Shown piece by piece: positions 1 to 48,047 of a DNA stretch of 48,047 nt (positions within the stretch are counted from its first letter, which is position 1; each line of letters begins with the position of its first letter). Both the position numbers and the translations under genes were made by a program. The stretch is taken from NCBI RefSeq assembly GCF_015207665.1, contig NZ_JADEWL010000045.1:1-48047 (forward strand). Reading direction: 5' to 3'. The stretch is from Plectonema cf. radiosum LEGE 06105. GTDB lineage: Bacteria; Cyanobacteriota; Cyanobacteriia; Cyanobacteriales; Nostocaceae. The notes under the pieces were generated by a model. It searched no databases. It saw only the letters and a program-made list of their open reading frames with translations, and was not told where the DNA came from.

Positions 1-528
1 GGGGATGGGGGGAGGTTACAAGATATGTCCGCAGTGAGTAAAGTTTTTTACTTTAAAGTTACAATTAAAACTGAATTATGTAGAGCGTTCTAGACTTTCA
101 GGATGTGCTGGGTTTGCAAGATTTGTTTATAACTTTGGCAAGCCAGTGAAAAACAATGACGATACTTGGGTTGCGATCGCGGTTATTTTGAGACAATTGA
201 GTTCTGGATCGAAAATGCTGTACTACTAGAAATAGCTACACCAGAGTTAGCAGAAAAATATACCACTGCTTTAAAATCAGAAAAATTAGCTGAATATTTT
301 GCTGGAAAAAATTCTTAAGTTAAGAAATTTAAATCTAGGAAACGGAACAATAACAACATTACTTAGAAATCCTACCATGTTTTTCTGATCCGGTTCCAGT
401 TGGGAATGCAGTTTGTCTAAAAGCAAAGCCTAGGTACAAACAACCTTAAGCGGAATAATTGTTTTAATACAAATTATGATTATTATTTAACAAGAGAACA
501 GTTTTTCCTCGGCTTTGCTGCATCTATA
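1..528 (+). pseudogene. Gene scraps, two short C-terminal/internal fragments
   Basis: No intact gene lies here. Around 55-200 the plus strand reads a fragment containing RLSGCAGFARFVYNFGKP, which resembles the N-terminal region of an IS200/IS605-type OrfB transposase. It runs out in a stop. In a different frame, about 200-318, the text IENAVLLEIATPELAEKY leads to a TAA stop at 316-318, looking like the C-terminus of another protein. The rest up to 528 is non-coding and should contain the promoter of the CHAT-NB-ARC-WD40 gene. Identification of the fragments is tentative. Confidence 0.35.
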
Positions 529-3500
529 ATGATTCATTCCGTTGTCATCAATCTGGGGTATGGTAATTTAACCGAGGGATTTCCTGTGGTGACTGCTGGA
601 TTATGGGAATTAAATAATCCTCGTCCGCAACAGTTTGTCGGTAGTTTACCCCCAGCGCCCAATTTGGTAGAGTTATATCGAAATTGGCGATTGATTTACC
701 AGAGTTTGTGCGACCGTATTGTAAGTTCATCGCTCAGAAATTTGACGGATGATGATGAAATCGAAATTGATCAAGGTGATATTACGAATGTCTCTACTGT
801 AGATTTCCACGATTTATGTCAACGATTGCAGCTAGATATTAATAATTGGCTGGAATCACCGGGGATTATTAGTATTAGCCGACAGCTACGAGCTTTACTT
901 AATCCTGTTGATGAAATAAGAATAATTATCGAAACTCAAGATACTATTATTCAAAAGTTACCTTGGCATTGTTGCAGTTTTTTTGAAGATTATCCACGCT
1001 CAGAAGTTTCTTTTTCCAGAACTGAGTATAAACGCACTCCTGAATTGCAATTATCACCAAATACTCGAAATCAAGTGAGAATTTTGGCAATTTTGGGTAA
1101 TTCTCAAGGTATCGATTTAGAACAAGAACAAAGGTTTTTACAAAGTTTACCTGATGCGGAAGTTGAATTAATTATCAATCCTTTACGACAAGAATTTAAC
1201 GATAAACTTTGGGATTCTTTAGGTTGGGATATATTGTTTTTTGCCGGTCACAGTCAAAGTGAAGAAGAAACTGGGATAATTTATATTAATGAAAATCCCA
1301 CTAATAATAGTTTAACCGTTGAACAATTATCTGAGGCTTTGAAAACTGCGATCGCGAAAGGTTTGAAGTTAGCAATTTTTAATTCTTGCGATGGTTTGGG
1401 TTTGGCTGATGGCTTGGAAAAATTAAATATACCCACGACAATTGTGATGCGGGAACCTGTACCCAATCGGGTTGCGGAACAGTTTTTTAACTCTTTTTTA
1501 AAAGCATTTGCATTTGAACAGAAATCTTTATATATATCGGTACAGGAAGCACGACGCAGATTACAAGGGTTAGAAGATGATTTTCCCGGTGCTAGTTGGT
1601 TACCTATAATATTTATCAATCCTGCTGAAGAACCTCCGACTTGGGTAAGTTTAAAGGAAAAATTTGTCTCGGCAGAAGATTATCGATTAAAAAACCGCAG
1701 CGGAAAGTGCGGTCTTGGGGTCTCCCCCTTCGGGTTCACCACTCCCCTCAACCGAGGAAACCTCGGCACGGGGGTGGATTCACCAAGTGGAGCAACTTTC
1801 CAAGAGAGAGACGCAGAGGGCACGGAGGAAAGAAATAAAAGAAAGCGTCGGGATTGGGGTGAAGCAATTGATGTTTCGACGTTTTATGGACGTAATGAAG
1901 AAGTTAATCGGTTGGAAAAATGGATTTTAACGGATAATTGCCGATTAGTTACTGTAGTTGGGATGGGTGGAATTGGCAAGACTGCTTTATCTGTTAAGTT
2001 AGCAGAATTGGTAGAAGATAAATTTGATTATTTAATTTGGCGAAGTTTACGAAATGCAACTCCTGTAAACGAATTATTGAGCGATTTAATAGGTTTTTTA
2101 TCGTCTGAGCATCAAATAGTTTTAGCAAATTCTTTAGATAAACAAATAGGTCAATTAATTGATTGTTTGCGGAATTCTCGCTGTTTAATTGTGTTAGATA
2201 ATCTCGAATCAGTTTTAGATAGCGAGCAAAAATCCGGAAGTTATCGAGGGGGATATGAAGGATATGGACAACTTTTAAGATGTGTCGCAGATACTCGTCA
2301 TCAAAGTAGTTGTATAGTCACCAGTCGCGAACCACCCAAGGGATTTAGCGCTAGAAAAGGCGATAATTTGCCTGTGCGAATGTTGGCGTTAAAAGGATTA
2401 AGTTATCAAGAATGTCAATTGATTTTAGCACAAAAGGGTTTATCAACTTCAGCCACGCAAGTCAATAAATTAGTAGAGTGTTATGCAGGTAATCCTCTTG
2501 CTTTGAAGATTGCTGCCACGACGATTGAAGAATTATTTGATGGTGATGTTGTTGACTTTTTAGAAGCAGGTACAATTATTTGCGGTGAGATTTTCTATTT
2601 ACTCGATCAACAGTTTCATCGTCTTTCGATTTTAGAAAAGCAAATCATGTACTGGTTAGCAATAAATCGGGAATGGGTATCTTTAAAAGATTTGCAAAGC
2701 GATATTATTGATGTTGTAAAAACGCGGGATTTACTCGCAGCTTTGGAAGCTTTACAATCTCGTTGTTTAATTGAAACTCAATCGGGAAAATTTACTCAGC
2801 AACCAGTGGTGATGGAGTATGTAATTGAAGAATTAATCGAACAAGTTGCTCAAGAAATCTATCATAACGAAATTGAAATACTCAATAAATATGCTTTAAT
2901 TAAAGCCCAAACTCAAGATTACCTCAGAAATGCTCAAATCCAATTTATACTAAAGCCTCTTATCGATAAATTATTCAGCTTTTGGGTGACAAAAGAAATT
3001 ATTCAAAGTCATTTAAATCAAATTTTATGTAAACTCAAATCTTCCCCAAAACCTGGATATGCTGCGGGTAATATCATTAATCTGCTGCGACAATTCGATA
3101 TAGAACTAAATAACTATGATTTTTCTAACTTAAATATTTGCCAAGCTAACTTTCAAGGAATCAATTTACAACAAACAAACTTTGCTAATTGCAATTTGCA
3201 AAAATCAGTATTTACTCAAACATTAGGTAGTATTCTCGCTGCTAAATTTAGCCCCACAGGAAACTTATTCGCCACAGCAATTGAAAATCAAATATATCTC
3301 TGGGATGTTGACAATATTCGACAATTGCATCAACTTGAAGGTCATACAGGTTGGGTAAGGGCGATCGCATTTACTCCAGATGGTAAAATCTTAGCTAGCG
3401 GTAGTCATGACAGCACCATCAAACTATGGAAGGTCGAAACTGGGCAATGTTTACAAACAATAACAGGTCATACATCAAATATCCAATCCCTCGCTTTTAA

Positions 3501-5088
3501 CCGAGATGGAACCATTTTAGCTAGCGGTAGCAACGATAAAACCGTTAGATTGTGGAATATGTCTACCGGACAATGCTTGATATTGCAAGGACATACAAAT
3601 AATCTTTGCTTTGTCAGCTTCCATCCCTTTGACGAAAAATTAATTACAGCTAGTACAGATAATACCGTCAGATTGTGGAATATTCAAACTGGTGAATGTT
3701 TACAAATTTTCCATATTTCGATTAATTGGCTACTTGCGATCGCAATCAGTCATGATGGAAAAACTTTAGTTACGGGAAGCGATGGGAATGCGGTAAAATT
3801 CTGGGATATTGAAACGGGTGAATGTATTAAAACCTTACCAGGTTACCACAGCTGTGTCTGGTCAATAGCTTTTAGTCACGACGATAAGTTTATCATTACT
3901 GGCAGCGAAGATAACACGATAAAAATTTGGGATGTAGAAACGGGCGAATGTCTACAAACCTTGCGGGAACATCAACAGCGGGTTTGGTTAGTTGATTTAC
4001 ATCCAGATAATCAAAAATTACTGAGTATTAGCGAAGACCAAACAATCAAATTATGGGATGTTTCATCAAGACGCTGTTTAAAAACACTAAAAGGTTATAG
4101 TAATTGGATATTATCTCTTGCTTTTAGTCCCGATGGTCAAACCTTAGCCAGTAGTTCTCAAGATGGGAAAGTGAGATTATGGGATATGCAAACGGGACAA
4201 TGTAACTCAATATTAGCAGGACATGACAAAATAGTATCTTCAGTAGCCTTCGCACCTCCACATCTTCCAGATTGTCTCTTAGCTAGCGGTAGCGATGACA
4301 ATACCATCAAACTATGGAATCCTGACGGTGAATGCTGGAAAACGCTCCAGGGACACGATGATTGGGTGTATTCCGTGGCTTTCAATCCCCAGGTGAATAT
4401 TTTAGCTAGTGGAAGTCGCGATCGCAATATAAAAATTTGGGATTGTCAAACTGGTGAATGTCTACATACCTTAGTCGGACATGAAAGTAGAGTCAAATCA
4501 GTAAGCTTTAATTCTAATGGTACTTTACTCGCAACTGCTAGCGATGATAAAACAATCAAAATTTGGGATGTAAATAATCAAACCTGCTTACGAACACTTA
4601 CAGGACATCAAGATAAACTTGATTGCGTAATTTTCAGCCGGGATGGAAAAATAATTGCTAGTACTGGCTGTGATAAAAGTATCAAAATGTGGGATAGCAA
4701 CACCGGGGAATTACTGCATACATTACCAGCACAGAGCCGTAGAATTCGCATGGTAGTATTTAGTTCAGATAATCGGATTTTAGCTAGCTGTAGCGATGAC
4801 GGAACAGTAAAACTGTGGGATGCTCATACAGGTAATCATATAAGAACATTATCGGGACATGATAAAGCAGTATGGGCTGTGGCAATTAGTCCTGATAATA
4901 GTATATTAGCTAGCGGTAGCGAAGACCAGACAATTAAATTATGGTTTTTAAAAACAGGTGAATGTATTCAAACCTTGAGATGCAGTAGACCTTATGAAGG
5001 GATGAATATTCATAATATTACTGGATTAACCACCCCTGAGAAAACAGTTTTAAAATCTCTTGGGGCTATTGAAAGTATACTTACCTAA
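529..5088 (+). CDS. CHAT (caspase-like) - NB-ARC NTPase - WD40 repeat protein
   Basis: A 1519-residue STAND-type protein. Residues ~1-375 form a CHAT domain with the caspase-like dyad His241 (in FFAGHS) and Cys287 (in NSCDG). A linker of ~60 residues follows, then an NB-ARC/NACHT-type NTPase with P-loop GMGGIGKT at 478-485. A few pentapeptide-like repeats (NLNICQANFQGINLQQTNF) precede about 14 WD40 repeats that fill residues ~900-1490. In the family the WD40 array senses a ligand, the NTPase oligomerises and the CHAT domain is the protease effector. A role in conflict or programmed cell death is inference. The linker (~388-440) is encoded by an in-frame palindromic repeat insertion. The CHAT module closely resembles those of the two CHAT-CHASE2 genes in this window. 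The last ~20 residues lie in a DNA segment repeated at 6,629. Confidence 0.92.
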   Translation: MIHSVVINLGYGNLTEGFPVVTAGLWELNNPRPQQFVGSLPPAPNLVELYRNWRLIYQSLCDRIVSSSLRNLTDDDEIEIDQGDITNVSTVDFHDLCQRLQLDINNWLESPGIISISRQLRALLNPVDEIRIIIETQDTIIQKLPWHCCSFFEDYPRSEVSFSRTEYKRTPELQLSPNTRNQVRILAILGNSQGIDLEQEQRFLQSLPDAEVELIINPLRQEFNDKLWDSLGWDILFFAGHSQSEEETGIIYINENPTNNSLTVEQLSEALKTAIAKGLKLAIFNSCDGLGLADGLEKLNIPTTIVMREPVPNRVAEQFFNSFLKAFAFEQKSLYISVQEARRRLQGLEDDFPGASWLPIIFINPAEEPPTWVSLKEKFVSAEDYRLKNRSGKCGLGVSPFGFTTPLNRGNLGTGVDSPSGATFQERDAEGTEERNKRKRRDWGEAIDVSTFYGRNEEVNRLEKWILTDNCRLVTVVGMGGIGKTALSVKLAELVEDKFDYLIWRSLRNATPVNELLSDLIGFLSSEHQIVLANSLDKQIGQLIDCLRNSRCLIVLDNLESVLDSEQKSGSYRGGYEGYGQLLRCVADTRHQSSCIVTSREPPKGFSARKGDNLPVRMLALKGLSYQECQLILAQKGLSTSATQVNKLVECYAGNPLALKIAATTIEELFDGDVVDFLEAGTIICGEIFYLLDQQFHRLSILEKQIMYWLAINREWVSLKDLQSDIIDVVKTRDLLAALEALQSRCLIETQSGKFTQQPVVMEYVIEELIEQVAQEIYHNEIEILNKYALIKAQTQDYLRNAQIQFILKPLIDKLFSFWVTKEIIQSHLNQILCKLKSSPKPGYAAGNIINLLRQFDIELNNYDFSNLNICQANFQGINLQQTNFANCNLQKSVFTQTLGSILAAKFSPTGNLFATAIENQIYLWDVDNIRQLHQLEGHTGWVRAIAFTPDGKILASGSHDSTIKLWKVETGQCLQTITGHTSNIQSLAFNRDGTILASGSNDKTVRLWNMSTGQCLILQGHTNNLCFVSFHPFDEKLITASTDNTVRLWNIQTGECLQIFHISINWLLAIAISHDGKTLVTGSDGNAVKFWDIETGECIKTLPGYHSCVWSIAFSHDDKFIITGSEDNTIKIWDVETGECLQTLREHQQRVWLVDLHPDNQKLLSISEDQTIKLWDVSSRRCLKTLKGYSNWILSLAFSPDGQTLASSSQDGKVRLWDMQTGQCNSILAGHDKIVSSVAFAPPHLPDCLLASGSDDNTIKLWNPDGECWKTLQGHDDWVYSVAFNPQVNILASGSRDRNIKIWDCQTGECLHTLVGHESRVKSVSFNSNGTLLATASDDKTIKIWDVNNQTCLRTLTGHQDKLDCVIFSRDGKIIASTGCDKSIKMWDSNTGELLHTLPAQSRRIRMVVFSSDNRILASCSDDGTVKLWDAHTGNHIRTLSGHDKAVWAVAISPDNSILASGSEDQTIKLWFLKTGECIQTLRCSRPYEGMNIHNITGLTTPEKTVLKSLGAIESILT
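1690..1835 (+). repeat. Palindromic repeat insertion translated in frame inside the CHAT-NB-ARC linker
   Basis: This GC-richer stretch contains nested inverted repeats such as CCGCAGCGGAAAGTGCGG and CCGAGGAAACCTCGG. It then carries a dispersed CTCTGCG-type tract (GAGACGCAGAGGGCACGGAGG). It contributes an unusual Gly/Ser/Arg-rich linker (RSGKCGLGVSPFGF onward) between the CHAT domain and the NTPase. Its composition differs from the AT-rich surrounding gene, and it preserves the reading frame. Confidence 0.7.
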
Positions 5089-5385
5089 ATTTCCTATAAA
5101 ACAGGAAACCATTGTAGAGACGTAGCACTGCTACGTCTCCAGCAATGCGAAATCATTACTTTTGTATTTTAATTACTTATCTATCTCTCTTTACTTCTTT
5201 CCTCTGCGCCCTCTGCGTCTAGTAAGGTTTTTTAAATCAGTAATCTTCCGGGAAGAGAGTAAATCCCTAACCCCGCAACTTCTCCAACACTTCCTCAGTA
5301 AACGGATTCTTATCTTCTCGCAAAACTTTCACCCACCCTCGCCGCTGTGCTTTACTTTTTTGATTCTCAGTCTCGGCTATTAGCT
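5029..5385. repeat. Direct repeat copy A, with a C-terminal scrap of the AAA-TPR gene on the minus strand
   Basis: From 5029 the sequence is repeated, with few differences, at 6629. Both copies contain, in order, the end of a WD40-protein reading frame (residues TTPEKTVLKSLGAIESILT), a GAGACGTAGCA hairpin, a CTCTGCG-type tract and the last ~35 codons of the minus-strand AAA-TPR protein. In copy A that minus-strand fragment (5265-5380) ends [14 protein letters not shown] and is a relic, since the gene body is present only next to copy B. The two copies bracket the Rpn/DUF4351 gene, which points to a segmental duplication. The gap 5089-5415 holds nothing else that I can support. Confidence 0.8.
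5117..5139. terminator. Hairpin of the GAGACGTAGCA dispersed family downstream of the WD40 gene
   Basis: A perfect 11-bp inverted repeat (GAGACGTAGCA / TGCTACGTCTC, one-base loop) lies 29 bp after the stop codon. The same hairpin recurs at 6720, 13823 and 17478, with relatives at 31456 and 47788, always between genes. A transcription-terminating role is plausible, but there is no clear U-tract here. It may simply be a dispersed intergenic repeat. Confidence 0.5.
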
Positions 5386-5415
5386 ACTATCCCCATCTGG
5401 ATTCATAAAATCTTA

Positions 5416-6432
5416 TTAGTGGGGTAGGTTCATAGAGAGCCATTCCTCCATCTCACGAAGTTGTTGCCAATTAAACATGAGTACTATAAAATCATCAAGT
5501 TGCTGCTCATTTAACTGTTTGAGTTGACTAATTATCTGTGGCGTGAGAGACGAGGCGCTAAACTTAGCCCGAATTATAGTACTTGCCGATTCAATCTTAC
5601 CTTTTAGCTTACCTAGGAATTCACCTTCTAACCTAGCTTTGTTAATTTCAGCTTCATACCAAGCATCGATTTCTTCCATCGTTTTCATAAAATCTTCCTC
5701 TTCTGAAGTTAAGCTATCAGTAGGTATATCTTTTAGGTAAACACAGTATTTGATACATGCACTTATTATATCATTTTTTTCCCTACGATCTGGAGATAAC
5801 TGCTTGATTGATTCAAAAGCCATCTGAGCAGTTTCTTTATTTCCCAACATTTTCAGCCAAATCGTTTCTGGACTATCTACCAGTTGCTCGATAATCACAA
5901 TTCCCATCCGCAAAATTGGTGAAAGTCGATACACACCTACACCCAATTCTTCTGCTGGTTGAGCGTTACATAATATTAATAGTTTTTCACTGCAATTAAC
6001 CGTGAGAATCCAGGTAAATGGATTTTGATTTTCAATTTGTTTTTTTGCTTCCTTCGACAGTCGCTCTCGACTTGTTAATTCCGATTTGGTTTTGGCGTTC
6101 TCTAGCAGTTCTTTGTACTTTCTATCCCAGTACAGATTCTTTCTAGTAATAGATTTATTAATATCGGTTTCTTCTAAATATGAACTATAATGTTCAATAA
6201 CGAGAGTCGGATGTTCTTGCATTAACAAGTCGAATAAACCTAAATTTTCACAAAGCCACCCGGACTTTTCTCGCTCGACTATAAACATTAAATCGATTTC
6301 AAGGTCTTCATCATTACGAACTTGAATGTTTTGTAGAGTTTCTCCTTTAGTTTTATATAAAGACTGGATATAAAATTTGAAGAAGCGGTCGTGTTTGTAC
6401 TGAGCCATTGAAATTTCTCTAGCCCTTGGCAT
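5416..6432 (-). CDS. Rpn/DUF4351-family protein (putative PD-(D/E)XK nuclease-type)
   Basis: A 338-residue protein of the cyanobacterial Rpn-like/DUF4351 type. The N-terminal half reads like the PD-(D/E)XK-fold family, with an acidic stretch EDLEIDLMFIVE near residues 42-53 and an HPTLVIEHYSSYLEE segment. The C-terminal ~60 residues (from about GKIESASTIIRAKF to LREMEEWL) match the DUF4351 module. A second start, MAQYKHDRFFKF at codon 9, fits the usual family start better than the first Met. Members are DNA-cleaving or recombination-promoting factors in some bacteria. The activity here is unproven. The gene sits between two ~300-bp direct repeats, as if inserted or left by a duplication. No partner gene is evident. 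Confidence 0.7.
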   Translation of the reverse strand: MPRAREISMAQYKHDRFFKFYIQSLYKTKGETLQNIQVRNDEDLEIDLMFIVEREKSGWLCENLGLFDLLMQEHPTLVIEHYSSYLEETDINKSITRKNLYWDRKYKELLENAKTKSELTSRERLSKEAKKQIENQNPFTWILTVNCSEKLLILCNAQPAEELGVGVYRLSPILRMGIVIIEQLVDSPETIWLKMLGNKETAQMAFESIKQLSPDRREKNDIISACIKYCVYLKDIPTDSLTSEEEDFMKTMEEIDAWYEAEINKARLEGEFLGKLKGKIESASTIIRAKFSASSLTPQIISQLKQLNEQQLDDFIVLMFNWQQLREMEEWLSMNLPH

Positions 6433-6574
6433 AGCTCTTATGTCGTAACAGTAATTTTAACTTCTTACGAGTGCAGCAGCTAATTTATGGAGAGATATTA
6501 TCACGAAAATAAAGCATTCCTCACATTAGTAGCCAATGTAATTTTGATTTCCGTCATACTTATTCTTCTAGTTT

Positions 6575-6691
6575 TTTCCCGCAGAGCTATTTGAAAGGGT
6601 ATTTAAAGATTTATTACCTCATTTAGGTTTAACCACCCCTGAGAAAACAGTTTTAAAATCTCTTGGGGCTATTGAAAGTATACTTACCTAA
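6575..6691 (+). pseudogene. C-terminal relic of a WD40/STAND-type protein
   Basis: An open frame without a start reads AELFERVFKDLLPHLG and continues into LTTPEKTVLKSLGAIESILT before a TAA stop. The last 19 residues are the same as the C-terminus of the CHAT-NB-ARC-WD40 protein ending at 5088, while the upstream residues differ. It is the duplicated tail of that gene joined to unrelated coding sequence, inside direct repeat copy B. Confidence 0.6.
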
Positions 6692-6935
6692 ATTTTGTAT
6701 AAAACAAGAAACCCTTGTAGAGACGTAGCACTGCTACGTCTCCAGCAATACGAAATCATCACTTCTTTCCTCTGCGCTCTCTGCGTCTAGTAAGGTTTTT
6801 TAAATCAGTAATCTTCTGGGAAGAGAGTAAATCCCTAACCCCGCAACTTCTCCAACACTTCCTCAATAAACGGATTCTTACCTTCCCGCAAAACCTTCAC
6901 CCACCCCTGCCGTTGCGCTTTACTTTCTTCATCAT
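6629..6935. repeat. Direct repeat copy B (partner of 5029-5385)
   Basis: This segment repeats 5029-5385 in the same orientation, with scattered substitutions and an internal length difference. It contains the GAGACGTAGCA hairpin at 6720-6742 and runs into the intact 3' end of the minus-strand AAA-TPR gene. The remaining part of the gap 6433-6574 holds only AT-rich non-coding DNA, presumably the promoter of the Rpn/DUF4351 gene. Confidence 0.8.
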
Positions 6936-9237
6936 CAAGTTCGGCAATATATGCCTCAAAATCAGCTACAGCCCCTTTGTAATTTCCCGTCAACGCCCTC
7001 GCTAACCCCCGACTATCGCGAATCCTACCACTATCGGGGGGAAGTTTAACAGCATTTTCACAGGCAAACATCACCAATGCAGCGGATTTATTTAAACTAC
7101 CTTGCCAACAAAGAGTATCCCAAGTATCAGCATCAATTTCTACTTTGGCATCAAGTTTTTGGGCTTGTTGAAACTTCGTCACAGCATTTTCAACATCATT
7201 CTCCCGTGCTAAACCTTTCCCTTCATAAACCAACCATTCCGCTTTCCCTTTATTCTCAAACTTTTGGGCTTTTTTCTGGGGGTCAAATTTAAACTTTTCT
7301 TCCGGATTCCACTTCAAAGCCGTCTTAAAAGTAGCAATTGCCTCTTTAACATCCCCAGCTTGCGCTTCCTCTTCCCCAACTTTTACCAAATACGGTGCTG
7401 CTGCTTTTAACTTTGATGGAGTTTGACATACTTCTAATTTTTGTAGTTCTTGGGGATTAATTATCAAATAATCATTCAACCACTCACAACCAGTATTTAA
7501 CAGTTCCCCAAATTCTTTCCATTTCCACACCTTGGCACTTTTGTCCCATGAGGCGGTGACGATGGTCTTGCCATCCGGGCTAAAATTGGCGTTGTTGACA
7601 GTACTTGTATGCCCTTTGAGTTGATTACGCTCTTGGATATAATATAAAATACTATTTAAAGCGACAATCGGGCTGGTAACTGGATAGTCTTTGATGGGGG
7701 TGTTTTTCCCCGCGAGCTGTTGTAAATCTTGTCCAGCGTTCATTGCTGAAACTAATGCATCTATTTGGTAGGCATCAAATAGTTCTAAAGCACTTTTCCC
7801 TTCCCGTTCCAAAAAAGTAGCTGTTTCTGCATTGGCAATCAATTTTTGACCATACCAACTCGCCCCTATTGCCCCCACAATCGCCGCTGCTAAAATACTC
7901 AAGCTAATGCGATTAGTACGTTTGGCTTTCCTCTGGGCATCGCCGACAATCTGCTGGGCTTTTTTCTCCGTTTCTACCAAAGTAAATTGAATTTCTCGCT
8001 TATCCAACTCCTGACTCGCAGCCAAAAACTGATAATCAACATCACTTAAACTTTTATCCTTTGCCCAATCCAAAGCATCCTGCAAAGCCTGTCCCCGCAA
8101 CAACCGCGATTCATCTTGGCGATTTGCTTCTAACCAAGCCGTCAACACCTGGGAATAGGGACGCAGTTTCCCCAGTTCCTTTTCCACCCACTCGCCATTA
8201 AACACACTTTGGTAAATGCGGTTATACACCTGTAACTTACCATCTCCCTTGACCACCAACCCCGTCAACCGCAATTCCATTTGTTCCGGGCTGTTATCTG
8301 TGGGTAATTCTCCCCGCTGTACTATTTGATGATATATTCCTAGTAACCTGCCCGCACGTTGTTCATTGCGAATAATTCTATCGCGGATAGTTTTTAAATG
8401 TTCCGGTTCATCCTGGGTTTCCCAGTTGTCAATAATCTGGGTTTTAATAACTTCTGCTACCCATTGATTTGACTTTTCCCCTTCTTTCCCACTGCCTATA
8501 ATCTTACACACCTTCTGGGTCAAAAAAGGTTGTCCCCCCGTCCAATGCAACACCTCTTTCAACACCTCTTGGGGATTATCCCCCAAACCCTGGGCTAACG
8601 GTGCAGATTCTGGCAACTGAAAACCATTGAGTTGAATTGCCCTTCCCAGATTAAACGGAGTGCGATTTTTATCACTAATTAAATCCGCAGGAGTCGCCAC
8701 CCCCAACAAAGCAAAAGTCAGCCGATTATACTCCGTCCGATCGACCCTTTGGTTATAACAGGCACGAATCGCCGCAAAAAAATCATCTTTAAAATTTAAG
8801 CTGAGGAGACTATCAATTTCATCAACAAAAATCACAATATTCTCAGTAATTTTAACTAATAAAATCGTCTCAATAAACTTACCCAACTTCTGCACCGGAG
8901 ACAGCAAATGATTCTCTGCCCACCAAACCTCTAAATCAAAATCCTTATAAAGCTTAAAAATACCCACCAAAGTATCAATTACCCCTGCATACCACTGTTC
9001 TGGGGTAATATCAGCAGTTCCAATCGCCGTAATATCAACCGTAGCACAGGCAAAACCCTCATCCACCAAGCGCTGCATCACCCGCACCCGCAAACTCGAC
9101 TTGCCCATCTGTCGGCAATTCAGCACATAGCAGAACTCACCCGCTTTCAAACCTTCATATAAATCTTCGTCAGCTTGACGGGTAACATAAGTGGGTGCAT
9201 TTGGAGGAAGACTTCCCCCGACTTGGTAGTGAGTCAT
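6835..9237 (-). CDS. AAA-like ATPase with residual WD40 repeat and C-terminal TPR region
   Basis: An 800-residue protein. Residues ~1-350 are the cyanobacterial AAA-like domain, with Walker A CRQMGKSS at 41-48 and a Walker B/sensor segment [13 protein letters not shown] winged-helix-like and helical stretch follows. A single membrane segment lies near 446-466 ([19 protein letters not shown]). Then comes one WD40 repeat only ([20 protein letters not shown]..., about 535-575), and TPR-like helices run to the C-terminus ([20 protein letters not shown]). Relatives usually carry a long WD40 array between the membrane segment and the TPRs, so the single repeat suggests array contraction. Likely a membrane-anchored signalling ATPase; the ligand is unknown. 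Its 3' end is copied at 5265-5380. Confidence 0.85.
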
Positions 9238-9288
9238 ACCATTTTAGATTTTGGATTTTGGATTTTGGATTTGTTCTCGTTACTCGTA

Positions 9289-9905
9289 GTTAAGAAACCT
9301 CTTCGTAGGTTGGGCTAAGCGTTAGCGCAGCCCAACGCGGATGTTGGGTTTCACTCCGTTCAACCCAACCTACAATTGCTAACCTTTAACCTTTAACCTA
9401 TCTAACGCACCCCCAGGCGATCGCCAAAGTACTGCCGATACAAATCACACAAAGGAATCACCGAGTTTCCCCGTAATTTAACCAGCCCCAGTTAAGAAAC
9501 CTCTTCGTAGGTTGGGCTAAGCGTTAGCGCAACCCAACGCGGATGTTGGGTTTCACTCCGTTCAACCCAACCTACAATTGCTAACCTTTAACCTTTAACC
9601 TTTAACCTATCTAACGCACCTCCAGGCGATCGCCAAAGTACTGCCGATACAAATCACACAAAGGAATCACCGAGTTTCCCCGTAATTTAACCAGCCCCAG
9701 TTAAGAAACCTCTTCGTAGGTTGGGCTAAGCGTTAGCGCAGCCCAACGCGGATGTTGGGTTTCACTCCGTTCAACCCAACCTACAATTGCTAACCTTTAA
9801 CCTTTAACCTATCTAACGTACCTCCAGGCGATCGCCAAAGTACTGCCGATACAAATCGCACAAAGGAATCACCGAGTTTCCCCGTAATTTAACCAGCCCC
9901 ATACT
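9289..9905. repeat. Three tandem ~205-bp repeats carrying palindromes and the 3' end of the next gene
   Basis: Units start at 9289, 9491 and 9700 (lengths 202 and 209 bp; the third runs into the gene at 9813). Each unit has a strong palindrome bounded by GTAGGTTGGG and CCCAACCTAC, a short CCTTTAA tract, and then ~90 bp identical or nearly so to the last codons of the minus-strand AAA relic (SVIPLCDLYRQYFGDRL). The relic's 3' end has therefore been tandemly copied twice downstream of itself. Unit length differs by one 7-bp slip. The stretch 9238-9288 is low-complexity TTTTGGATTTTGGATT. Confidence 0.85.
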
Positions 9906-10268
9906 CCGGAGTTTAAACGCCGCAGTGTTTCCCACATCTACTGGTTGTGCAACTGCTAGCACCCTTTTGAATGCTGCCAACAATTCTTCATCTTCTTGTA
10001 AATTTAGCAGATGGCGGCGCAAATGCTCGCTGTAACAACCCTCCTCAGTGGGAGCAGTTTCCAAAAGCCTGTTTAAAGTAATTCTACCACGGGCAATTTC
10101 ATACAATACAACTCTGAGTAAATACGGGTGTCCATCTACCAGATTTATCAACTGTTCTACTTGGGAATCATTCCAACTCAATCCATGCAGTTGGATTAAA
10201 TATTGCTTGGATGTATCCTTGGGATTCGCTGATAAAATCAAGATTTTCTTCACGATGCCATCGACCAC
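9813..10268 (-). pseudogene. Internally deleted AAA-like domain protein (relic)
   Basis: A 151-residue frame. Residues ~7-20 (KKILILSANPKDTSK) match the very start of a cyanobacterial family whose members continue with a long N-terminal domain. The rest, from about residue 24 (IQLHGLSWNDSQVEQL), is the extreme C-terminal part of an AAA-like protein, ending YFGDRLEVR. The central ATPase, with its Walker motifs, is missing, so the frame looks like a large in-frame deletion product. It may still be translated, but ATPase function is not possible. Its 3' end is tandemly repeated downstream. Confidence 0.6.
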
Positions 10269-10340
10269 TGTAAATTAAAATACAAATTCGCGTTGCTGAT
10301 AGTAATTCGGTTTGATTTATGAATAACTCTTAAGGGGTAG

Positions 10341-10389
10341 GGAATAGGAAATAGGGAATAGGGAATAGGGAATAGGGAATAGGGAATAG
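10341..10389. repeat. Heptanucleotide tandem repeat (GGAATAG)x7
   Basis: Seven consecutive copies of GGAATAG, the second with one substitution, lie in the gap between the AAA relic and the FHA-reductase gene. Tandem heptamers of this kind are typical of filamentous cyanobacterial genomes. The rest of the gap 10269-10631 is AT-rich and holds no gene that I can support. Confidence 0.9.
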
Positions 10390-10631
10390 AAAAACCTTAA
10401 ATCCGTATACTGAGTTTTTTTTGTCCTACGGATAGGTTGCGCCAACAAAAATCTCCGCAGAATTCCTATATTGATTTATATTATATTTAATTTTGCATAA
10501 TACTACTGATATCACAAGCGCAAAGAAAATAAGCAGAGAAAATAATCTTTAATTTCCTTGGAACTACAAAAGAATAAAAGTTAATAATCCGGCATTTTTA
10601 CCGGATTTTCTGAATGTAAAATTCCGTAAAA

Positions 10632-12050
10632 TCAAGCTTCAATTACAACTCTTCCTATAGGTTGGGCAATACAGGTTAAAATGTATCCTGTTTGACATTC
10701 TGGGTCTTGATCATAGCGGACTTCTCCTTCAATCAAACGTAATTTACACTTTTGACAAGCCCCCATTTTACACATATGAGGTAATTCAACCCCTTCTCTT
10801 TGTGCAGTTTCTAAAATAGTATCGGCGCTATCGTAAACTAACTCTACACCCGATTTAGCTAAAACTAAAGTTTCTGCTGTGTGAGAAGTACTTATTTCCT
10901 TTGGAGTTAAGGTAGTTTGTAATTGAATTTGATTGTCTTTTTTCGTACTATAAGGTTTACCAAAACTTTCCTCGTAATAATTTTCCATGGGGAATTCTCG
11001 TTCCTGGAGGATTGCTTTCACCTGTTGAGTAAAAGGTTGGGAACCGCAAACATATACAGTGCGCTCGGCAAAATCGGAGGCTATTTCCTGCAACATTGCT
11101 TGATCAAATCTGCCGATTTTCCCCCCAGGAATTGGGTTTGAGTCTTGACGAGTTACAGTAGTTGCAAGTTTGAAATTAGCATATCTCGATGTCATCAACT
11201 CTAATTCTTGCCGGAAAATAATATCCTCAGTAGTACCAGCACTATGAAAGAAAACTATATCAGAACCAGCGTTTGTATCCAACAACCAGCGCGACATCGA
11301 CATCATTGGTGTAATGCCGCTACCAGCAGAGATAAACAATAGTTTTGACGATGGATGATTAACACAGCTAAAATCCCCTAATGGACTACCAATTTTGACT
11401 TGACTACCAGCTTGCAAATTGTCATGCAACCAATTAGAAACTAAACCTGGAGGTGCATCAGCAGCATTGTTTGGGGAACTAGCTCGTTTAACGGTTATAT
11501 CTAAACTGTGAGGTCGAGAAGGAGTTGAAGAAATAGAATAAGCCCGTTTAACAATTTTACCATTAATCTCCAATTCGAGGGTGACAAATTGTCCCGGTTG
11601 ATAAGTAAACTCAACAGCAGGTTCGGCAACAAAAGTAAAGGTTTTTACATCCGGTGTCTCATTAATTATTCGCACACAACGGGCGGTTAATTCAGGCGAT
11701 CGCCATGCTGTAAATTGATTTGATTGATGTTCGTCAAGCTGAATTTCTTCAATAAGTAATAGAAAATCGCCAATGTGAATAATATCATCTGGTTTGAGGA
11801 GATAGCTTTGAGTTACCTCCATTGCTTGGTTATTAAGGCGCGAACCATCACTACTAGCTAAATCAATAAAGTAATACTGTTTATTGTAAGCATAAATCAT
11901 TCCGTGGACGCGACTAACTTCGGGAGTATTGAGAACTAAATCGCAATTAGGATGCCTGCCAATTATACACTTATTAAGATTTTCCATCTCTGGTGTGAGA
12001 ATTTTCTCTTGACAGGAACTTGTTTGATAATTGATTGCTTTAATTTTCAT
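10632..12050 (-). CDS. FHA domain - ferredoxin reductase - [2Fe-2S] ferredoxin fusion
   Basis: A 472-residue electron-transfer protein. Residues ~28-90 are an FHA phosphothreonine-binding domain (GRHPNCDL at 31, SRVHG at 46). Residues ~115-220 form the FAD-binding domain with RAYS at 169-172. The NAD(P)-binding domain follows, with AGSGITPMMS near 243. The C-terminal ~80 residues are a plant-type [2Fe-2S] ferredoxin with C-x4-C-x2-C (CKMGACQKCK) and a later GYILTC cysteine. It should pass electrons from NAD(P)H through FAD to the iron-sulfur centre. The FHA domain suggests control by Ser/Thr kinases. It is the last gene of a minus-strand run with the [4Fe-4S] membrane protein (41 bp upstream) and the haloperoxidase, so it may power a redox chain with them. 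The exact acceptor is unknown. Confidence 0.88.
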   Translation of the reverse strand: MKIKAINYQTSSCQEKILTPEMENLNKCIIGRHPNCDLVLNTPEVSRVHGMIYAYNKQYYFIDLASSDGSRLNNQAMEVTQSYLLKPDDIIHIGDFLLLIEEIQLDEHQSNQFTAWRSPELTARCVRIINETPDVKTFTFVAEPAVEFTYQPGQFVTLELEINGKIVKRAYSISSTPSRPHSLDITVKRASSPNNAADAPPGLVSNWLHDNLQAGSQVKIGSPLGDFSCVNHPSSKLLFISAGSGITPMMSMSRWLLDTNAGSDIVFFHSAGTTEDIIFRQELELMTSRYANFKLATTVTRQDSNPIPGGKIGRFDQAMLQEIASDFAERTVYVCGSQPFTQQVKAILQEREFPMENYYEESFGKPYSTKKDNQIQLQTTLTPKEISTSHTAETLVLAKSGVELVYDSADTILETAQREGVELPHMCKMGACQKCKLRLIEGEVRYDQDPECQTGYILTCIAQPIGRVVIEA

Positions 12051-12091
12051 GATTGGTTAAATTTAAAAAAAAAATAAATACTTATAAAGAC

Positions 12092-13771
12092 TTAACGTTT
12101 TTTACGCCGAATTTGTGTTTCCGCACAACCCGAATTTGGTGGTTCCTGAAGTTTTTTCAGCTTTGTAGGTAATGTTTGTGTTTCCGTTGTTTTTTCTGAT
12201 TGCTGAGGATAAATAAGTTCCGGACGTTCGCTACTAATAGCAGATAAAATTTGGTAGTGTTCTTCATCTTCTAATCCTAATCTTTGACGTATTGATGTTA
12301 GATATGCCAAACTTTGCTCGGAGGATGTACATTTTTCCGCTAAAGCTTCTTCCAACATCCATCTATATACATAGTGCCGACCTCGTTCGGAAAATTGCGG
12401 TAATATTTCTGCTAAAATAAACAATTCATCTGCTTTCAACTTATCTAATGAACGTCCATTTAAAAATTGCTCAATATTAATTGGTAATCTTTGCAATTGA
12501 CGGCGAAAACTATGAGTTAAACTTTCCTTTTGATATTGTTCGGCACTACGTTTCCAATTACGAACCAACCAGATAGTGCTAACCAAAACTATCAGCCCAT
12601 TAAATAATAATTGTAATACCATTGGTAAGCGCAGAATTTCCGGTCTTCCGCCATAAACAAAGAACGCATTAAAAGCCAAAAAAGTAATAATCGTAAATAC
12701 CCGGTGCAATACTTGTTGGGAACTAATTTCGGGATATTTATGTTTTAAATAACCCCGATAAACTTTCTCTAGCTTGTGACAACTGTAATAGCAGACAATT
12801 ATGCTTAATCCTAAAGTTAGCGGCACAGCAGCAATCTTTGGAATTGCAATCGACTGATTATTAATATAAAAACCTGGCTTCCAAAGAGCGAACAATGAAT
12901 TATCGTAAGTCCAAACACCAGAAAAGTAATAATCGAAGTTACCAGAATACAATCTGTAATAAATAAAGTAACCAATTGCCAATCCAAGATAACCGTATTG
13001 AAGAAATTTTCGTCCCGGCTTTTGTAATTGGTTCCAATAAGCCTTTTCAGAATCAATATCCATACAAGGTGATTTACAACCAATACAAGCACTTTTCTCT
13101 TGACCAGTTGACTTATCTACAGTTCTACACATAGACTGAGTAATACTTTTTGCTGGTGCTTGATGGGCGCTACTTCCTAATAAACCACGAGGTCCCGTAA
13201 ACACAGTTTGTACAGCACCAAAAGGACAGACATAATGACACCAACTACGACCTCCATAAAGAAACACTACTGTGATGGCAGATAAAATAGTCGCAATTAA
13301 AAATAAACCAAGAACCCATCTTGTCGAATTAATAAATAGAATGCGGCTATTTAAACCTAGAAATAACAGAAAAAACTGTAAATAAAAATGGTTGCGAATT
13401 AACCATTGATTATTTTCAATATTTAACCGTGGTTTTAAACCCAAAGCACGGGGAATTTGCGAAAGAAAGTAGAGAGGACAAATCCGTCGCCAAGTTTCAT
13501 GACCAAACACAAATACAATAAAAACAGCAGCAGGAAGTATCATTCCCCAAAAAATTCTTGTGCCAATTGGATAAGCTTTTTCAGGAACACATCTATCACC
13601 TTGGACAAGGATACATTCGTGATTATCGCGTAGAGGAGATGCGAGATTATTAGGGTCAGTGAGAATGTGGGTTATGGGGTCGTAAAACAAAGAAACAATT
13701 AAAATTAACCAACCAATTACAAGTATCCATCTCACAGCGTGCATTTTGCTTTCTGATACTTTGCTTAACAT
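12092..13771 (-). CDS. Polytopic membrane protein with [4Fe-4S]-type cysteine motifs
   Basis: A 559-residue protein with about eight or nine hydrophobic segments (for example VRWILVIGWLILIVSLFY and IFWGMILPAAVFIVFVFG). It has cysteine clusters RRICPLYF, WCHYVCPFGA and SACIGCKSPCMD, typical of NapH/CcoG-like membrane iron-sulfur proteins that carry electrons through the membrane. The C-terminal ~150 residues are hydrophilic and lack recognised motifs. The gene lies between the haloperoxidase (upstream) and the FHA-reductase (downstream), with short gaps, which suggests one transcription unit and a shared redox role. The electron donor could be the neighbouring FHA-reductase; this is inference. 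Confidence 0.78.
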   Translation of the reverse strand: MLSKVSESKMHAVRWILVIGWLILIVSLFYDPITHILTDPNNLASPLRDNHECILVQGDRCVPEKAYPIGTRIFWGMILPAAVFIVFVFGHETWRRICPLYFLSQIPRALGLKPRLNIENNQWLIRNHFYLQFFLLFLGLNSRILFINSTRWVLGLFLIATILSAITVVFLYGGRSWCHYVCPFGAVQTVFTGPRGLLGSSAHQAPAKSITQSMCRTVDKSTGQEKSACIGCKSPCMDIDSEKAYWNQLQKPGRKFLQYGYLGLAIGYFIYYRLYSGNFDYYFSGVWTYDNSLFALWKPGFYINNQSIAIPKIAAVPLTLGLSIIVCYYSCHKLEKVYRGYLKHKYPEISSQQVLHRVFTIITFLAFNAFFVYGGRPEILRLPMVLQLLFNGLIVLVSTIWLVRNWKRSAEQYQKESLTHSFRRQLQRLPINIEQFLNGRSLDKLKADELFILAEILPQFSERGRHYVYRWMLEEALAEKCTSSEQSLAYLTSIRQRLGLEDEEHYQILSAISSERPELIYPQQSEKTTETQTLPTKLKKLQEPPNSGCAETQIRRKKR

Positions 13772-13822
13772 TATTCACACTCCTGAAATAGTAGTTCTTT
13801 GCATTCATTTCGAGGGATTGTA

Positions 13823-13845
13823 GAGACGTAGCACTGCTACGTCTC
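13823..13845. terminator. GAGACGTAGCA hairpin between haloperoxidase and [4Fe-4S] gene
   Basis: A perfect 11-bp stem of the dispersed family seen at 5117, 6720 and 17478. It sits in the 122-bp gap between two co-directional genes, so if it attenuates transcription it would reduce expression of the two downstream redox genes relative to the haloperoxidase. A repeat-insertion origin without function is equally possible. Confidence 0.4.
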
Positions 13846-13893
13846 ACTAAGCTATGGGGAAAACGAACCAATTAGAATTAATCAAAAAGACTA

Positions 13894-15495
13894 CTAAATT
13901 GTTTCTACTCCTGCACGAGAAATTTTGATTTTAGTACCATCAAATTTTGTGAGTTCAAAGTAACTGTCTTCGTTATAAGTCAGTGCTTGCTCTTGAAGAA
14001 TATCAATCGCCACTTGTTCGCCCAGTTTAATCGATTCTGTGTAGTCGGTAAGCCAGTGAACCCCAGCACCATTACGAGCGATCGCAATGTTAGAAGCAAG
14101 TTTGTTCAACTCACCACCAACTGTCATAGTTGCTGCATCAGTACCGCTGTAGCTAACCAACTCAGTACCATCTTGATTCGGAACTACAGGGTTAGGAATT
14201 ACCCAAGACTCATCAAACCAAGCCTTAAGAATCGTGACACAAGCACCTGCTACAGTTGCGTGTCCGGAACCATAAGACGGATGTGTGGGAGAACCTTCAG
14301 GATATGCCATTGGTAGCAAATAGTTGCCGTACTGGCTGAAAACCCTCTGTAAAACAGGGGAATTAAATAGTTCCGAATTAATTGGATATTTTGCACATTC
14401 GCTGAGATGGTTATGAACCCTTCCACCAAATGTTTCGGGGCGCAAGCGACGGTGTACAAACCACTTCTGAAACCACATTGCTTTGAGAGCGCGGGTTGCA
14501 ACCTCTGTCACCAAACTGAGAATATGAGGACCGCCAAAAGTGCCAAAACCTATTTGAGTCTTCGCTTTCTTATAAAGGTTTCCTTCATCTACAGGAGCCT
14601 TCATTCCCAACAGTATCAAACAAGCATTTAGGTGAGCTTCGTACAAAGCATCTACGTGTACATACTGACCTAAATCTCGCAGATTACGCATATAGCGAGG
14701 TGTGGAATCAAAAATATCTGAACCCGTTAACCCTCCATTTTGGACGTGCAACCAAGAATCATAATCAGTCATGTAATTGATTCCAGGCAAGACGGTTTTC
14801 TGTTTTTGAGAAATAGTCAGCGAACCGTAGGGAATATCCTTCAGCATGAATTGGGAAACGTAAGGACCGACCAAATCACCGTCAACAATTCCCCGGAACA
14901 GGCTTTGTGGTGTAACTTCGTGAACAACACCTTCTTTGGTTTGACGCTTGACTTTGGCTCCACGAAAGTCGGATAAGCTGGATAAATCTGCTGCTGCTTC
15001 TGCAACCTGGGGATTGTAATTATATAAACTAAAATCGATGTCCCGTAGAAGTGCCATCCAGTAGAGTTCTGTCATCTCTGCGGAGTTTTCAGCAGAATCA
15101 ATACGAGGTGCAGGACGTATTGCTAAAGCATGGCTATCCGATCCTTGAAGATCAAAAGCGAGTCCTGCTTGGGGGTTGGTGAACTTGCGAAGACCACCCA
15201 GAGGGATTGCTTCAAAATCTGCGGGTTTACCACTCTTGAGGGCTGCGATAAATGCTGTATAACCATTGGGGTCTACTTCACCTAAATAGTTATGTACTAA
15301 CCCTTTAGAGAAATTGGCAATAAAGTTAGGACAGCCATCTTCGTTTCGATAGTCTTGTTCTTCCCCATTGCATATATGTGCGGCTATATCCCTATGAAAA
15401 GCAACTTGAGCGGCTTCTTGACGGATACAGAAAGAGGATTTCTGACGTTCTAAATTAGTTTCAGGACCGAATTCTCGACAATTTTGATTGCTCAC
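13894..15495 (-). CDS. Vanadium-dependent haloperoxidase (PAP2-like)
   Basis: A 533-residue enzyme expected to oxidise halide with H2O2 to hypohalous acid. All vanadate-binding residues of the family are visible: Lys344 and Arg352 in KWFVHRRLRPE, Ser410-Gly411-His412 in PSYGSGHATV, and Arg474 with His480 in ARNGAGVHW. His412 is the expected acid-base residue. The length fits the bacterial bromoperoxidase-like branch. Halide preference cannot be read from the sequence. No signal peptide is apparent. The start is GTG (complement of CAC at 15493-15495), preceded by AAGGA at suitable spacing. It heads a minus-strand run with the [4Fe-4S] membrane protein and FHA-reductase. An inverted repeat upstream (15543-15609) may be an operator. 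Confidence 0.93.
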   Translation of the reverse strand: MSNQNCREFGPETNLERQKSSFCIRQEAAQVAFHRDIAAHICNGEEQDYRNEDGCPNFIANFSKGLVHNYLGEVDPNGYTAFIAALKSGKPADFEAIPLGGLRKFTNPQAGLAFDLQGSDSHALAIRPAPRIDSAENSAEMTELYWMALLRDIDFSLYNYNPQVAEAAADLSSLSDFRGAKVKRQTKEGVVHEVTPQSLFRGIVDGDLVGPYVSQFMLKDIPYGSLTISQKQKTVLPGINYMTDYDSWLHVQNGGLTGSDIFDSTPRYMRNLRDLGQYVHVDALYEAHLNACLILLGMKAPVDEGNLYKKAKTQIGFGTFGGPHILSLVTEVATRALKAMWFQKWFVHRRLRPETFGGRVHNHLSECAKYPINSELFNSPVLQRVFSQYGNYLLPMAYPEGSPTHPSYGSGHATVAGACVTILKAWFDESWVIPNPVVPNQDGTELVSYSGTDAATMTVGGELNKLASNIAIARNGAGVHWLTDYTESIKLGEQVAIDILQEQALTYNEDSYFELTKFDGTKIKISRAGVETI

Positions 15496-15542
15496 GATTT
15501 ATTCCTTGATAATTTAAATTGGTTTTCTTTACTAAGTAAACA

Positions 15543-15609
15543 ATCAACTGTAACTAACAAGATTACGAAAAATTTTTTAGTACCTAAGAGGGTACTATTG
15601 TTAGTTGAT
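15543..15609. promoter_or_regulatory. Nested inverted repeats upstream of the haloperoxidase
   Basis: Outer arms ATCAACT...AACTAACAA and TTGTTAGTTGAT enclose an inner hairpin AGTACC-TAAGAG-GGTACT. They lie 48-114 bp upstream of the GTG start of the minus-strand haloperoxidase gene. Placement and symmetry suggest a regulator binding site or an RNA structure in the leader. It could also be an unrelated repeat. Confidence 0.4.
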
Positions 15610-15786
15610 ATAATTACTTAATTATCGTTAATGCTGAAATACATAGTGTAAATGTGTTTCAACTATTTTGTTATAGATGCAGCTGATGGAAGCTTATGCA
15701 GATTGAATAGACCCGTCCAAAATATAATATAGACACAAAAAAATGCTAGAAAGTAAAATTAGCAGTCTACCACTCTGTAATTGAAA

Positions 15787-15966
15787 ATGTGTATTGTGTT
15801 TGATTATATCCAAAAATACCCTGTAAAAACAAAGCATATTTTAGGTATTAGTCACGAAAAATTTCAAGAATTAATTCAATCAGCTTCCAAAAAACATCTT
15901 GAAATCCAAAAAGAAAAGGAAAACCAGAAAATTAGGGTTCATTTTCCTGGTGGAGGACGTAAATAA
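15787..15966 (+). pseudogene. N-terminal stub of a cyanobacterial DDE transposase
   Basis: About 60 residues (MCIVFDYIQKYPVKTKHILG, then ISHEKFQELIQSASKKHLEI) ending VHFPGGGRK before a stop. This matches the opening of a common cyanobacterial transposase family in which the GGGRKPxL segment is followed by a helix-turn-helix and the DDE catalytic domain, all missing here. It is therefore a truncated insertion-sequence remnant. No terminal repeats could be assigned to it. Confidence 0.6.
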
Positions 15967-16041
15967 TTATTATCAATTTCTGAAGAAATATGTTTATGTA
16001 TATTTTATCTCAGACAGATACCAAATTAATGAAAAGGACTA

Positions 16042-16236
16042 CTAGTAGTCGATTGCATTAGTTTTGCTGAGTTAAATATTTGTAGTGCGAGCGTCCCGCT
16101 CGCTAGCCATCAGCAAGCTTTTCGGTATGCCCCGGAGGGGCATACGTCTCGCTCGCTCGGAAGCACCAGCGACGCTACGCGAACGCTGGTTGTAACGAGC
16201 GCGTTGCCCATCAAATTTAATGCAATGGACCACTAG
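16042..16236. mobile_element. MITE-like element with 19-bp terminal inverted repeats
   Basis: The 19 bp at 16042-16060 (CTAGTAGTCGATTGCATTA) reappear as reverse complement at 16218-16236 with two mismatches. The ~155-bp interior is packed with GC-rich palindromes (GCGAGCG/CGCTCGC, TATGCCCC/GGGGCATA, ACCAGCG/CGCTGGT) and has no gene. This looks like a non-autonomous element or a nested cluster of palindromic repeats. A target duplication is not obvious. The rest of the gap 15967-16428 is AT-rich with no supported gene. Confidence 0.5.
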
Positions 16237-16428
16237 AGTGTCGGTACATTAGTTATGAAGAGTACTTGATCAACTATACCAATCCTAAATGACTTGTGAG
16301 AAATTTATGTATAATCTCTATTCCTAACTTTCAATCTACGTATTTTCTCACATCTCAATTCGGATTGCTATATCATCTGATTAATTTTATTATGTAATCC
16401 GGTTCCCAGTTTTGAGGCTGGGAACTAC

Positions 16429-16956
16429 TTAAAGGTTTATATTGTAAGTTTTTCTACGCTGTGCTTCTCTCCAACAACGAGGAGTATTTTGATGGCGATC
16501 GCGAAATTGGCAGTAAAAATGATTGATATTTTGATAGCCTACTTGCAAAGCTATTTGTTCGATAGAATCTTTGGTTTCTAAAAGCAAGCGTCTTGCTTGG
16601 GCTATTCTGCGTTCGATAATCCAATCATTGACGGTTTTTCCTGTCATCCGTCTGACTAAATCGGTCAAATACGCTGAAGAATAACCGACTGCTTGAGCTA
16701 CTTCTTTTAAACGAATATTTTGATGATAATTTAGTTCGATAAACTGAAAAGTTGGATTTAGTCGAGGAATCGGTGGAAATATAGAGCAATCGCGATTCGA
16801 TTGTTTATTTTCAGAATAAATTGAGAGTTTATCTGGTGCTAGCTCAACGCACAGACCGTTTTCTACATTCTTAACTTCAAATCCTGCTGTTTCTAAACAT
16901 TTGATTACAAGCTTTTTAGTATCGGGATGGTTATCATTCACTACGATATTAGTCAT
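16429..16956 (-). CDS. AraC-family regulator with degenerate N-terminal receiver remnant
   Basis: A 175-residue protein. Residues ~70-168 are a complete AraC/XylS-type double helix-turn-helix (VAQAVGYSSAYLTDLVRRMT then IALQVGYQNINHFYCQFRDR), so DNA binding should be intact. Residues 1-~42 resemble the first third of a CheY-like receiver (TNIVVNDNHPDTKKLVIKCL), but the phosphoacceptor Asp region and the Lys/Thr switch residues are missing. The domain has been deleted internally. Full-length relatives join a receiver to an AraC output. This version cannot be controlled by phosphorylation and could act constitutively. Targets are unknown. Neighbouring genes on the same strand are not closely spaced. 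Confidence 0.75.
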   Translation of the reverse strand: MTNIVVNDNHPDTKKLVIKCLETAGFEVKNVENGLCVELAPDKLSIYSENKQSNRDCSIFPPIPRLNPTFQFIELNYHQNIRLKEVAQAVGYSSAYLTDLVRRMTGKTVNDWIIERRIAQARRLLLETKDSIEQIALQVGYQNINHFYCQFRDRHQNTPRCWREAQRRKTYNINL

Positions 16957-17292
16957 TGCAACCTCTACAGTTCGTGATTAAAGTATCGATATTTGATCCA
17001 AGTCTTAATTAAAACGTCGCAACAAGTAAGTTTTTTAACTGCTTAGTAATAGATGTAAGTCAAATTAACTGATGCAGTTTTTTAGCAACTTTCTTACTGT
17101 TGGCTGTCCGGGAGGTATATGCCATGAACAGCCAAATCAGTTTATATAGTCAGGTTCTGTTTGAGATTTATTTTGTGAATACCCCATTTTCTTAAGTAAA
17201 ATTACCTCTTAGGGAGGATATGAATTTTGTTAAAAGTCATCCACTATTTAACTTGGCTTGCTGAAAAATAGATGTAACATTTTACTTTCAAC
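16957..17292. other. Intergenic region, no gene seen
   Basis: An AT-rich spacer between the AraC-type gene (leftward) and a small plus-strand ORF. It contains one modest inverted repeat (GGCTGT...ACAGCC around 17102-17140). It presumably holds the promoters of both flanking genes, but I cannot point to -35/-10 boxes with confidence. Confidence 0.5.
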
Positions 17293-17463
17293 ATGAATCA
17301 AGAAAATCAAGAACCAAAGAAAGCTAATACAGAAGACCAAAAAGCTGATGATTCTTCTCGTTCTCCAGGGGTTGATAGGGGTTCTCCAGGAGTTGACAGA
17401 GGCTTGGGTAGTTCAGAAAATACACCGAAAAAGAATACAGAGAAATCTAATCAAGAGAGTTAA
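17293..17463 (+). CDS. Small hydrophilic protein with SPGVDRG repeats
   Basis: A 56-residue frame starting MNQENQEPKKANTEDQKADD and ending in TAA. It is very polar, rich in Lys, Glu, Asn and Ser, and contains two adjacent SPGVDRG units followed by LGSSENT. Similar short proteins with an SPGVDRG-like core seem familiar from filamentous cyanobacteria, but I cannot name a function. No hydrophobic or catalytic segment is visible, so it is probably intrinsically disordered. No clear Shine-Dalgarno site precedes it. A GAGACGTAGCA hairpin 15 bp downstream (17478-17500) could end its transcript. Confidence 0.45.
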   Translation: MNQENQEPKKANTEDQKADDSSRSPGVDRGSPGVDRGLGSSENTPKKNTEKSNQES

Positions 17464-17477
17464 TTCATACAAATGTA

Positions 17478-17500
17478 GAGACGTAGCAGTGCTACGTCTC
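17478..17500. terminator. GAGACGTAGCA-family hairpin between convergent genes
   Basis: A perfect 11-bp stem (loop base G instead of C) placed between the convergent ends of the SPGVDRG small ORF and the minus-strand coiled-coil gene, where a bidirectional terminator would be expected. It belongs to the dispersed family at 5117, 6720 and 13823. Confidence 0.5.
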
Positions 17501-17536
17501 AAACAATGTGAAATCATCAGTTAATTTTTCAAAAAA

Positions 17537-17869
17537 CTAAAAAATCGGAACAATTCGAGCAACAATACTGGAAACACTTTGAATCCCACTAATAATATTC
17601 ACTGCATTATTCACACTTTGTATTGAATTATCTAAAGATTGGATAGCTCGGTTTAATTCTGCTTCTAAAGGTTTCATTTTTTCTAAAATACCTTGTAGAT
17701 TCTGTATTTCTAATTGATGAAGATAATCGTCATAATATTTTCGCTGGGTGACAAAAGCTTTTTTCTTTGCTTCATCTCTTTCTTGTTCAATTTTAATTTG
17801 AACTTCCGGTGAGTAAAGTTTTGATACTTGTTCTCTCATTTTTGGAAGTAAATTAGTAGTAGTTCTCAT
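17537..17869 (-). CDS. Hypothetical coiled-coil protein
   Basis: A 110-residue protein with no recognised domain. The middle (~25-85) is highly charged and helical with heptad-like spacing (IEQERDEAKKKAFVTQRKYY). The C-terminus is less polar with repeated SV/NNAV segments and ends IVARIVPIF, which could touch a membrane or partner. It lies 47 bp downstream of the lipoprotein gene on the same strand, so the two are probably co-transcribed and may act together at the cell envelope. Function unknown. Confidence 0.6.
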   Translation of the reverse strand: MRTTTNLLPKMREQVSKLYSPEVQIKIEQERDEAKKKAFVTQRKYYDDYLHQLEIQNLQGILEKMKPLEAELNRAIQSLDNSIQSVNNAVNIISGIQSVSSIVARIVPIF

Positions 17870-17916
17870 ATCTGTAATTTTCCTTGTATTTTAATTGTTA
17901 ATTTGTGTTTGAGTTT

Positions 17917-18780
17917 TTATTTACCTAGCAGAGCTAAAAAATAATCGATATCTTTTAAAGCATCATTAAGGCTTTGAGATTTAACTTTTCCTTCGACTGA
18001 GGCTTGATAAATTTCTTTAAAACCTTCTAAAGCAAAACTTGCTTGATTTAACTCTCTAACTTGTCGATTCATTAAAAACATTTTCTTTCTTGTTTGAGTC
18101 CATTGTGATAGTAACTCATGAGAAATAGGCTGTTTCTCTGTCAAGGGAAGAATCACAAGAAGTTGCTCTCGTTGGTTTTGTAACTCATTAATATTATTGT
18201 TCATTATTTCTCCAAGTGCTTTGAGCATCTCTTGTTGAATTGTCAGTTCTTTAAGAATTAATGGATTGCGTTGTTCCAATTCTTCTCTTAGTACACCATT
18301 AATTTTAGAATGAACAATCAGCTTACCTATATTTCCCAGTACGCTTTTACCGGGAAATAAACTATTTTTCTGAAGTTTAATACCGATAGTTTCAAGGTTG
18401 GTTGCAATATCTTCTATTTTTTCTTTTGTTATTTCCGGTGTATCAGAATGAGCAAGTTCTCTCAATGTACTAAAATAAGCTGTTAACAGTCTATTATGCT
18501 CGCTAATATCTTCAATAACAACCAGCATTTCTCGGTCTCGTTTTTTAGAATCTTCATAATCAGTCAAAGTTTGATTTGAGATTCTGTCATTGAGTAATAA
18601 TTTCTCAGAGCTTAAATCGATTTGTAGCTCGCTAGCTTTATTTAATAATTCGTCAACAGCAATCGTATATTTATCCCCAGCTTCTGATAGTTTTTGGTAT
18701 TGTTTGCTATACTTGCAACCAGTTGATAAAGTTGCAACTACAGCCACTAAAATAAATGTTTTGCGAAAATTATTGAGCAT
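17917..18780 (-). CDS. Putative lipoprotein, helical, unknown function
   Basis: A 287-residue protein with an N-terminal signal (FRKTFILVAVVATL) and a lipobox ending in Cys at LSTGC (about residue 22), so it should be lipidated and anchored. The mature part is almost entirely alpha-helical and charged (for example LLNKASELQIDLSSEKLLLN and EELEQRNPLILKELTIQQEM), without transmembrane segments or known motifs. It is followed at 47 bp by the coiled-coil gene, suggesting a two-gene unit. I do not recognise the family. Confidence 0.65.
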   Translation of the reverse strand: MLNNFRKTFILVAVVATLSTGCKYSKQYQKLSEAGDKYTIAVDELLNKASELQIDLSSEKLLLNDRISNQTLTDYEDSKKRDREMLVVIEDISEHNRLLTAYFSTLRELAHSDTPEITKEKIEDIATNLETIGIKLQKNSLFPGKSVLGNIGKLIVHSKINGVLREELEQRNPLILKELTIQQEMLKALGEIMNNNINELQNQREQLLVILPLTEKQPISHELLSQWTQTRKKMFLMNRQVRELNQASFALEGFKEIYQASVEGKVKSQSLNDALKDIDYFLALLGK

Positions 18781-19375
18781 AGTTCTTAAATTTTTATGAG
18801 ATTTTTGATGTTTTTACTGTGTTTCTGCGTTATTACCTGGATTTCTCACAAGTAAGTGGTAAGCCTTGAGTGATCGATTAATTTTCACATTACTCACTAC
18901 TCACTACTGACTCCAAATTCCTTATTGTTTGTGAGAAATGCGTTATTAGGATATAGATGTTATTTGATTTAACTTATGCAGTCAGTTTGTTGCTTCTGGT
19001 TGATGACATTAGGTGATATTTGCAAGTTTATTTAACTTATGCAGATAAAAAGCGATACGACTGATGTAGAGATGTATTGCAAGTGATGAGATTTGTTTAT
19101 AACAATACCAAATGATCAAAGATTCACAAATAAGGGTTAAATTATTAACAGTTATCAGTTATCAGTCACGTTTATATTTGGGAAAGGGCTAGTCCCCAGA
19201 TAAGGTGGGAGCGCGTCTTCTGTATTGGTTTAAATAGAACACCATAGGCCCGTGTTTACTGTTCACTGTATGAGGCTACCGCGTCACGCTGCGCGCTTCA
19301 CTGTTCACTGATTTAAATTAATTGTATATTAATGCTTGAGGCTATTTCTGAAGTTACAGCTTTACCAATTTGAAA
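18781..19375. other. Intergenic region with short repeats, no gene
   Basis: A 595-bp spacer between two minus-strand genes. It includes ACTCACTACTCACTACTGACTC, heptamer-like ACAGTTATCAGTTATCAGT (around 19148) and a short palindromic cluster near 19260-19310 (CACTGTATGAGGCTACCGCG). It holds no open frame with protein character. Confidence 0.5.
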
Positions 19376-20395
19376 TTACAACGGTTTAGTTTTATCAAAT
19401 ATAAACTCTATTTTTTTAGGTATTGATTCAATTCGATTTTCAGAAATATCTAGAAAAGAACATTTTGGTAATGGATAATCAAATAAATGAAGATTGAATT
19501 TATCAGATAAAGCTTCAAATACTTTCATTCCTCTAATACTATTACCCCTAGAGTCAATCAAAGGAGAAAAGACAGCAATACCAGCACTGTCGGGGATTAC
19601 ACCAATTATTCCCCCAGAAACTCCGCTTTTTGCCGGAATTCCGACTCGATAAGCCCATTCGCCAGCATAATTGTACATTCCACAAGTGTACATTACACTT
19701 AAAATATCTCTGATATAACAAGGTTTTATTCCTTGTTCTTTGGTTATGGGATTAACACCTCGATTTGCCAAAGTTGCAGCCATCACTGCCAAATCATGAC
19801 AATTAACAACCAAAGAACATTGTTGAAAATAGAGGTCAAGAATTTCTTCAATATTGTTTTCAATAATTCCAAAATTCAGCAGTAAATTGGCTAAGGCTCG
19901 ATTGCGATGTCCGGTAGCTCGTTCCGACATAAATACAGGTGCGTTGATAAATACATCATGACCGATATAGCGGCGGAACATATCTAACATTCGATTCAGC
20001 TTTTCAGTAGCATTGGCACCTTTAATTAAACCAGCAGTAGCAATCGCTCCAGCATTAACCATCGGGTTATCCGGACGTTTAGAGTTTTCATCCAAACGGA
20101 TTACTGAATTGAACGGATCACCAGTTGGTTCCACACCAATTTTTTCCAACAACGTTTCGCGATCGCAATCTTCCAATGCCATACCATAGACAAAAACTTT
20201 AGATATAGATTGAATCGTAAAATTTTCTTGGCTATCTCCAATTTCAAAAATTTCTCCTTCTTTGGTGACAACGGAAATCGCAAACCAGTTTGGATTGGCT
20301 TTAGTTAGTTCGGGAATATAGCTAGCCAAGGAACCCGAATTGAGATGGCGATATTCTTGATAAAGAAACTTGATAAATTCTGGTAAGTTAGACAT
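19376..20395 (-). CDS. glsA: Glutaminase A
   Basis: A 339-residue serine-dependent glutaminase that hydrolyses L-glutamine to glutamate and ammonia. The catalytic Ser-x-x-Lys is visible as Ser63-Ile-Ser-Lys66 in IQSISKVF. Other family blocks follow: [10 protein letters not shown], the conserved [16 protein letters not shown] segment, [20 protein letters not shown] and AKSGVSGGI. The length is slightly above the bacterial norm (~310) because of a C-terminal tail of ~30 residues. On an element excised in nitrogen-fixing cells this is notable, because heterocysts export fixed nitrogen as glutamine and would not benefit from breaking it down. That link is inference. The gene stands alone. Confidence 0.93.
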
Positions 20396-20472
20396 TACAT
20401 ATTTTACTTAGTTGATCAACCACGTTGATTATCTTGCCATATTTCCAGGAATTATCGTAGACTCCATTAATT

Positions 20473-21135
20473 TCAAAGATGGGTATTTACAGGATATTTT
20501 AATGTAGATAACATTTGCATCATCTGTTCGCGTCCTTCGTGAAAAACCCTCGCTACAGATGCTTTTTCTTCCAACCGTTTAAAATAAGCCGTCAAATTCT
20601 CTAAATGCTCATAATTATAAACAATCCGTAGATAAGAAAGAGTCGGAGCAGCAGCACAATCAGCTAATGTAAAATCTTTACCCACTAACCAGGTACGATT
20701 AGCCAGTTTTTCATTTAATAAATTACAAGCTTCTTCCAATAATCCCTTGGCTTTGATAACTTCTTTGTTTCCTCGTTCCTCCAACGGACGTTGACTATCT
20801 TTAAATAATGCTTCTCTTCCACCGTTGATATATACATCTACGATACGTTCGAGCATTCGCATTTCTAAAGCCAGTTTCATATCTTGAGGAATCAAGGGAA
20901 TATTGCCATCAGATCCATCAAGATATTCAATAATAATGTTTGCTTCTAAAAGTACTTCCCCATCATCCGTTATTAAGGTGGGAATTTTACCAAAGCGGTT
21001 TATCTGTAAATATTGCGTTCTTGATTCTACATCAAACAGATTTACTTCAACAGGTGTGAAATCTATCTGTTTTTCGTACAAAGCAATTAATACCCGTTGG
21101 GAATACGACGAAGCCGGTGCGTAATAGAGTTTCAT
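20473..21135 (-). CDS. Glutathione S-transferase family protein
   Basis: A 220-residue two-domain protein. Residues ~1-80 are the thioredoxin-like domain (MKLYYAPASSYSQRVLIALY, then the cis-proline loop GKIPTL and the glutathione-binding LLEANIIIEYL). Residues ~90-210 form the all-helical domain with the folding motif near LVGKDFTLADCAAAPTL. Full length for the family, with Ser in the N-terminal active-site position. It probably conjugates or reduces electrophiles or peroxides in the cytosol. Proximity to oxidative and halogenating enzymes on the same element may be meaningful, but no substrate can be inferred. It lies 77 bp upstream of glutaminase on the same strand. Confidence 0.88.
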   Translation of the reverse strand: MKLYYAPASSYSQRVLIALYEKQIDFTPVEVNLFDVESRTQYLQINRFGKIPTLITDDGEVLLEANIIIEYLDGSDGNIPLIPQDMKLALEMRMLERIVDVYINGGREALFKDSQRPLEERGNKEVIKAKGLLEEACNLLNEKLANRTWLVGKDFTLADCAAAPTLSYLRIVYNYEHLENLTAYFKRLEEKASVARVFHEGREQMMQMLSTLKYPVNTHL

Positions 21136-21319
21136 CTCAGTGGACAGTTAACTGATTCAACAATACGAAAGCATTAAGTATAAATATAGACTTAATATGC
21201 AGATAAGAAGCATTTAAGGGGGAATATAAATTTTCTTTTTGTAAAGAAAATTTAAAAAGTTGAGATATTCCGTCATCGGTATAGTAGTATTTACTCATAG
21301 GGTGATTTGGTAATCAAAA

Positions 21320-21859
21320 ATGATTGGAACAACAGAAGCAGCAAAATTGTTGAATATTTCTCCTCGAAGATTGAGACATCTAATCGCTAAAAATAGAGTT
21401 TATGGAGCTTATAAAATTGGTAAAACTTGGGTAATGCCTGTAGTAGATGGTTTACCCAAAATAAAAACAGCATCTCATGGGCCCAACTCGACCTGGAATA
21501 AAGTTAAAACTCCCGCTCAAAGCTTTGTTCATATTAATCGTCAGTTAATAGGTAAGAAAATGGATGATGGTGAATTCGCGCCAGTAATCAGCGTTAAATC
21601 CAGGAATAAGAATATTTATTCAAGTAGAGTTGTAATTCCGGGTCCTTGTACCATCGTTTACGAATACGAGAATCCTCAAACAAAATGCGGTGCCAGAGTC
21701 TGGATTGAAACTTATTCACTACCGATGGCTGTAAATGGTTGTACTTACGAAGAAATCATTACTAAACTTCCAAAGAAAACTGAAACCAAATCTCAAAAAT
21801 CACCCAAAAAATCTTACTCTAAAGGATTTGCCTTAGATAGCCATCGGGTACCAGCTTAA
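21320..21859 (+). CDS. Excisionase/MerR-type helix-turn-helix protein
   Basis: A 179-residue protein. Residues 1-45 are a winged helix-turn-helix of the excisionase/MerR class (TTEAAKLLNISPRRLRHLIA, then YGAYKIGKTWVMP). The next ~90 residues are a compact unknown domain (PVISVKSRNKNIYSSRVVIP). The C-terminal ~35 residues are Lys/Ser-rich (KKTETKSQKSPKKS). It is one of few plus-strand genes in this stretch and is divergent from the GST gene. DNA binding is likely. Because it sits in an excision element it is a candidate directionality factor for the element recombinase, but ordinary transcription regulators share this fold, so this is speculative. Confidence 0.7.
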   Translation: MIGTTEAAKLLNISPRRLRHLIAKNRVYGAYKIGKTWVMPVVDGLPKIKTASHGPNSTWNKVKTPAQSFVHINRQLIGKKMDDGEFAPVISVKSRNKNIYSSRVVIPGPCTIVYEYENPQTKCGARVWIETYSLPMAVNGCTYEEIITKLPKKTETKSQKSPKKSYSKGFALDSHRVPA

Positions 21860-21873
21860 TTACAAATTACGAA

Positions 21874-23553
21874 TTAATTTAATTGTCCTCTGAGGAGATC
21901 AATTATCATCTCCACATCAGCAGGTATTTCATCACCTCTCCAAGCGACGTGTCCATCTGGTCTAACCAAGACAAAAGCACGTTCGTAAAGTTTGGCAATG
22001 TCGGGATTATCTATATGATGAGTTGTTAGAGGAACTTGTTTTTGCTGACAACAGAGTTGTAATTTTTCAATTCCTGGATTTGAATTTGAGCTAAAACACA
22101 TCAACGTAAATCCATGACCGAATAAATCCAAAGTTGATAATCCAGGTTTTAACCAAGCATGAGGAGCGCGACAACCGGGATAACTACTTTGAGTCCATTC
22201 ACGATAAGCCGGAGGCTTGACGCTGAGTCCTAGCCCTTTCAGGGCGGCTTCGCCTACGGACACGCTGCGCGAACGCGCAACGCCATTTTGAGGAACTAAG
22301 TCATCGGGAATTACAATGGGCGATTGATAACGAAAACCGAGGTGAACTCCAGGAGCATCAAATTCTTTTTTGACTCCACTTGTTTCCATAGATAAAGCCA
22401 TTTGTTTACGAATTGCTTCTCCTTGAGGGGAATCGCTAGCAATTTCAGGAGGTATACTGCGTTTTTGAGTACGTTGTAAATTAGCATTTGCGGCTTCGAG
22501 ATTTCTCACAGCAATGGGACGACGTTCGATTTCGTAAGTATCGAGTAAATTTTCACCTGCCCAACCTTTAATAGTAGCAGCGAGTTTCCAACCGAGGTCT
22601 ACTGCATCACCGATGCCGGTATTCATCCCAAAACCACCGGATGGGGAAAGTGTATGAGCGCAATCACCGATAAAAAAGATGCGTCCGTAACGGAATTTTT
22701 CTGCAACTCGATGAGTTAAACGCCAAGGAACATTTGAGATAATTTCTATGGGAGTATCTATAGAGATAGCAGCTTTGATTGCTGTATAAGCATCGTGAAT
22801 TTCACCATTTTCTTGGGGTTTTAAAATTAAGCGATATTGTCCTTTTCCATCGACAGCGCGTAAAGGTTCTTGAATTGTGGGATTTACCAAGAAGAAAACC
22901 ATTGCATTTTTAGAACCGAGTTGAGATGCTAATTCCGGAGCTTGGAAAACAACGCTTTGAAACATCTGGGTGTCGTGATATTGAACTGCATCAACACCGC
23001 ATTGTTTACGAATATTAGCACGAGCGCCATCACTAGCGACCATATAAGAAGCGTGGATAGTTTCAGTGTTTCCACTAGATAGATTTGTGATTTTAGCAAC
23101 TATTCCGTCACCGGAACAGTAAAAATCTTCTAATTGGGCAAGTAGTTTGATGCAACCTTCGGGATATTGACCGAGGTAATTAATAAATTCTGGAGCAAAC
23201 CAATGTTGAGGACATACCTGTTCAGTTTCAGGAGCGTAATCTGGTGGAGTGCGTTGTGCATAGGATGGTAAATGAACGCGGAAGATTTCATGTCCTCCGA
23301 CAGTAGTTACCCAAGCCACATCTAAAGTGTGGTTTTTATCCCAACCAGCATTTCTAATTTGTTGAGAAATTCCCCAACGACGGCAGAATTCCATCGAACG
23401 ATATCCTACAGTACTTACCTTGGGGTCGCGAACAACTCCATCTGTTTTTTCGATCAGAATGCAATCTATTCCTTGATAGCGTAATTCGGCTGCCATTGCC
23501 ATACCGACGGGTCCGCCACCTACTATTAAGACTTCTGTTTTGATGTTTTTCAT
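21874..23553 (-). CDS. FAD-dependent aromatic monooxygenase (PheA/TfdB/RebC-like)
   Basis: A 559-residue group A flavoprotein monooxygenase. Visible motifs are the FAD dinucleotide fold VLIVGGGPVGMAMAAEL at ~8-24, the DG motif VASDGARANI at 172-181 and the GD motif GDCAHTLSPSGGFGMN at 296-311. A thioredoxin-like C-terminal domain follows, as in phenol hydroxylase and RebC. The gene lies 124 bp downstream of the VioB/RebD-like gene on the same strand, so it probably tailors the product of that enzyme, as RebC or VioC/VioD do. The substrate is not known. A GC-rich palindromic repeat is translated in frame near residues 423-445 (VARSRSVSVGEAALKGLG), which may be a harmless surface loop or may impair the enzyme. 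Confidence 0.88.
   Translation of the reverse strand: MKNIKTEVLIVGGGPVGMAMAAELRYQGIDCILIEKTDGVVRDPKVSTVGYRSMEFCRRWGISQQIRNAGWDKNHTLDVAWVTTVGGHEIFRVHLPSYAQRTPPDYAPETEQVCPQHWFAPEFINYLGQYPEGCIKLLAQLEDFYCSGDGIVAKITNLSSGNTETIHASYMVASDGARANIRKQCGVDAVQYHDTQMFQSVVFQAPELASQLGSKNAMVFFLVNPTIQEPLRAVDGKGQYRLILKPQENGEIHDAYTAIKAAISIDTPIEIISNVPWRLTHRVAEKFRYGRIFFIGDCAHTLSPSGGFGMNTGIGDAVDLGWKLAATIKGWAGENLLDTYEIERRPIAVRNLEAANANLQRTQKRSIPPEIASDSPQGEAIRKQMALSMETSGVKKEFDAPGVHLGFRYQSPIVIPDDLVPQNGVARSRSVSVGEAALKGLGLSVKPPAYREWTQSSYPGCRAPHAWLKPGLSTLDLFGHGFTLMCFSSNSNPGIEKLQLCCQQKQVPLTTHHIDNPDIAKLYERAFVLVRPDGHVAWRGDEIPADVEMIIDLLRGQLN
22225..22286 (-). repeat. GC-rich palindromic repeat inside the monooxygenase gene
   Basis: This segment (AGTCCTAGCCCTTTCAGGG through GACACGCTGCGCGAACGCGC) is much richer in GC than its surroundings and resembles the palindromic repeat at 16140-16200 (ACGCTACGCGAACGCTGG). 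It adds about 20 residues in frame near residue 430 of the FAD monooxygenase. Confidence 0.6.
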
Positions 23554-23677
23554 GGTTAATTGGATGGGGGGACAAGGAGAAGATAATTCCTTATTCTTTA
23601 TATGTTTTGTGTTTGTTTTAAAAAAATACTCTGCGTTCCTCTGCGCTTACCTTTGCGCTCCTTTGCGTTTGAAAAAA

Positions 23678-26600
23678 TCATTCCTCACTTTTCCTTAATT
23701 CCTCAAAAAAATTACAATAAAAATCAAACATTTCAGAAACTGCATCGGGAATCACTTCGCAATTATGAGAACGTTTTGCTAAATCCTCGAATTTACGAGA
23801 TATTGTAGAGGCGGCAATTTCTGGGTTGGGAATATATTCCGGTGTGGGTATCTCAAAGGAGGGACCTGCTGTTCGACCGCGTTTTCCGGAGGGTAAGGTC
23901 ATTAATAGTTCTCCCAAGGGACGCATCATTCCTGTCATTACATCGATGCTGGCGTTCATTAATTTGGAACGTCGTAAACTACCTTTGGGATTGGAACCGA
24001 AGTGTTGTACCATCAACTGCATCATTAGAAAGTAACTTTCGTTAAATATTTCCATAACTGTTCTAGTTTGGGGAACGGTAACGACGTTACTATTACAATC
24101 TTGATAATTTAAGCTGGGATTACGAACGGATGGGTAAGAAGGATTCCAAGTTCTTTTTTTTCCTTTCTGGGATTGATTAATTTGTTCTAGGGAAAGCGCA
24201 TCTGCTAAATTGCGGAATTTTTGATAGTGCGATCGCGCAAATTTTTCAGTTTCTATTTCGCTTCCTTCTCCATGTTCGACGATGACATCTACTGCAAATA
24301 AGGCACTTTTCAAGTCGTAAACTTGCATTTGATAATCTGGGTGGGCTTTATTCAAGTTGTCGCGCATAAATAAACGATGTTCTCCACCAACGTTATCTTT
24401 ATTTACGGTAAATAAGTCGGAAATATTTTGTAATCCAGTACGGATTTGACCGTATAGTTCACTTAAGGAACCGTATGTATGTAACTGTTCCGGTGTCGGA
24501 ATAGGTTGATTATCAAGGGTTTCGGCGAGGAAGTCGGGCATTTCCAAACGCATAAAATACTGTAGTGATAAAGCATTTAATGGTTCGAGAGCAAAGTCGA
24601 TATCTATAGGAAATTTGGCGTTGAGTTGTTTAAAATCAGGAACTGCGGGATAAAATGGTTCACCAATTGCCATTAAGATGTTATTAACTAGGAGAAAATG
24701 AATCATTTCTTCGCGAGCGATTTCGATTAATACTCCCCGCATTCCATAATTATCAACTTCTTTACCATCACCACAAGCTAAATGCAGTTGTTCAGGTGTC
24801 CATAATCCCCGACGGACATATTCTTCCCCGGTGACGTAGTTGGGAACGGAATATCCCGCGTAAATATATTGCAGCATCACAGCAATTTCTAATTCTGCTG
24901 CTTGCTTTAAAGCTGTAACTAATTGTTCGCGGGTTTGAATTTGATATTGTTTTTTTTGAGGTTCCGGCTTCTGTTCCGGTGTGGGAATATAACCAATTTG
25001 CTGTTGATTTTGCAGGAATTTAAGTAATAATTTTGATTTAGCTTCTGACATATCTCTGGTAGGGGGCATATAATATGTTTTATGTTTATTTTTGGGGTCG
25101 GACATCTGCCACATTAAACGAGCATAGGTAGCGACTTTACATTTATCGGCTAAACTAAAAACTTCGGCTTTCATAAAGGAAAAACTGGCTTCGTAGAAAG
25201 CTAAAATATGTTGGTAAATTAAGTTGAAATCTACATCTTTTTGGGGAATTTCATCTAAATGCCAATCATCACCCATTACTCTGACAGCAAGGAAGCCAAC
25301 ACCATTCCAAAATCCCAATTTATTGTAATTATCGTAAGCAATTTCTGCTTCATCTAAATCGTTTGGGTTACAAGGTATTTGGTTTAAGGAACTAGATATT
25401 AATACTTTAGTAGTTCCAGGTTTGGCACCTCTTAAAGTAAACCAACCCCGTCCTTCTTTATTAGTAGAAATTTCGCAACTTGAACTGAATTCTCCTTTAT
25501 CTAAAATCTTCCCTGGCTTTAATCCGACGATTTGCATTTCACAATTACGGGGATAGTGGAAAGTTTTATCAAAATTATCTTGATTTTGTTCAAATTGATA
25601 ACGTAATTGAGGAAAAGCTCTAGGATTATAAAATTGATTTAAATAAACTGATTCCACAGCTTGGGGACAACCTCTAACAAAAGAACGGACTTCTAATTCA
25701 ACAGCATGGTCTTCCCCTTGCTTAAAATTGGGAAATTCAATAAATAAACAAGCATCATCTACCTGAAGATTAATTTCTTGCTCTTGTAATAAAATCTTTC
25801 TTTGATTATCAATCGTACCAATAATACACAAACCTTGATTTTCAACTTCAGAGCGTAAATCTTGCCAATTTTCATAATAAGGAATATCTACCAAACCACT
25901 AGTTAACTGATGAGCTTCCTTTTGATATGCTTCCTTAGATATCTTCCCAATTAATCTATAACTATCAACCGTGCGTAATTCTAAATCACCCAAATCCAAC
26001 TTCGAGAAAATCTGGTGCAGTCCATTTTCAGCAATTGGCGTAATGCGGGAGGCATCATGCTTTGCATATCGCGATCGCCCTACACAAGGAACAGCCGTAA
26101 TCATATTTAAACTAATACCTTGGGGAGTTAAATTTAAGGACATATTCCCCATTGCTTGAGATTCTGTTGGAGTTAATAACCTTCCATTTGGATAAGTTTT
26201 CAATTCATCCTTACACCATAAACCGATAGTTCCATGTAATTCCCAAAAACTGGGAGCATCCGGTTGCATTGGTGCGGACATATTACTAATACTAAACTGC
26301 ACCACCAAACCTAAAACATCGTCTCGCTCCATGGCTTCCCGTAACATGGAAACCGTAGGAGATATATTTACCTGATCATTCCAAAGAAAATCTTGTGCAT
26401 CTTTAGAAATCGCAAACTGATATACAGCAGCTTTTGCAAATTCATCATTTAAACAATGCTCCGGTAACTCGCGAATATAATTAAAATCTTGCCAACGAGC
26501 TAATAAATATCCCTCTATGGGAGCAGTTACCATATAAGGAACTTGATTGGAATCACCCAATCTACCAAAAGCTAACTGACCCAACATAATTGTATTCGTC

Positions 26601-27028
26601 CAATTAGAAGCGGGGTCACATTCAAATATTCTGGCACGATTGACAGTAGTTTTCACATACTCGTTATAATCACCCCAAAAATCAACACTGCGTCCGATAA
26701 CTGAGTCATCAATGTCAACTTTACCAAATTCCCTTTGTGTACTGATAATTTTGGCATCAATAGAAAAATGACCATTTCCACCAAAATCCCAACCCATAGC
26801 TTTACTAAAAGCACCATTTTCATCTAACTTGCCTTCAGCGTTAAATTTTGGTCCTAAATTATAAAGGTATTGATGATACTCATTCGCTTTATGGTGTTCA
26901 TTGAACGGAAGACCATTCATATAACAAGTATTATCACCCAAATCGATTAAACCGTTTTTATATCCAGTAGGAGCGTGAATGCGGGCTAAACCCTGAAAAT
27001 GTAAGCGAGGGAAATCTAAAACGCTCAT
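23678..27028 (-). CDS. VioB/RebD-like iminophenyl-/indolyl-pyruvate dimer synthase
   Basis: A 1116-residue protein resembling VioB (violacein) and RebD/StaD (chromopyrrolate) over nearly its whole length. The N-terminus MSVLDFPRLHFQGLARIHAP matches the family opening. Further on are NTNHFS-like DFGGNGHFSIDAK, the MWQMSDPKNKHKTYYMPPTR block at ~639-658 and the ferritin-like domain starting ~700 (AAELEIAVMLQYIYAGYSVP). Metal-ligand type Glu712/714 and EIAREEMIH at 769-777 are present, with LRRSKLMNASIDVMTGMMRP near the end. The family couples two imines made by an amino-acid oxidase (VioA/RebO). No such oxidase is in this window, so the substrate may be supplied elsewhere. Compared with VioB (~998) it has ~100 extra residues. 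It probably leads an operon with the downstream FAD monooxygenase. Confidence 0.85.
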   Translation of the reverse strand: MSVLDFPRLHFQGLARIHAPTGYKNGLIDLGDNTCYMNGLPFNEHHKANEYHQYLYNLGPKFNAEGKLDENGAFSKAMGWDFGGNGHFSIDAKIISTQREFGKVDIDDSVIGRSVDFWGDYNEYVKTTVNRARIFECDPASNWTNTIMLGQLAFGRLGDSNQVPYMVTAPIEGYLLARWQDFNYIRELPEHCLNDEFAKAAVYQFAISKDAQDFLWNDQVNISPTVSMLREAMERDDVLGLVVQFSISNMSAPMQPDAPSFWELHGTIGLWCKDELKTYPNGRLLTPTESQAMGNMSLNLTPQGISLNMITAVPCVGRSRYAKHDASRITPIAENGLHQIFSKLDLGDLELRTVDSYRLIGKISKEAYQKEAHQLTSGLVDIPYYENWQDLRSEVENQGLCIIGTIDNQRKILLQEQEINLQVDDACLFIEFPNFKQGEDHAVELEVRSFVRGCPQAVESVYLNQFYNPRAFPQLRYQFEQNQDNFDKTFHYPRNCEMQIVGLKPGKILDKGEFSSSCEISTNKEGRGWFTLRGAKPGTTKVLISSSLNQIPCNPNDLDEAEIAYDNYNKLGFWNGVGFLAVRVMGDDWHLDEIPQKDVDFNLIYQHILAFYEASFSFMKAEVFSLADKCKVATYARLMWQMSDPKNKHKTYYMPPTRDMSEAKSKLLLKFLQNQQQIGYIPTPEQKPEPQKKQYQIQTREQLVTALKQAAELEIAVMLQYIYAGYSVPNYVTGEEYVRRGLWTPEQLHLACGDGKEVDNYGMRGVLIEIAREEMIHFLLVNNILMAIGEPFYPAVPDFKQLNAKFPIDIDFALEPLNALSLQYFMRLEMPDFLAETLDNQPIPTPEQLHTYGSLSELYGQIRTGLQNISDLFTVNKDNVGGEHRLFMRDNLNKAHPDYQMQVYDLKSALFAVDVIVEHGEGSEIETEKFARSHYQKFRNLADALSLEQINQSQKGKKRTWNPSYPSVRNPSLNYQDCNSNVVTVPQTRTVMEIFNESYFLMMQLMVQHFGSNPKGSLRRSKLMNASIDVMTGMMRPLGELLMTLPSGKRGRTAGPSFEIPTPEYIPNPEIAASTISRKFEDLAKRSHNCEVIPDAVSEMFDFYCNFFEELRKSEE

Positions 27029-27313
27029 GGTAATTAATTATCTATATAGCAATTCATCATTTACTATTTCTATATAGAGGTGAGGGAATTAGAATTATGC
27101 AATCAGGGAATAGTTGACAGTTGAGAGTTAACGAAAAAGTTTTTGTGTGGAGGGCGATATGCAAAGCATGATGCCTCCGGCATTACGCCATTTTGTGAGA
27201 ATTGGAGGATACAGATTAAGTGATATATCCGAATCTTTTCAACCTATTCATAGCAGTATAACCATTAATTATTGATTAAGTAACCCATAATACTTTAATG
27301 TACGTAGGCGCGA
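27029..27313. other. Intergenic region, no gene seen
   Basis: An AT-rich spacer upstream of the VioB/RebD-like gene, so it should hold that operon's promoter. It includes a short GC-rich patch near 27,150-27,190 (GGCGATATGC...GCATGATGCC) and ends in the relic at 27,314. No start-to-stop frame with protein character was found. Confidence 0.5.
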
Positions 27314-27440
27314 TTAGTGATTGCTGGTGGGAGAAAATTCACAGCAGTTAGTTAGTTGTACTTGAGCAATTTTTCCTAAACCGATAGATTCTAAAATTTC
27401 TGACCATTCTGAATTGATTCCAGGAGCTAATTTAATTTCG
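27314..27440 (-). pseudogene. Unassigned C-terminal coding scrap
   Basis: In a frame different from the truncated CHAT-CHASE2 gene, the minus strand reads AEIKLAPGINSEWSEILESI and then GLGKIAQVQLTNCCEFSPT to a TAA stop at 27,314-27,316. It has the residue composition of a real protein but no start. It looks like the C-terminus of another gene joined at the point where the CHASE2 domain is cut, i.e. one side of a deletion breakpoint. The family was not recognised. Confidence 0.4.
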
Positions 27441-28872
27441 GCGAAAGACGAGTTTTTAATTGTTGTTGTTCGGGGTTTACGGGAAAATCTCTAAAGATAT
27501 CCAATCCGATGACTCGTGGTTGATGAGGTTCAAGTTTTGTGAATAATTTATTTAATGCACTATCGGCTAAAGACCCTTTTCTATTCTGCTGCTCGGCTAG
27601 TCCAAAATCTGTTTCTTTTATTCCTACCACTAATAATCTTTGATCGGGTGGTTGATCAAATCGCGATCGCATTAGTTGGTCGTAAGTTTGCAATTCCCAT
27701 TTTTGCAAAATTCCCAGTCGTCGGACTCCCATTACCAAAGTTGTAATGAGTAAAGTGGTTAATAGCAATGTTCTCCAACTTTTGAAGGGTAAGTTAGTTG
27801 ATTGCTTCCATTGCATTGGTTTGATTGTAGGATGCTCACATATTATAGGTAGCCAACTAGCACCGGGATATTCGGCTTCTAATCCTTGTAGTTGTTCTCT
27901 AGCTGTACGAACAGCGTTATATATAGACTCCCCTCCAGAAAAAGTGATCAGAAAATCCTTTAAAAATTGTTGAGCCACAAAATCCGGTACGGGTTCTTTC
28001 ATGACAATTATTTGTCCAATATGCAAATCCTGTAATTCCGGTACCAATCCCAATCCATCGCAAGAATTAAAAATTGCTAGTTGTAAACCGTTACTCACAG
28101 CATTTCTCAAAGCATAGCGTAGTTGTGCAATGGTCAAACTATCTTCTCCATTCAGATATATTCTCCCTGTATCTGCTTCGCTGTGACTATGACCTGCAAA
28201 AAATAAAATATTCCAATTTTGGTTCCACAGTTGTTCGCTTATATCTTGTGGTCTAGGTTGGACTAAAAAGGTTGTATTGGCATTATTTAAATTTTCTAAC
28301 AATTGTTTATCTTGATTAATATCAATTCCATCACTATTACCTAAAATTGCTAAAATCTTAATTTTATTCCTATAGATAGATGTTTGCGGTACAGATATTT
28401 GTTCTAAATTATCAGCACTTAAAGTAACTTCTGCTTTGGGATAATCACGGTCAATTAAATCCCATAAATGCCAAGGAAGTTTTTTCAATTGTATGGAGTC
28501 GGTACTAATTAAAACTCGTATTTCATCGGATGGCATCAAATATTTTAACAATTTTTCGCGAGCGAGACGAAATGATTCGCTCTGAAGCCATTGATTAAAA
28601 CAATTACGTAATTCACAGGCTTTTTGATAACAATCTTGTCTATTTTGAGAGAGGGAACCGTAAACAATTCTATTAACTTTAATACGAGTCAGTTTACTTA
28701 AATTTCCAGACATAGAATACCATTGTTCTATTGCTGTTACCATCTGTGGTGTAGCAGGTAAACTACAAGTAACTTCTATGGTTGGACGTGCATTTTCACA
28801 CCCAATTTCGAGTCTGACTCGGACTCCCGTTTCCAAATTACCATCGAGTTTAAGTACAACTAATTTTCTCAT
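27427..28872 (-). pseudogene. CHAT-CHASE2 protein truncated within CHASE2
   Basis: A 481-residue frame. Residues ~1-340 are a CHAT domain with His228 (FFAGHSHS) and Cys271 (NSCDG), both caspase-type catalytic residues present. A membrane segment lies at ~365-383 (LLLTTLLITTLVMG). A CHASE2 extracytoplasmic sensor domain begins at ~395 (GILQKWELQTYDQLMRSRFD) but stops at residue ~478, just after the FRDFPV segment. The intact homologue at 44,627 continues ~270 residues further with three more membrane segments. The protease half could still be made and would be membrane-tethered but sensor-less. Heptamer-like GTTATCAGTTAACAG lies just upstream. It is divergent from the sigma-like gene at 29,224. 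Confidence 0.8.
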
Positions 28873-29223
28873 CGGTCAGTTATCAGTTAACAGTACAGTT
28901 ATAATATTATCCTTACAAACCAGATATGGAGGAAAAAACAGAATCAATCATCGTAATCATTTTTGAAGCTGTTGCGGAATCATAAAATACGAAAGTGTAT
29001 TTTGATGGGTTATCATAACAAGCCCCAAATTAAGCGAATTATCTATAAGCGTTTTAAGAGTGTTAGTGAAGGGTGTCCTTTATGACATACAGTGAACAGT
29101 AAACAGTTATCTATTGATATGCTCCCTATCTTATCTCTGAGCATACAGCAAGTTCGGGGATTGATAACTGATTTAATGCTTGACGCTTTGAGGGTATTGT
29201 AAAACATTTTCGTATATGATTTT
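28873..29223. promoter_or_regulatory. Divergent intergenic region between CHAT-CHASE2 and sigma-like genes
   Basis: A 351-bp region between start codons of opposite polarity, so both promoters should be here. It contains CAGTTATCAGTTAACAG adjacent to the CHAT start, and the inverted pair TATGCTCC...GAGCATA near 29,118-29,146. No sigma-factor consensus could be identified with confidence. Confidence 0.4.
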
Positions 29224-29889
29224 ATGAATCAGTTAGATTTAAAATTGCGAGAGCTGATTGCATCTGTTCAACAGTTACCACCTAAAAGTTTGGAGCGTCA
29301 GCAAATTTTGGCTGAGGTGTATTTATTAGTGATGAAATCTGGCAAACTGTGGAAAGAACATACATGGTACTATAATGATGCTCTCCAAGAAATGTGGGAA
29401 TATTGTTGCGAACATTCGGAAGAATATAACCCTGAGATTAAAAGTCCGATTGTTTGGCTTGATGATGAACTAAAAAAACGATTGAGGAGAATGCGAGACG
29501 GTAAAAATAGACAGCAACGACGGTTTATTACAGCAATACAAACAGAACAAGGAATCATAATTAACCCTATAGATGGTATAGTAGCCCCTCCAGACATTGA
29601 ATCAGTGATGGAAATTTGGCAAAAAACCATTTCATGGGTGCAGAATGATTCAAATGAACGATTACGCAATATTTGTTTCCGAAAACGTCCCGAAATCAAC
29701 GCTCAGACTTTAATTTTACGACGACTTCCTCCAGATACACCTTCTTGGCAAACCATTGCCTTAGAATTTAAACTAAATCCACAAGAAGCAAAAGATTTAC
29801 CTAAATTTTACAATCGTAAATGCTTGCCTCTGTTAAGGGAATTCGGTTTATCTCAAGGTTATATAGAAGAAATCAGATATTGTTTGTAG
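29224..29889 (+). CDS. Sigma-70-like protein linked to DUF1822 (nifK-element copy)
   Basis: A 221-residue protein of the cyanobacterial sigma-like group that neighbours DUF1822 genes. It shows a helical region typical of sigma region 2 (SGKLWKEHTWYYNDALQEMW and YNPEIKSPIVWLDDELKKRL) and a C-terminal helix-turn-helix-like part (PPDTPSWQTIALEFKLNPQE). Cyanobacterial relatives are annotated as sigma-70 family, though the homology is weak. The gene starts with ATG at 29,224 without a strong ribosome site. It is divergent from CHAT-CHASE2 and followed after 32 bp by DUF1822 on the same strand. A larger 491-residue counterpart heads the equivalent cassette at 41,448. DNA binding and transcription control are inferred. 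Confidence 0.6.
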   Translation: MNQLDLKLRELIASVQQLPPKSLERQQILAEVYLLVMKSGKLWKEHTWYYNDALQEMWEYCCEHSEEYNPEIKSPIVWLDDELKKRLRRMRDGKNRQQRRFITAIQTEQGIIINPIDGIVAPPDIESVMEIWQKTISWVQNDSNERLRNICFRKRPEINAQTLILRRLPPDTPSWQTIALEFKLNPQEAKDLPKFYNRKCLPLLREFGLSQGYIEEIRYCL

Positions 29890-29921
29890 CGGCACTAAAC
29901 AAACCCGAAAAACCCAGTGTC

Positions 29922-30845
29922 ATGAATAAAAATAACCAATTTCCAACTGAGGATTGGTCAATTCCGGTACCACTAACATCAGAGATTTTACAGATAGCAG
30001 AGCAATTTGCTCAAGAGCAGTCAATTCCTAGGAAAGCACAACAGGTTTATCTCAATACTATTGCTGTATGTGCTGTGAATAACTATTTACGTATTCTGGG
30101 GATTCCCACTAATCTCACAGCCGGGGATAGTTGGAATTCTGCGGTACGTTTAGTTGAAGATGTAGCAGATTTATGGATAACTGGTAAAGGGAGTTTAGAA
30201 TGTCGTCCAATTCAATCAGGGACTTTAACTTGTTCGATTCCTCCTTTGATTGGTTTGGAAAAAATCGGCTATTTAATAGTTGAGATTGATCGAGAAGATA
30301 AACAAGCTATATTACGAGGATTTACGGCAAATAAACAATTAAGCGGGGTTTTATCTATAGATAAATTGAATTCTCTTGAAGATTTGCCCGCATACCTCGA
30401 TAAACTTAGACCATTAGTAAATCTAAGTCAATGGTTGAGAAATATTTTTGAAACTGGTTGGGAGACTACAGAAATTTTAGGTAAACAAGTAAATCAGCCT
30501 GCTTTCGCTTTTAGAAGTAAATTAAAAATAAATCATTTGCAGCGTTGTAAGCTGTTAGAATTAGGACACAAAGGTGAATTGATAGCTTTGATTGTGACAA
30601 TCACTTCAGAATTGAAATCAAATATTAATATTGTTGTCGAACTCAAGCCTGCTTCCAGTCAAATTTACCTACCTGCCAACCTACAATTAATATTATTAGA
30701 TGAGGAACAACAACCAATAATAGATACAAAAACTAAAGAAGCCAATCAGCATATCCAGTTAGATTTGACTGCTGAACCGGGAGAGCATTTTACTATTAAG
30801 GTACTCAAGGGAGAGGTGACTTTCACTGAAAACTTTATCGTTTAG
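29922..30845 (+). CDS. DUF1822 family protein (nifK-element copy)
   Basis: A 307-residue protein starting at MNKNNQFPTEDWSIPVPLTS (the frame stays open further upstream, but this ATG clears the preceding gene by 32 bp). Family features visible are the N-terminal helix-rich part with QQVYLNTIAVCAVNNYLRIL, a W-rich middle (VNLSQWLRNIFETGWETTEI) and a C-terminal beta-rich block, VELKPASSQIYLPANLQLIL, ending VTFTENFIV. The C-terminal half aligns by eye with the DUF1822 protein at 42,910. Function is unknown. It is consistently next to sigma-like and CHASE2 genes in this window, so an adaptor or regulator role is plausible. No membrane segment is present. Confidence 0.8.
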   Translation: MNKNNQFPTEDWSIPVPLTSEILQIAEQFAQEQSIPRKAQQVYLNTIAVCAVNNYLRILGIPTNLTAGDSWNSAVRLVEDVADLWITGKGSLECRPIQSGTLTCSIPPLIGLEKIGYLIVEIDREDKQAILRGFTANKQLSGVLSIDKLNSLEDLPAYLDKLRPLVNLSQWLRNIFETGWETTEILGKQVNQPAFAFRSKLKINHLQRCKLLELGHKGELIALIVTITSELKSNINIVVELKPASSQIYLPANLQLILLDEEQQPIIDTKTKEANQHIQLDLTAEPGEHFTIKVLKGEVTFTENFIV

Positions 30846-30897
30846 CAAGCATTTATTACTCATAAAAAAATACTCAATACATCGACGAGGTACATCT

Positions 30898-31263
30898 ATG
30901 TTTATACAGAATAATCCTGCGAAAAATATGACTCAAAATCAATCTTTGTTATCCCTAAGAGTATGGCGATCGCCATTGCTCGGATTAGTAAATTTATTAG
31001 TTATGGGTGGAACAATTGTATTCGGCGGAGAATTGGTGTTAGGAGAAGATACCCCGACTCCGGAAAATCGATGTTTGATTCCAGGATGCCCACCAATGTG
31101 CGTTCCCCTAGAAGCGTGCAAGCCACCTGCTCCAGCAGAGCCAATTGTCCAAAAAATAATACAATTGTATCCAGCAGCAGTAGAACAACTGCAAAAAGAT
31201 GATCCACAAGCGATAGAAAAGTTATATCAAGGTGATAGAAAAACATGGCTCTTTCGTACATAA
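30898..31263 (+). pseudogene. Short exported protein truncated by a MITE
   Basis: A 121-residue frame with a hydrophobic N-terminal segment (LLGLVNLLVMGGTIVFGGEL, ~27-46) that could be a signal peptide or anchor. A Cys/Pro-rich stretch with CLIPGCPPMCVPLEAC follows, then a helical part (IIQLYPAAVEQLQKDDPQAI). The last residues, WLFRT, are encoded by the left inverted repeat of the MITE that begins at 31,247, so the native C-terminus has been lost. It lies 52 bp after DUF1822 and probably belongs to the same transcription unit. The four cysteines suggest an extracytoplasmic location. Family not recognised. Confidence 0.55.
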
Positions 31264-31441
31264 CGTGCTTAATTTTTCATGAAGGTCGATAATTTTGTTT
31301 AAAATCAAGGCTTACAAGCAGTTATGGTCTAAATCTCAGCTTGAAAAGGTGTTTTGAAGTTAATAATGGCTGTAAGCAAATACCAGCAAAGGTTTCAAGA
31401 TTATTTTTCAGCCAATTTAGCACGCTAAGTACGGAAGAGCC
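31247..31441. mobile_element. MITE with 23-bp terminal inverted repeats
   Basis: The 23 bp at 31,247-31,269 (beginning GGCTCTTTCGTAC) recur as reverse complement at 31,419-31,441 with three mismatches, and the similarity extends a few bases inward. The 150-bp interior has no frame. It ends the exported-protein gene, supplying its stop codon. Target duplication is not clean. The ends look like those of an insertion sequence whose transposase is not in this window. Confidence 0.75.
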
Positions 31442-31455
31442 GGAAAAATTATATA

Positions 31456-31485
31456 GAGACGTGATATTGCAACGTCTCTATTTTT
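31456..31485 (+). terminator. Intrinsic terminator-like hairpin
   Basis: A GAGACGT...ACGTCTC stem followed by ATTTTTTT directly downstream of the MITE. It is a relative of the GAGACGTAGCA hairpins and the only one with a clear run of T, so it could end the sigma-like/DUF1822 transcript. The rest of the gap up to 31,774 holds a palindromic repeat and no gene. Confidence 0.55.
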
Positions 31486-31560
31486 TTATGGTTACATCAT
31501 GTCCGGTTAAACACTTGTAATCAAGTTAGCTGGGGAATACTTAACAATTACCCATTACCA

Positions 31561-31615
31561 GTCGTCGGTACGGGAACTGTGCAACGGCTTCCGCGTAACC
31601 GGCGTTTCCCGGTCA
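31561..31615. repeat. Palindromic repeat, left copy of an inverted pair
   Basis: GTCGTCGGTACGGGAACTG and CAACGGCTTCCGCGTAACC, followed by GGCGTTTCCCGG, match the reverse complement of 35,079-35,136 with a few changes. The two copies flank the haloperoxidase-RTX segment in opposite orientation. Confidence 0.8.
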
Positions 31616-31774
31616 ACATGATATTATAGATTAATTCAGGAGTAAGTATTGACAGAATCATCAAAGTATGGGAATAAATATTATTTTCCTGTTATCCAAA
31701 TTGCGATCGCGTAGTGCAAGGGAGGCGATCGCAATTTAGGTGAAACAGATTCTACAAGGGAAAAGGAATATTAA

Positions 31775-33385
31775 TTAACCAAAGTTATCAAACACAAAAT
31801 TACCGATATTTTCACCGACACTGACACCATCTACATTTGCAGCGTTAATATGAACTCCACCAAAAAGACGACTATCAGCATTTTCATCAGCAGCTTGGGA
31901 AAAACTACCATATGAACGAGAAACACCTGGTAATTCTTGAGAAGGAATCTCAAAACTGGTATTATCGCCAAAAAAGCCAGCCAGAATAGCACTAGCTGCA
32001 CCACCAAAAACAGAATGTCCGGATATGTAATCGGGAAATGGAGGAGTATCTAATAAAGGTTCCCAATTTGGATCAGCAATAGTATTCGGATTATTATCTG
32101 CGTCGGCTTCTCGAATTGCAGTTATGGGACGAAGTTGTTCGTAGACATACTTTGCGTCCCATGCTGCAATCCCTGCATCAGCTAAACCAGTATTTAACAC
32201 TGCAAATAACTTGGCATTATCTTCTAAAGAGTTACCTTTATCTAATGCCACCTCTTGAGCAATTTGATTCCACTGACCAGGTGGTCTAAATGAATCATTA
32301 CGGTCATAAGCCCAAAATAGGGCGATTTCAGTTTGGTCTGCGTTACGAGTGGTACTATTTTCTGCACCCAATTCCTTGACTTGATTTAGCTGTGTCGCGT
32401 AAAAAGGACTGTTGTATTGCGGAAATGTATTGGGACGAAATTGATTACCGCTTTCCAAGACAAATGGAGTCACTCCTCCCCAATCTGGGAATAATGCTTC
32501 GTCTACAAAACCGGGTATTTGATCTGTGGTGTCACCATCACTAAAAGTAAATTGCCAATCACCTATACCATTTCCCGGTGTAAAGGGTACTTGTGCGGTT
32601 GCTGAACCATCATTTTGACGTTCGTTGATTATGTTGTCAGCAGCTTGTTTTCCTAGTTCAAACCCATTGTCCTTTGCTTCACTATCAGGAATTGCTTCAA
32701 GAAAATCGTTTCGTAAGCTTTGAATTGTAGATGCTTGTGTAGGAAACAAATCAATTAAAGTTTCAGAAGCTGCTCCCACTACCGCAGCTTCGTCAGATGC
32801 ATCTGGTGCTTGCAAAACAGCATCATAAATTGCTTGGTGAACAATTGCTTGTTGATGTGCTGCTAATGGGGGTGGAGTTCCATCACCACCATCTTTTCCA
32901 GTAGCTTGGATGGTGTTTAAGAGAATCGAATTCCATTGAATAACAGCGTCACCTTGAGTAATTAATTCAGCGTCTGAAATTATGCTTCCAGTATCTTCAT
33001 TACCCGGTTCTACCTCTGCAAATAGATAATATAAACCTGGAGAAACAACACTAGCAGTGCGAAAATCAGACCCTGCGAAATCGATAGTTAAAGTTTGAAA
33101 TTCTCCGGGAGCTAGAGTAATGTTGTCTTGTTTAAGAGTACCTAAAAGTTCATCAGTACCTTTGAGCAAATCATTTCCATCTGCACTTACATCGTCTATT
33201 TTGTTGAGATTATTTAAATCTAATACTTTATCGGTAGAAGCATAAAGTTTTAGGTCTAAAGGTGCGTTAAAATCTGTATTTCCTTGATTGGTAATAGTAA
33301 CTTCAACTTTACCTTGTTCGTCAGGAAAAATTGTTGGTGTTTGAATTACTTCACCGAAATCAACAGTTAAATTTGCGTCACTCAT
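31775..33385 (-). CDS. Vanadium-dependent haloperoxidase with N-terminal CARDB-like domain
   Basis: A 536-residue enzyme. Residues ~10-125 are a CARDB-like beta-sandwich (VEVTITNQGNTDFNAPLDLK). Residues ~145-536 are the PAP2/vanadium haloperoxidase fold with Lys412 and Arg419 (KYVYEQLRP), Ser455-Gly456-His457 (PDYISGHSVF) and Arg506 with His512 (SRLFGGVHIN). All vanadate ligands are thus present. It is distinct from the first haloperoxidase at 13,894, so the element carries two different ones. A strong ribosome site AGAGGAGA precedes the ATG. The CARDB domain and the neighbouring RTX gene suggest it works outside the cytoplasm, although no signal peptide is visible; type I secretion is possible. 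Halide preference unknown. Confidence 0.92.
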   Translation of the reverse strand: MSDANLTVDFGEVIQTPTIFPDEQGKVEVTITNQGNTDFNAPLDLKLYASTDKVLDLNNLNKIDDVSADGNDLLKGTDELLGTLKQDNITLAPGEFQTLTIDFAGSDFRTASVVSPGLYYLFAEVEPGNEDTGSIISDAELITQGDAVIQWNSILLNTIQATGKDGGDGTPPPLAAHQQAIVHQAIYDAVLQAPDASDEAAVVGAASETLIDLFPTQASTIQSLRNDFLEAIPDSEAKDNGFELGKQAADNIINERQNDGSATAQVPFTPGNGIGDWQFTFSDGDTTDQIPGFVDEALFPDWGGVTPFVLESGNQFRPNTFPQYNSPFYATQLNQVKELGAENSTTRNADQTEIALFWAYDRNDSFRPPGQWNQIAQEVALDKGNSLEDNAKLFAVLNTGLADAGIAAWDAKYVYEQLRPITAIREADADNNPNTIADPNWEPLLDTPPFPDYISGHSVFGGAASAILAGFFGDNTSFEIPSQELPGVSRSYGSFSQAADENADSRLFGGVHINAANVDGVSVGENIGNFVFDNFG

Positions 33386-33655
33386 AAGTATCTCCTCTTT
33401 TTTCTTTTTTTGTATGATGGATTAAGCAGATAGATTATATTGAGAAAAATCCATTTTTCTAGTAATAATTAATCACAATTTAACTTGCTTATCACTTATT
33501 ACTAGAAAACTCTTATTGATAGGACTTACCCGATGAACCGCACCCGATGGGTGAATGTCACAATAGAGGGGTTAGTGCATGATACTACAAGCTGCTTATT
33601 TTTACCTTTAAGATAGTTGAAAGTGTCAGACAACGCCATAAAAATGTGCCAGAGA

Positions 33656-34921
33656 CTAGACAAAAACAAATTGAGTAGTATCATTTAGACTCAGAGTCTC
33701 AACTGATATTTCCTGAACAAGAGCAATTAATTCGGATGTATTTTGTCCTTCATTTAAAAATATTGCCGTACCAGAGATATTATCAATAGGAGATGTACCC
33801 AAAGAATACATACTCTCTGAACCTGCTAATTGAATTTTATCGGCACCACGAATCACACCATCACCAACAAAACCAAAATCAGTAATTAAAGCATAATCCC
33901 CAATGCCATTGCTGTCGATGTTGCTATTGTTATAGAGAACTACATCTTGAATCACAACATCATTCCCATTTTCATCTCTACCGTTAGCTTCAGCAAGTCC
34001 TAAAACAAAAGTGTCGTTGTCTCTACCACCAGTTAAAGTATCTCTCTCCCCAAAACCAAATCCTAATTCTGAACGACCAAAAAAATCTGTATCAGTACCA
34101 ATTAACTTATCCTTACCTCTTCCACCCTTAAGTTCATCATTACCTTGTCCACCAGTAAGTTCGTCGCTTCCTTGATTTCCTTCTAGGATGTCATTTCCCT
34201 TACCACCATAAACTTTGTCGTTACCACCTCCACCAATTACAGTATCATCACCACCGACAGTTGAAAAAGGTTCTCCCTCAAAACTATCACCGTAAAGAGT
34301 ATCTTCTCCTTGATTTCCATAAACTAAATCGTTACCATCTCCACCTTCAGCATAATCATTTCCATCTCCACCATAAATAGTATCTTCACGGTCTTGCCCA
34401 TAAAGGATATCATCTCCCTCGTTGCCATAAATAGTATCATTACCGCTTCCAATTAAGCTGGAATTTTCACTAGCAGAATAGTCTCCAAAAATCAGATCAA
34501 CTCCGGCATTTCCTTCGATAACATCATTTTCACCTCCACCACTAATAATGTCATCTCCAGCTTGACCAAAAATTTCGTCATCGCCACCCAGAGCGATAAT
34601 ATTATCGTTTATATCAGTACCGATAATTGTTTCACCATTGGGAGTACCGATGATTCTATTCAAACCAGAAATAGTACTATCAGTTGTGGGTACTTGTAAA
34701 TCTGGTTCAAATCCTGGTGTTTGACTTGGAGGTGGTTGTAATGCTTCAGATTCTTGTTGCTGGAGGATTTCTAACCTAGTTTGTTGCTCTGGAGTCAATT
34801 GGATACCTACTGGTTGAGTAGATTCAAAAATCGCCTCTTGTGTTGCACTAGGTTGTTCGCCTTCTGCTTCTGCGACTGCTTCAAGTTGTAATTCTTGTTC
34901 TAATGTTAGATTTTCTGTCAT
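33656..34921 (-). CDS. RTX-type calcium-binding repeat protein
   Basis: A 421-residue acidic protein with no N-terminal signal peptide. Residues ~1-90 are Gln/Glu-rich (LEQELQLEAVAEAEGEQPSA). Residues ~95-275 hold at least ten glycine-rich nonapeptides of the GGxGxDxxx kind (GGDGNDYAEGGDGNDLVYGN), which form a calcium-binding beta-roll. The C-terminal ~130 residues are a beta-rich tail with ERDTLTGGRDNDTFVLG, as in haemolysin-type cyanobacterial proteins, and may contain the type I secretion signal. A GAGGG ribosome site precedes the ATG. It is 270 bp upstream of the haloperoxidase on the same strand, so co-expression and co-secretion are plausible. Confidence 0.88.
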   Translation of the reverse strand: MTENLTLEQELQLEAVAEAEGEQPSATQEAIFESTQPVGIQLTPEQQTRLEILQQQESEALQPPPSQTPGFEPDLQVPTTDSTISGLNRIIGTPNGETIIGTDINDNIIALGGDDEIFGQAGDDIISGGGENDVIEGNAGVDLIFGDYSASENSSLIGSGNDTIYGNEGDDILYGQDREDTIYGGDGNDYAEGGDGNDLVYGNQGEDTLYGDSFEGEPFSTVGGDDTVIGGGGNDKVYGGKGNDILEGNQGSDELTGGQGNDELKGGRGKDKLIGTDTDFFGRSELGFGFGERDTLTGGRDNDTFVLGLAEANGRDENGNDVVIQDVVLYNNSNIDSNGIGDYALITDFGFVGDGVIRGADKIQLAGSESMYSLGTSPIDNISGTAIFLNEGQNTSELIALVQEISVETLSLNDTTQFVFV

Positions 34922-35505
34922 TGTTTTTCCCTCATTAATGATGTGTCATGAACAATTACAATAACTAATCAATGCAAATAGTTCTCTAAAACTAATTCGC
35001 AATTAATTACTAAACTACGTAGAAACACATGATTGATGCAAATTCTTCAGAAAGCCAACTTTAACAGGATAAAACTTACCGGGGAACGCCGGCCCTCCTT
35101 ACGCGGAAGCCGTTGTACGGCTCCCGTACCGACGACTATTTGTTAGTTTTACGAACAGTTGATTTCTGGCGAATTACTTATTCAAAATATAAATTCAACT
35201 TTCACACAATATTCAGATTAAGCTGACTTATATCTCTAGAGATTTATCTGATGAGCTAGAGCTTTATAGGGCTTTACTCTCTTTTATTTAAAACTATATT
35301 CTGTGAATGTCAATACATTTTTCCAAGTTTAAATCACATAATTCTCTTAATTATGTTTTTGAGAAAATTAAAATATTCTTAAAATATTCTTAAATTATCT
35401 TTAAATTTGAATAACTTTGAAAATATTCAGCTTTAGCTTGCGAAAAAATGGTTTTAGTGACGTAGTAACTAATGACATGGGTGGGAAAGGAAAGGAAAAC
35501 AAACA
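34922..35505. promoter_or_regulatory. Divergent spacer between RTX and HTH genes
   Basis: A 584-bp AT-rich region. It contains the right copy of the palindromic repeat (35,079-35,136) and a short direct repeat TTAAAATATTCTTAAAATATT near 35,367-35,395. No gene is visible. It should carry the promoters of the leftward RTX/haloperoxidase pair and the rightward HTH gene. Confidence 0.45.
35079..35136. repeat. Palindromic repeat, right copy of an inverted pair
   Basis: Reverse complement of the repeat at 31,561-31,615, with a small internal difference (GGCCCTCCTTACGCGG versus GGTTACGCGG). Together they enclose the haloperoxidase and RTX genes. Confidence 0.8.
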
Positions 35506-36030
35506 ATGAAAATTGGGTATTGCTCAACTAAAAACCAACCATTTCCCAATCAAAACTACTGTCTGACAACGGAGGAAACGATGAAGATAGCTAAAAGTTT
35601 GTATTTAACATCTTCCCAACGCCAGATATTGCAAAAAAGTTTAGAATATAATTTACGTCCTGAATTTCGTCGTCGAATTCATATTATGCTACTTGCGGAT
35701 GCAGGTGAATCTCAAACAAATATATGTAAAAAACTAGGTTGTTCACATGAGGCTGCCCGGCACTGGATTTGTATGTTAAAAACAAATCGGTTTTATAAAT
35801 GGGATGATTCTCCTATCGGAAGACCTAAGATAGTGAGCGAAAAATATATTCAACGGTTACAAGAATTAGTAATTAATAGTCCGCGAGAATATGGTTATGC
35901 ATTTGAAAGATGGACGGCAGAATGGTTAAAAAAACATTTAGCAAAAGAACTAGGAATTAGTATTAGTAACTATCATATTACTCGGTTACTAAAATCAATG
36001 GGACTTTCTACTGTAAACAAGAATAAATAA
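35506..36030 (+). CDS. Helix-turn-helix protein (IS630-type N-terminal domain), stand-alone
   Basis: A 174-residue protein. A second Met at codon 26 (MKIAKSLYLTSSQRQILQKS) may be the real start, since the first 25 residues look unrelated. The region ~30-130 is a homeodomain-like helix-turn-helix with ESQTNICKKLGCSHEAARHW, then GRPKIVSEKYIQRLQELV and a second winged element ending LGISISNYHITRLLKSMGLS. This is the DNA-binding half of IS630-type transposases, but no DDE domain follows and the frame closes naturally. Such stand-alone proteins occur in cyanobacteria. It is either a domesticated regulator or a transposase remnant, and I lean to regulator. Confidence 0.65.
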   Translation: MKIGYCSTKNQPFPNQNYCLTTEETMKIAKSLYLTSSQRQILQKSLEYNLRPEFRRRIHIMLLADAGESQTNICKKLGCSHEAARHWICMLKTNRFYKWDDSPIGRPKIVSEKYIQRLQELVINSPREYGYAFERWTAEWLKKHLAKELGISISNYHITRLLKSMGLSTVNKNK

Positions 36031-36059
36031 AATAAATAATTGAGATTAAAGAGTACTTA

Positions 36060-36629
36060 TTAGAGCCAATTTCCAACCAAAATAAAAGAAGACCAAAAAT
36101 AAGGAATACTATATTCTTCTTGGTTTAATAAAGCTAATTGAGCATGACGTAAAGCTTGTGATTTAGTGATATGAGGTTTGTTCAATTCGTGATAAAAATG
36201 ACTATAAATTAGGTAAGCATCTTGCCAAGTGGTTATTGCATTTTCAAATTCTCCTTGTGCAAATTGCAATTTTCCTTTAACATCTAATGATTGTGCATAA
36301 ATCTTAGAGATTTTATTTTTTGGTAAAGATTGCAATAAACTAAGTGAATGATTGATAGTTTTTTCAGCTTTTTGCCATTGTGCTAATTTTTGATACCCTA
36401 AAGAGAGATTACTTAAAGCTATGGCTTGATATTTTGAAACTGCTTGTTTTAATAATTCTATTGCTTTGTCAAATCTTCCTATTTCATAAAATTTTTTACC
36501 TTGTTCAATTAAATTTTGTGTTGGTAAAGAGTTGATAAATGGAGGTGTTGCTAAAACCGGCGGCAATCCTGTTAAAATTAATGATATTAATAATATTAAA
36601 ATTAAATGTTTTAATCTTTTGATTAACAT
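36060..36629 (-). pseudogene. TPR-CHAT protein lacking the CHAT catalytic core (in-frame deletion)
   Basis: Starting at MLIKRLKHLILILLISLILT (a signal peptide), the protein has ~100 residues of TPR-type helices (LIEQGKKFYEIGRFDKAIEL; AIALSNLSLGYQKLAQWQKA). It then jumps at about residue 143 into HFYHELNKPHITKSQALRHA, ending PYFWSSFILVGNWL. That last part is the C-terminal end of a CHAT domain. The middle of CHAT with the His and Cys residues is missing, so the caspase-like activity is lost. An upstream Met (frame from 36,671) is less likely because it adds residues before the signal. It may persist as an exported TPR protein. Confidence 0.65.
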
Positions 36630-36687
36630 CTTAATAATGAGTTGACAGTTGACAGGACACAGGGAACACACTTCACTGTCAACTGAT

Positions 36688-38241
36688 TTAATTCACAAGA
36701 TGTAGTAATTCAATTTTTGTAACGCGATCGCCATTTACGACTATTTTTTTGATACATCCTTGCAATAAAGCTTTTTTATCCTCTATCTGCAATTGTTGCC
36801 AAAATTTAGGATTTGAAAACGCTTGAATAACTCGCTCTTTAGCAATCAAATATTGAACGGAATTATTAGTAACAGTGGCTAAAATATCAGCAATCTGCAT
36901 TTTAATATCCTCCTTAGCTGTTTCAATTGCGGAATTTGATGGTAGTGCTTCAAGAGTATTTAACGATGCTCTAAGGGTTTTTACTTGAGATGGTTCTTCT
37001 ATGACTTTGGTTTTTTGTTCTGCTAAGACTGCTAATTTTTCGGCTTCTTTAACTAAATATTCAATCACCTGCTTTTCTAAATTATCCGAAGAAATCATCT
37101 TACCGTTACTACAAGCACCTGTGCGATAAAAACTACATTGGTAATGATGTCGAATAAAATTCTGTTTTTTGACTAATTTCTTACACTGACGACTGTAAGC
37201 TGCATCACAATAAGCACATTTAATTAAGTTGGCAAAGGGATTAGTATATTTTTGTTCGCTAACCCATCGGTTATTACGGTTTCCACGAATCATGGTTTTG
37301 ATGCGTTCGTGTTCTTCACGGGTAATAATCGCTTCCGAATCGTGGGTTCCCCAGACAACTTCCCATTCGTCAAAGGGTTTACGGTGTCCTTTGGAACGAA
37401 CTACTGTGTTATAAGGGGTTCCTCCTGCATACACGGGATTGACAAGAATTGACCGTAATCCGGAAACTGACCATTTTAAACCTGTATGGGGATAGCGTAA
37501 ATTTAACCCGCTTCCACGAGATTTATTGATATTTGCCAATATAATTTCGTCTTCTTCTGCCAATATATTAATTTTATCGTTGTGGAATTGAGGAACAGCA
37601 TTTGCTTGAATTCCTAGAATATCGTGTAATTTTTTCGCTGTTTGAGATACTGTACCGACTAGAAAAAAAGTGTCAAATACTAATCGCATTAATTGAGAAC
37701 GTGTTAATTCAATTTGTTGTTCAATCAAACAAACACAAGGACTATTATCTCTTTGATATTTATCCGAATCAACTGTATATCCTAATGGAGCATTCCAATG
37801 AGCTTTTTTATTAGCTTTGCGAGTATCTCGTTCTTTTTTGACTCGCATTCCTAACATTTTTACTTCATATTTACTCGCTGCTAATCTGACATCAATTGTT
37901 AATTCTCCACCAATACTTGATATATCAAATGGCTCATCAATTGCAGTTGGTTCGATATTTTTTTTCTTTAAAGCATCCATCAATTTATAAAAGGTTATTG
38001 ATGATGAAGTTAAACGGTCTATTCTAATAAATAATAACTGGGATACTTGACCTTTTCTTAATGCCTGAATATCATCAATTAACCGTAAAAGCCCTTTACG
38101 TTTGTCGCTAGTACGACTTTCAACGTCATAATACAACTTGGTGGCTCCCGCACTCCGCAAACGACGCATTTGCTTAATCAGCGCTCCTTCATCCTCTGCT
38201 TGTTCATCGGTGCTAACGCGAGCATATCCCCAAATGTCCAT
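36688..38241 (-). CDS. xisF-like: XisF-like large serine recombinase of the nifK element
   Basis: A 517-residue site-specific recombinase. The resolvase-type catalytic domain (1-~150) starts MDIWGYARVSTDEQAEDEGA with nucleophile Ser10 and continues VSQLLFIRIDRLTSSSITFY. The recombinase domain (HWNAPLGYTVDSDKY onward), a zinc-ribbon with CAYCDAAYSRQC and a coiled-coil C-terminus follow. The length and the IDEPFDISSIGGELTIDVRL block agree well with XisF, which excises the fdxN element in Anabaena heterocysts. It starts ~55 bp from the nifK junction and reads away from nifK, with GAAGG as ribosome site. It should excise the element and rejoin nifK. XisF needs XisH and XisI helpers, which were not seen here. 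Confidence 0.92.
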   Translation of the reverse strand: MDIWGYARVSTDEQAEDEGALIKQMRRLRSAGATKLYYDVESRTSDKRKGLLRLIDDIQALRKGQVSQLLFIRIDRLTSSSITFYKLMDALKKKNIEPTAIDEPFDISSIGGELTIDVRLAASKYEVKMLGMRVKKERDTRKANKKAHWNAPLGYTVDSDKYQRDNSPCVCLIEQQIELTRSQLMRLVFDTFFLVGTVSQTAKKLHDILGIQANAVPQFHNDKINILAEEDEIILANINKSRGSGLNLRYPHTGLKWSVSGLRSILVNPVYAGGTPYNTVVRSKGHRKPFDEWEVVWGTHDSEAIITREEHERIKTMIRGNRNNRWVSEQKYTNPFANLIKCAYCDAAYSRQCKKLVKKQNFIRHHYQCSFYRTGACSNGKMISSDNLEKQVIEYLVKEAEKLAVLAEQKTKVIEEPSQVKTLRASLNTLEALPSNSAIETAKEDIKMQIADILATVTNNSVQYLIAKERVIQAFSNPKFWQQLQIEDKKALLQGCIKKIVVNGDRVTKIELLHLVN

Positions 38242-38295
38242 ACAGTATACCTTCGAGCAATTTTATCTATTTTACCTGATAGTAAACATATTAGT

Positions 38296-38553
38296 TCTTT
38301 ACTGTTCACCGAACCCGTAGACTTTATCATTGGTAATTCCTACGGTAAGTATTTAGAGCGCGATACTAAGATTCCTTTGATTCGTATCGGCTATCCTATC
38401 ATGGACCGCCACAATCTACACCGCTACGCTACCATCGGTTATCAAGGTACTATCAATCTACTTACTTGGGTTGTAAATGCTATCTTTGAGGATATCGATC
38501 GCAATACCAATATTCCTTCTAAGACTGACATTTCCTTCGATTTGATTCGTTAG
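38296..38553 (+). CDS. nifK: Nitrogenase MoFe protein beta subunit, 3' fragment (interrupted gene)
   Basis: The last ~85 codons of nifK, reading SLLFTEPVDFIIGNSYGKYL through RHNLHRYATIGYQGTINLLT and ending KTDISFDLIR. NifK makes the beta subunit of dinitrogenase, holding half of the P-cluster ligands and the tunnel interface with NifD. Residues upstream of SLLFTEP have no NifK character, so the coding sequence is split here by the leftward element. After excision, the left half (outside the window) would be joined to it. The stop TAG is at 38,551-38,553. nifE follows in the same direction after 274 bp. Confidence 0.92.
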   Translation, partial: SLLFTEPVDFIIGNSYGKYLERDTKIPLIRIGYPIMDRHNLHRYATIGYQGTINLLTWVVNAIFEDIDRNTNIPSKTDISFDLIR

Positions 38554-38827
38554 AAATTGAATTAATTTGCGACGTGCCTTTTAAGGGAAAGGTAATGGTA
38601 ATTAAGGATGAGGTATAAAGGCTCAAGTATGAAATGTGAAGATATTTTATCCTTTATCCTTTATACTTCGGCTTCCTTTTTTACCTTTTCCTTTTTTTAT
38701 AATTGGTATTTTCTCCAATATAGGGAAAAGCTTTTTAACAATATATTGAACATCTAAGATACTGAATAAACAAAATTATTGATAACTGTTAACTGATAAC
38801 TGATAACTGATTTATTAGGCTGAAAAA
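38554..38827 (+). promoter_or_regulatory. nifK-nifE spacer with heptamer repeats
   Basis: The spacer contains pyrimidine-rich TTATCCTTTATCCTTTATAC and, at 38,784-38,811, four tandem heptamers (AACTGTT then three AACTGAT) 17 bp before the nifE ATG. The same heptamer family sits before the CHAT-CHASE2 gene at 44,566. No separate gene is seen. The heptamers may form part of the nifE leader RNA. Confidence 0.6.
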
Positions 38828-39418
38828 ATGAAAATAACTCAAAGTAAAATTAATGAATTGCTAACTGAACCAGGATGCGAGCATAATCATCAAAAAGATG
38901 GGGAAAAGAAAAATAAAGCTTGTAAACAACAAGCTCAACCGGGTGCAGCACAAGGAGGTTGTTCTTTTGATGGAGCGATGATTGCTCTGGTTCCCATTAC
39001 CGATGCTGCTCATTTAGTACATGGACCAATTGCTTGTTCTGGTAATTCTTGGGGTAGTCGTGGTAGTCTTTCTTCTGGTCCAATGCTTTACAAAAAGGGC
39101 TTTACTACTGATTTGAGCGAAAATGATGTAATTTTCGGTGGCGAAAAAAAACTTTACAAAGCTATCCAACACGTACACAAAAATTACAACCCCGCTGCTA
39201 TTTTTGTTTACTCTACCTGCGTCACAGCTTTGATTGGTGAGGATATAGATGCTGTTTGTAAAGCTGCCGAGAAGAAATTAGGTGTTCCGATTATTCCTGT
39301 AAATGCTCCGGGTTTTGTTGGTAGTAAAAATCTCGGTAATCGTCTGGCTGGAGAAACTTTATTAGAACACGTTGTCGGTACTGCTGAACCAAAACGTTTA
39401 CAACAACACCTTTTATGA
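38828..39418 (+). CDS. nifE: FeMo-cofactor scaffold protein NifE, 5' fragment (interrupted gene)
   Basis: NifE builds the FeMo-cofactor precursor together with NifN. The N-terminal ~188 residues are clear: [56 protein letters not shown], the cluster-region cysteine in [13 protein letters not shown], and [16 protein letters not shown]. After AEP the frame runs KRLQQHLL to a TGA at 39,416 that belongs to the element side. A full-length NifE is ~470 residues, so more than half lies beyond the element, outside the window. Without excision only a truncated protein can be made. Bases after 39,391 resemble the expected nifE continuation (TTTACAACA...CCTTTT) in another frame. Confidence 0.93.
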
Positions 39419-39451
39419 TATGATTCCAGGAAACGATTTGAATCGATTCTT

Positions 39452-40858
39452 ATGAGAGTTTACGGTTATGCTCGCGTTAGTACCCAAGAACAAGCTGAGG
39501 AATTTGATGCATTAAATCAACAGATAGCGAGATTAAAAGCAGCGGGTGCGAGGGAAGTATTAATAGATATTGAATCTGGACGTAATGATTCGAGGAAGCA
39601 GTTTAACGAGTTGTTGAGGTTAGCGCAACATCACATTGTTGACGAAATAATTATAACTCGTATAGACCGCTTGGGTCGGAGTGTGATTACAATTCACAAG
39701 GCGATCGAAGTATTTGTGAAACATAATGTGAATTTGCGGGTATTAGATGCACCAGTCGATCCAAATAGTCCTTTTGGTTGGTTTAGTATTAATCAGATGT
39801 CGGGATTGGCTGAATTTGAATCGAGGCTTTTATCCCAACGGGTGAAACAAGGAAACGAATATTTTCGACAGCAGTTAAAGTTTTGCGTTGCTCCATTTGG
39901 ATATACCAAGGATGAAAATCATCGGTTGACTCCGAATCAAAATATTCACGAAAAGTCGGGTAAAACTTATTTTGAGTTAGCCAAAATAATTATTGATTTA
40001 ATTTTAGAAAGGCGATCACTAAAGGATGTATGTAACTATATTTATACCGAATATGAAATAGTGTTTACGGTATCAGGGTTGCGAGATTGGTCAAGAAATC
40101 TTGCATTACAAGGACATACAGCATATTTTGTCAAAAAGAAAAAAGGTATTAATCGGGAACCGATTATTAATTTTAATACCCATGAGGCTTTAATTAACTC
40201 GACAACATTAGATGCAATCGAACGTAAGTTGTCAGCAAATAGGAAATACCGTAGTTCCGCACAATCAACCCGTGGAAACTATCCCCTTGCAGGTTTAATA
40301 AAATGCGTCCATTGTGGGGGTAGTATGTATCGTAACTTTTCCCGACATCAAACAAAAACCGAATATATGCGGTGTGTTAATTATAGTAAACCAGGGTTAT
40401 ATCATTGTGAGAATTCAAAATGCACCCGATTGAGGGAAATTATAGCCAAGACTATTAGGACTTTGTGTAAAAATGCTCCGAATTTAATCGAGCATTTAGA
40501 AAATCATTCACAGACGACAGAAGTTATCAATACCAAAGAGATTGAAAAATTAACCAACGAATTGTCAGTTTTACGGGGACTTCGCAGTTCAAACCCTGAT
40601 ATAATTGCGGCGATGGTCAAAATAGAAGCAACTATTAATACCCTATCAATCCCGGTAAAAATAGTTGATAGTAATGGGTTAGAGAATGCTAAAAGAAAAA
40701 TTGCGATCGCGTCTCAAGCAGCATTTTGGGAATCATTGGATGATCAGGAACTCAAATTAGCATTATCGGAATTTGTGGAAAAAGTTGAGGTGGATTCCGA
40801 GGGGAATGTAACTCCGAATTTTAAATTACCATTCACCCTATCCTCAATAGTTCCATAG
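39452..40858 (+). CDS. Large serine recombinase of the nifE element
   Basis: A 468-residue recombinase. The catalytic domain begins MRVYGYARVSTQEQAEEFDA (Ser10 nucleophile), with IIITRIDRLGRSVITIHKAI. A DNA-binding recombinase domain follows, then a zinc-ribbon (LIKCVHCGGSMYRN and a second pair in YHCENSKC) and a coiled-coil C-terminus (IEKLTNELSVLRGLRSSNPD). It differs clearly from the nifK-element enzyme, so the two elements use separate recombinases and probably separate sites. It starts ~60 bp from the end of nifE homology and points into the element. The palindrome CGATTTGAATCG lies just before its ATG (39,434-39,445). The expected role is excision in heterocysts. Confidence 0.92.
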   Translation: MRVYGYARVSTQEQAEEFDALNQQIARLKAAGAREVLIDIESGRNDSRKQFNELLRLAQHHIVDEIIITRIDRLGRSVITIHKAIEVFVKHNVNLRVLDAPVDPNSPFGWFSINQMSGLAEFESRLLSQRVKQGNEYFRQQLKFCVAPFGYTKDENHRLTPNQNIHEKSGKTYFELAKIIIDLILERRSLKDVCNYIYTEYEIVFTVSGLRDWSRNLALQGHTAYFVKKKKGINREPIINFNTHEALINSTTLDAIERKLSANRKYRSSAQSTRGNYPLAGLIKCVHCGGSMYRNFSRHQTKTEYMRCVNYSKPGLYHCENSKCTRLREIIAKTIRTLCKNAPNLIEHLENHSQTTEVINTKEIEKLTNELSVLRGLRSSNPDIIAAMVKIEATINTLSIPVKIVDSNGLENAKRKIAIASQAAFWESLDDQELKLALSEFVEKVEVDSEGNVTPNFKLPFTLSSIVP

Positions 40859-40980
40859 CTGTTGATAAACTCTTGGGGAGACATATCCCCAACCTTTAAA
40901 TCTCCGTAGTATTTTTCATAAGCTTCAAGTAACCTGTCATTAAGCATTTTAAACACTTGTTGAGAATGTGTCGAAGTCAT
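40744..40980 (-). CDS. Small hypothetical protein overlapping the recombinase 3' end antisense
   Basis: A 78-residue frame. The first ~45 residues (SQQVFKMLNDRLLEAYEKYY, DLKVGDMSPQEFINSYGTIE) look like a soluble helical protein and lie outside the recombinase. The last ~38 codons overlap the recombinase 3' end on the opposite strand and have a composition expected of an antisense shadow. It could be a real small gene with a tail fixed by overlap, or chance. No ribosome site is seen. Confidence 0.35.
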   Translation of the reverse strand: MTSTHSQQVFKMLNDRLLEAYEKYYGDLKVGDMSPQEFINSYGTIEDRVNGNLKFGVTFPSESTSTFSTNSDNANLSS

Positions 40981-41016
40981 AACATAAACAGTGTAGCGAT
41001 GTATTTAGGTTATTTG

Positions 41017-41400
41017 TTAGCGAAAATTTTTCTGTTTGCAGCAAACAACTTGAAAATTGCCAAATCCATCAAGTGAATAATATCCGGTGTCTTCTATCAA
41101 TAGATGTATAACCACCTTGACAATAGTGTCAAAAGCTGAAGAATCTATTAGTAACAAATGATAGATACATTTAGTAGTCAATTGATGAGAAATTACCATG
41201 GTAGCGGATGAATCCAATTTTCCATACTTTGAAAGGTGAATCGATCGGAAAATTGGTTCAAACTGCATAATCACTTTACAGAGGCACCCATAAATATATA
41301 TAGCAATATAGGACACCTGCATTAATGCGGCAAAGATGCAAATCAATAATAATGATGAATTTTTATGGGTGAAATAGCAATCATGTATTGTTAATATCAT
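41017..41400 (-). CDS. Doubtful hypothetical ORF
   Basis: A 127-residue frame, rich in Ile, Cys and Tyr, in the gap between the recombinase and the sigma-like gene. Its C-terminal part (FDTIVKVVIHLLIEDTGYYS) looks more protein-like than its N-terminal part. There is no ribosome site, recognised motif or partner. It may be a degraded gene. The rest of the 40,981-41,447 gap holds no other candidate apart from the mini-ORF at 41,418. Confidence 0.2.
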   Translation of the reverse strand: MILTIHDCYFTHKNSSLLLICIFAALMQVSYIAIYIYGCLCKVIMQFEPIFRSIHLSKYGKLDSSATMVISHQLTTKCIYHLLLIDSSAFDTIVKVVIHLLIEDTGYYSLDGFGNFQVVCCKQKNFR

Positions 41401-41406
41401 TAAATA

Positions 41407-41441
41407 TAGGAGAAGGAATGTTTCAAATAATTATCTGGTAA
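41407..41441 (+). promoter_or_regulatory. Strong ribosome site with 7-codon leader ORF before the sigma-like gene
   Basis: AGGAGAAGGA is followed immediately by ATG and a 7-codon frame (MFQIIIW, stop TAA at 41,439-41,441), ending 6 bp before the first ATG of the sigma-like gene. The gene itself has no ribosome site of its own, so translation may be coupled to this leader. Confidence 0.4.
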
Positions 41442-41447
41442 TATTTT

Positions 41448-42923
41448 ATGCTTATGGAAAGACGGGGAAACATCATCAAGAAGTTTTCTAGCTTTATCAG
41501 CTTTACAGGTGATAATCATCAAATAAAATTGAGTTGGCAGGTTGACTTGACATTAGAAAATAGTATCAAATTAAAAGTAGCAACAGACCCAGAGGCGAAA
41601 GAAAGTTTTTGGGTGCAATATTTTCTGAAAGTGTTATTAATTCAACACCAATTTGAAAATCCGGAATATATTCCCACAGCAAAAAGGCATTTTTCAGCTT
41701 ATTTACAAGAAGCCTGTTTTAAAGCTGCCAAAGATATACATCATGAATTGAAGTATATTAAGCATAAATATTCTTTAGAAGAATGTTTTCAAATAGCAAA
41801 TATTGCTGCTAGTTCACCGAACCAATTTTTCAATAATTTTAATTTATCACGAGATAAAATTAATATAGAAGCATATGCAATAACTGCTTTTAAACGATTT
41901 ATTCGCAATCAAATTTATCAGCAAGATTTAGAAGCGAGAAGAACAAAATTTTCTAATTATGGTTTATTAAAGAATTTAAGTACGAAGGAATTAAATAAGG
42001 CTTTGCTCTCGCAAAACGTTAATAGTCAACAAATCATTTTATATCGTTTAGGTTGGCAATGCTTTAATGAAATTTTTCAGCCACCATCTAACCAGTTGAG
42101 TCGCACACCAAATCCTTCAGAAGAAGACTTTACAGTAATTGCTAATTATTACAATCAACGTTGCAAGCAACTGAATCTTATCAATGTATCAGCAACAGAT
42201 ATCACAATTAAAGAAATACTTGAAACTTGTATAAATGCAGCTAAAAATTATCGTACTAAGCAATATTTTTCCTTTGAAGAAAATTATCATGGTATTTGTG
42301 ACGATACACCATCTACCTTGGATATATTAATACAGCAGGAAGAATGGCAGCAAGTACAAGTGATTATTGACAATTTATTCACCAATATGCCAAAACTATG
42401 TCAAATCATTTTTCAATTATGGCAGGGATTAAACTTAACTCAAACAGAAATAGCCAATCTTCTCAAATCTAAATATCCAGAGTTGCAAAAACAGTATCAA
42501 GTAGCTCGTCAGTTAAAAAGATATACAAGAAGTATATTAAGAGAATTTGCCGAGGAATGGAATAAAGTGAATTCAGAAATCTACCTGGATAGCGATAAAG
42601 ATATTGAAAGAATTAAATCAGCTTTAGATAAATGTTTAGAATTATATTGCAAACAATTTTTATTCTCGATTCTAGATGAAACATTTCAGAAGTTTATTGT
42701 TGAAAAGCAAAAAAATTGTGATTTGAGCCATCCTTTAAGTTTAGTAATGGTCATTAAATTAAATTTCATTGATTTATTCCAAAATGAACTTGAAAAAAGT
42801 ATGTGTTTAGCTGCTAATTCTCTTTCAGCAGTTAATTCTAAGCTGGTTGACATTGTAAATGAGTGGATAGAAATTAAAGAAATTAAAGAAATTAAACAGG
42901 ATAATTTTTATGATAGGAAATAA
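41448..42923 (+). CDS. Large sigma-70-like protein linked to DUF1822 (nifE-element copy)
   Basis: A 491-residue protein. A start at codon 3 (MERRGNIIKKFSS, 41,454) is also possible. The N-terminal half is helical without a known motif (PTAKRHFSAYLQEACFKAAK; ITAFKRFIRNQIYQQDLEAR resembles sigma region 2 helices). Residues ~310-380 resemble sigma region 4 with a helix-turn-helix (LWQGLNLTQTEIANLLKSKY then ARQLKRYTRSILREFAEEWN). The C-terminal ~100 residues are a helical domain of unknown role. It heads a tight plus-strand set: its 3' end overlaps the DUF1822 frame by 14 bp, and CHAT-CHASE2 follows. It is much larger than the 221-residue counterpart at 29,224. Promoter recognition is inferred, not shown. 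Confidence 0.65.
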   Translation: MLMERRGNIIKKFSSFISFTGDNHQIKLSWQVDLTLENSIKLKVATDPEAKESFWVQYFLKVLLIQHQFENPEYIPTAKRHFSAYLQEACFKAAKDIHHELKYIKHKYSLEECFQIANIAASSPNQFFNNFNLSRDKINIEAYAITAFKRFIRNQIYQQDLEARRTKFSNYGLLKNLSTKELNKALLSQNVNSQQIILYRLGWQCFNEIFQPPSNQLSRTPNPSEEDFTVIANYYNQRCKQLNLINVSATDITIKEILETCINAAKNYRTKQYFSFEENYHGICDDTPSTLDILIQQEEWQQVQVIIDNLFTNMPKLCQIIFQLWQGLNLTQTEIANLLKSKYPELQKQYQVARQLKRYTRSILREFAEEWNKVNSEIYLDSDKDIERIKSALDKCLELYCKQFLFSILDETFQKFIVEKQKNCDLSHPLSLVMVIKLNFIDLFQNELEKSMCLAANSLSAVNSKLVDIVNEWIEIKEIKEIKQDNFYDRK

Positions 42924-44172
42924 TCAGATGTTGAAATTAGAAGATTTGTTAGAAATTTATCCCGAACATTTATGGTTGGAATTTTCTGAAAAAGAACAGG
43001 AAACAGCATGGAATCAAAGTAGCGTAAATCATGACCAAAATGCAACTGCTTGTCACAGAGCTTTTGTTAATAACTTATGTTTAAATACTTTCGTTAAATG
43101 GTTGGAAGATGAACCGGATTTACCCGAAAAATTCCAGATACCCGCACCATCTCCAGATTTGCATCGACAATGGGAATTTGTGAATGGAATTGAGTTAACT
43201 TTTAATCGAACTCGTTTAGTTTTAATTCCCACTGAACAAGATAATATCGATGAGTTTCGTATTCCCCAAGAATGGATTGATATTCCTAATTGGGTTGCTA
43301 ATTACTATGTTCCGGTACAAGTAAATTTAGCAGAAAATTGGTTAAGGATATGGGGATTTATTAGTTATGGACAAGTTATCAAGAAAGCAAAATATGATTC
43401 TCTCGATAGAAGTTATTGTGTAGATAATTGGGATTTAACTGCGGATATTAACGTTATGTGGGTAGCTCAGCAACTTTGTGCAGTTAAGGAACTAAAAGTT
43501 AAGCCATTACCAAGTTTATCAAAAGTTCAAGCACAAGAAATTATTCACCAATTAAGCAAATCAACTGTTTATTCCCCTCGTTTAGATATTGATTTTAATT
43601 TGTGGGGAGCAATCTTAAATGACAATGAATATCGCTTTATTTTGTATAGTCAGAGCATAAAAAAATCACACAATAATCTTATGAAAAATACAAATAAAAT
43701 TGTATATAATTTGAGTTCATGGTTTGATAATATCTTTAATGAAGGTTGGTGTTCTGTTGATGATTTATTTAGTTTGACAGATACAAGGGCTTTTCAATTC
43801 AGAAGCGATTCTGTTTTGAATGAAGTTTGTGTCAAAGGAGCTAAACTGATTGATTTAGGGATGCAAATAGAAAATAAATCTGTAGCGTTACTGATTGGTT
43901 TATCACCGCAAATTGATAATAAAGTTGGTATTCGCGTACAGCTTTATCCAGCATCTGGAGAAACTTATTTACCCGCTCATATTAAATTAAGTTTGCTTTC
44001 TGAGTTGGGAACAACTTTACATTCAGTTGAATCGAGAAGTTACGATAATTATATTCAATTGAAAAGATTTAAACTTCCCTTGGGTAAACATTTCAGTATT
44101 CAAGTAGCTCTCAAAGATGTCCAAATTATCGAGAATTTTATTCTTGAAGGGTTCGCCTCTTCCGATATATGA
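42910..44172 (+). CDS. DUF1822 family protein (nifE-element copy)
   Basis: A 420-residue protein overlapping the sigma-like gene by 14 bp, so translation is probably coupled. The second Met (MLKLEDLLEIYPEHLWLEFS, 42,928) is an alternative start. The N-terminal half includes HRAFVNNLCLNTFVKWLEDE and a WDLTADINVMWVAQQLC block. The C-terminal half has SWFDNIFNEGWCSVDDLFSL and the family's beta-rich end, RVQLYPASGETYLPAHIKLS, then FSIQVALKDVQIIENFIL. This end aligns by eye with the shorter DUF1822 protein at 29,922. It has no signal or membrane segment. The function of the family is unknown; the setting suggests a link between the sigma-like and CHAT-CHASE2 proteins. Confidence 0.82.
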   Translation: MIGNNQMLKLEDLLEIYPEHLWLEFSEKEQETAWNQSSVNHDQNATACHRAFVNNLCLNTFVKWLEDEPDLPEKFQIPAPSPDLHRQWEFVNGIELTFNRTRLVLIPTEQDNIDEFRIPQEWIDIPNWVANYYVPVQVNLAENWLRIWGFISYGQVIKKAKYDSLDRSYCVDNWDLTADINVMWVAQQLCAVKELKVKPLPSLSKVQAQEIIHQLSKSTVYSPRLDIDFNLWGAILNDNEYRFILYSQSIKKSHNNLMKNTNKIVYNLSSWFDNIFNEGWCSVDDLFSLTDTRAFQFRSDSVLNEVCVKGAKLIDLGMQIENKSVALLIGLSPQIDNKVGIRVQLYPASGETYLPAHIKLSLLSELGTTLHSVESRSYDNYIQLKRFKLPLGKHFSIQVALKDVQIIENFILEGFASSDI

Positions 44173-44626
44173 TTAAGTTCTTTAATTCCGCAAAAACTCT
44201 ACAAAGAATGAATTACAAAATATAAAAATAATTTCTTAATGCCAATGCTCTAATTTACAAGTGTAGGCAAGAAGTTGATTTTTGATGAATTTTGTTATTT
44301 TGATATTTTTTAATAACTAATAGTTATTTTGATAGTATCATCTGATGCCAATCTAAAGAATATTCCTTTGGATAGATAAATTAGGATATTGTCGATCGCA
44401 CCTGGATTAAAAATTGGTTTAAAAACCTTGCAAAAGCATTTAAAAACCCCGGTTATTTTTTGCGTTGTCGAGAATGGTGTAAAATATGATATTAAATTCA
44501 CCCGAATGTACCAGTTGGAATAATCCTTAAGAGTAGCCTCCAAAGATTAGTTCCCAGGAACCGATACTGATAACTGATAACTGTCAACTGTCAACTGTCA
44601 ACTGTCCTCTGTCCTCTGATAAATTT
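44173..44626. promoter_or_regulatory. Spacer before CHAT-CHASE2 with eight tandem heptamers
   Basis: A 454-bp AT-rich region without a supported gene. At 44,566-44,621 there are eight consecutive heptamers (two ACTGATA, three ACTGTCA, ACTGTCC, TCTGTCC, TCTGATA) ending 5 bp before the CHAT-CHASE2 ATG. A leader of this type is also found before nifE. It may influence mRNA stability or translation. Confidence 0.6.
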
Positions 44627-47038
44627 ATGAGTAAAATAGTGGTATTGAACTTATCGGGGGGTAACTTACAACAGGGATTTAAAAACGCGATCGCGCAAAT
44701 TTACGAATGCCAAGAAAACGTAAATAGTTTCCTGATTCAGTATACTGTTAGTTTACCTGCTGCACCGCAACTAAACGAACTTTATAGACGTTGGCAAATT
44801 TTGTATAACTTATTATATGATTCTTTAATTCCGGATTTGAATTGGCGACAGGAATGGGAATCGGGTGTAGAAATAGAAATAGAATCAGAAGATATTACAA
44901 ATATTTCATCGATTGAATTTAATAAATTATGCGACGAATTAAGAGATAAAATTAATATTTGGTTGAATTCGGGAAATTTTGTGAATATAGAGCAGAAAAT
45001 ACGTACAAAATTAAATCCCAGGGAAGAAATTCAAGTCATTATTCAAACAGATTTAGATGAACTGCGACGATTACCTTGGAACTTATGGGATTTTTTTGAT
45101 GATTATCCTGATGCAGTTTTATGTTTGAGTATGCCTCAATTTGAGCGATTGGAAACTAAAAATAAATCTGACAATCATCAAATCAGAATTTTAGCAATTT
45201 TAGGTAATAGCGAAAATATTGATATCCAAACAGATAAAAGAATATTAGAAAATTTACCAGGTGCAGAAACAACGTTTTTAGTAGAACCTCAACGTCAAGA
45301 ATTAGATTCGATGCTTTGGGATAAAAAAGGATGGGATATATTATTTTTTGCTGGACATAGTTCGAGTCAATTAAATGGAGAAACCGGACGGATTTGTATT
45401 AATCACCATGATAGTTTAACAATAGAGCAATTAAAAAATGGTTTAAGAGCAGCCATATCACGAGGGTTACGGTTAGCGATTTTCAATTCTTGCGATGGTT
45501 TGGGATTAGCAACTCAACTTGCTTCATTAAATATTCCCCAAATGATTGTAATGCGTGAACCAGTACCTGATTTAGTTGCTCAGAAATTTCTCAAATTCTT
45601 CTTAGGAGCTTTTTGTGAATCCAAATCCTTTTATTTAGCAGTACGAGAAGCTGGAGAGAGATTACAAGGTTTAGAAGCGGAATTTCCCTGTGCTAGTTGG
45701 TTGCCAGTAATTTGTCAAAATCCCACCGTAACACCTTTAGTTTGGTCAAATCCGCTTCAAAAACCCAAAAAATCGAATTATGCCAGATTATCCCCCCATA
45801 GAATTTTACCTGTAATTTTCACCATGAGTTTTGCGATCGCAACTGCAATTAGTGGAGCAAGATATTTAGGATTATTACAAAATTGGGAACTTGCAGCGTT
45901 TGATAGGATGATGGTAAGTCGTCCGGATGAAGGAAAAGACCAGCGGATTTTAATCGTCGAGATAACTGAAGCTGATGTACAATCACAAAATGCAGAAGAA
46001 AGAGGTGGTGCATCGCTTTCAGATAGAACATTCGCGCAACTGGTAAATAAGTTAGAAAAACACAATCCTCGCATCATCGGTTTAGATATCTATCGAGAGC
46101 ATCCCGTAAAAAAGGAATATACAGATTTAGCTGAATGGATGAAAACAAGTCCAAAATTTATTGCAGTTTGTCAGGTGAGTGAAGGGGATAAAAACCCCGG
46201 TGTTCCACCACCTCCAGGAGTTATGAATAAAAATTTAGGATTTAGTGATGTTGTAGTAGATGATGATATAATATTACGCCGACATTTATTAGCAATGGCT
46301 CCTATAGAACCTTGTAATACTGATAAATCCTTGAGTTTTCAACTTGCACAACGTTACTTAGCCCAATCCAATCTAGAACTAAAACTCAATCCTGAAGATA
46401 ACTCAAAACCAGGTAATAGTATATTTCCATATTTATTAGAAGATAACAGCGGTGGTTATAGTAAAATTGATAATCTAGGTTATCAGATAATGCTTAATTG
46501 GCGATCGACATCTGAAGTAGGAATGAGAGTTACCCTATCTGATGTACTCAACGATAAAGTTAAACCCGATTTAATTAAAGATAAAATAGTCATTATTGGT
46601 ACCACAGCAGAAAGTTTTAAAGATTATTGGCAGACACCTTATAAGGAGACTCCAGGGGTAATTATACACGCACAGATGGTGAGTCAACTGATTAGTGCTG
46701 TGCTTGATAATAGACCGTTATTATGGGTATGGTCAAAATGGAGTGAAGCATTGTGGATTTACTGTTGGTCAATTGTGGGAGGGTTACTTACTTGGAGATG
46801 TAAATCAGGATTGCATCTGGGATTAACTATAGGATTATCCGAAATTATATTATATTATCTTTGTTATGCTTTATTAATTCAAGGTGGTTGGATACCCTTG
46901 GTACCTTCCGTCTTAGCAATTATAGCTGGTAGCAGTAGCATTGCAGTATATACCCGATTTAAGTTAACATCTTCGGGAATTCTCAATAGCACCGACAGTA
47001 CAACTATACATACAAAATCCGTCTGGGTTGACTATTAA
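44627..47038 (+). CDS. CHAT-CHASE2 membrane sensor protein (full length)
   Basis: An 803-residue protein. Residues ~1-375 are a CHAT caspase-like domain with His244 (FFAGHSSS) and Cys289 (FNSCDG). A membrane segment at ~394-412 (RILPVIFTMSFAIATAISGA) leads to an extracytoplasmic CHASE2 sensor domain (~415-690: NWELAAFDRMMVSRPDEGKD, HNPRIIGLDIYREHPV, DKIVIIGTTAESFKDYWQTP). Three further membrane helices (~705-775) follow, with a short tail. Usually CHASE2 is attached to kinases or cyclases. Here the output would be a cytoplasmic protease-like domain in front of the sensor. It follows sigma-like and DUF1822 genes on the same strand after 454 bp. Proteolysis of a partner on stimulus is an attractive but untested model. 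Confidence 0.9.
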   Translation: MSKIVVLNLSGGNLQQGFKNAIAQIYECQENVNSFLIQYTVSLPAAPQLNELYRRWQILYNLLYDSLIPDLNWRQEWESGVEIEIESEDITNISSIEFNKLCDELRDKINIWLNSGNFVNIEQKIRTKLNPREEIQVIIQTDLDELRRLPWNLWDFFDDYPDAVLCLSMPQFERLETKNKSDNHQIRILAILGNSENIDIQTDKRILENLPGAETTFLVEPQRQELDSMLWDKKGWDILFFAGHSSSQLNGETGRICINHHDSLTIEQLKNGLRAAISRGLRLAIFNSCDGLGLATQLASLNIPQMIVMREPVPDLVAQKFLKFFLGAFCESKSFYLAVREAGERLQGLEAEFPCASWLPVICQNPTVTPLVWSNPLQKPKKSNYARLSPHRILPVIFTMSFAIATAISGARYLGLLQNWELAAFDRMMVSRPDEGKDQRILIVEITEADVQSQNAEERGGASLSDRTFAQLVNKLEKHNPRIIGLDIYREHPVKKEYTDLAEWMKTSPKFIAVCQVSEGDKNPGVPPPPGVMNKNLGFSDVVVDDDIILRRHLLAMAPIEPCNTDKSLSFQLAQRYLAQSNLELKLNPEDNSKPGNSIFPYLLEDNSGGYSKIDNLGYQIMLNWRSTSEVGMRVTLSDVLNDKVKPDLIKDKIVIIGTTAESFKDYWQTPYKETPGVIIHAQMVSQLISAVLDNRPLLWVWSKWSEALWIYCWSIVGGLLTWRCKSGLHLGLTIGLSEIILYYLCYALLIQGGWIPLVPSVLAIIAGSSSIAVYTRFKLTSSGILNSTDSTTIHTKSVWVDY

Positions 47039-47089
47039 AAGGAAGTTTAAAGGCTAAAATAAAAATGTAGAATTGAAAAATTTGAAATT

Positions 47090-47407
47090 ATGCAAATTAC
47101 AATTGATTTACCAGATAAACTCACACAGAAAGTTCAAGATAAATGGGGTGATTTATCTCAAAAAGTTCTTGATAAATTAGTTCTAGAAGCTTTTCTAGAG
47201 GGTTTGATTAATTGTGATGAATTTAGGGAAATTTTAGGTTTTGATAATGATATCTCTTTAAAAGATTTTTTATCAGCAAATATTCCCCTTCATAATTCAG
47301 GATTGTTGAATTTAGCAGGAAGTTGTGCGGATATAGATTTTACAGTTGATAATCTAGGTGTTTGTGATGAAATGGATGATGATTTAGTTGGGGTTTTTGA
47401 TGAGTGA
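47090..47407 (+). CDS. VapB-like antitoxin-type protein
   Basis: A 105-residue acidic protein. The N-terminus MQITIDLPDKLTQKVQDKWG and the helical EAFLEGLINCDEFREILGFD are typical of the small UPF0175/VapB-like antitoxins that are paired with PIN toxins in cyanobacteria. Its stop codon overlaps the start of the PIN gene by 8 bp (ATGAGTGA), the usual translational coupling of such pairs. It lies 51 bp after CHAT-CHASE2. The longer acidic C-terminus (CDEMDDDLVGVFDE) may contact the toxin. Confidence 0.72.
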   Translation: MQITIDLPDKLTQKVQDKWGDLSQKVLDKLVLEAFLEGLINCDEFREILGFDNDISLKDFLSANIPLHNSGLLNLAGSCADIDFTVDNLGVCDEMDDDLVGVFDE

Positions 47408-47654
47408 TTTTTCTCTAATTTATTTACTCGATACTAATGCTTGTATAGTGTATTTAAAGAACAAAAATTCTAGTATTAATCATCATTTTAATAGCATAGA
47501 ATCGAATAAAATTGTAGTTTGCTCTGTGGTTAAGGCTGAGTTATTTTATGGTTCTTCAAATCCTAGTAAGAAGTCGGGTTTTTTAGATAAATATGGCGTT
47601 GCATCAGACAATCTGACTAAAAACCCGACTTCTGGGACGAGCTTTTTGCAATAA
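47400..47654 (+). pseudogene. PIN-domain toxin (VapC-type), broken by a hairpin repeat
   Basis: The reading frame from the ATG at 47,400 gives SDFSLIYLLDTNACIVYLKN (PIN first acidic Asp in LLDTN) and VVCSVVKAELFYGS (second conserved acidic Glu). It then runs into a 65-bp inverted-repeat element and stops after ~84 residues. VapC toxins are ~130 residues, and the later acidic residues (typically DxxIAA) are missing, so the nuclease is inactive. A longer open frame starting at 47,388 is less likely than the overlap ATG. Confidence 0.7.
47569..47633. repeat. 65-bp hairpin repeat inserted in the PIN gene
   Basis: Left arm AGAAGTCGGGTTTTTTAG (47,569-47,586) and right arm CTAAAAACCCGACTTCT (47,617-47,633) are inverted copies differing by one T, separated by ~30 bp. 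This is a dispersed-repeat type of insertion that truncates the toxin. Confidence 0.85.
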
Positions 47655-47867
47655 ATACTTTTACAGCAAACCCTACTTATAAACGCAGAGGGACACAAAG
47701 TTAAACGCAGGGTGACGCAGAGTTTTTCATCATGCATTAAATAGTTCCAATATTAAGCGGAAAAAATCTGATTCAAAAACCTTGTAGAAACGCGATACCC
47801 TAGGTGTCTCTACATTTTCAATTCATAGCACGATTCAGCAATGCCTATGGTTTTAAAATCAAACAGG
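47655..47867. other. Intergenic, repeat-rich, no gene
   Basis: It contains CTCTGCG-type dispersed tracts (AAACGCAGAGGGACAC, GACGCAGAG) and the weak hairpin GTAGAAACGC...GTGTCTCTAC near 47,785-47,815. No open frame of protein character was found. The decayed 3' part of the PIN gene might have been here but is not recognisable. Confidence 0.5.
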
Positions 47868-47975
47868 CTAACAACCAACTTTGTTAAAATTATCTTTTTT
47901 TAGATTAGGCTTACCAGCGACAAAAAGTATATCACCATTTTCATCCATAACCCAACCAGTAGCTTCAACAATCTG
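47868..47975 (-). pseudogene. C-terminal scrap of a filamentous-haemagglutinin-type exoprotein
   Basis: The minus strand reads QIVEATGWVMDENGDILFVA then GKPNLKKDNFNKVGC to a TAG stop at 47,868-47,870. This resembles the end of cyanobacterial two-partner-secretion/haemagglutinin-like proteins (IVEAxGWxxDxxGxVxLxA). Upstream of it lies only low-complexity TTTGGATTTTGG sequence and GT-rich tract, so it is a decayed end. Confidence 0.45.
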
Positions 47976-48047
47976 ATTTTGGATTTTAGATTTTGGATTT
48001 TGGATTAATAATTGTGAATTATCCCCTTGTCCCCTTGTCCCCCCATC

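Follow-up and report, generated by a model that had tools for sequence, protein, structure and literature searches.

Two nitrogenase genes, nifK and nifE, of Plectonema cf. radiosum LEGE 06105 (genome G000) are split by XisF-type elements that have probably exchanged ends through an inversion, an arrangement from which an inversion plus an excision would rebuild both genes. The window, by which we mean the whole 48,047-nucleotide stretch of DNA analyzed here, is contig C316 of this 7.6-Mb genome, which is assembled in 323 contigs. From this arrangement we infer that a recombinase at each gene acts on the sites described below, that the reactions take place in heterocysts, and that they may proceed in either order.

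The 3′ end of nifK (exon 3; 38,294..38,553, plus strand) starts abruptly at about residue 430 of NifK and runs to a normal stop, as an initial annotation of this DNA had proposed. That annotation also placed an outward-facing XisF-type recombinase of 517 residues at the nifK edge, and this is borne out: recK (36,688..38,241, minus strand; 517 aa), the XisF-family serine recombinase of the nifK site, starts 52 bp before the exon, is transcribed away from nifK, contains the domains Resolvase, Recombinase, and Zn_ribbon_recom, and scores 507 bits against the NCBIfam XisF model NF041201 (cutoff, 375). The crossover core GTTCT (38,294..38,298, plus strand) matches C250:61,285, and the element arm of the right half-site (38,277..38,293, plus strand) mirrors the arm next to nifK exon 2 on that contig. 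The 5′ half expected elsewhere in the genome was indeed found on C250 of the same assembly, as an exon 1 from about 58,245 and an exon 2 ending at 61,285, parted by a 1.8-kb element that encloses a phage-integrase-family (tyrosine) recombinase and is bracketed by a 13-bp direct repeat, TTTTGTGCAAGGT. Joining at the TTTTGTGCAAGGT repeat and at GTTCT gives an unbroken NifK of 511 aa. A NifK search of G000 found no whole NifK, returning three NifK pieces and paralogues (PF00148 has eight matches in the genome). The gene is thus split, without an intact copy, at a conserved site: a NifK 3′ piece starting at residue 414-427 lies within 3 kb of a recK relative at 31 of 33 loci in named genomes, which agrees with the earlier remark that elements in nifK have been reported; many species share this site. 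The two exceptions are L053, whose flanks lack NifK and NifE within 3 kb, and L068, where the contig end cuts the recombinase.

Some features of the nifK elements vary among strains. The nifK recombinase of Scytonematopsis contorta (L062) faces toward nifK exon 3, not away from it, and Tolypothrix brevis (L063) has one of the smallest nifK elements seen, with about 4.2 kb between nifK residues 427/428; G021 is similar. Within the composite element beside nifK exon 2 of G000 lies a gene for a PfaA-type polyketide synthase (C250:63,485-68,761; L010:13486-18762; TIGR02813 over cutoff), which we take to be an HglE-like protein of heterocyst glycolipid synthesis.

Directly downstream of nifK, a second split was overlooked by the initial annotation. 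Exon 1 of nifE (38,828..39,390, plus strand) ends in the crossover core TGAACC (39,385..39,390, plus strand), which matches C243:65,645 (minus strand), the contig that carries nifE exon 2 and nifN on its minus strand. Beyond the core lie the element arm of the left half-site (39,391..39,415, plus strand) and recE (39,452..40,858, plus strand), the XisF-family serine recombinase of the nifE site (488 bits; cutoff, 375). Joined at TGAACC, the halves encode a NifE of 459 aa without six extra residues. Our first choice of crossover, AAACGTTTA, was dropped because it leaves those six residues, whereas uninterrupted NifE in four genomes reads GT[GAE]EPEYTT; the idea of a palindromic core that removes polarity, which was built on that wrong choice, was dropped as well. 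Cross-recombination between the nifK and nifE sites was rejected on paper, since it would fuse nifK to nifE. Matches to recE at an E value of ≤1e-100 occur in 22 of 217 family genomes. In G083 (C1:6,956,159-6,957,566) the element carries recE on its nifE-3′ side; the other annotated genomes have it beside nifE-5′. In G070 (C366:22,252-23,653) recE is broken into two frames, yet nifE is still split; this strain may be unable to restore nifE, or it may use another recombinase.

The course of the DNA between these gene ends was followed with the help of a sister genome, G140 (Richelia sp. SL_2_1, L037). In that genome, the 133-kb contig C270, which contains no N, is collinear in pieces with C243 (41.7 to 75.7 kb) followed by the window (0.4 to 47 kb); homologues of C243:65.7-75.7 kb are joined within it to homologues of the window (from window position 430), and nifE-3′ (19.7-20.5 kb, minus strand) and nifK-3′/nifE-5′ (83.6-84.8 kb, plus strand) share this one contig. 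Because C270 joins homologues of the window and of C243, the cargo to the left of nifK-3′ leads after 48.4 kb to a nifE-3′ facing the opposite way. This right-right block (window 1..38,293, no strand assigned) connects the right half-site of nifK with that of nifE, the latter on C243, over 48.4 kb in total, and carries WD40, CHAT-CHASE2, DUF1822, glutaminase, and other genes. The cargo of at least 38 kb that had been placed before recK is present, but it is not that of a simple nifK element, as it leads to the inverted nifE 3′ half and not to nifK 5′.

The left-left block begins in the window (39,391..48,047, no strand assigned) and continues via contig C9 as far as the left half-site of nifK, which is on C250, a distance of about 79 kb, of which about 13 kb is estimated from G140. 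Contig C161 of G140 extends the right end of C250 into sequence present at G000 C9:71-3,203, and C9:11.5-43.6 kb corresponds in pieces to the part of G140 C270 that lies to the right of the window, read backwards from 133 to 105 kb. The G000 contigs form a chain, spanning three contig gaps bridged from the sister species, of C250 (nifK-5′), C9, the window reversed, and C243 reversed (nifE-3′, nifN), which is the normal order after one inversion of the nifK-3′/nifE-5′ block. The two joins that one inversion predicts are seen in two different assemblies, one in C270 of G140 and the other in C9 of G000. The chromosome order is then nifK-5′, left-left block, nifE-5′ and nifK-3′ backwards, right-right block, and nifE-3′ nifN nifX. 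The ends of C243, C316, and C9 break at short GATGGGG-type repeats, which may explain the assembly gaps in the nif region.

With the nifK half-sites opposed and the DNA to the left of the window leading to nifE 3′, excision by a single recombinase cannot be the whole story. The cores of nifK, of nifE, and of the middle piece of nifH (see below) are inverted and not in the direct orientation that one recombination could delete. The proposal that the element is excised by its own recombinase thus stands as to the XisF-family recombinase flanking the nifK site, but with inverted half-sites that recombinase alone would invert the DNA, not delete it. Both half-site pairs are inverted in the scrambled state, and we suggest that recombination by recK at nifK, or by recE at nifE, would invert the intervening DNA and join that gene, at the same time turning the other half-site pair into direct orientation. 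The second recombinase would then excise all of the extra DNA as one circle and join the second gene. Either order would yield the same intact nifK-nifE-nifN.

To place G000 among its relatives, 192 family genomes were searched with NifK, and 40 with a weaker best match or from the same genus were searched again; G108 (Calothrix brevissima NIES-22), G133 (Nostoc carneum NIES-2107), and G141 were added through recE. The gene is split near residue 429/430 in 36 genomes, a survey in which split copies alongside an intact second copy can be missed. Both pieces share a contig in 24 of these, directly oriented in 20 and inverted in 4 (G003, G088, G123, and G133); in the other 12, G000 and G140 included, the two pieces lie on separate contigs or just one of them was recovered. 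G097, where an intact nifK occurs together with a nifK 3′ piece and the 5′ part of nifE is present twice, stands outside the nifK count and was assigned to neither nifE orientation, and G068 (45% recombinase) was not counted. Among the 21 genomes with a close recE, the nifE halves share a contig in 13, being direct in 6 (G083, G108, G037, G070, G018, and G066) and inverted in 7 (G003, G088, G133, G141, G140, G020, and G049); G000 is among the other 8.

The nifK/nifE topology of G000 recurs inside one contig in G003 (8.48 Mb), G088 (9.0 Mb), and G133 (8.35 Mb), with no N in the stretches read; these three belong to one genus, and a fourth genome, G141, shows the nifE half of the topology. In G020 and G049, half of the nifE operon (nifE-3′, nifN, nifX, DUF269, nifW, hesA, hesB, and fdxH) is inverted as one block, and in Westiellopsis prolifica (G123) a nifD-3′/nifK-5′ block, located at a scaffold start, is inverted between the nifD and nifK sites; the nifD site there has the core GGTCTGGTGA, at which joining leaves the NifD frame open. 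In a phylogenetic tree of 21 RecE proteins, from which G070 was left out (its recombinase is in two pieces and its nifE is normal), the inverted label needs three changes, each forced by well-supported branches, when the resolved genomes only are counted (8 inverted rows, G000 taken as inverted, versus 5 normal). Label shuffles needed as few as three changes in 82 of 500 cases, and there is no strong clustering. The inverted nifE state was gained or lost at least three times on this tree, among the resolved genomes. G045 (98% NifK) has clean empty nifK and nifE sites, and neither a close recK nor a close recE was found in it; this strain lost the elements, or may never have had them. NIES-2107 holds a second, intact nif cluster, so selection on its scrambled copy could be relaxed.

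Simulated inversion at nifK followed by excision at nifE restored both genes in G003, G088, and G133, giving a NifK of 511 aa in each and open NifE frames of 474, 466, and 469 aa, respectively, from the first Met. The excised composite circles, with two recombinases each, measure 12,983, 17,635, and 12,278 bp. The reverse order, nifE first, was run for G003 and G088 and gave an identical product. The joins predicted in NIES-2107 are GTTCA for nifK and GAACCTGAA for nifE. Simulated inversion at nifE alone made the gene continuous in G020 (residues 1-464 match) and G049 (467-aa open reading frame). Cores, picked by eye as the shared string, were identical in 9 of 10 site pairs, the nifE pair of G083 being one base off; a core repeated at both junctions restores the frame on joining. 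Most of the circle junctions are near-palindromic. The nifE circle junction of G000 carries a dyad of 27/30 (best of 2,000 shuffles, 19), and the nifK circle junction has one of 19/30, within reach of shuffles (maximum, 20). Eight further circle-junction dyads score 13 to 21, four of them above every shuffle; G003 nifK (20; shuffle maximum, 20), G088 nifE (18; 18), and G123 nifK (18; 19) are within shuffle reach, and G003 nifE (13) does not exceed them. A simple Nei-Gojobori count on two scrambled sister pairs gave dN/dS values of 0.11 for recK, 0.17 for recE, and 0.03 to 0.13 for exons between G000 and G140, and 0.06, 0.09, and 0 to 0.11, respectively, between G003 and G088; the maximum across the recombinases and every exon piece tested was 0.172. 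Both recombinases and the exons are under purifying selection.

A third gene, nifH, is the only one inverted within one contig of G000, itself one draft assembly. On C250, exon 1 (1,236-1,388) and exon 3 (13,940-14,320) are on the plus strand and exon 2 (5,671-5,946) is on the minus strand; a third interruption follows exon 3, and exon 4 comes after it, at 34,151. Recombinases of the region lie at C250:1,418 (plus strand) and 4,191-5,633 (minus strand). A simulation that inverts at the first site and excises 12,302 bp at the second joined exons 1 to 3 in frame, restoring nifH up to the third interruption. The second site has a 15-bp core, GTGGCGGTTTCGCTA, and the first only CC; the circle-junction dyads are 18 and 17 (P of 0.015 and 0.02). 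The inversion breakpoints (2,994/3,110 and 5,945/6,282) both fall inside elements. In G140 the same nifH pieces are normally ordered, and exon 2 is itself interrupted once more. G045 also has the normal order; it lacks the first element and retains just residues 2-84 of the second recombinase (C106:22,003-22,251), although its nifH is still split by about 25 kb. The normal order in these two genomes indicates that the inversion is derived in G000.

In the same cluster, nifD (C250:35,690-58,000; L009, L010) is split by two neighboring elements, the first with an XisF-type recombinase and the other with an XisA-like gene whose phage-integrase match is below the Pfam cutoff; the middle exon is about 40-45 bp (GLPFRQMHSWDYS). 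This one nif cluster thus has at least eight interruptions (nifD, two; nifH, three; nifK, two; nifE, one), and recK, recE, the nifD recombinase, and three nifH recombinases adjoin their junctions and exceed the NF041201 cutoff. The nifD region also holds an elongation factor G paralogue (C250:about 48,300-50,409; L009, L010) with Pfam EF-G domains; such paralogues inside elements are noted in passages of Hilton, Meeks and Zehr 2016 (PMC4874684).

Hilton et al. (PMC4874684) list, in the part of their survey that concerns these genes, eight elements and two variants for nifK and two elements and one variant for nifE, bracketed by direct repeats and excised, and they describe seven cases with gene sections in opposite directions as “likely due to mis-assembly.” Applied to our data, this explanation would leave ordinary direct-repeat elements in nifK and nifE, with the opposite orientations as assembly errors. 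Draft assemblies do dominate the set, several G000 contigs end in GATGGGG-type repeats, and the G123 case sits at a scaffold start. We nevertheless consider it quite improbable: the two joins predicted by one inversion each turned up in a different assembly, three genomes of one genus hold the whole arrangement in contigs of more than 8 Mb with no N in the stretches read (a fourth showing the nifE half), the nifH breakpoints fall inside elements, and the inverted state is also found at other genes and in other genera. The arrangement could also be real but dead, restoration having been destroyed so that the nif genes are not rebuilt in these strains. The recE of G070, a genome of normal orientation, is split in two frames, as such decay would have it; against it, the cores match, dN/dS does not exceed 0.172 for the exons and both recombinases between scrambled sisters, and no other nifK or nifE copy was found in the G000 genome, so that we think a dead state improbable. 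We therefore read the opposite-orientation cases as real, and as split genes that would be rebuilt by inversion plus excision.

How the ends came to be exchanged is a separate matter. A circle with both attachment sites and both recombinases may have integrated at nifK and then recombined in the chromosome at nifE, producing the inversion directly. The composite circles are indeed compact and carry two recombinases (13.0, 17.6, and 12.3 kb, with 12.3 kb for nifH), and the direct-orientation alternative would delete exons. We hold this origin to be rather doubtful, as the normal nifH order in G140 and G045 is the starting state for a plain two-breakpoint inversion, and the two-site circle is thus not needed for nifH. 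An inversion by chance, its two breakpoints falling within elements, is the other candidate. This plain inversion accounts for nifH, and either origin could account for nifK/nifE. The expectation that the two blocks would be simple halves of the elements found at nifK and nifE in relatives was not borne out: nifK-element genes of G083, G104, and G118 adjoin nifE sites in G000, and the blocks of G003, G088, G133, and G141 have only recombinase ends in common with the elements of NIES-22. As the blocks are not plain element halves, the nifK/nifE inversion breakpoints could not be placed. Both cargo blocks of G000 contain related cassettes (window 27,427-30,845 and 41,448-47,038), partly in opposite orientation, of DUF1822 with CHAT-CHASE2, one with a sigma-70-like gene below cutoff; they are possible substrates for homologous inversion.

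On balance, we favor the wider interpretation that heterocyst formers carry true scrambled genes and that nitrogenase gene assembly regularly involves site-specific inversion, either by itself or with subsequent excision by a second recombinase. Scrambling would arise repeatedly, since inversions are repairable when their breakpoints fall inside elements, and the need for two recombinases would act as a two-key lock. That such a lock protects against accidental loss or excision is a guess about the benefit. The usual view is that heterocyst development deletes the interrupting DNA. In G020 and G049, which are scrambled at nifE alone, one inversion would restore the operon with no DNA lost, and this could make the developmental switch reversible. 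If the arrangements work, the dismissal of opposite-orientation cases as mis-assembly needs revision, and the tolerance of nif operons for inversions would be explained. The composite circles of 12 to 18 kb, with two recombinases, are compact natural examples in which ordered inversion and excision are directly testable. Annotation that expects direct repeats will miss or misjoin scrambled genes.

Working arrangements of this kind would also mean that bacteria, like ciliates with other machinery, unscramble genes by coupled recombination steps. In the scrambled genes of ciliates, inverted segments are turned round to make a working gene in the differentiated nucleus; the machinery is unrelated, and here it would be two site-specific recombinases with named sites. 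Hin systems consist of a small serine invertase, two like inverted sites, and an enhancer. The recombinases found here are instead proteins of 468-517 aa with zinc-ribbon domains, and the left and right sites differ outside the core. Hin-type switches, as outlined in PMC8987985, share with our case inverted sites, a serine recombinase, and expression changed by flipping DNA, but here the recombinase is of the large XisF type, left and right sites differ, a second recombinase is needed, and a split coding sequence is rebuilt where those switches flip a promoter. The sigK skin element and SP-beta/spsM (PMC5025042, PMC4191935) are alike in that differentiating cells regain an intact gene when a recombinase removes a prophage-like element; the accounts given there are of simple excision of one element, with no inversion described, unlike the arrangement here. 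Among the papers listed in searches of an open-licence library of published articles, none reported inversion at these genes, and the relevant passages of PMC3542288 and PMC3610870 describe excision only. The XisF/XisA/XisC elements, as treated in sections of PMC4874684, come closest, sharing the genes affected (nifK, nifE, nifH, and nifD), the recombinase family, a recombinase adjoining the junction, short repeated cores, and a very variable cargo size; the present case departs from them in its inverted half-sites and its pair of interlocked elements.
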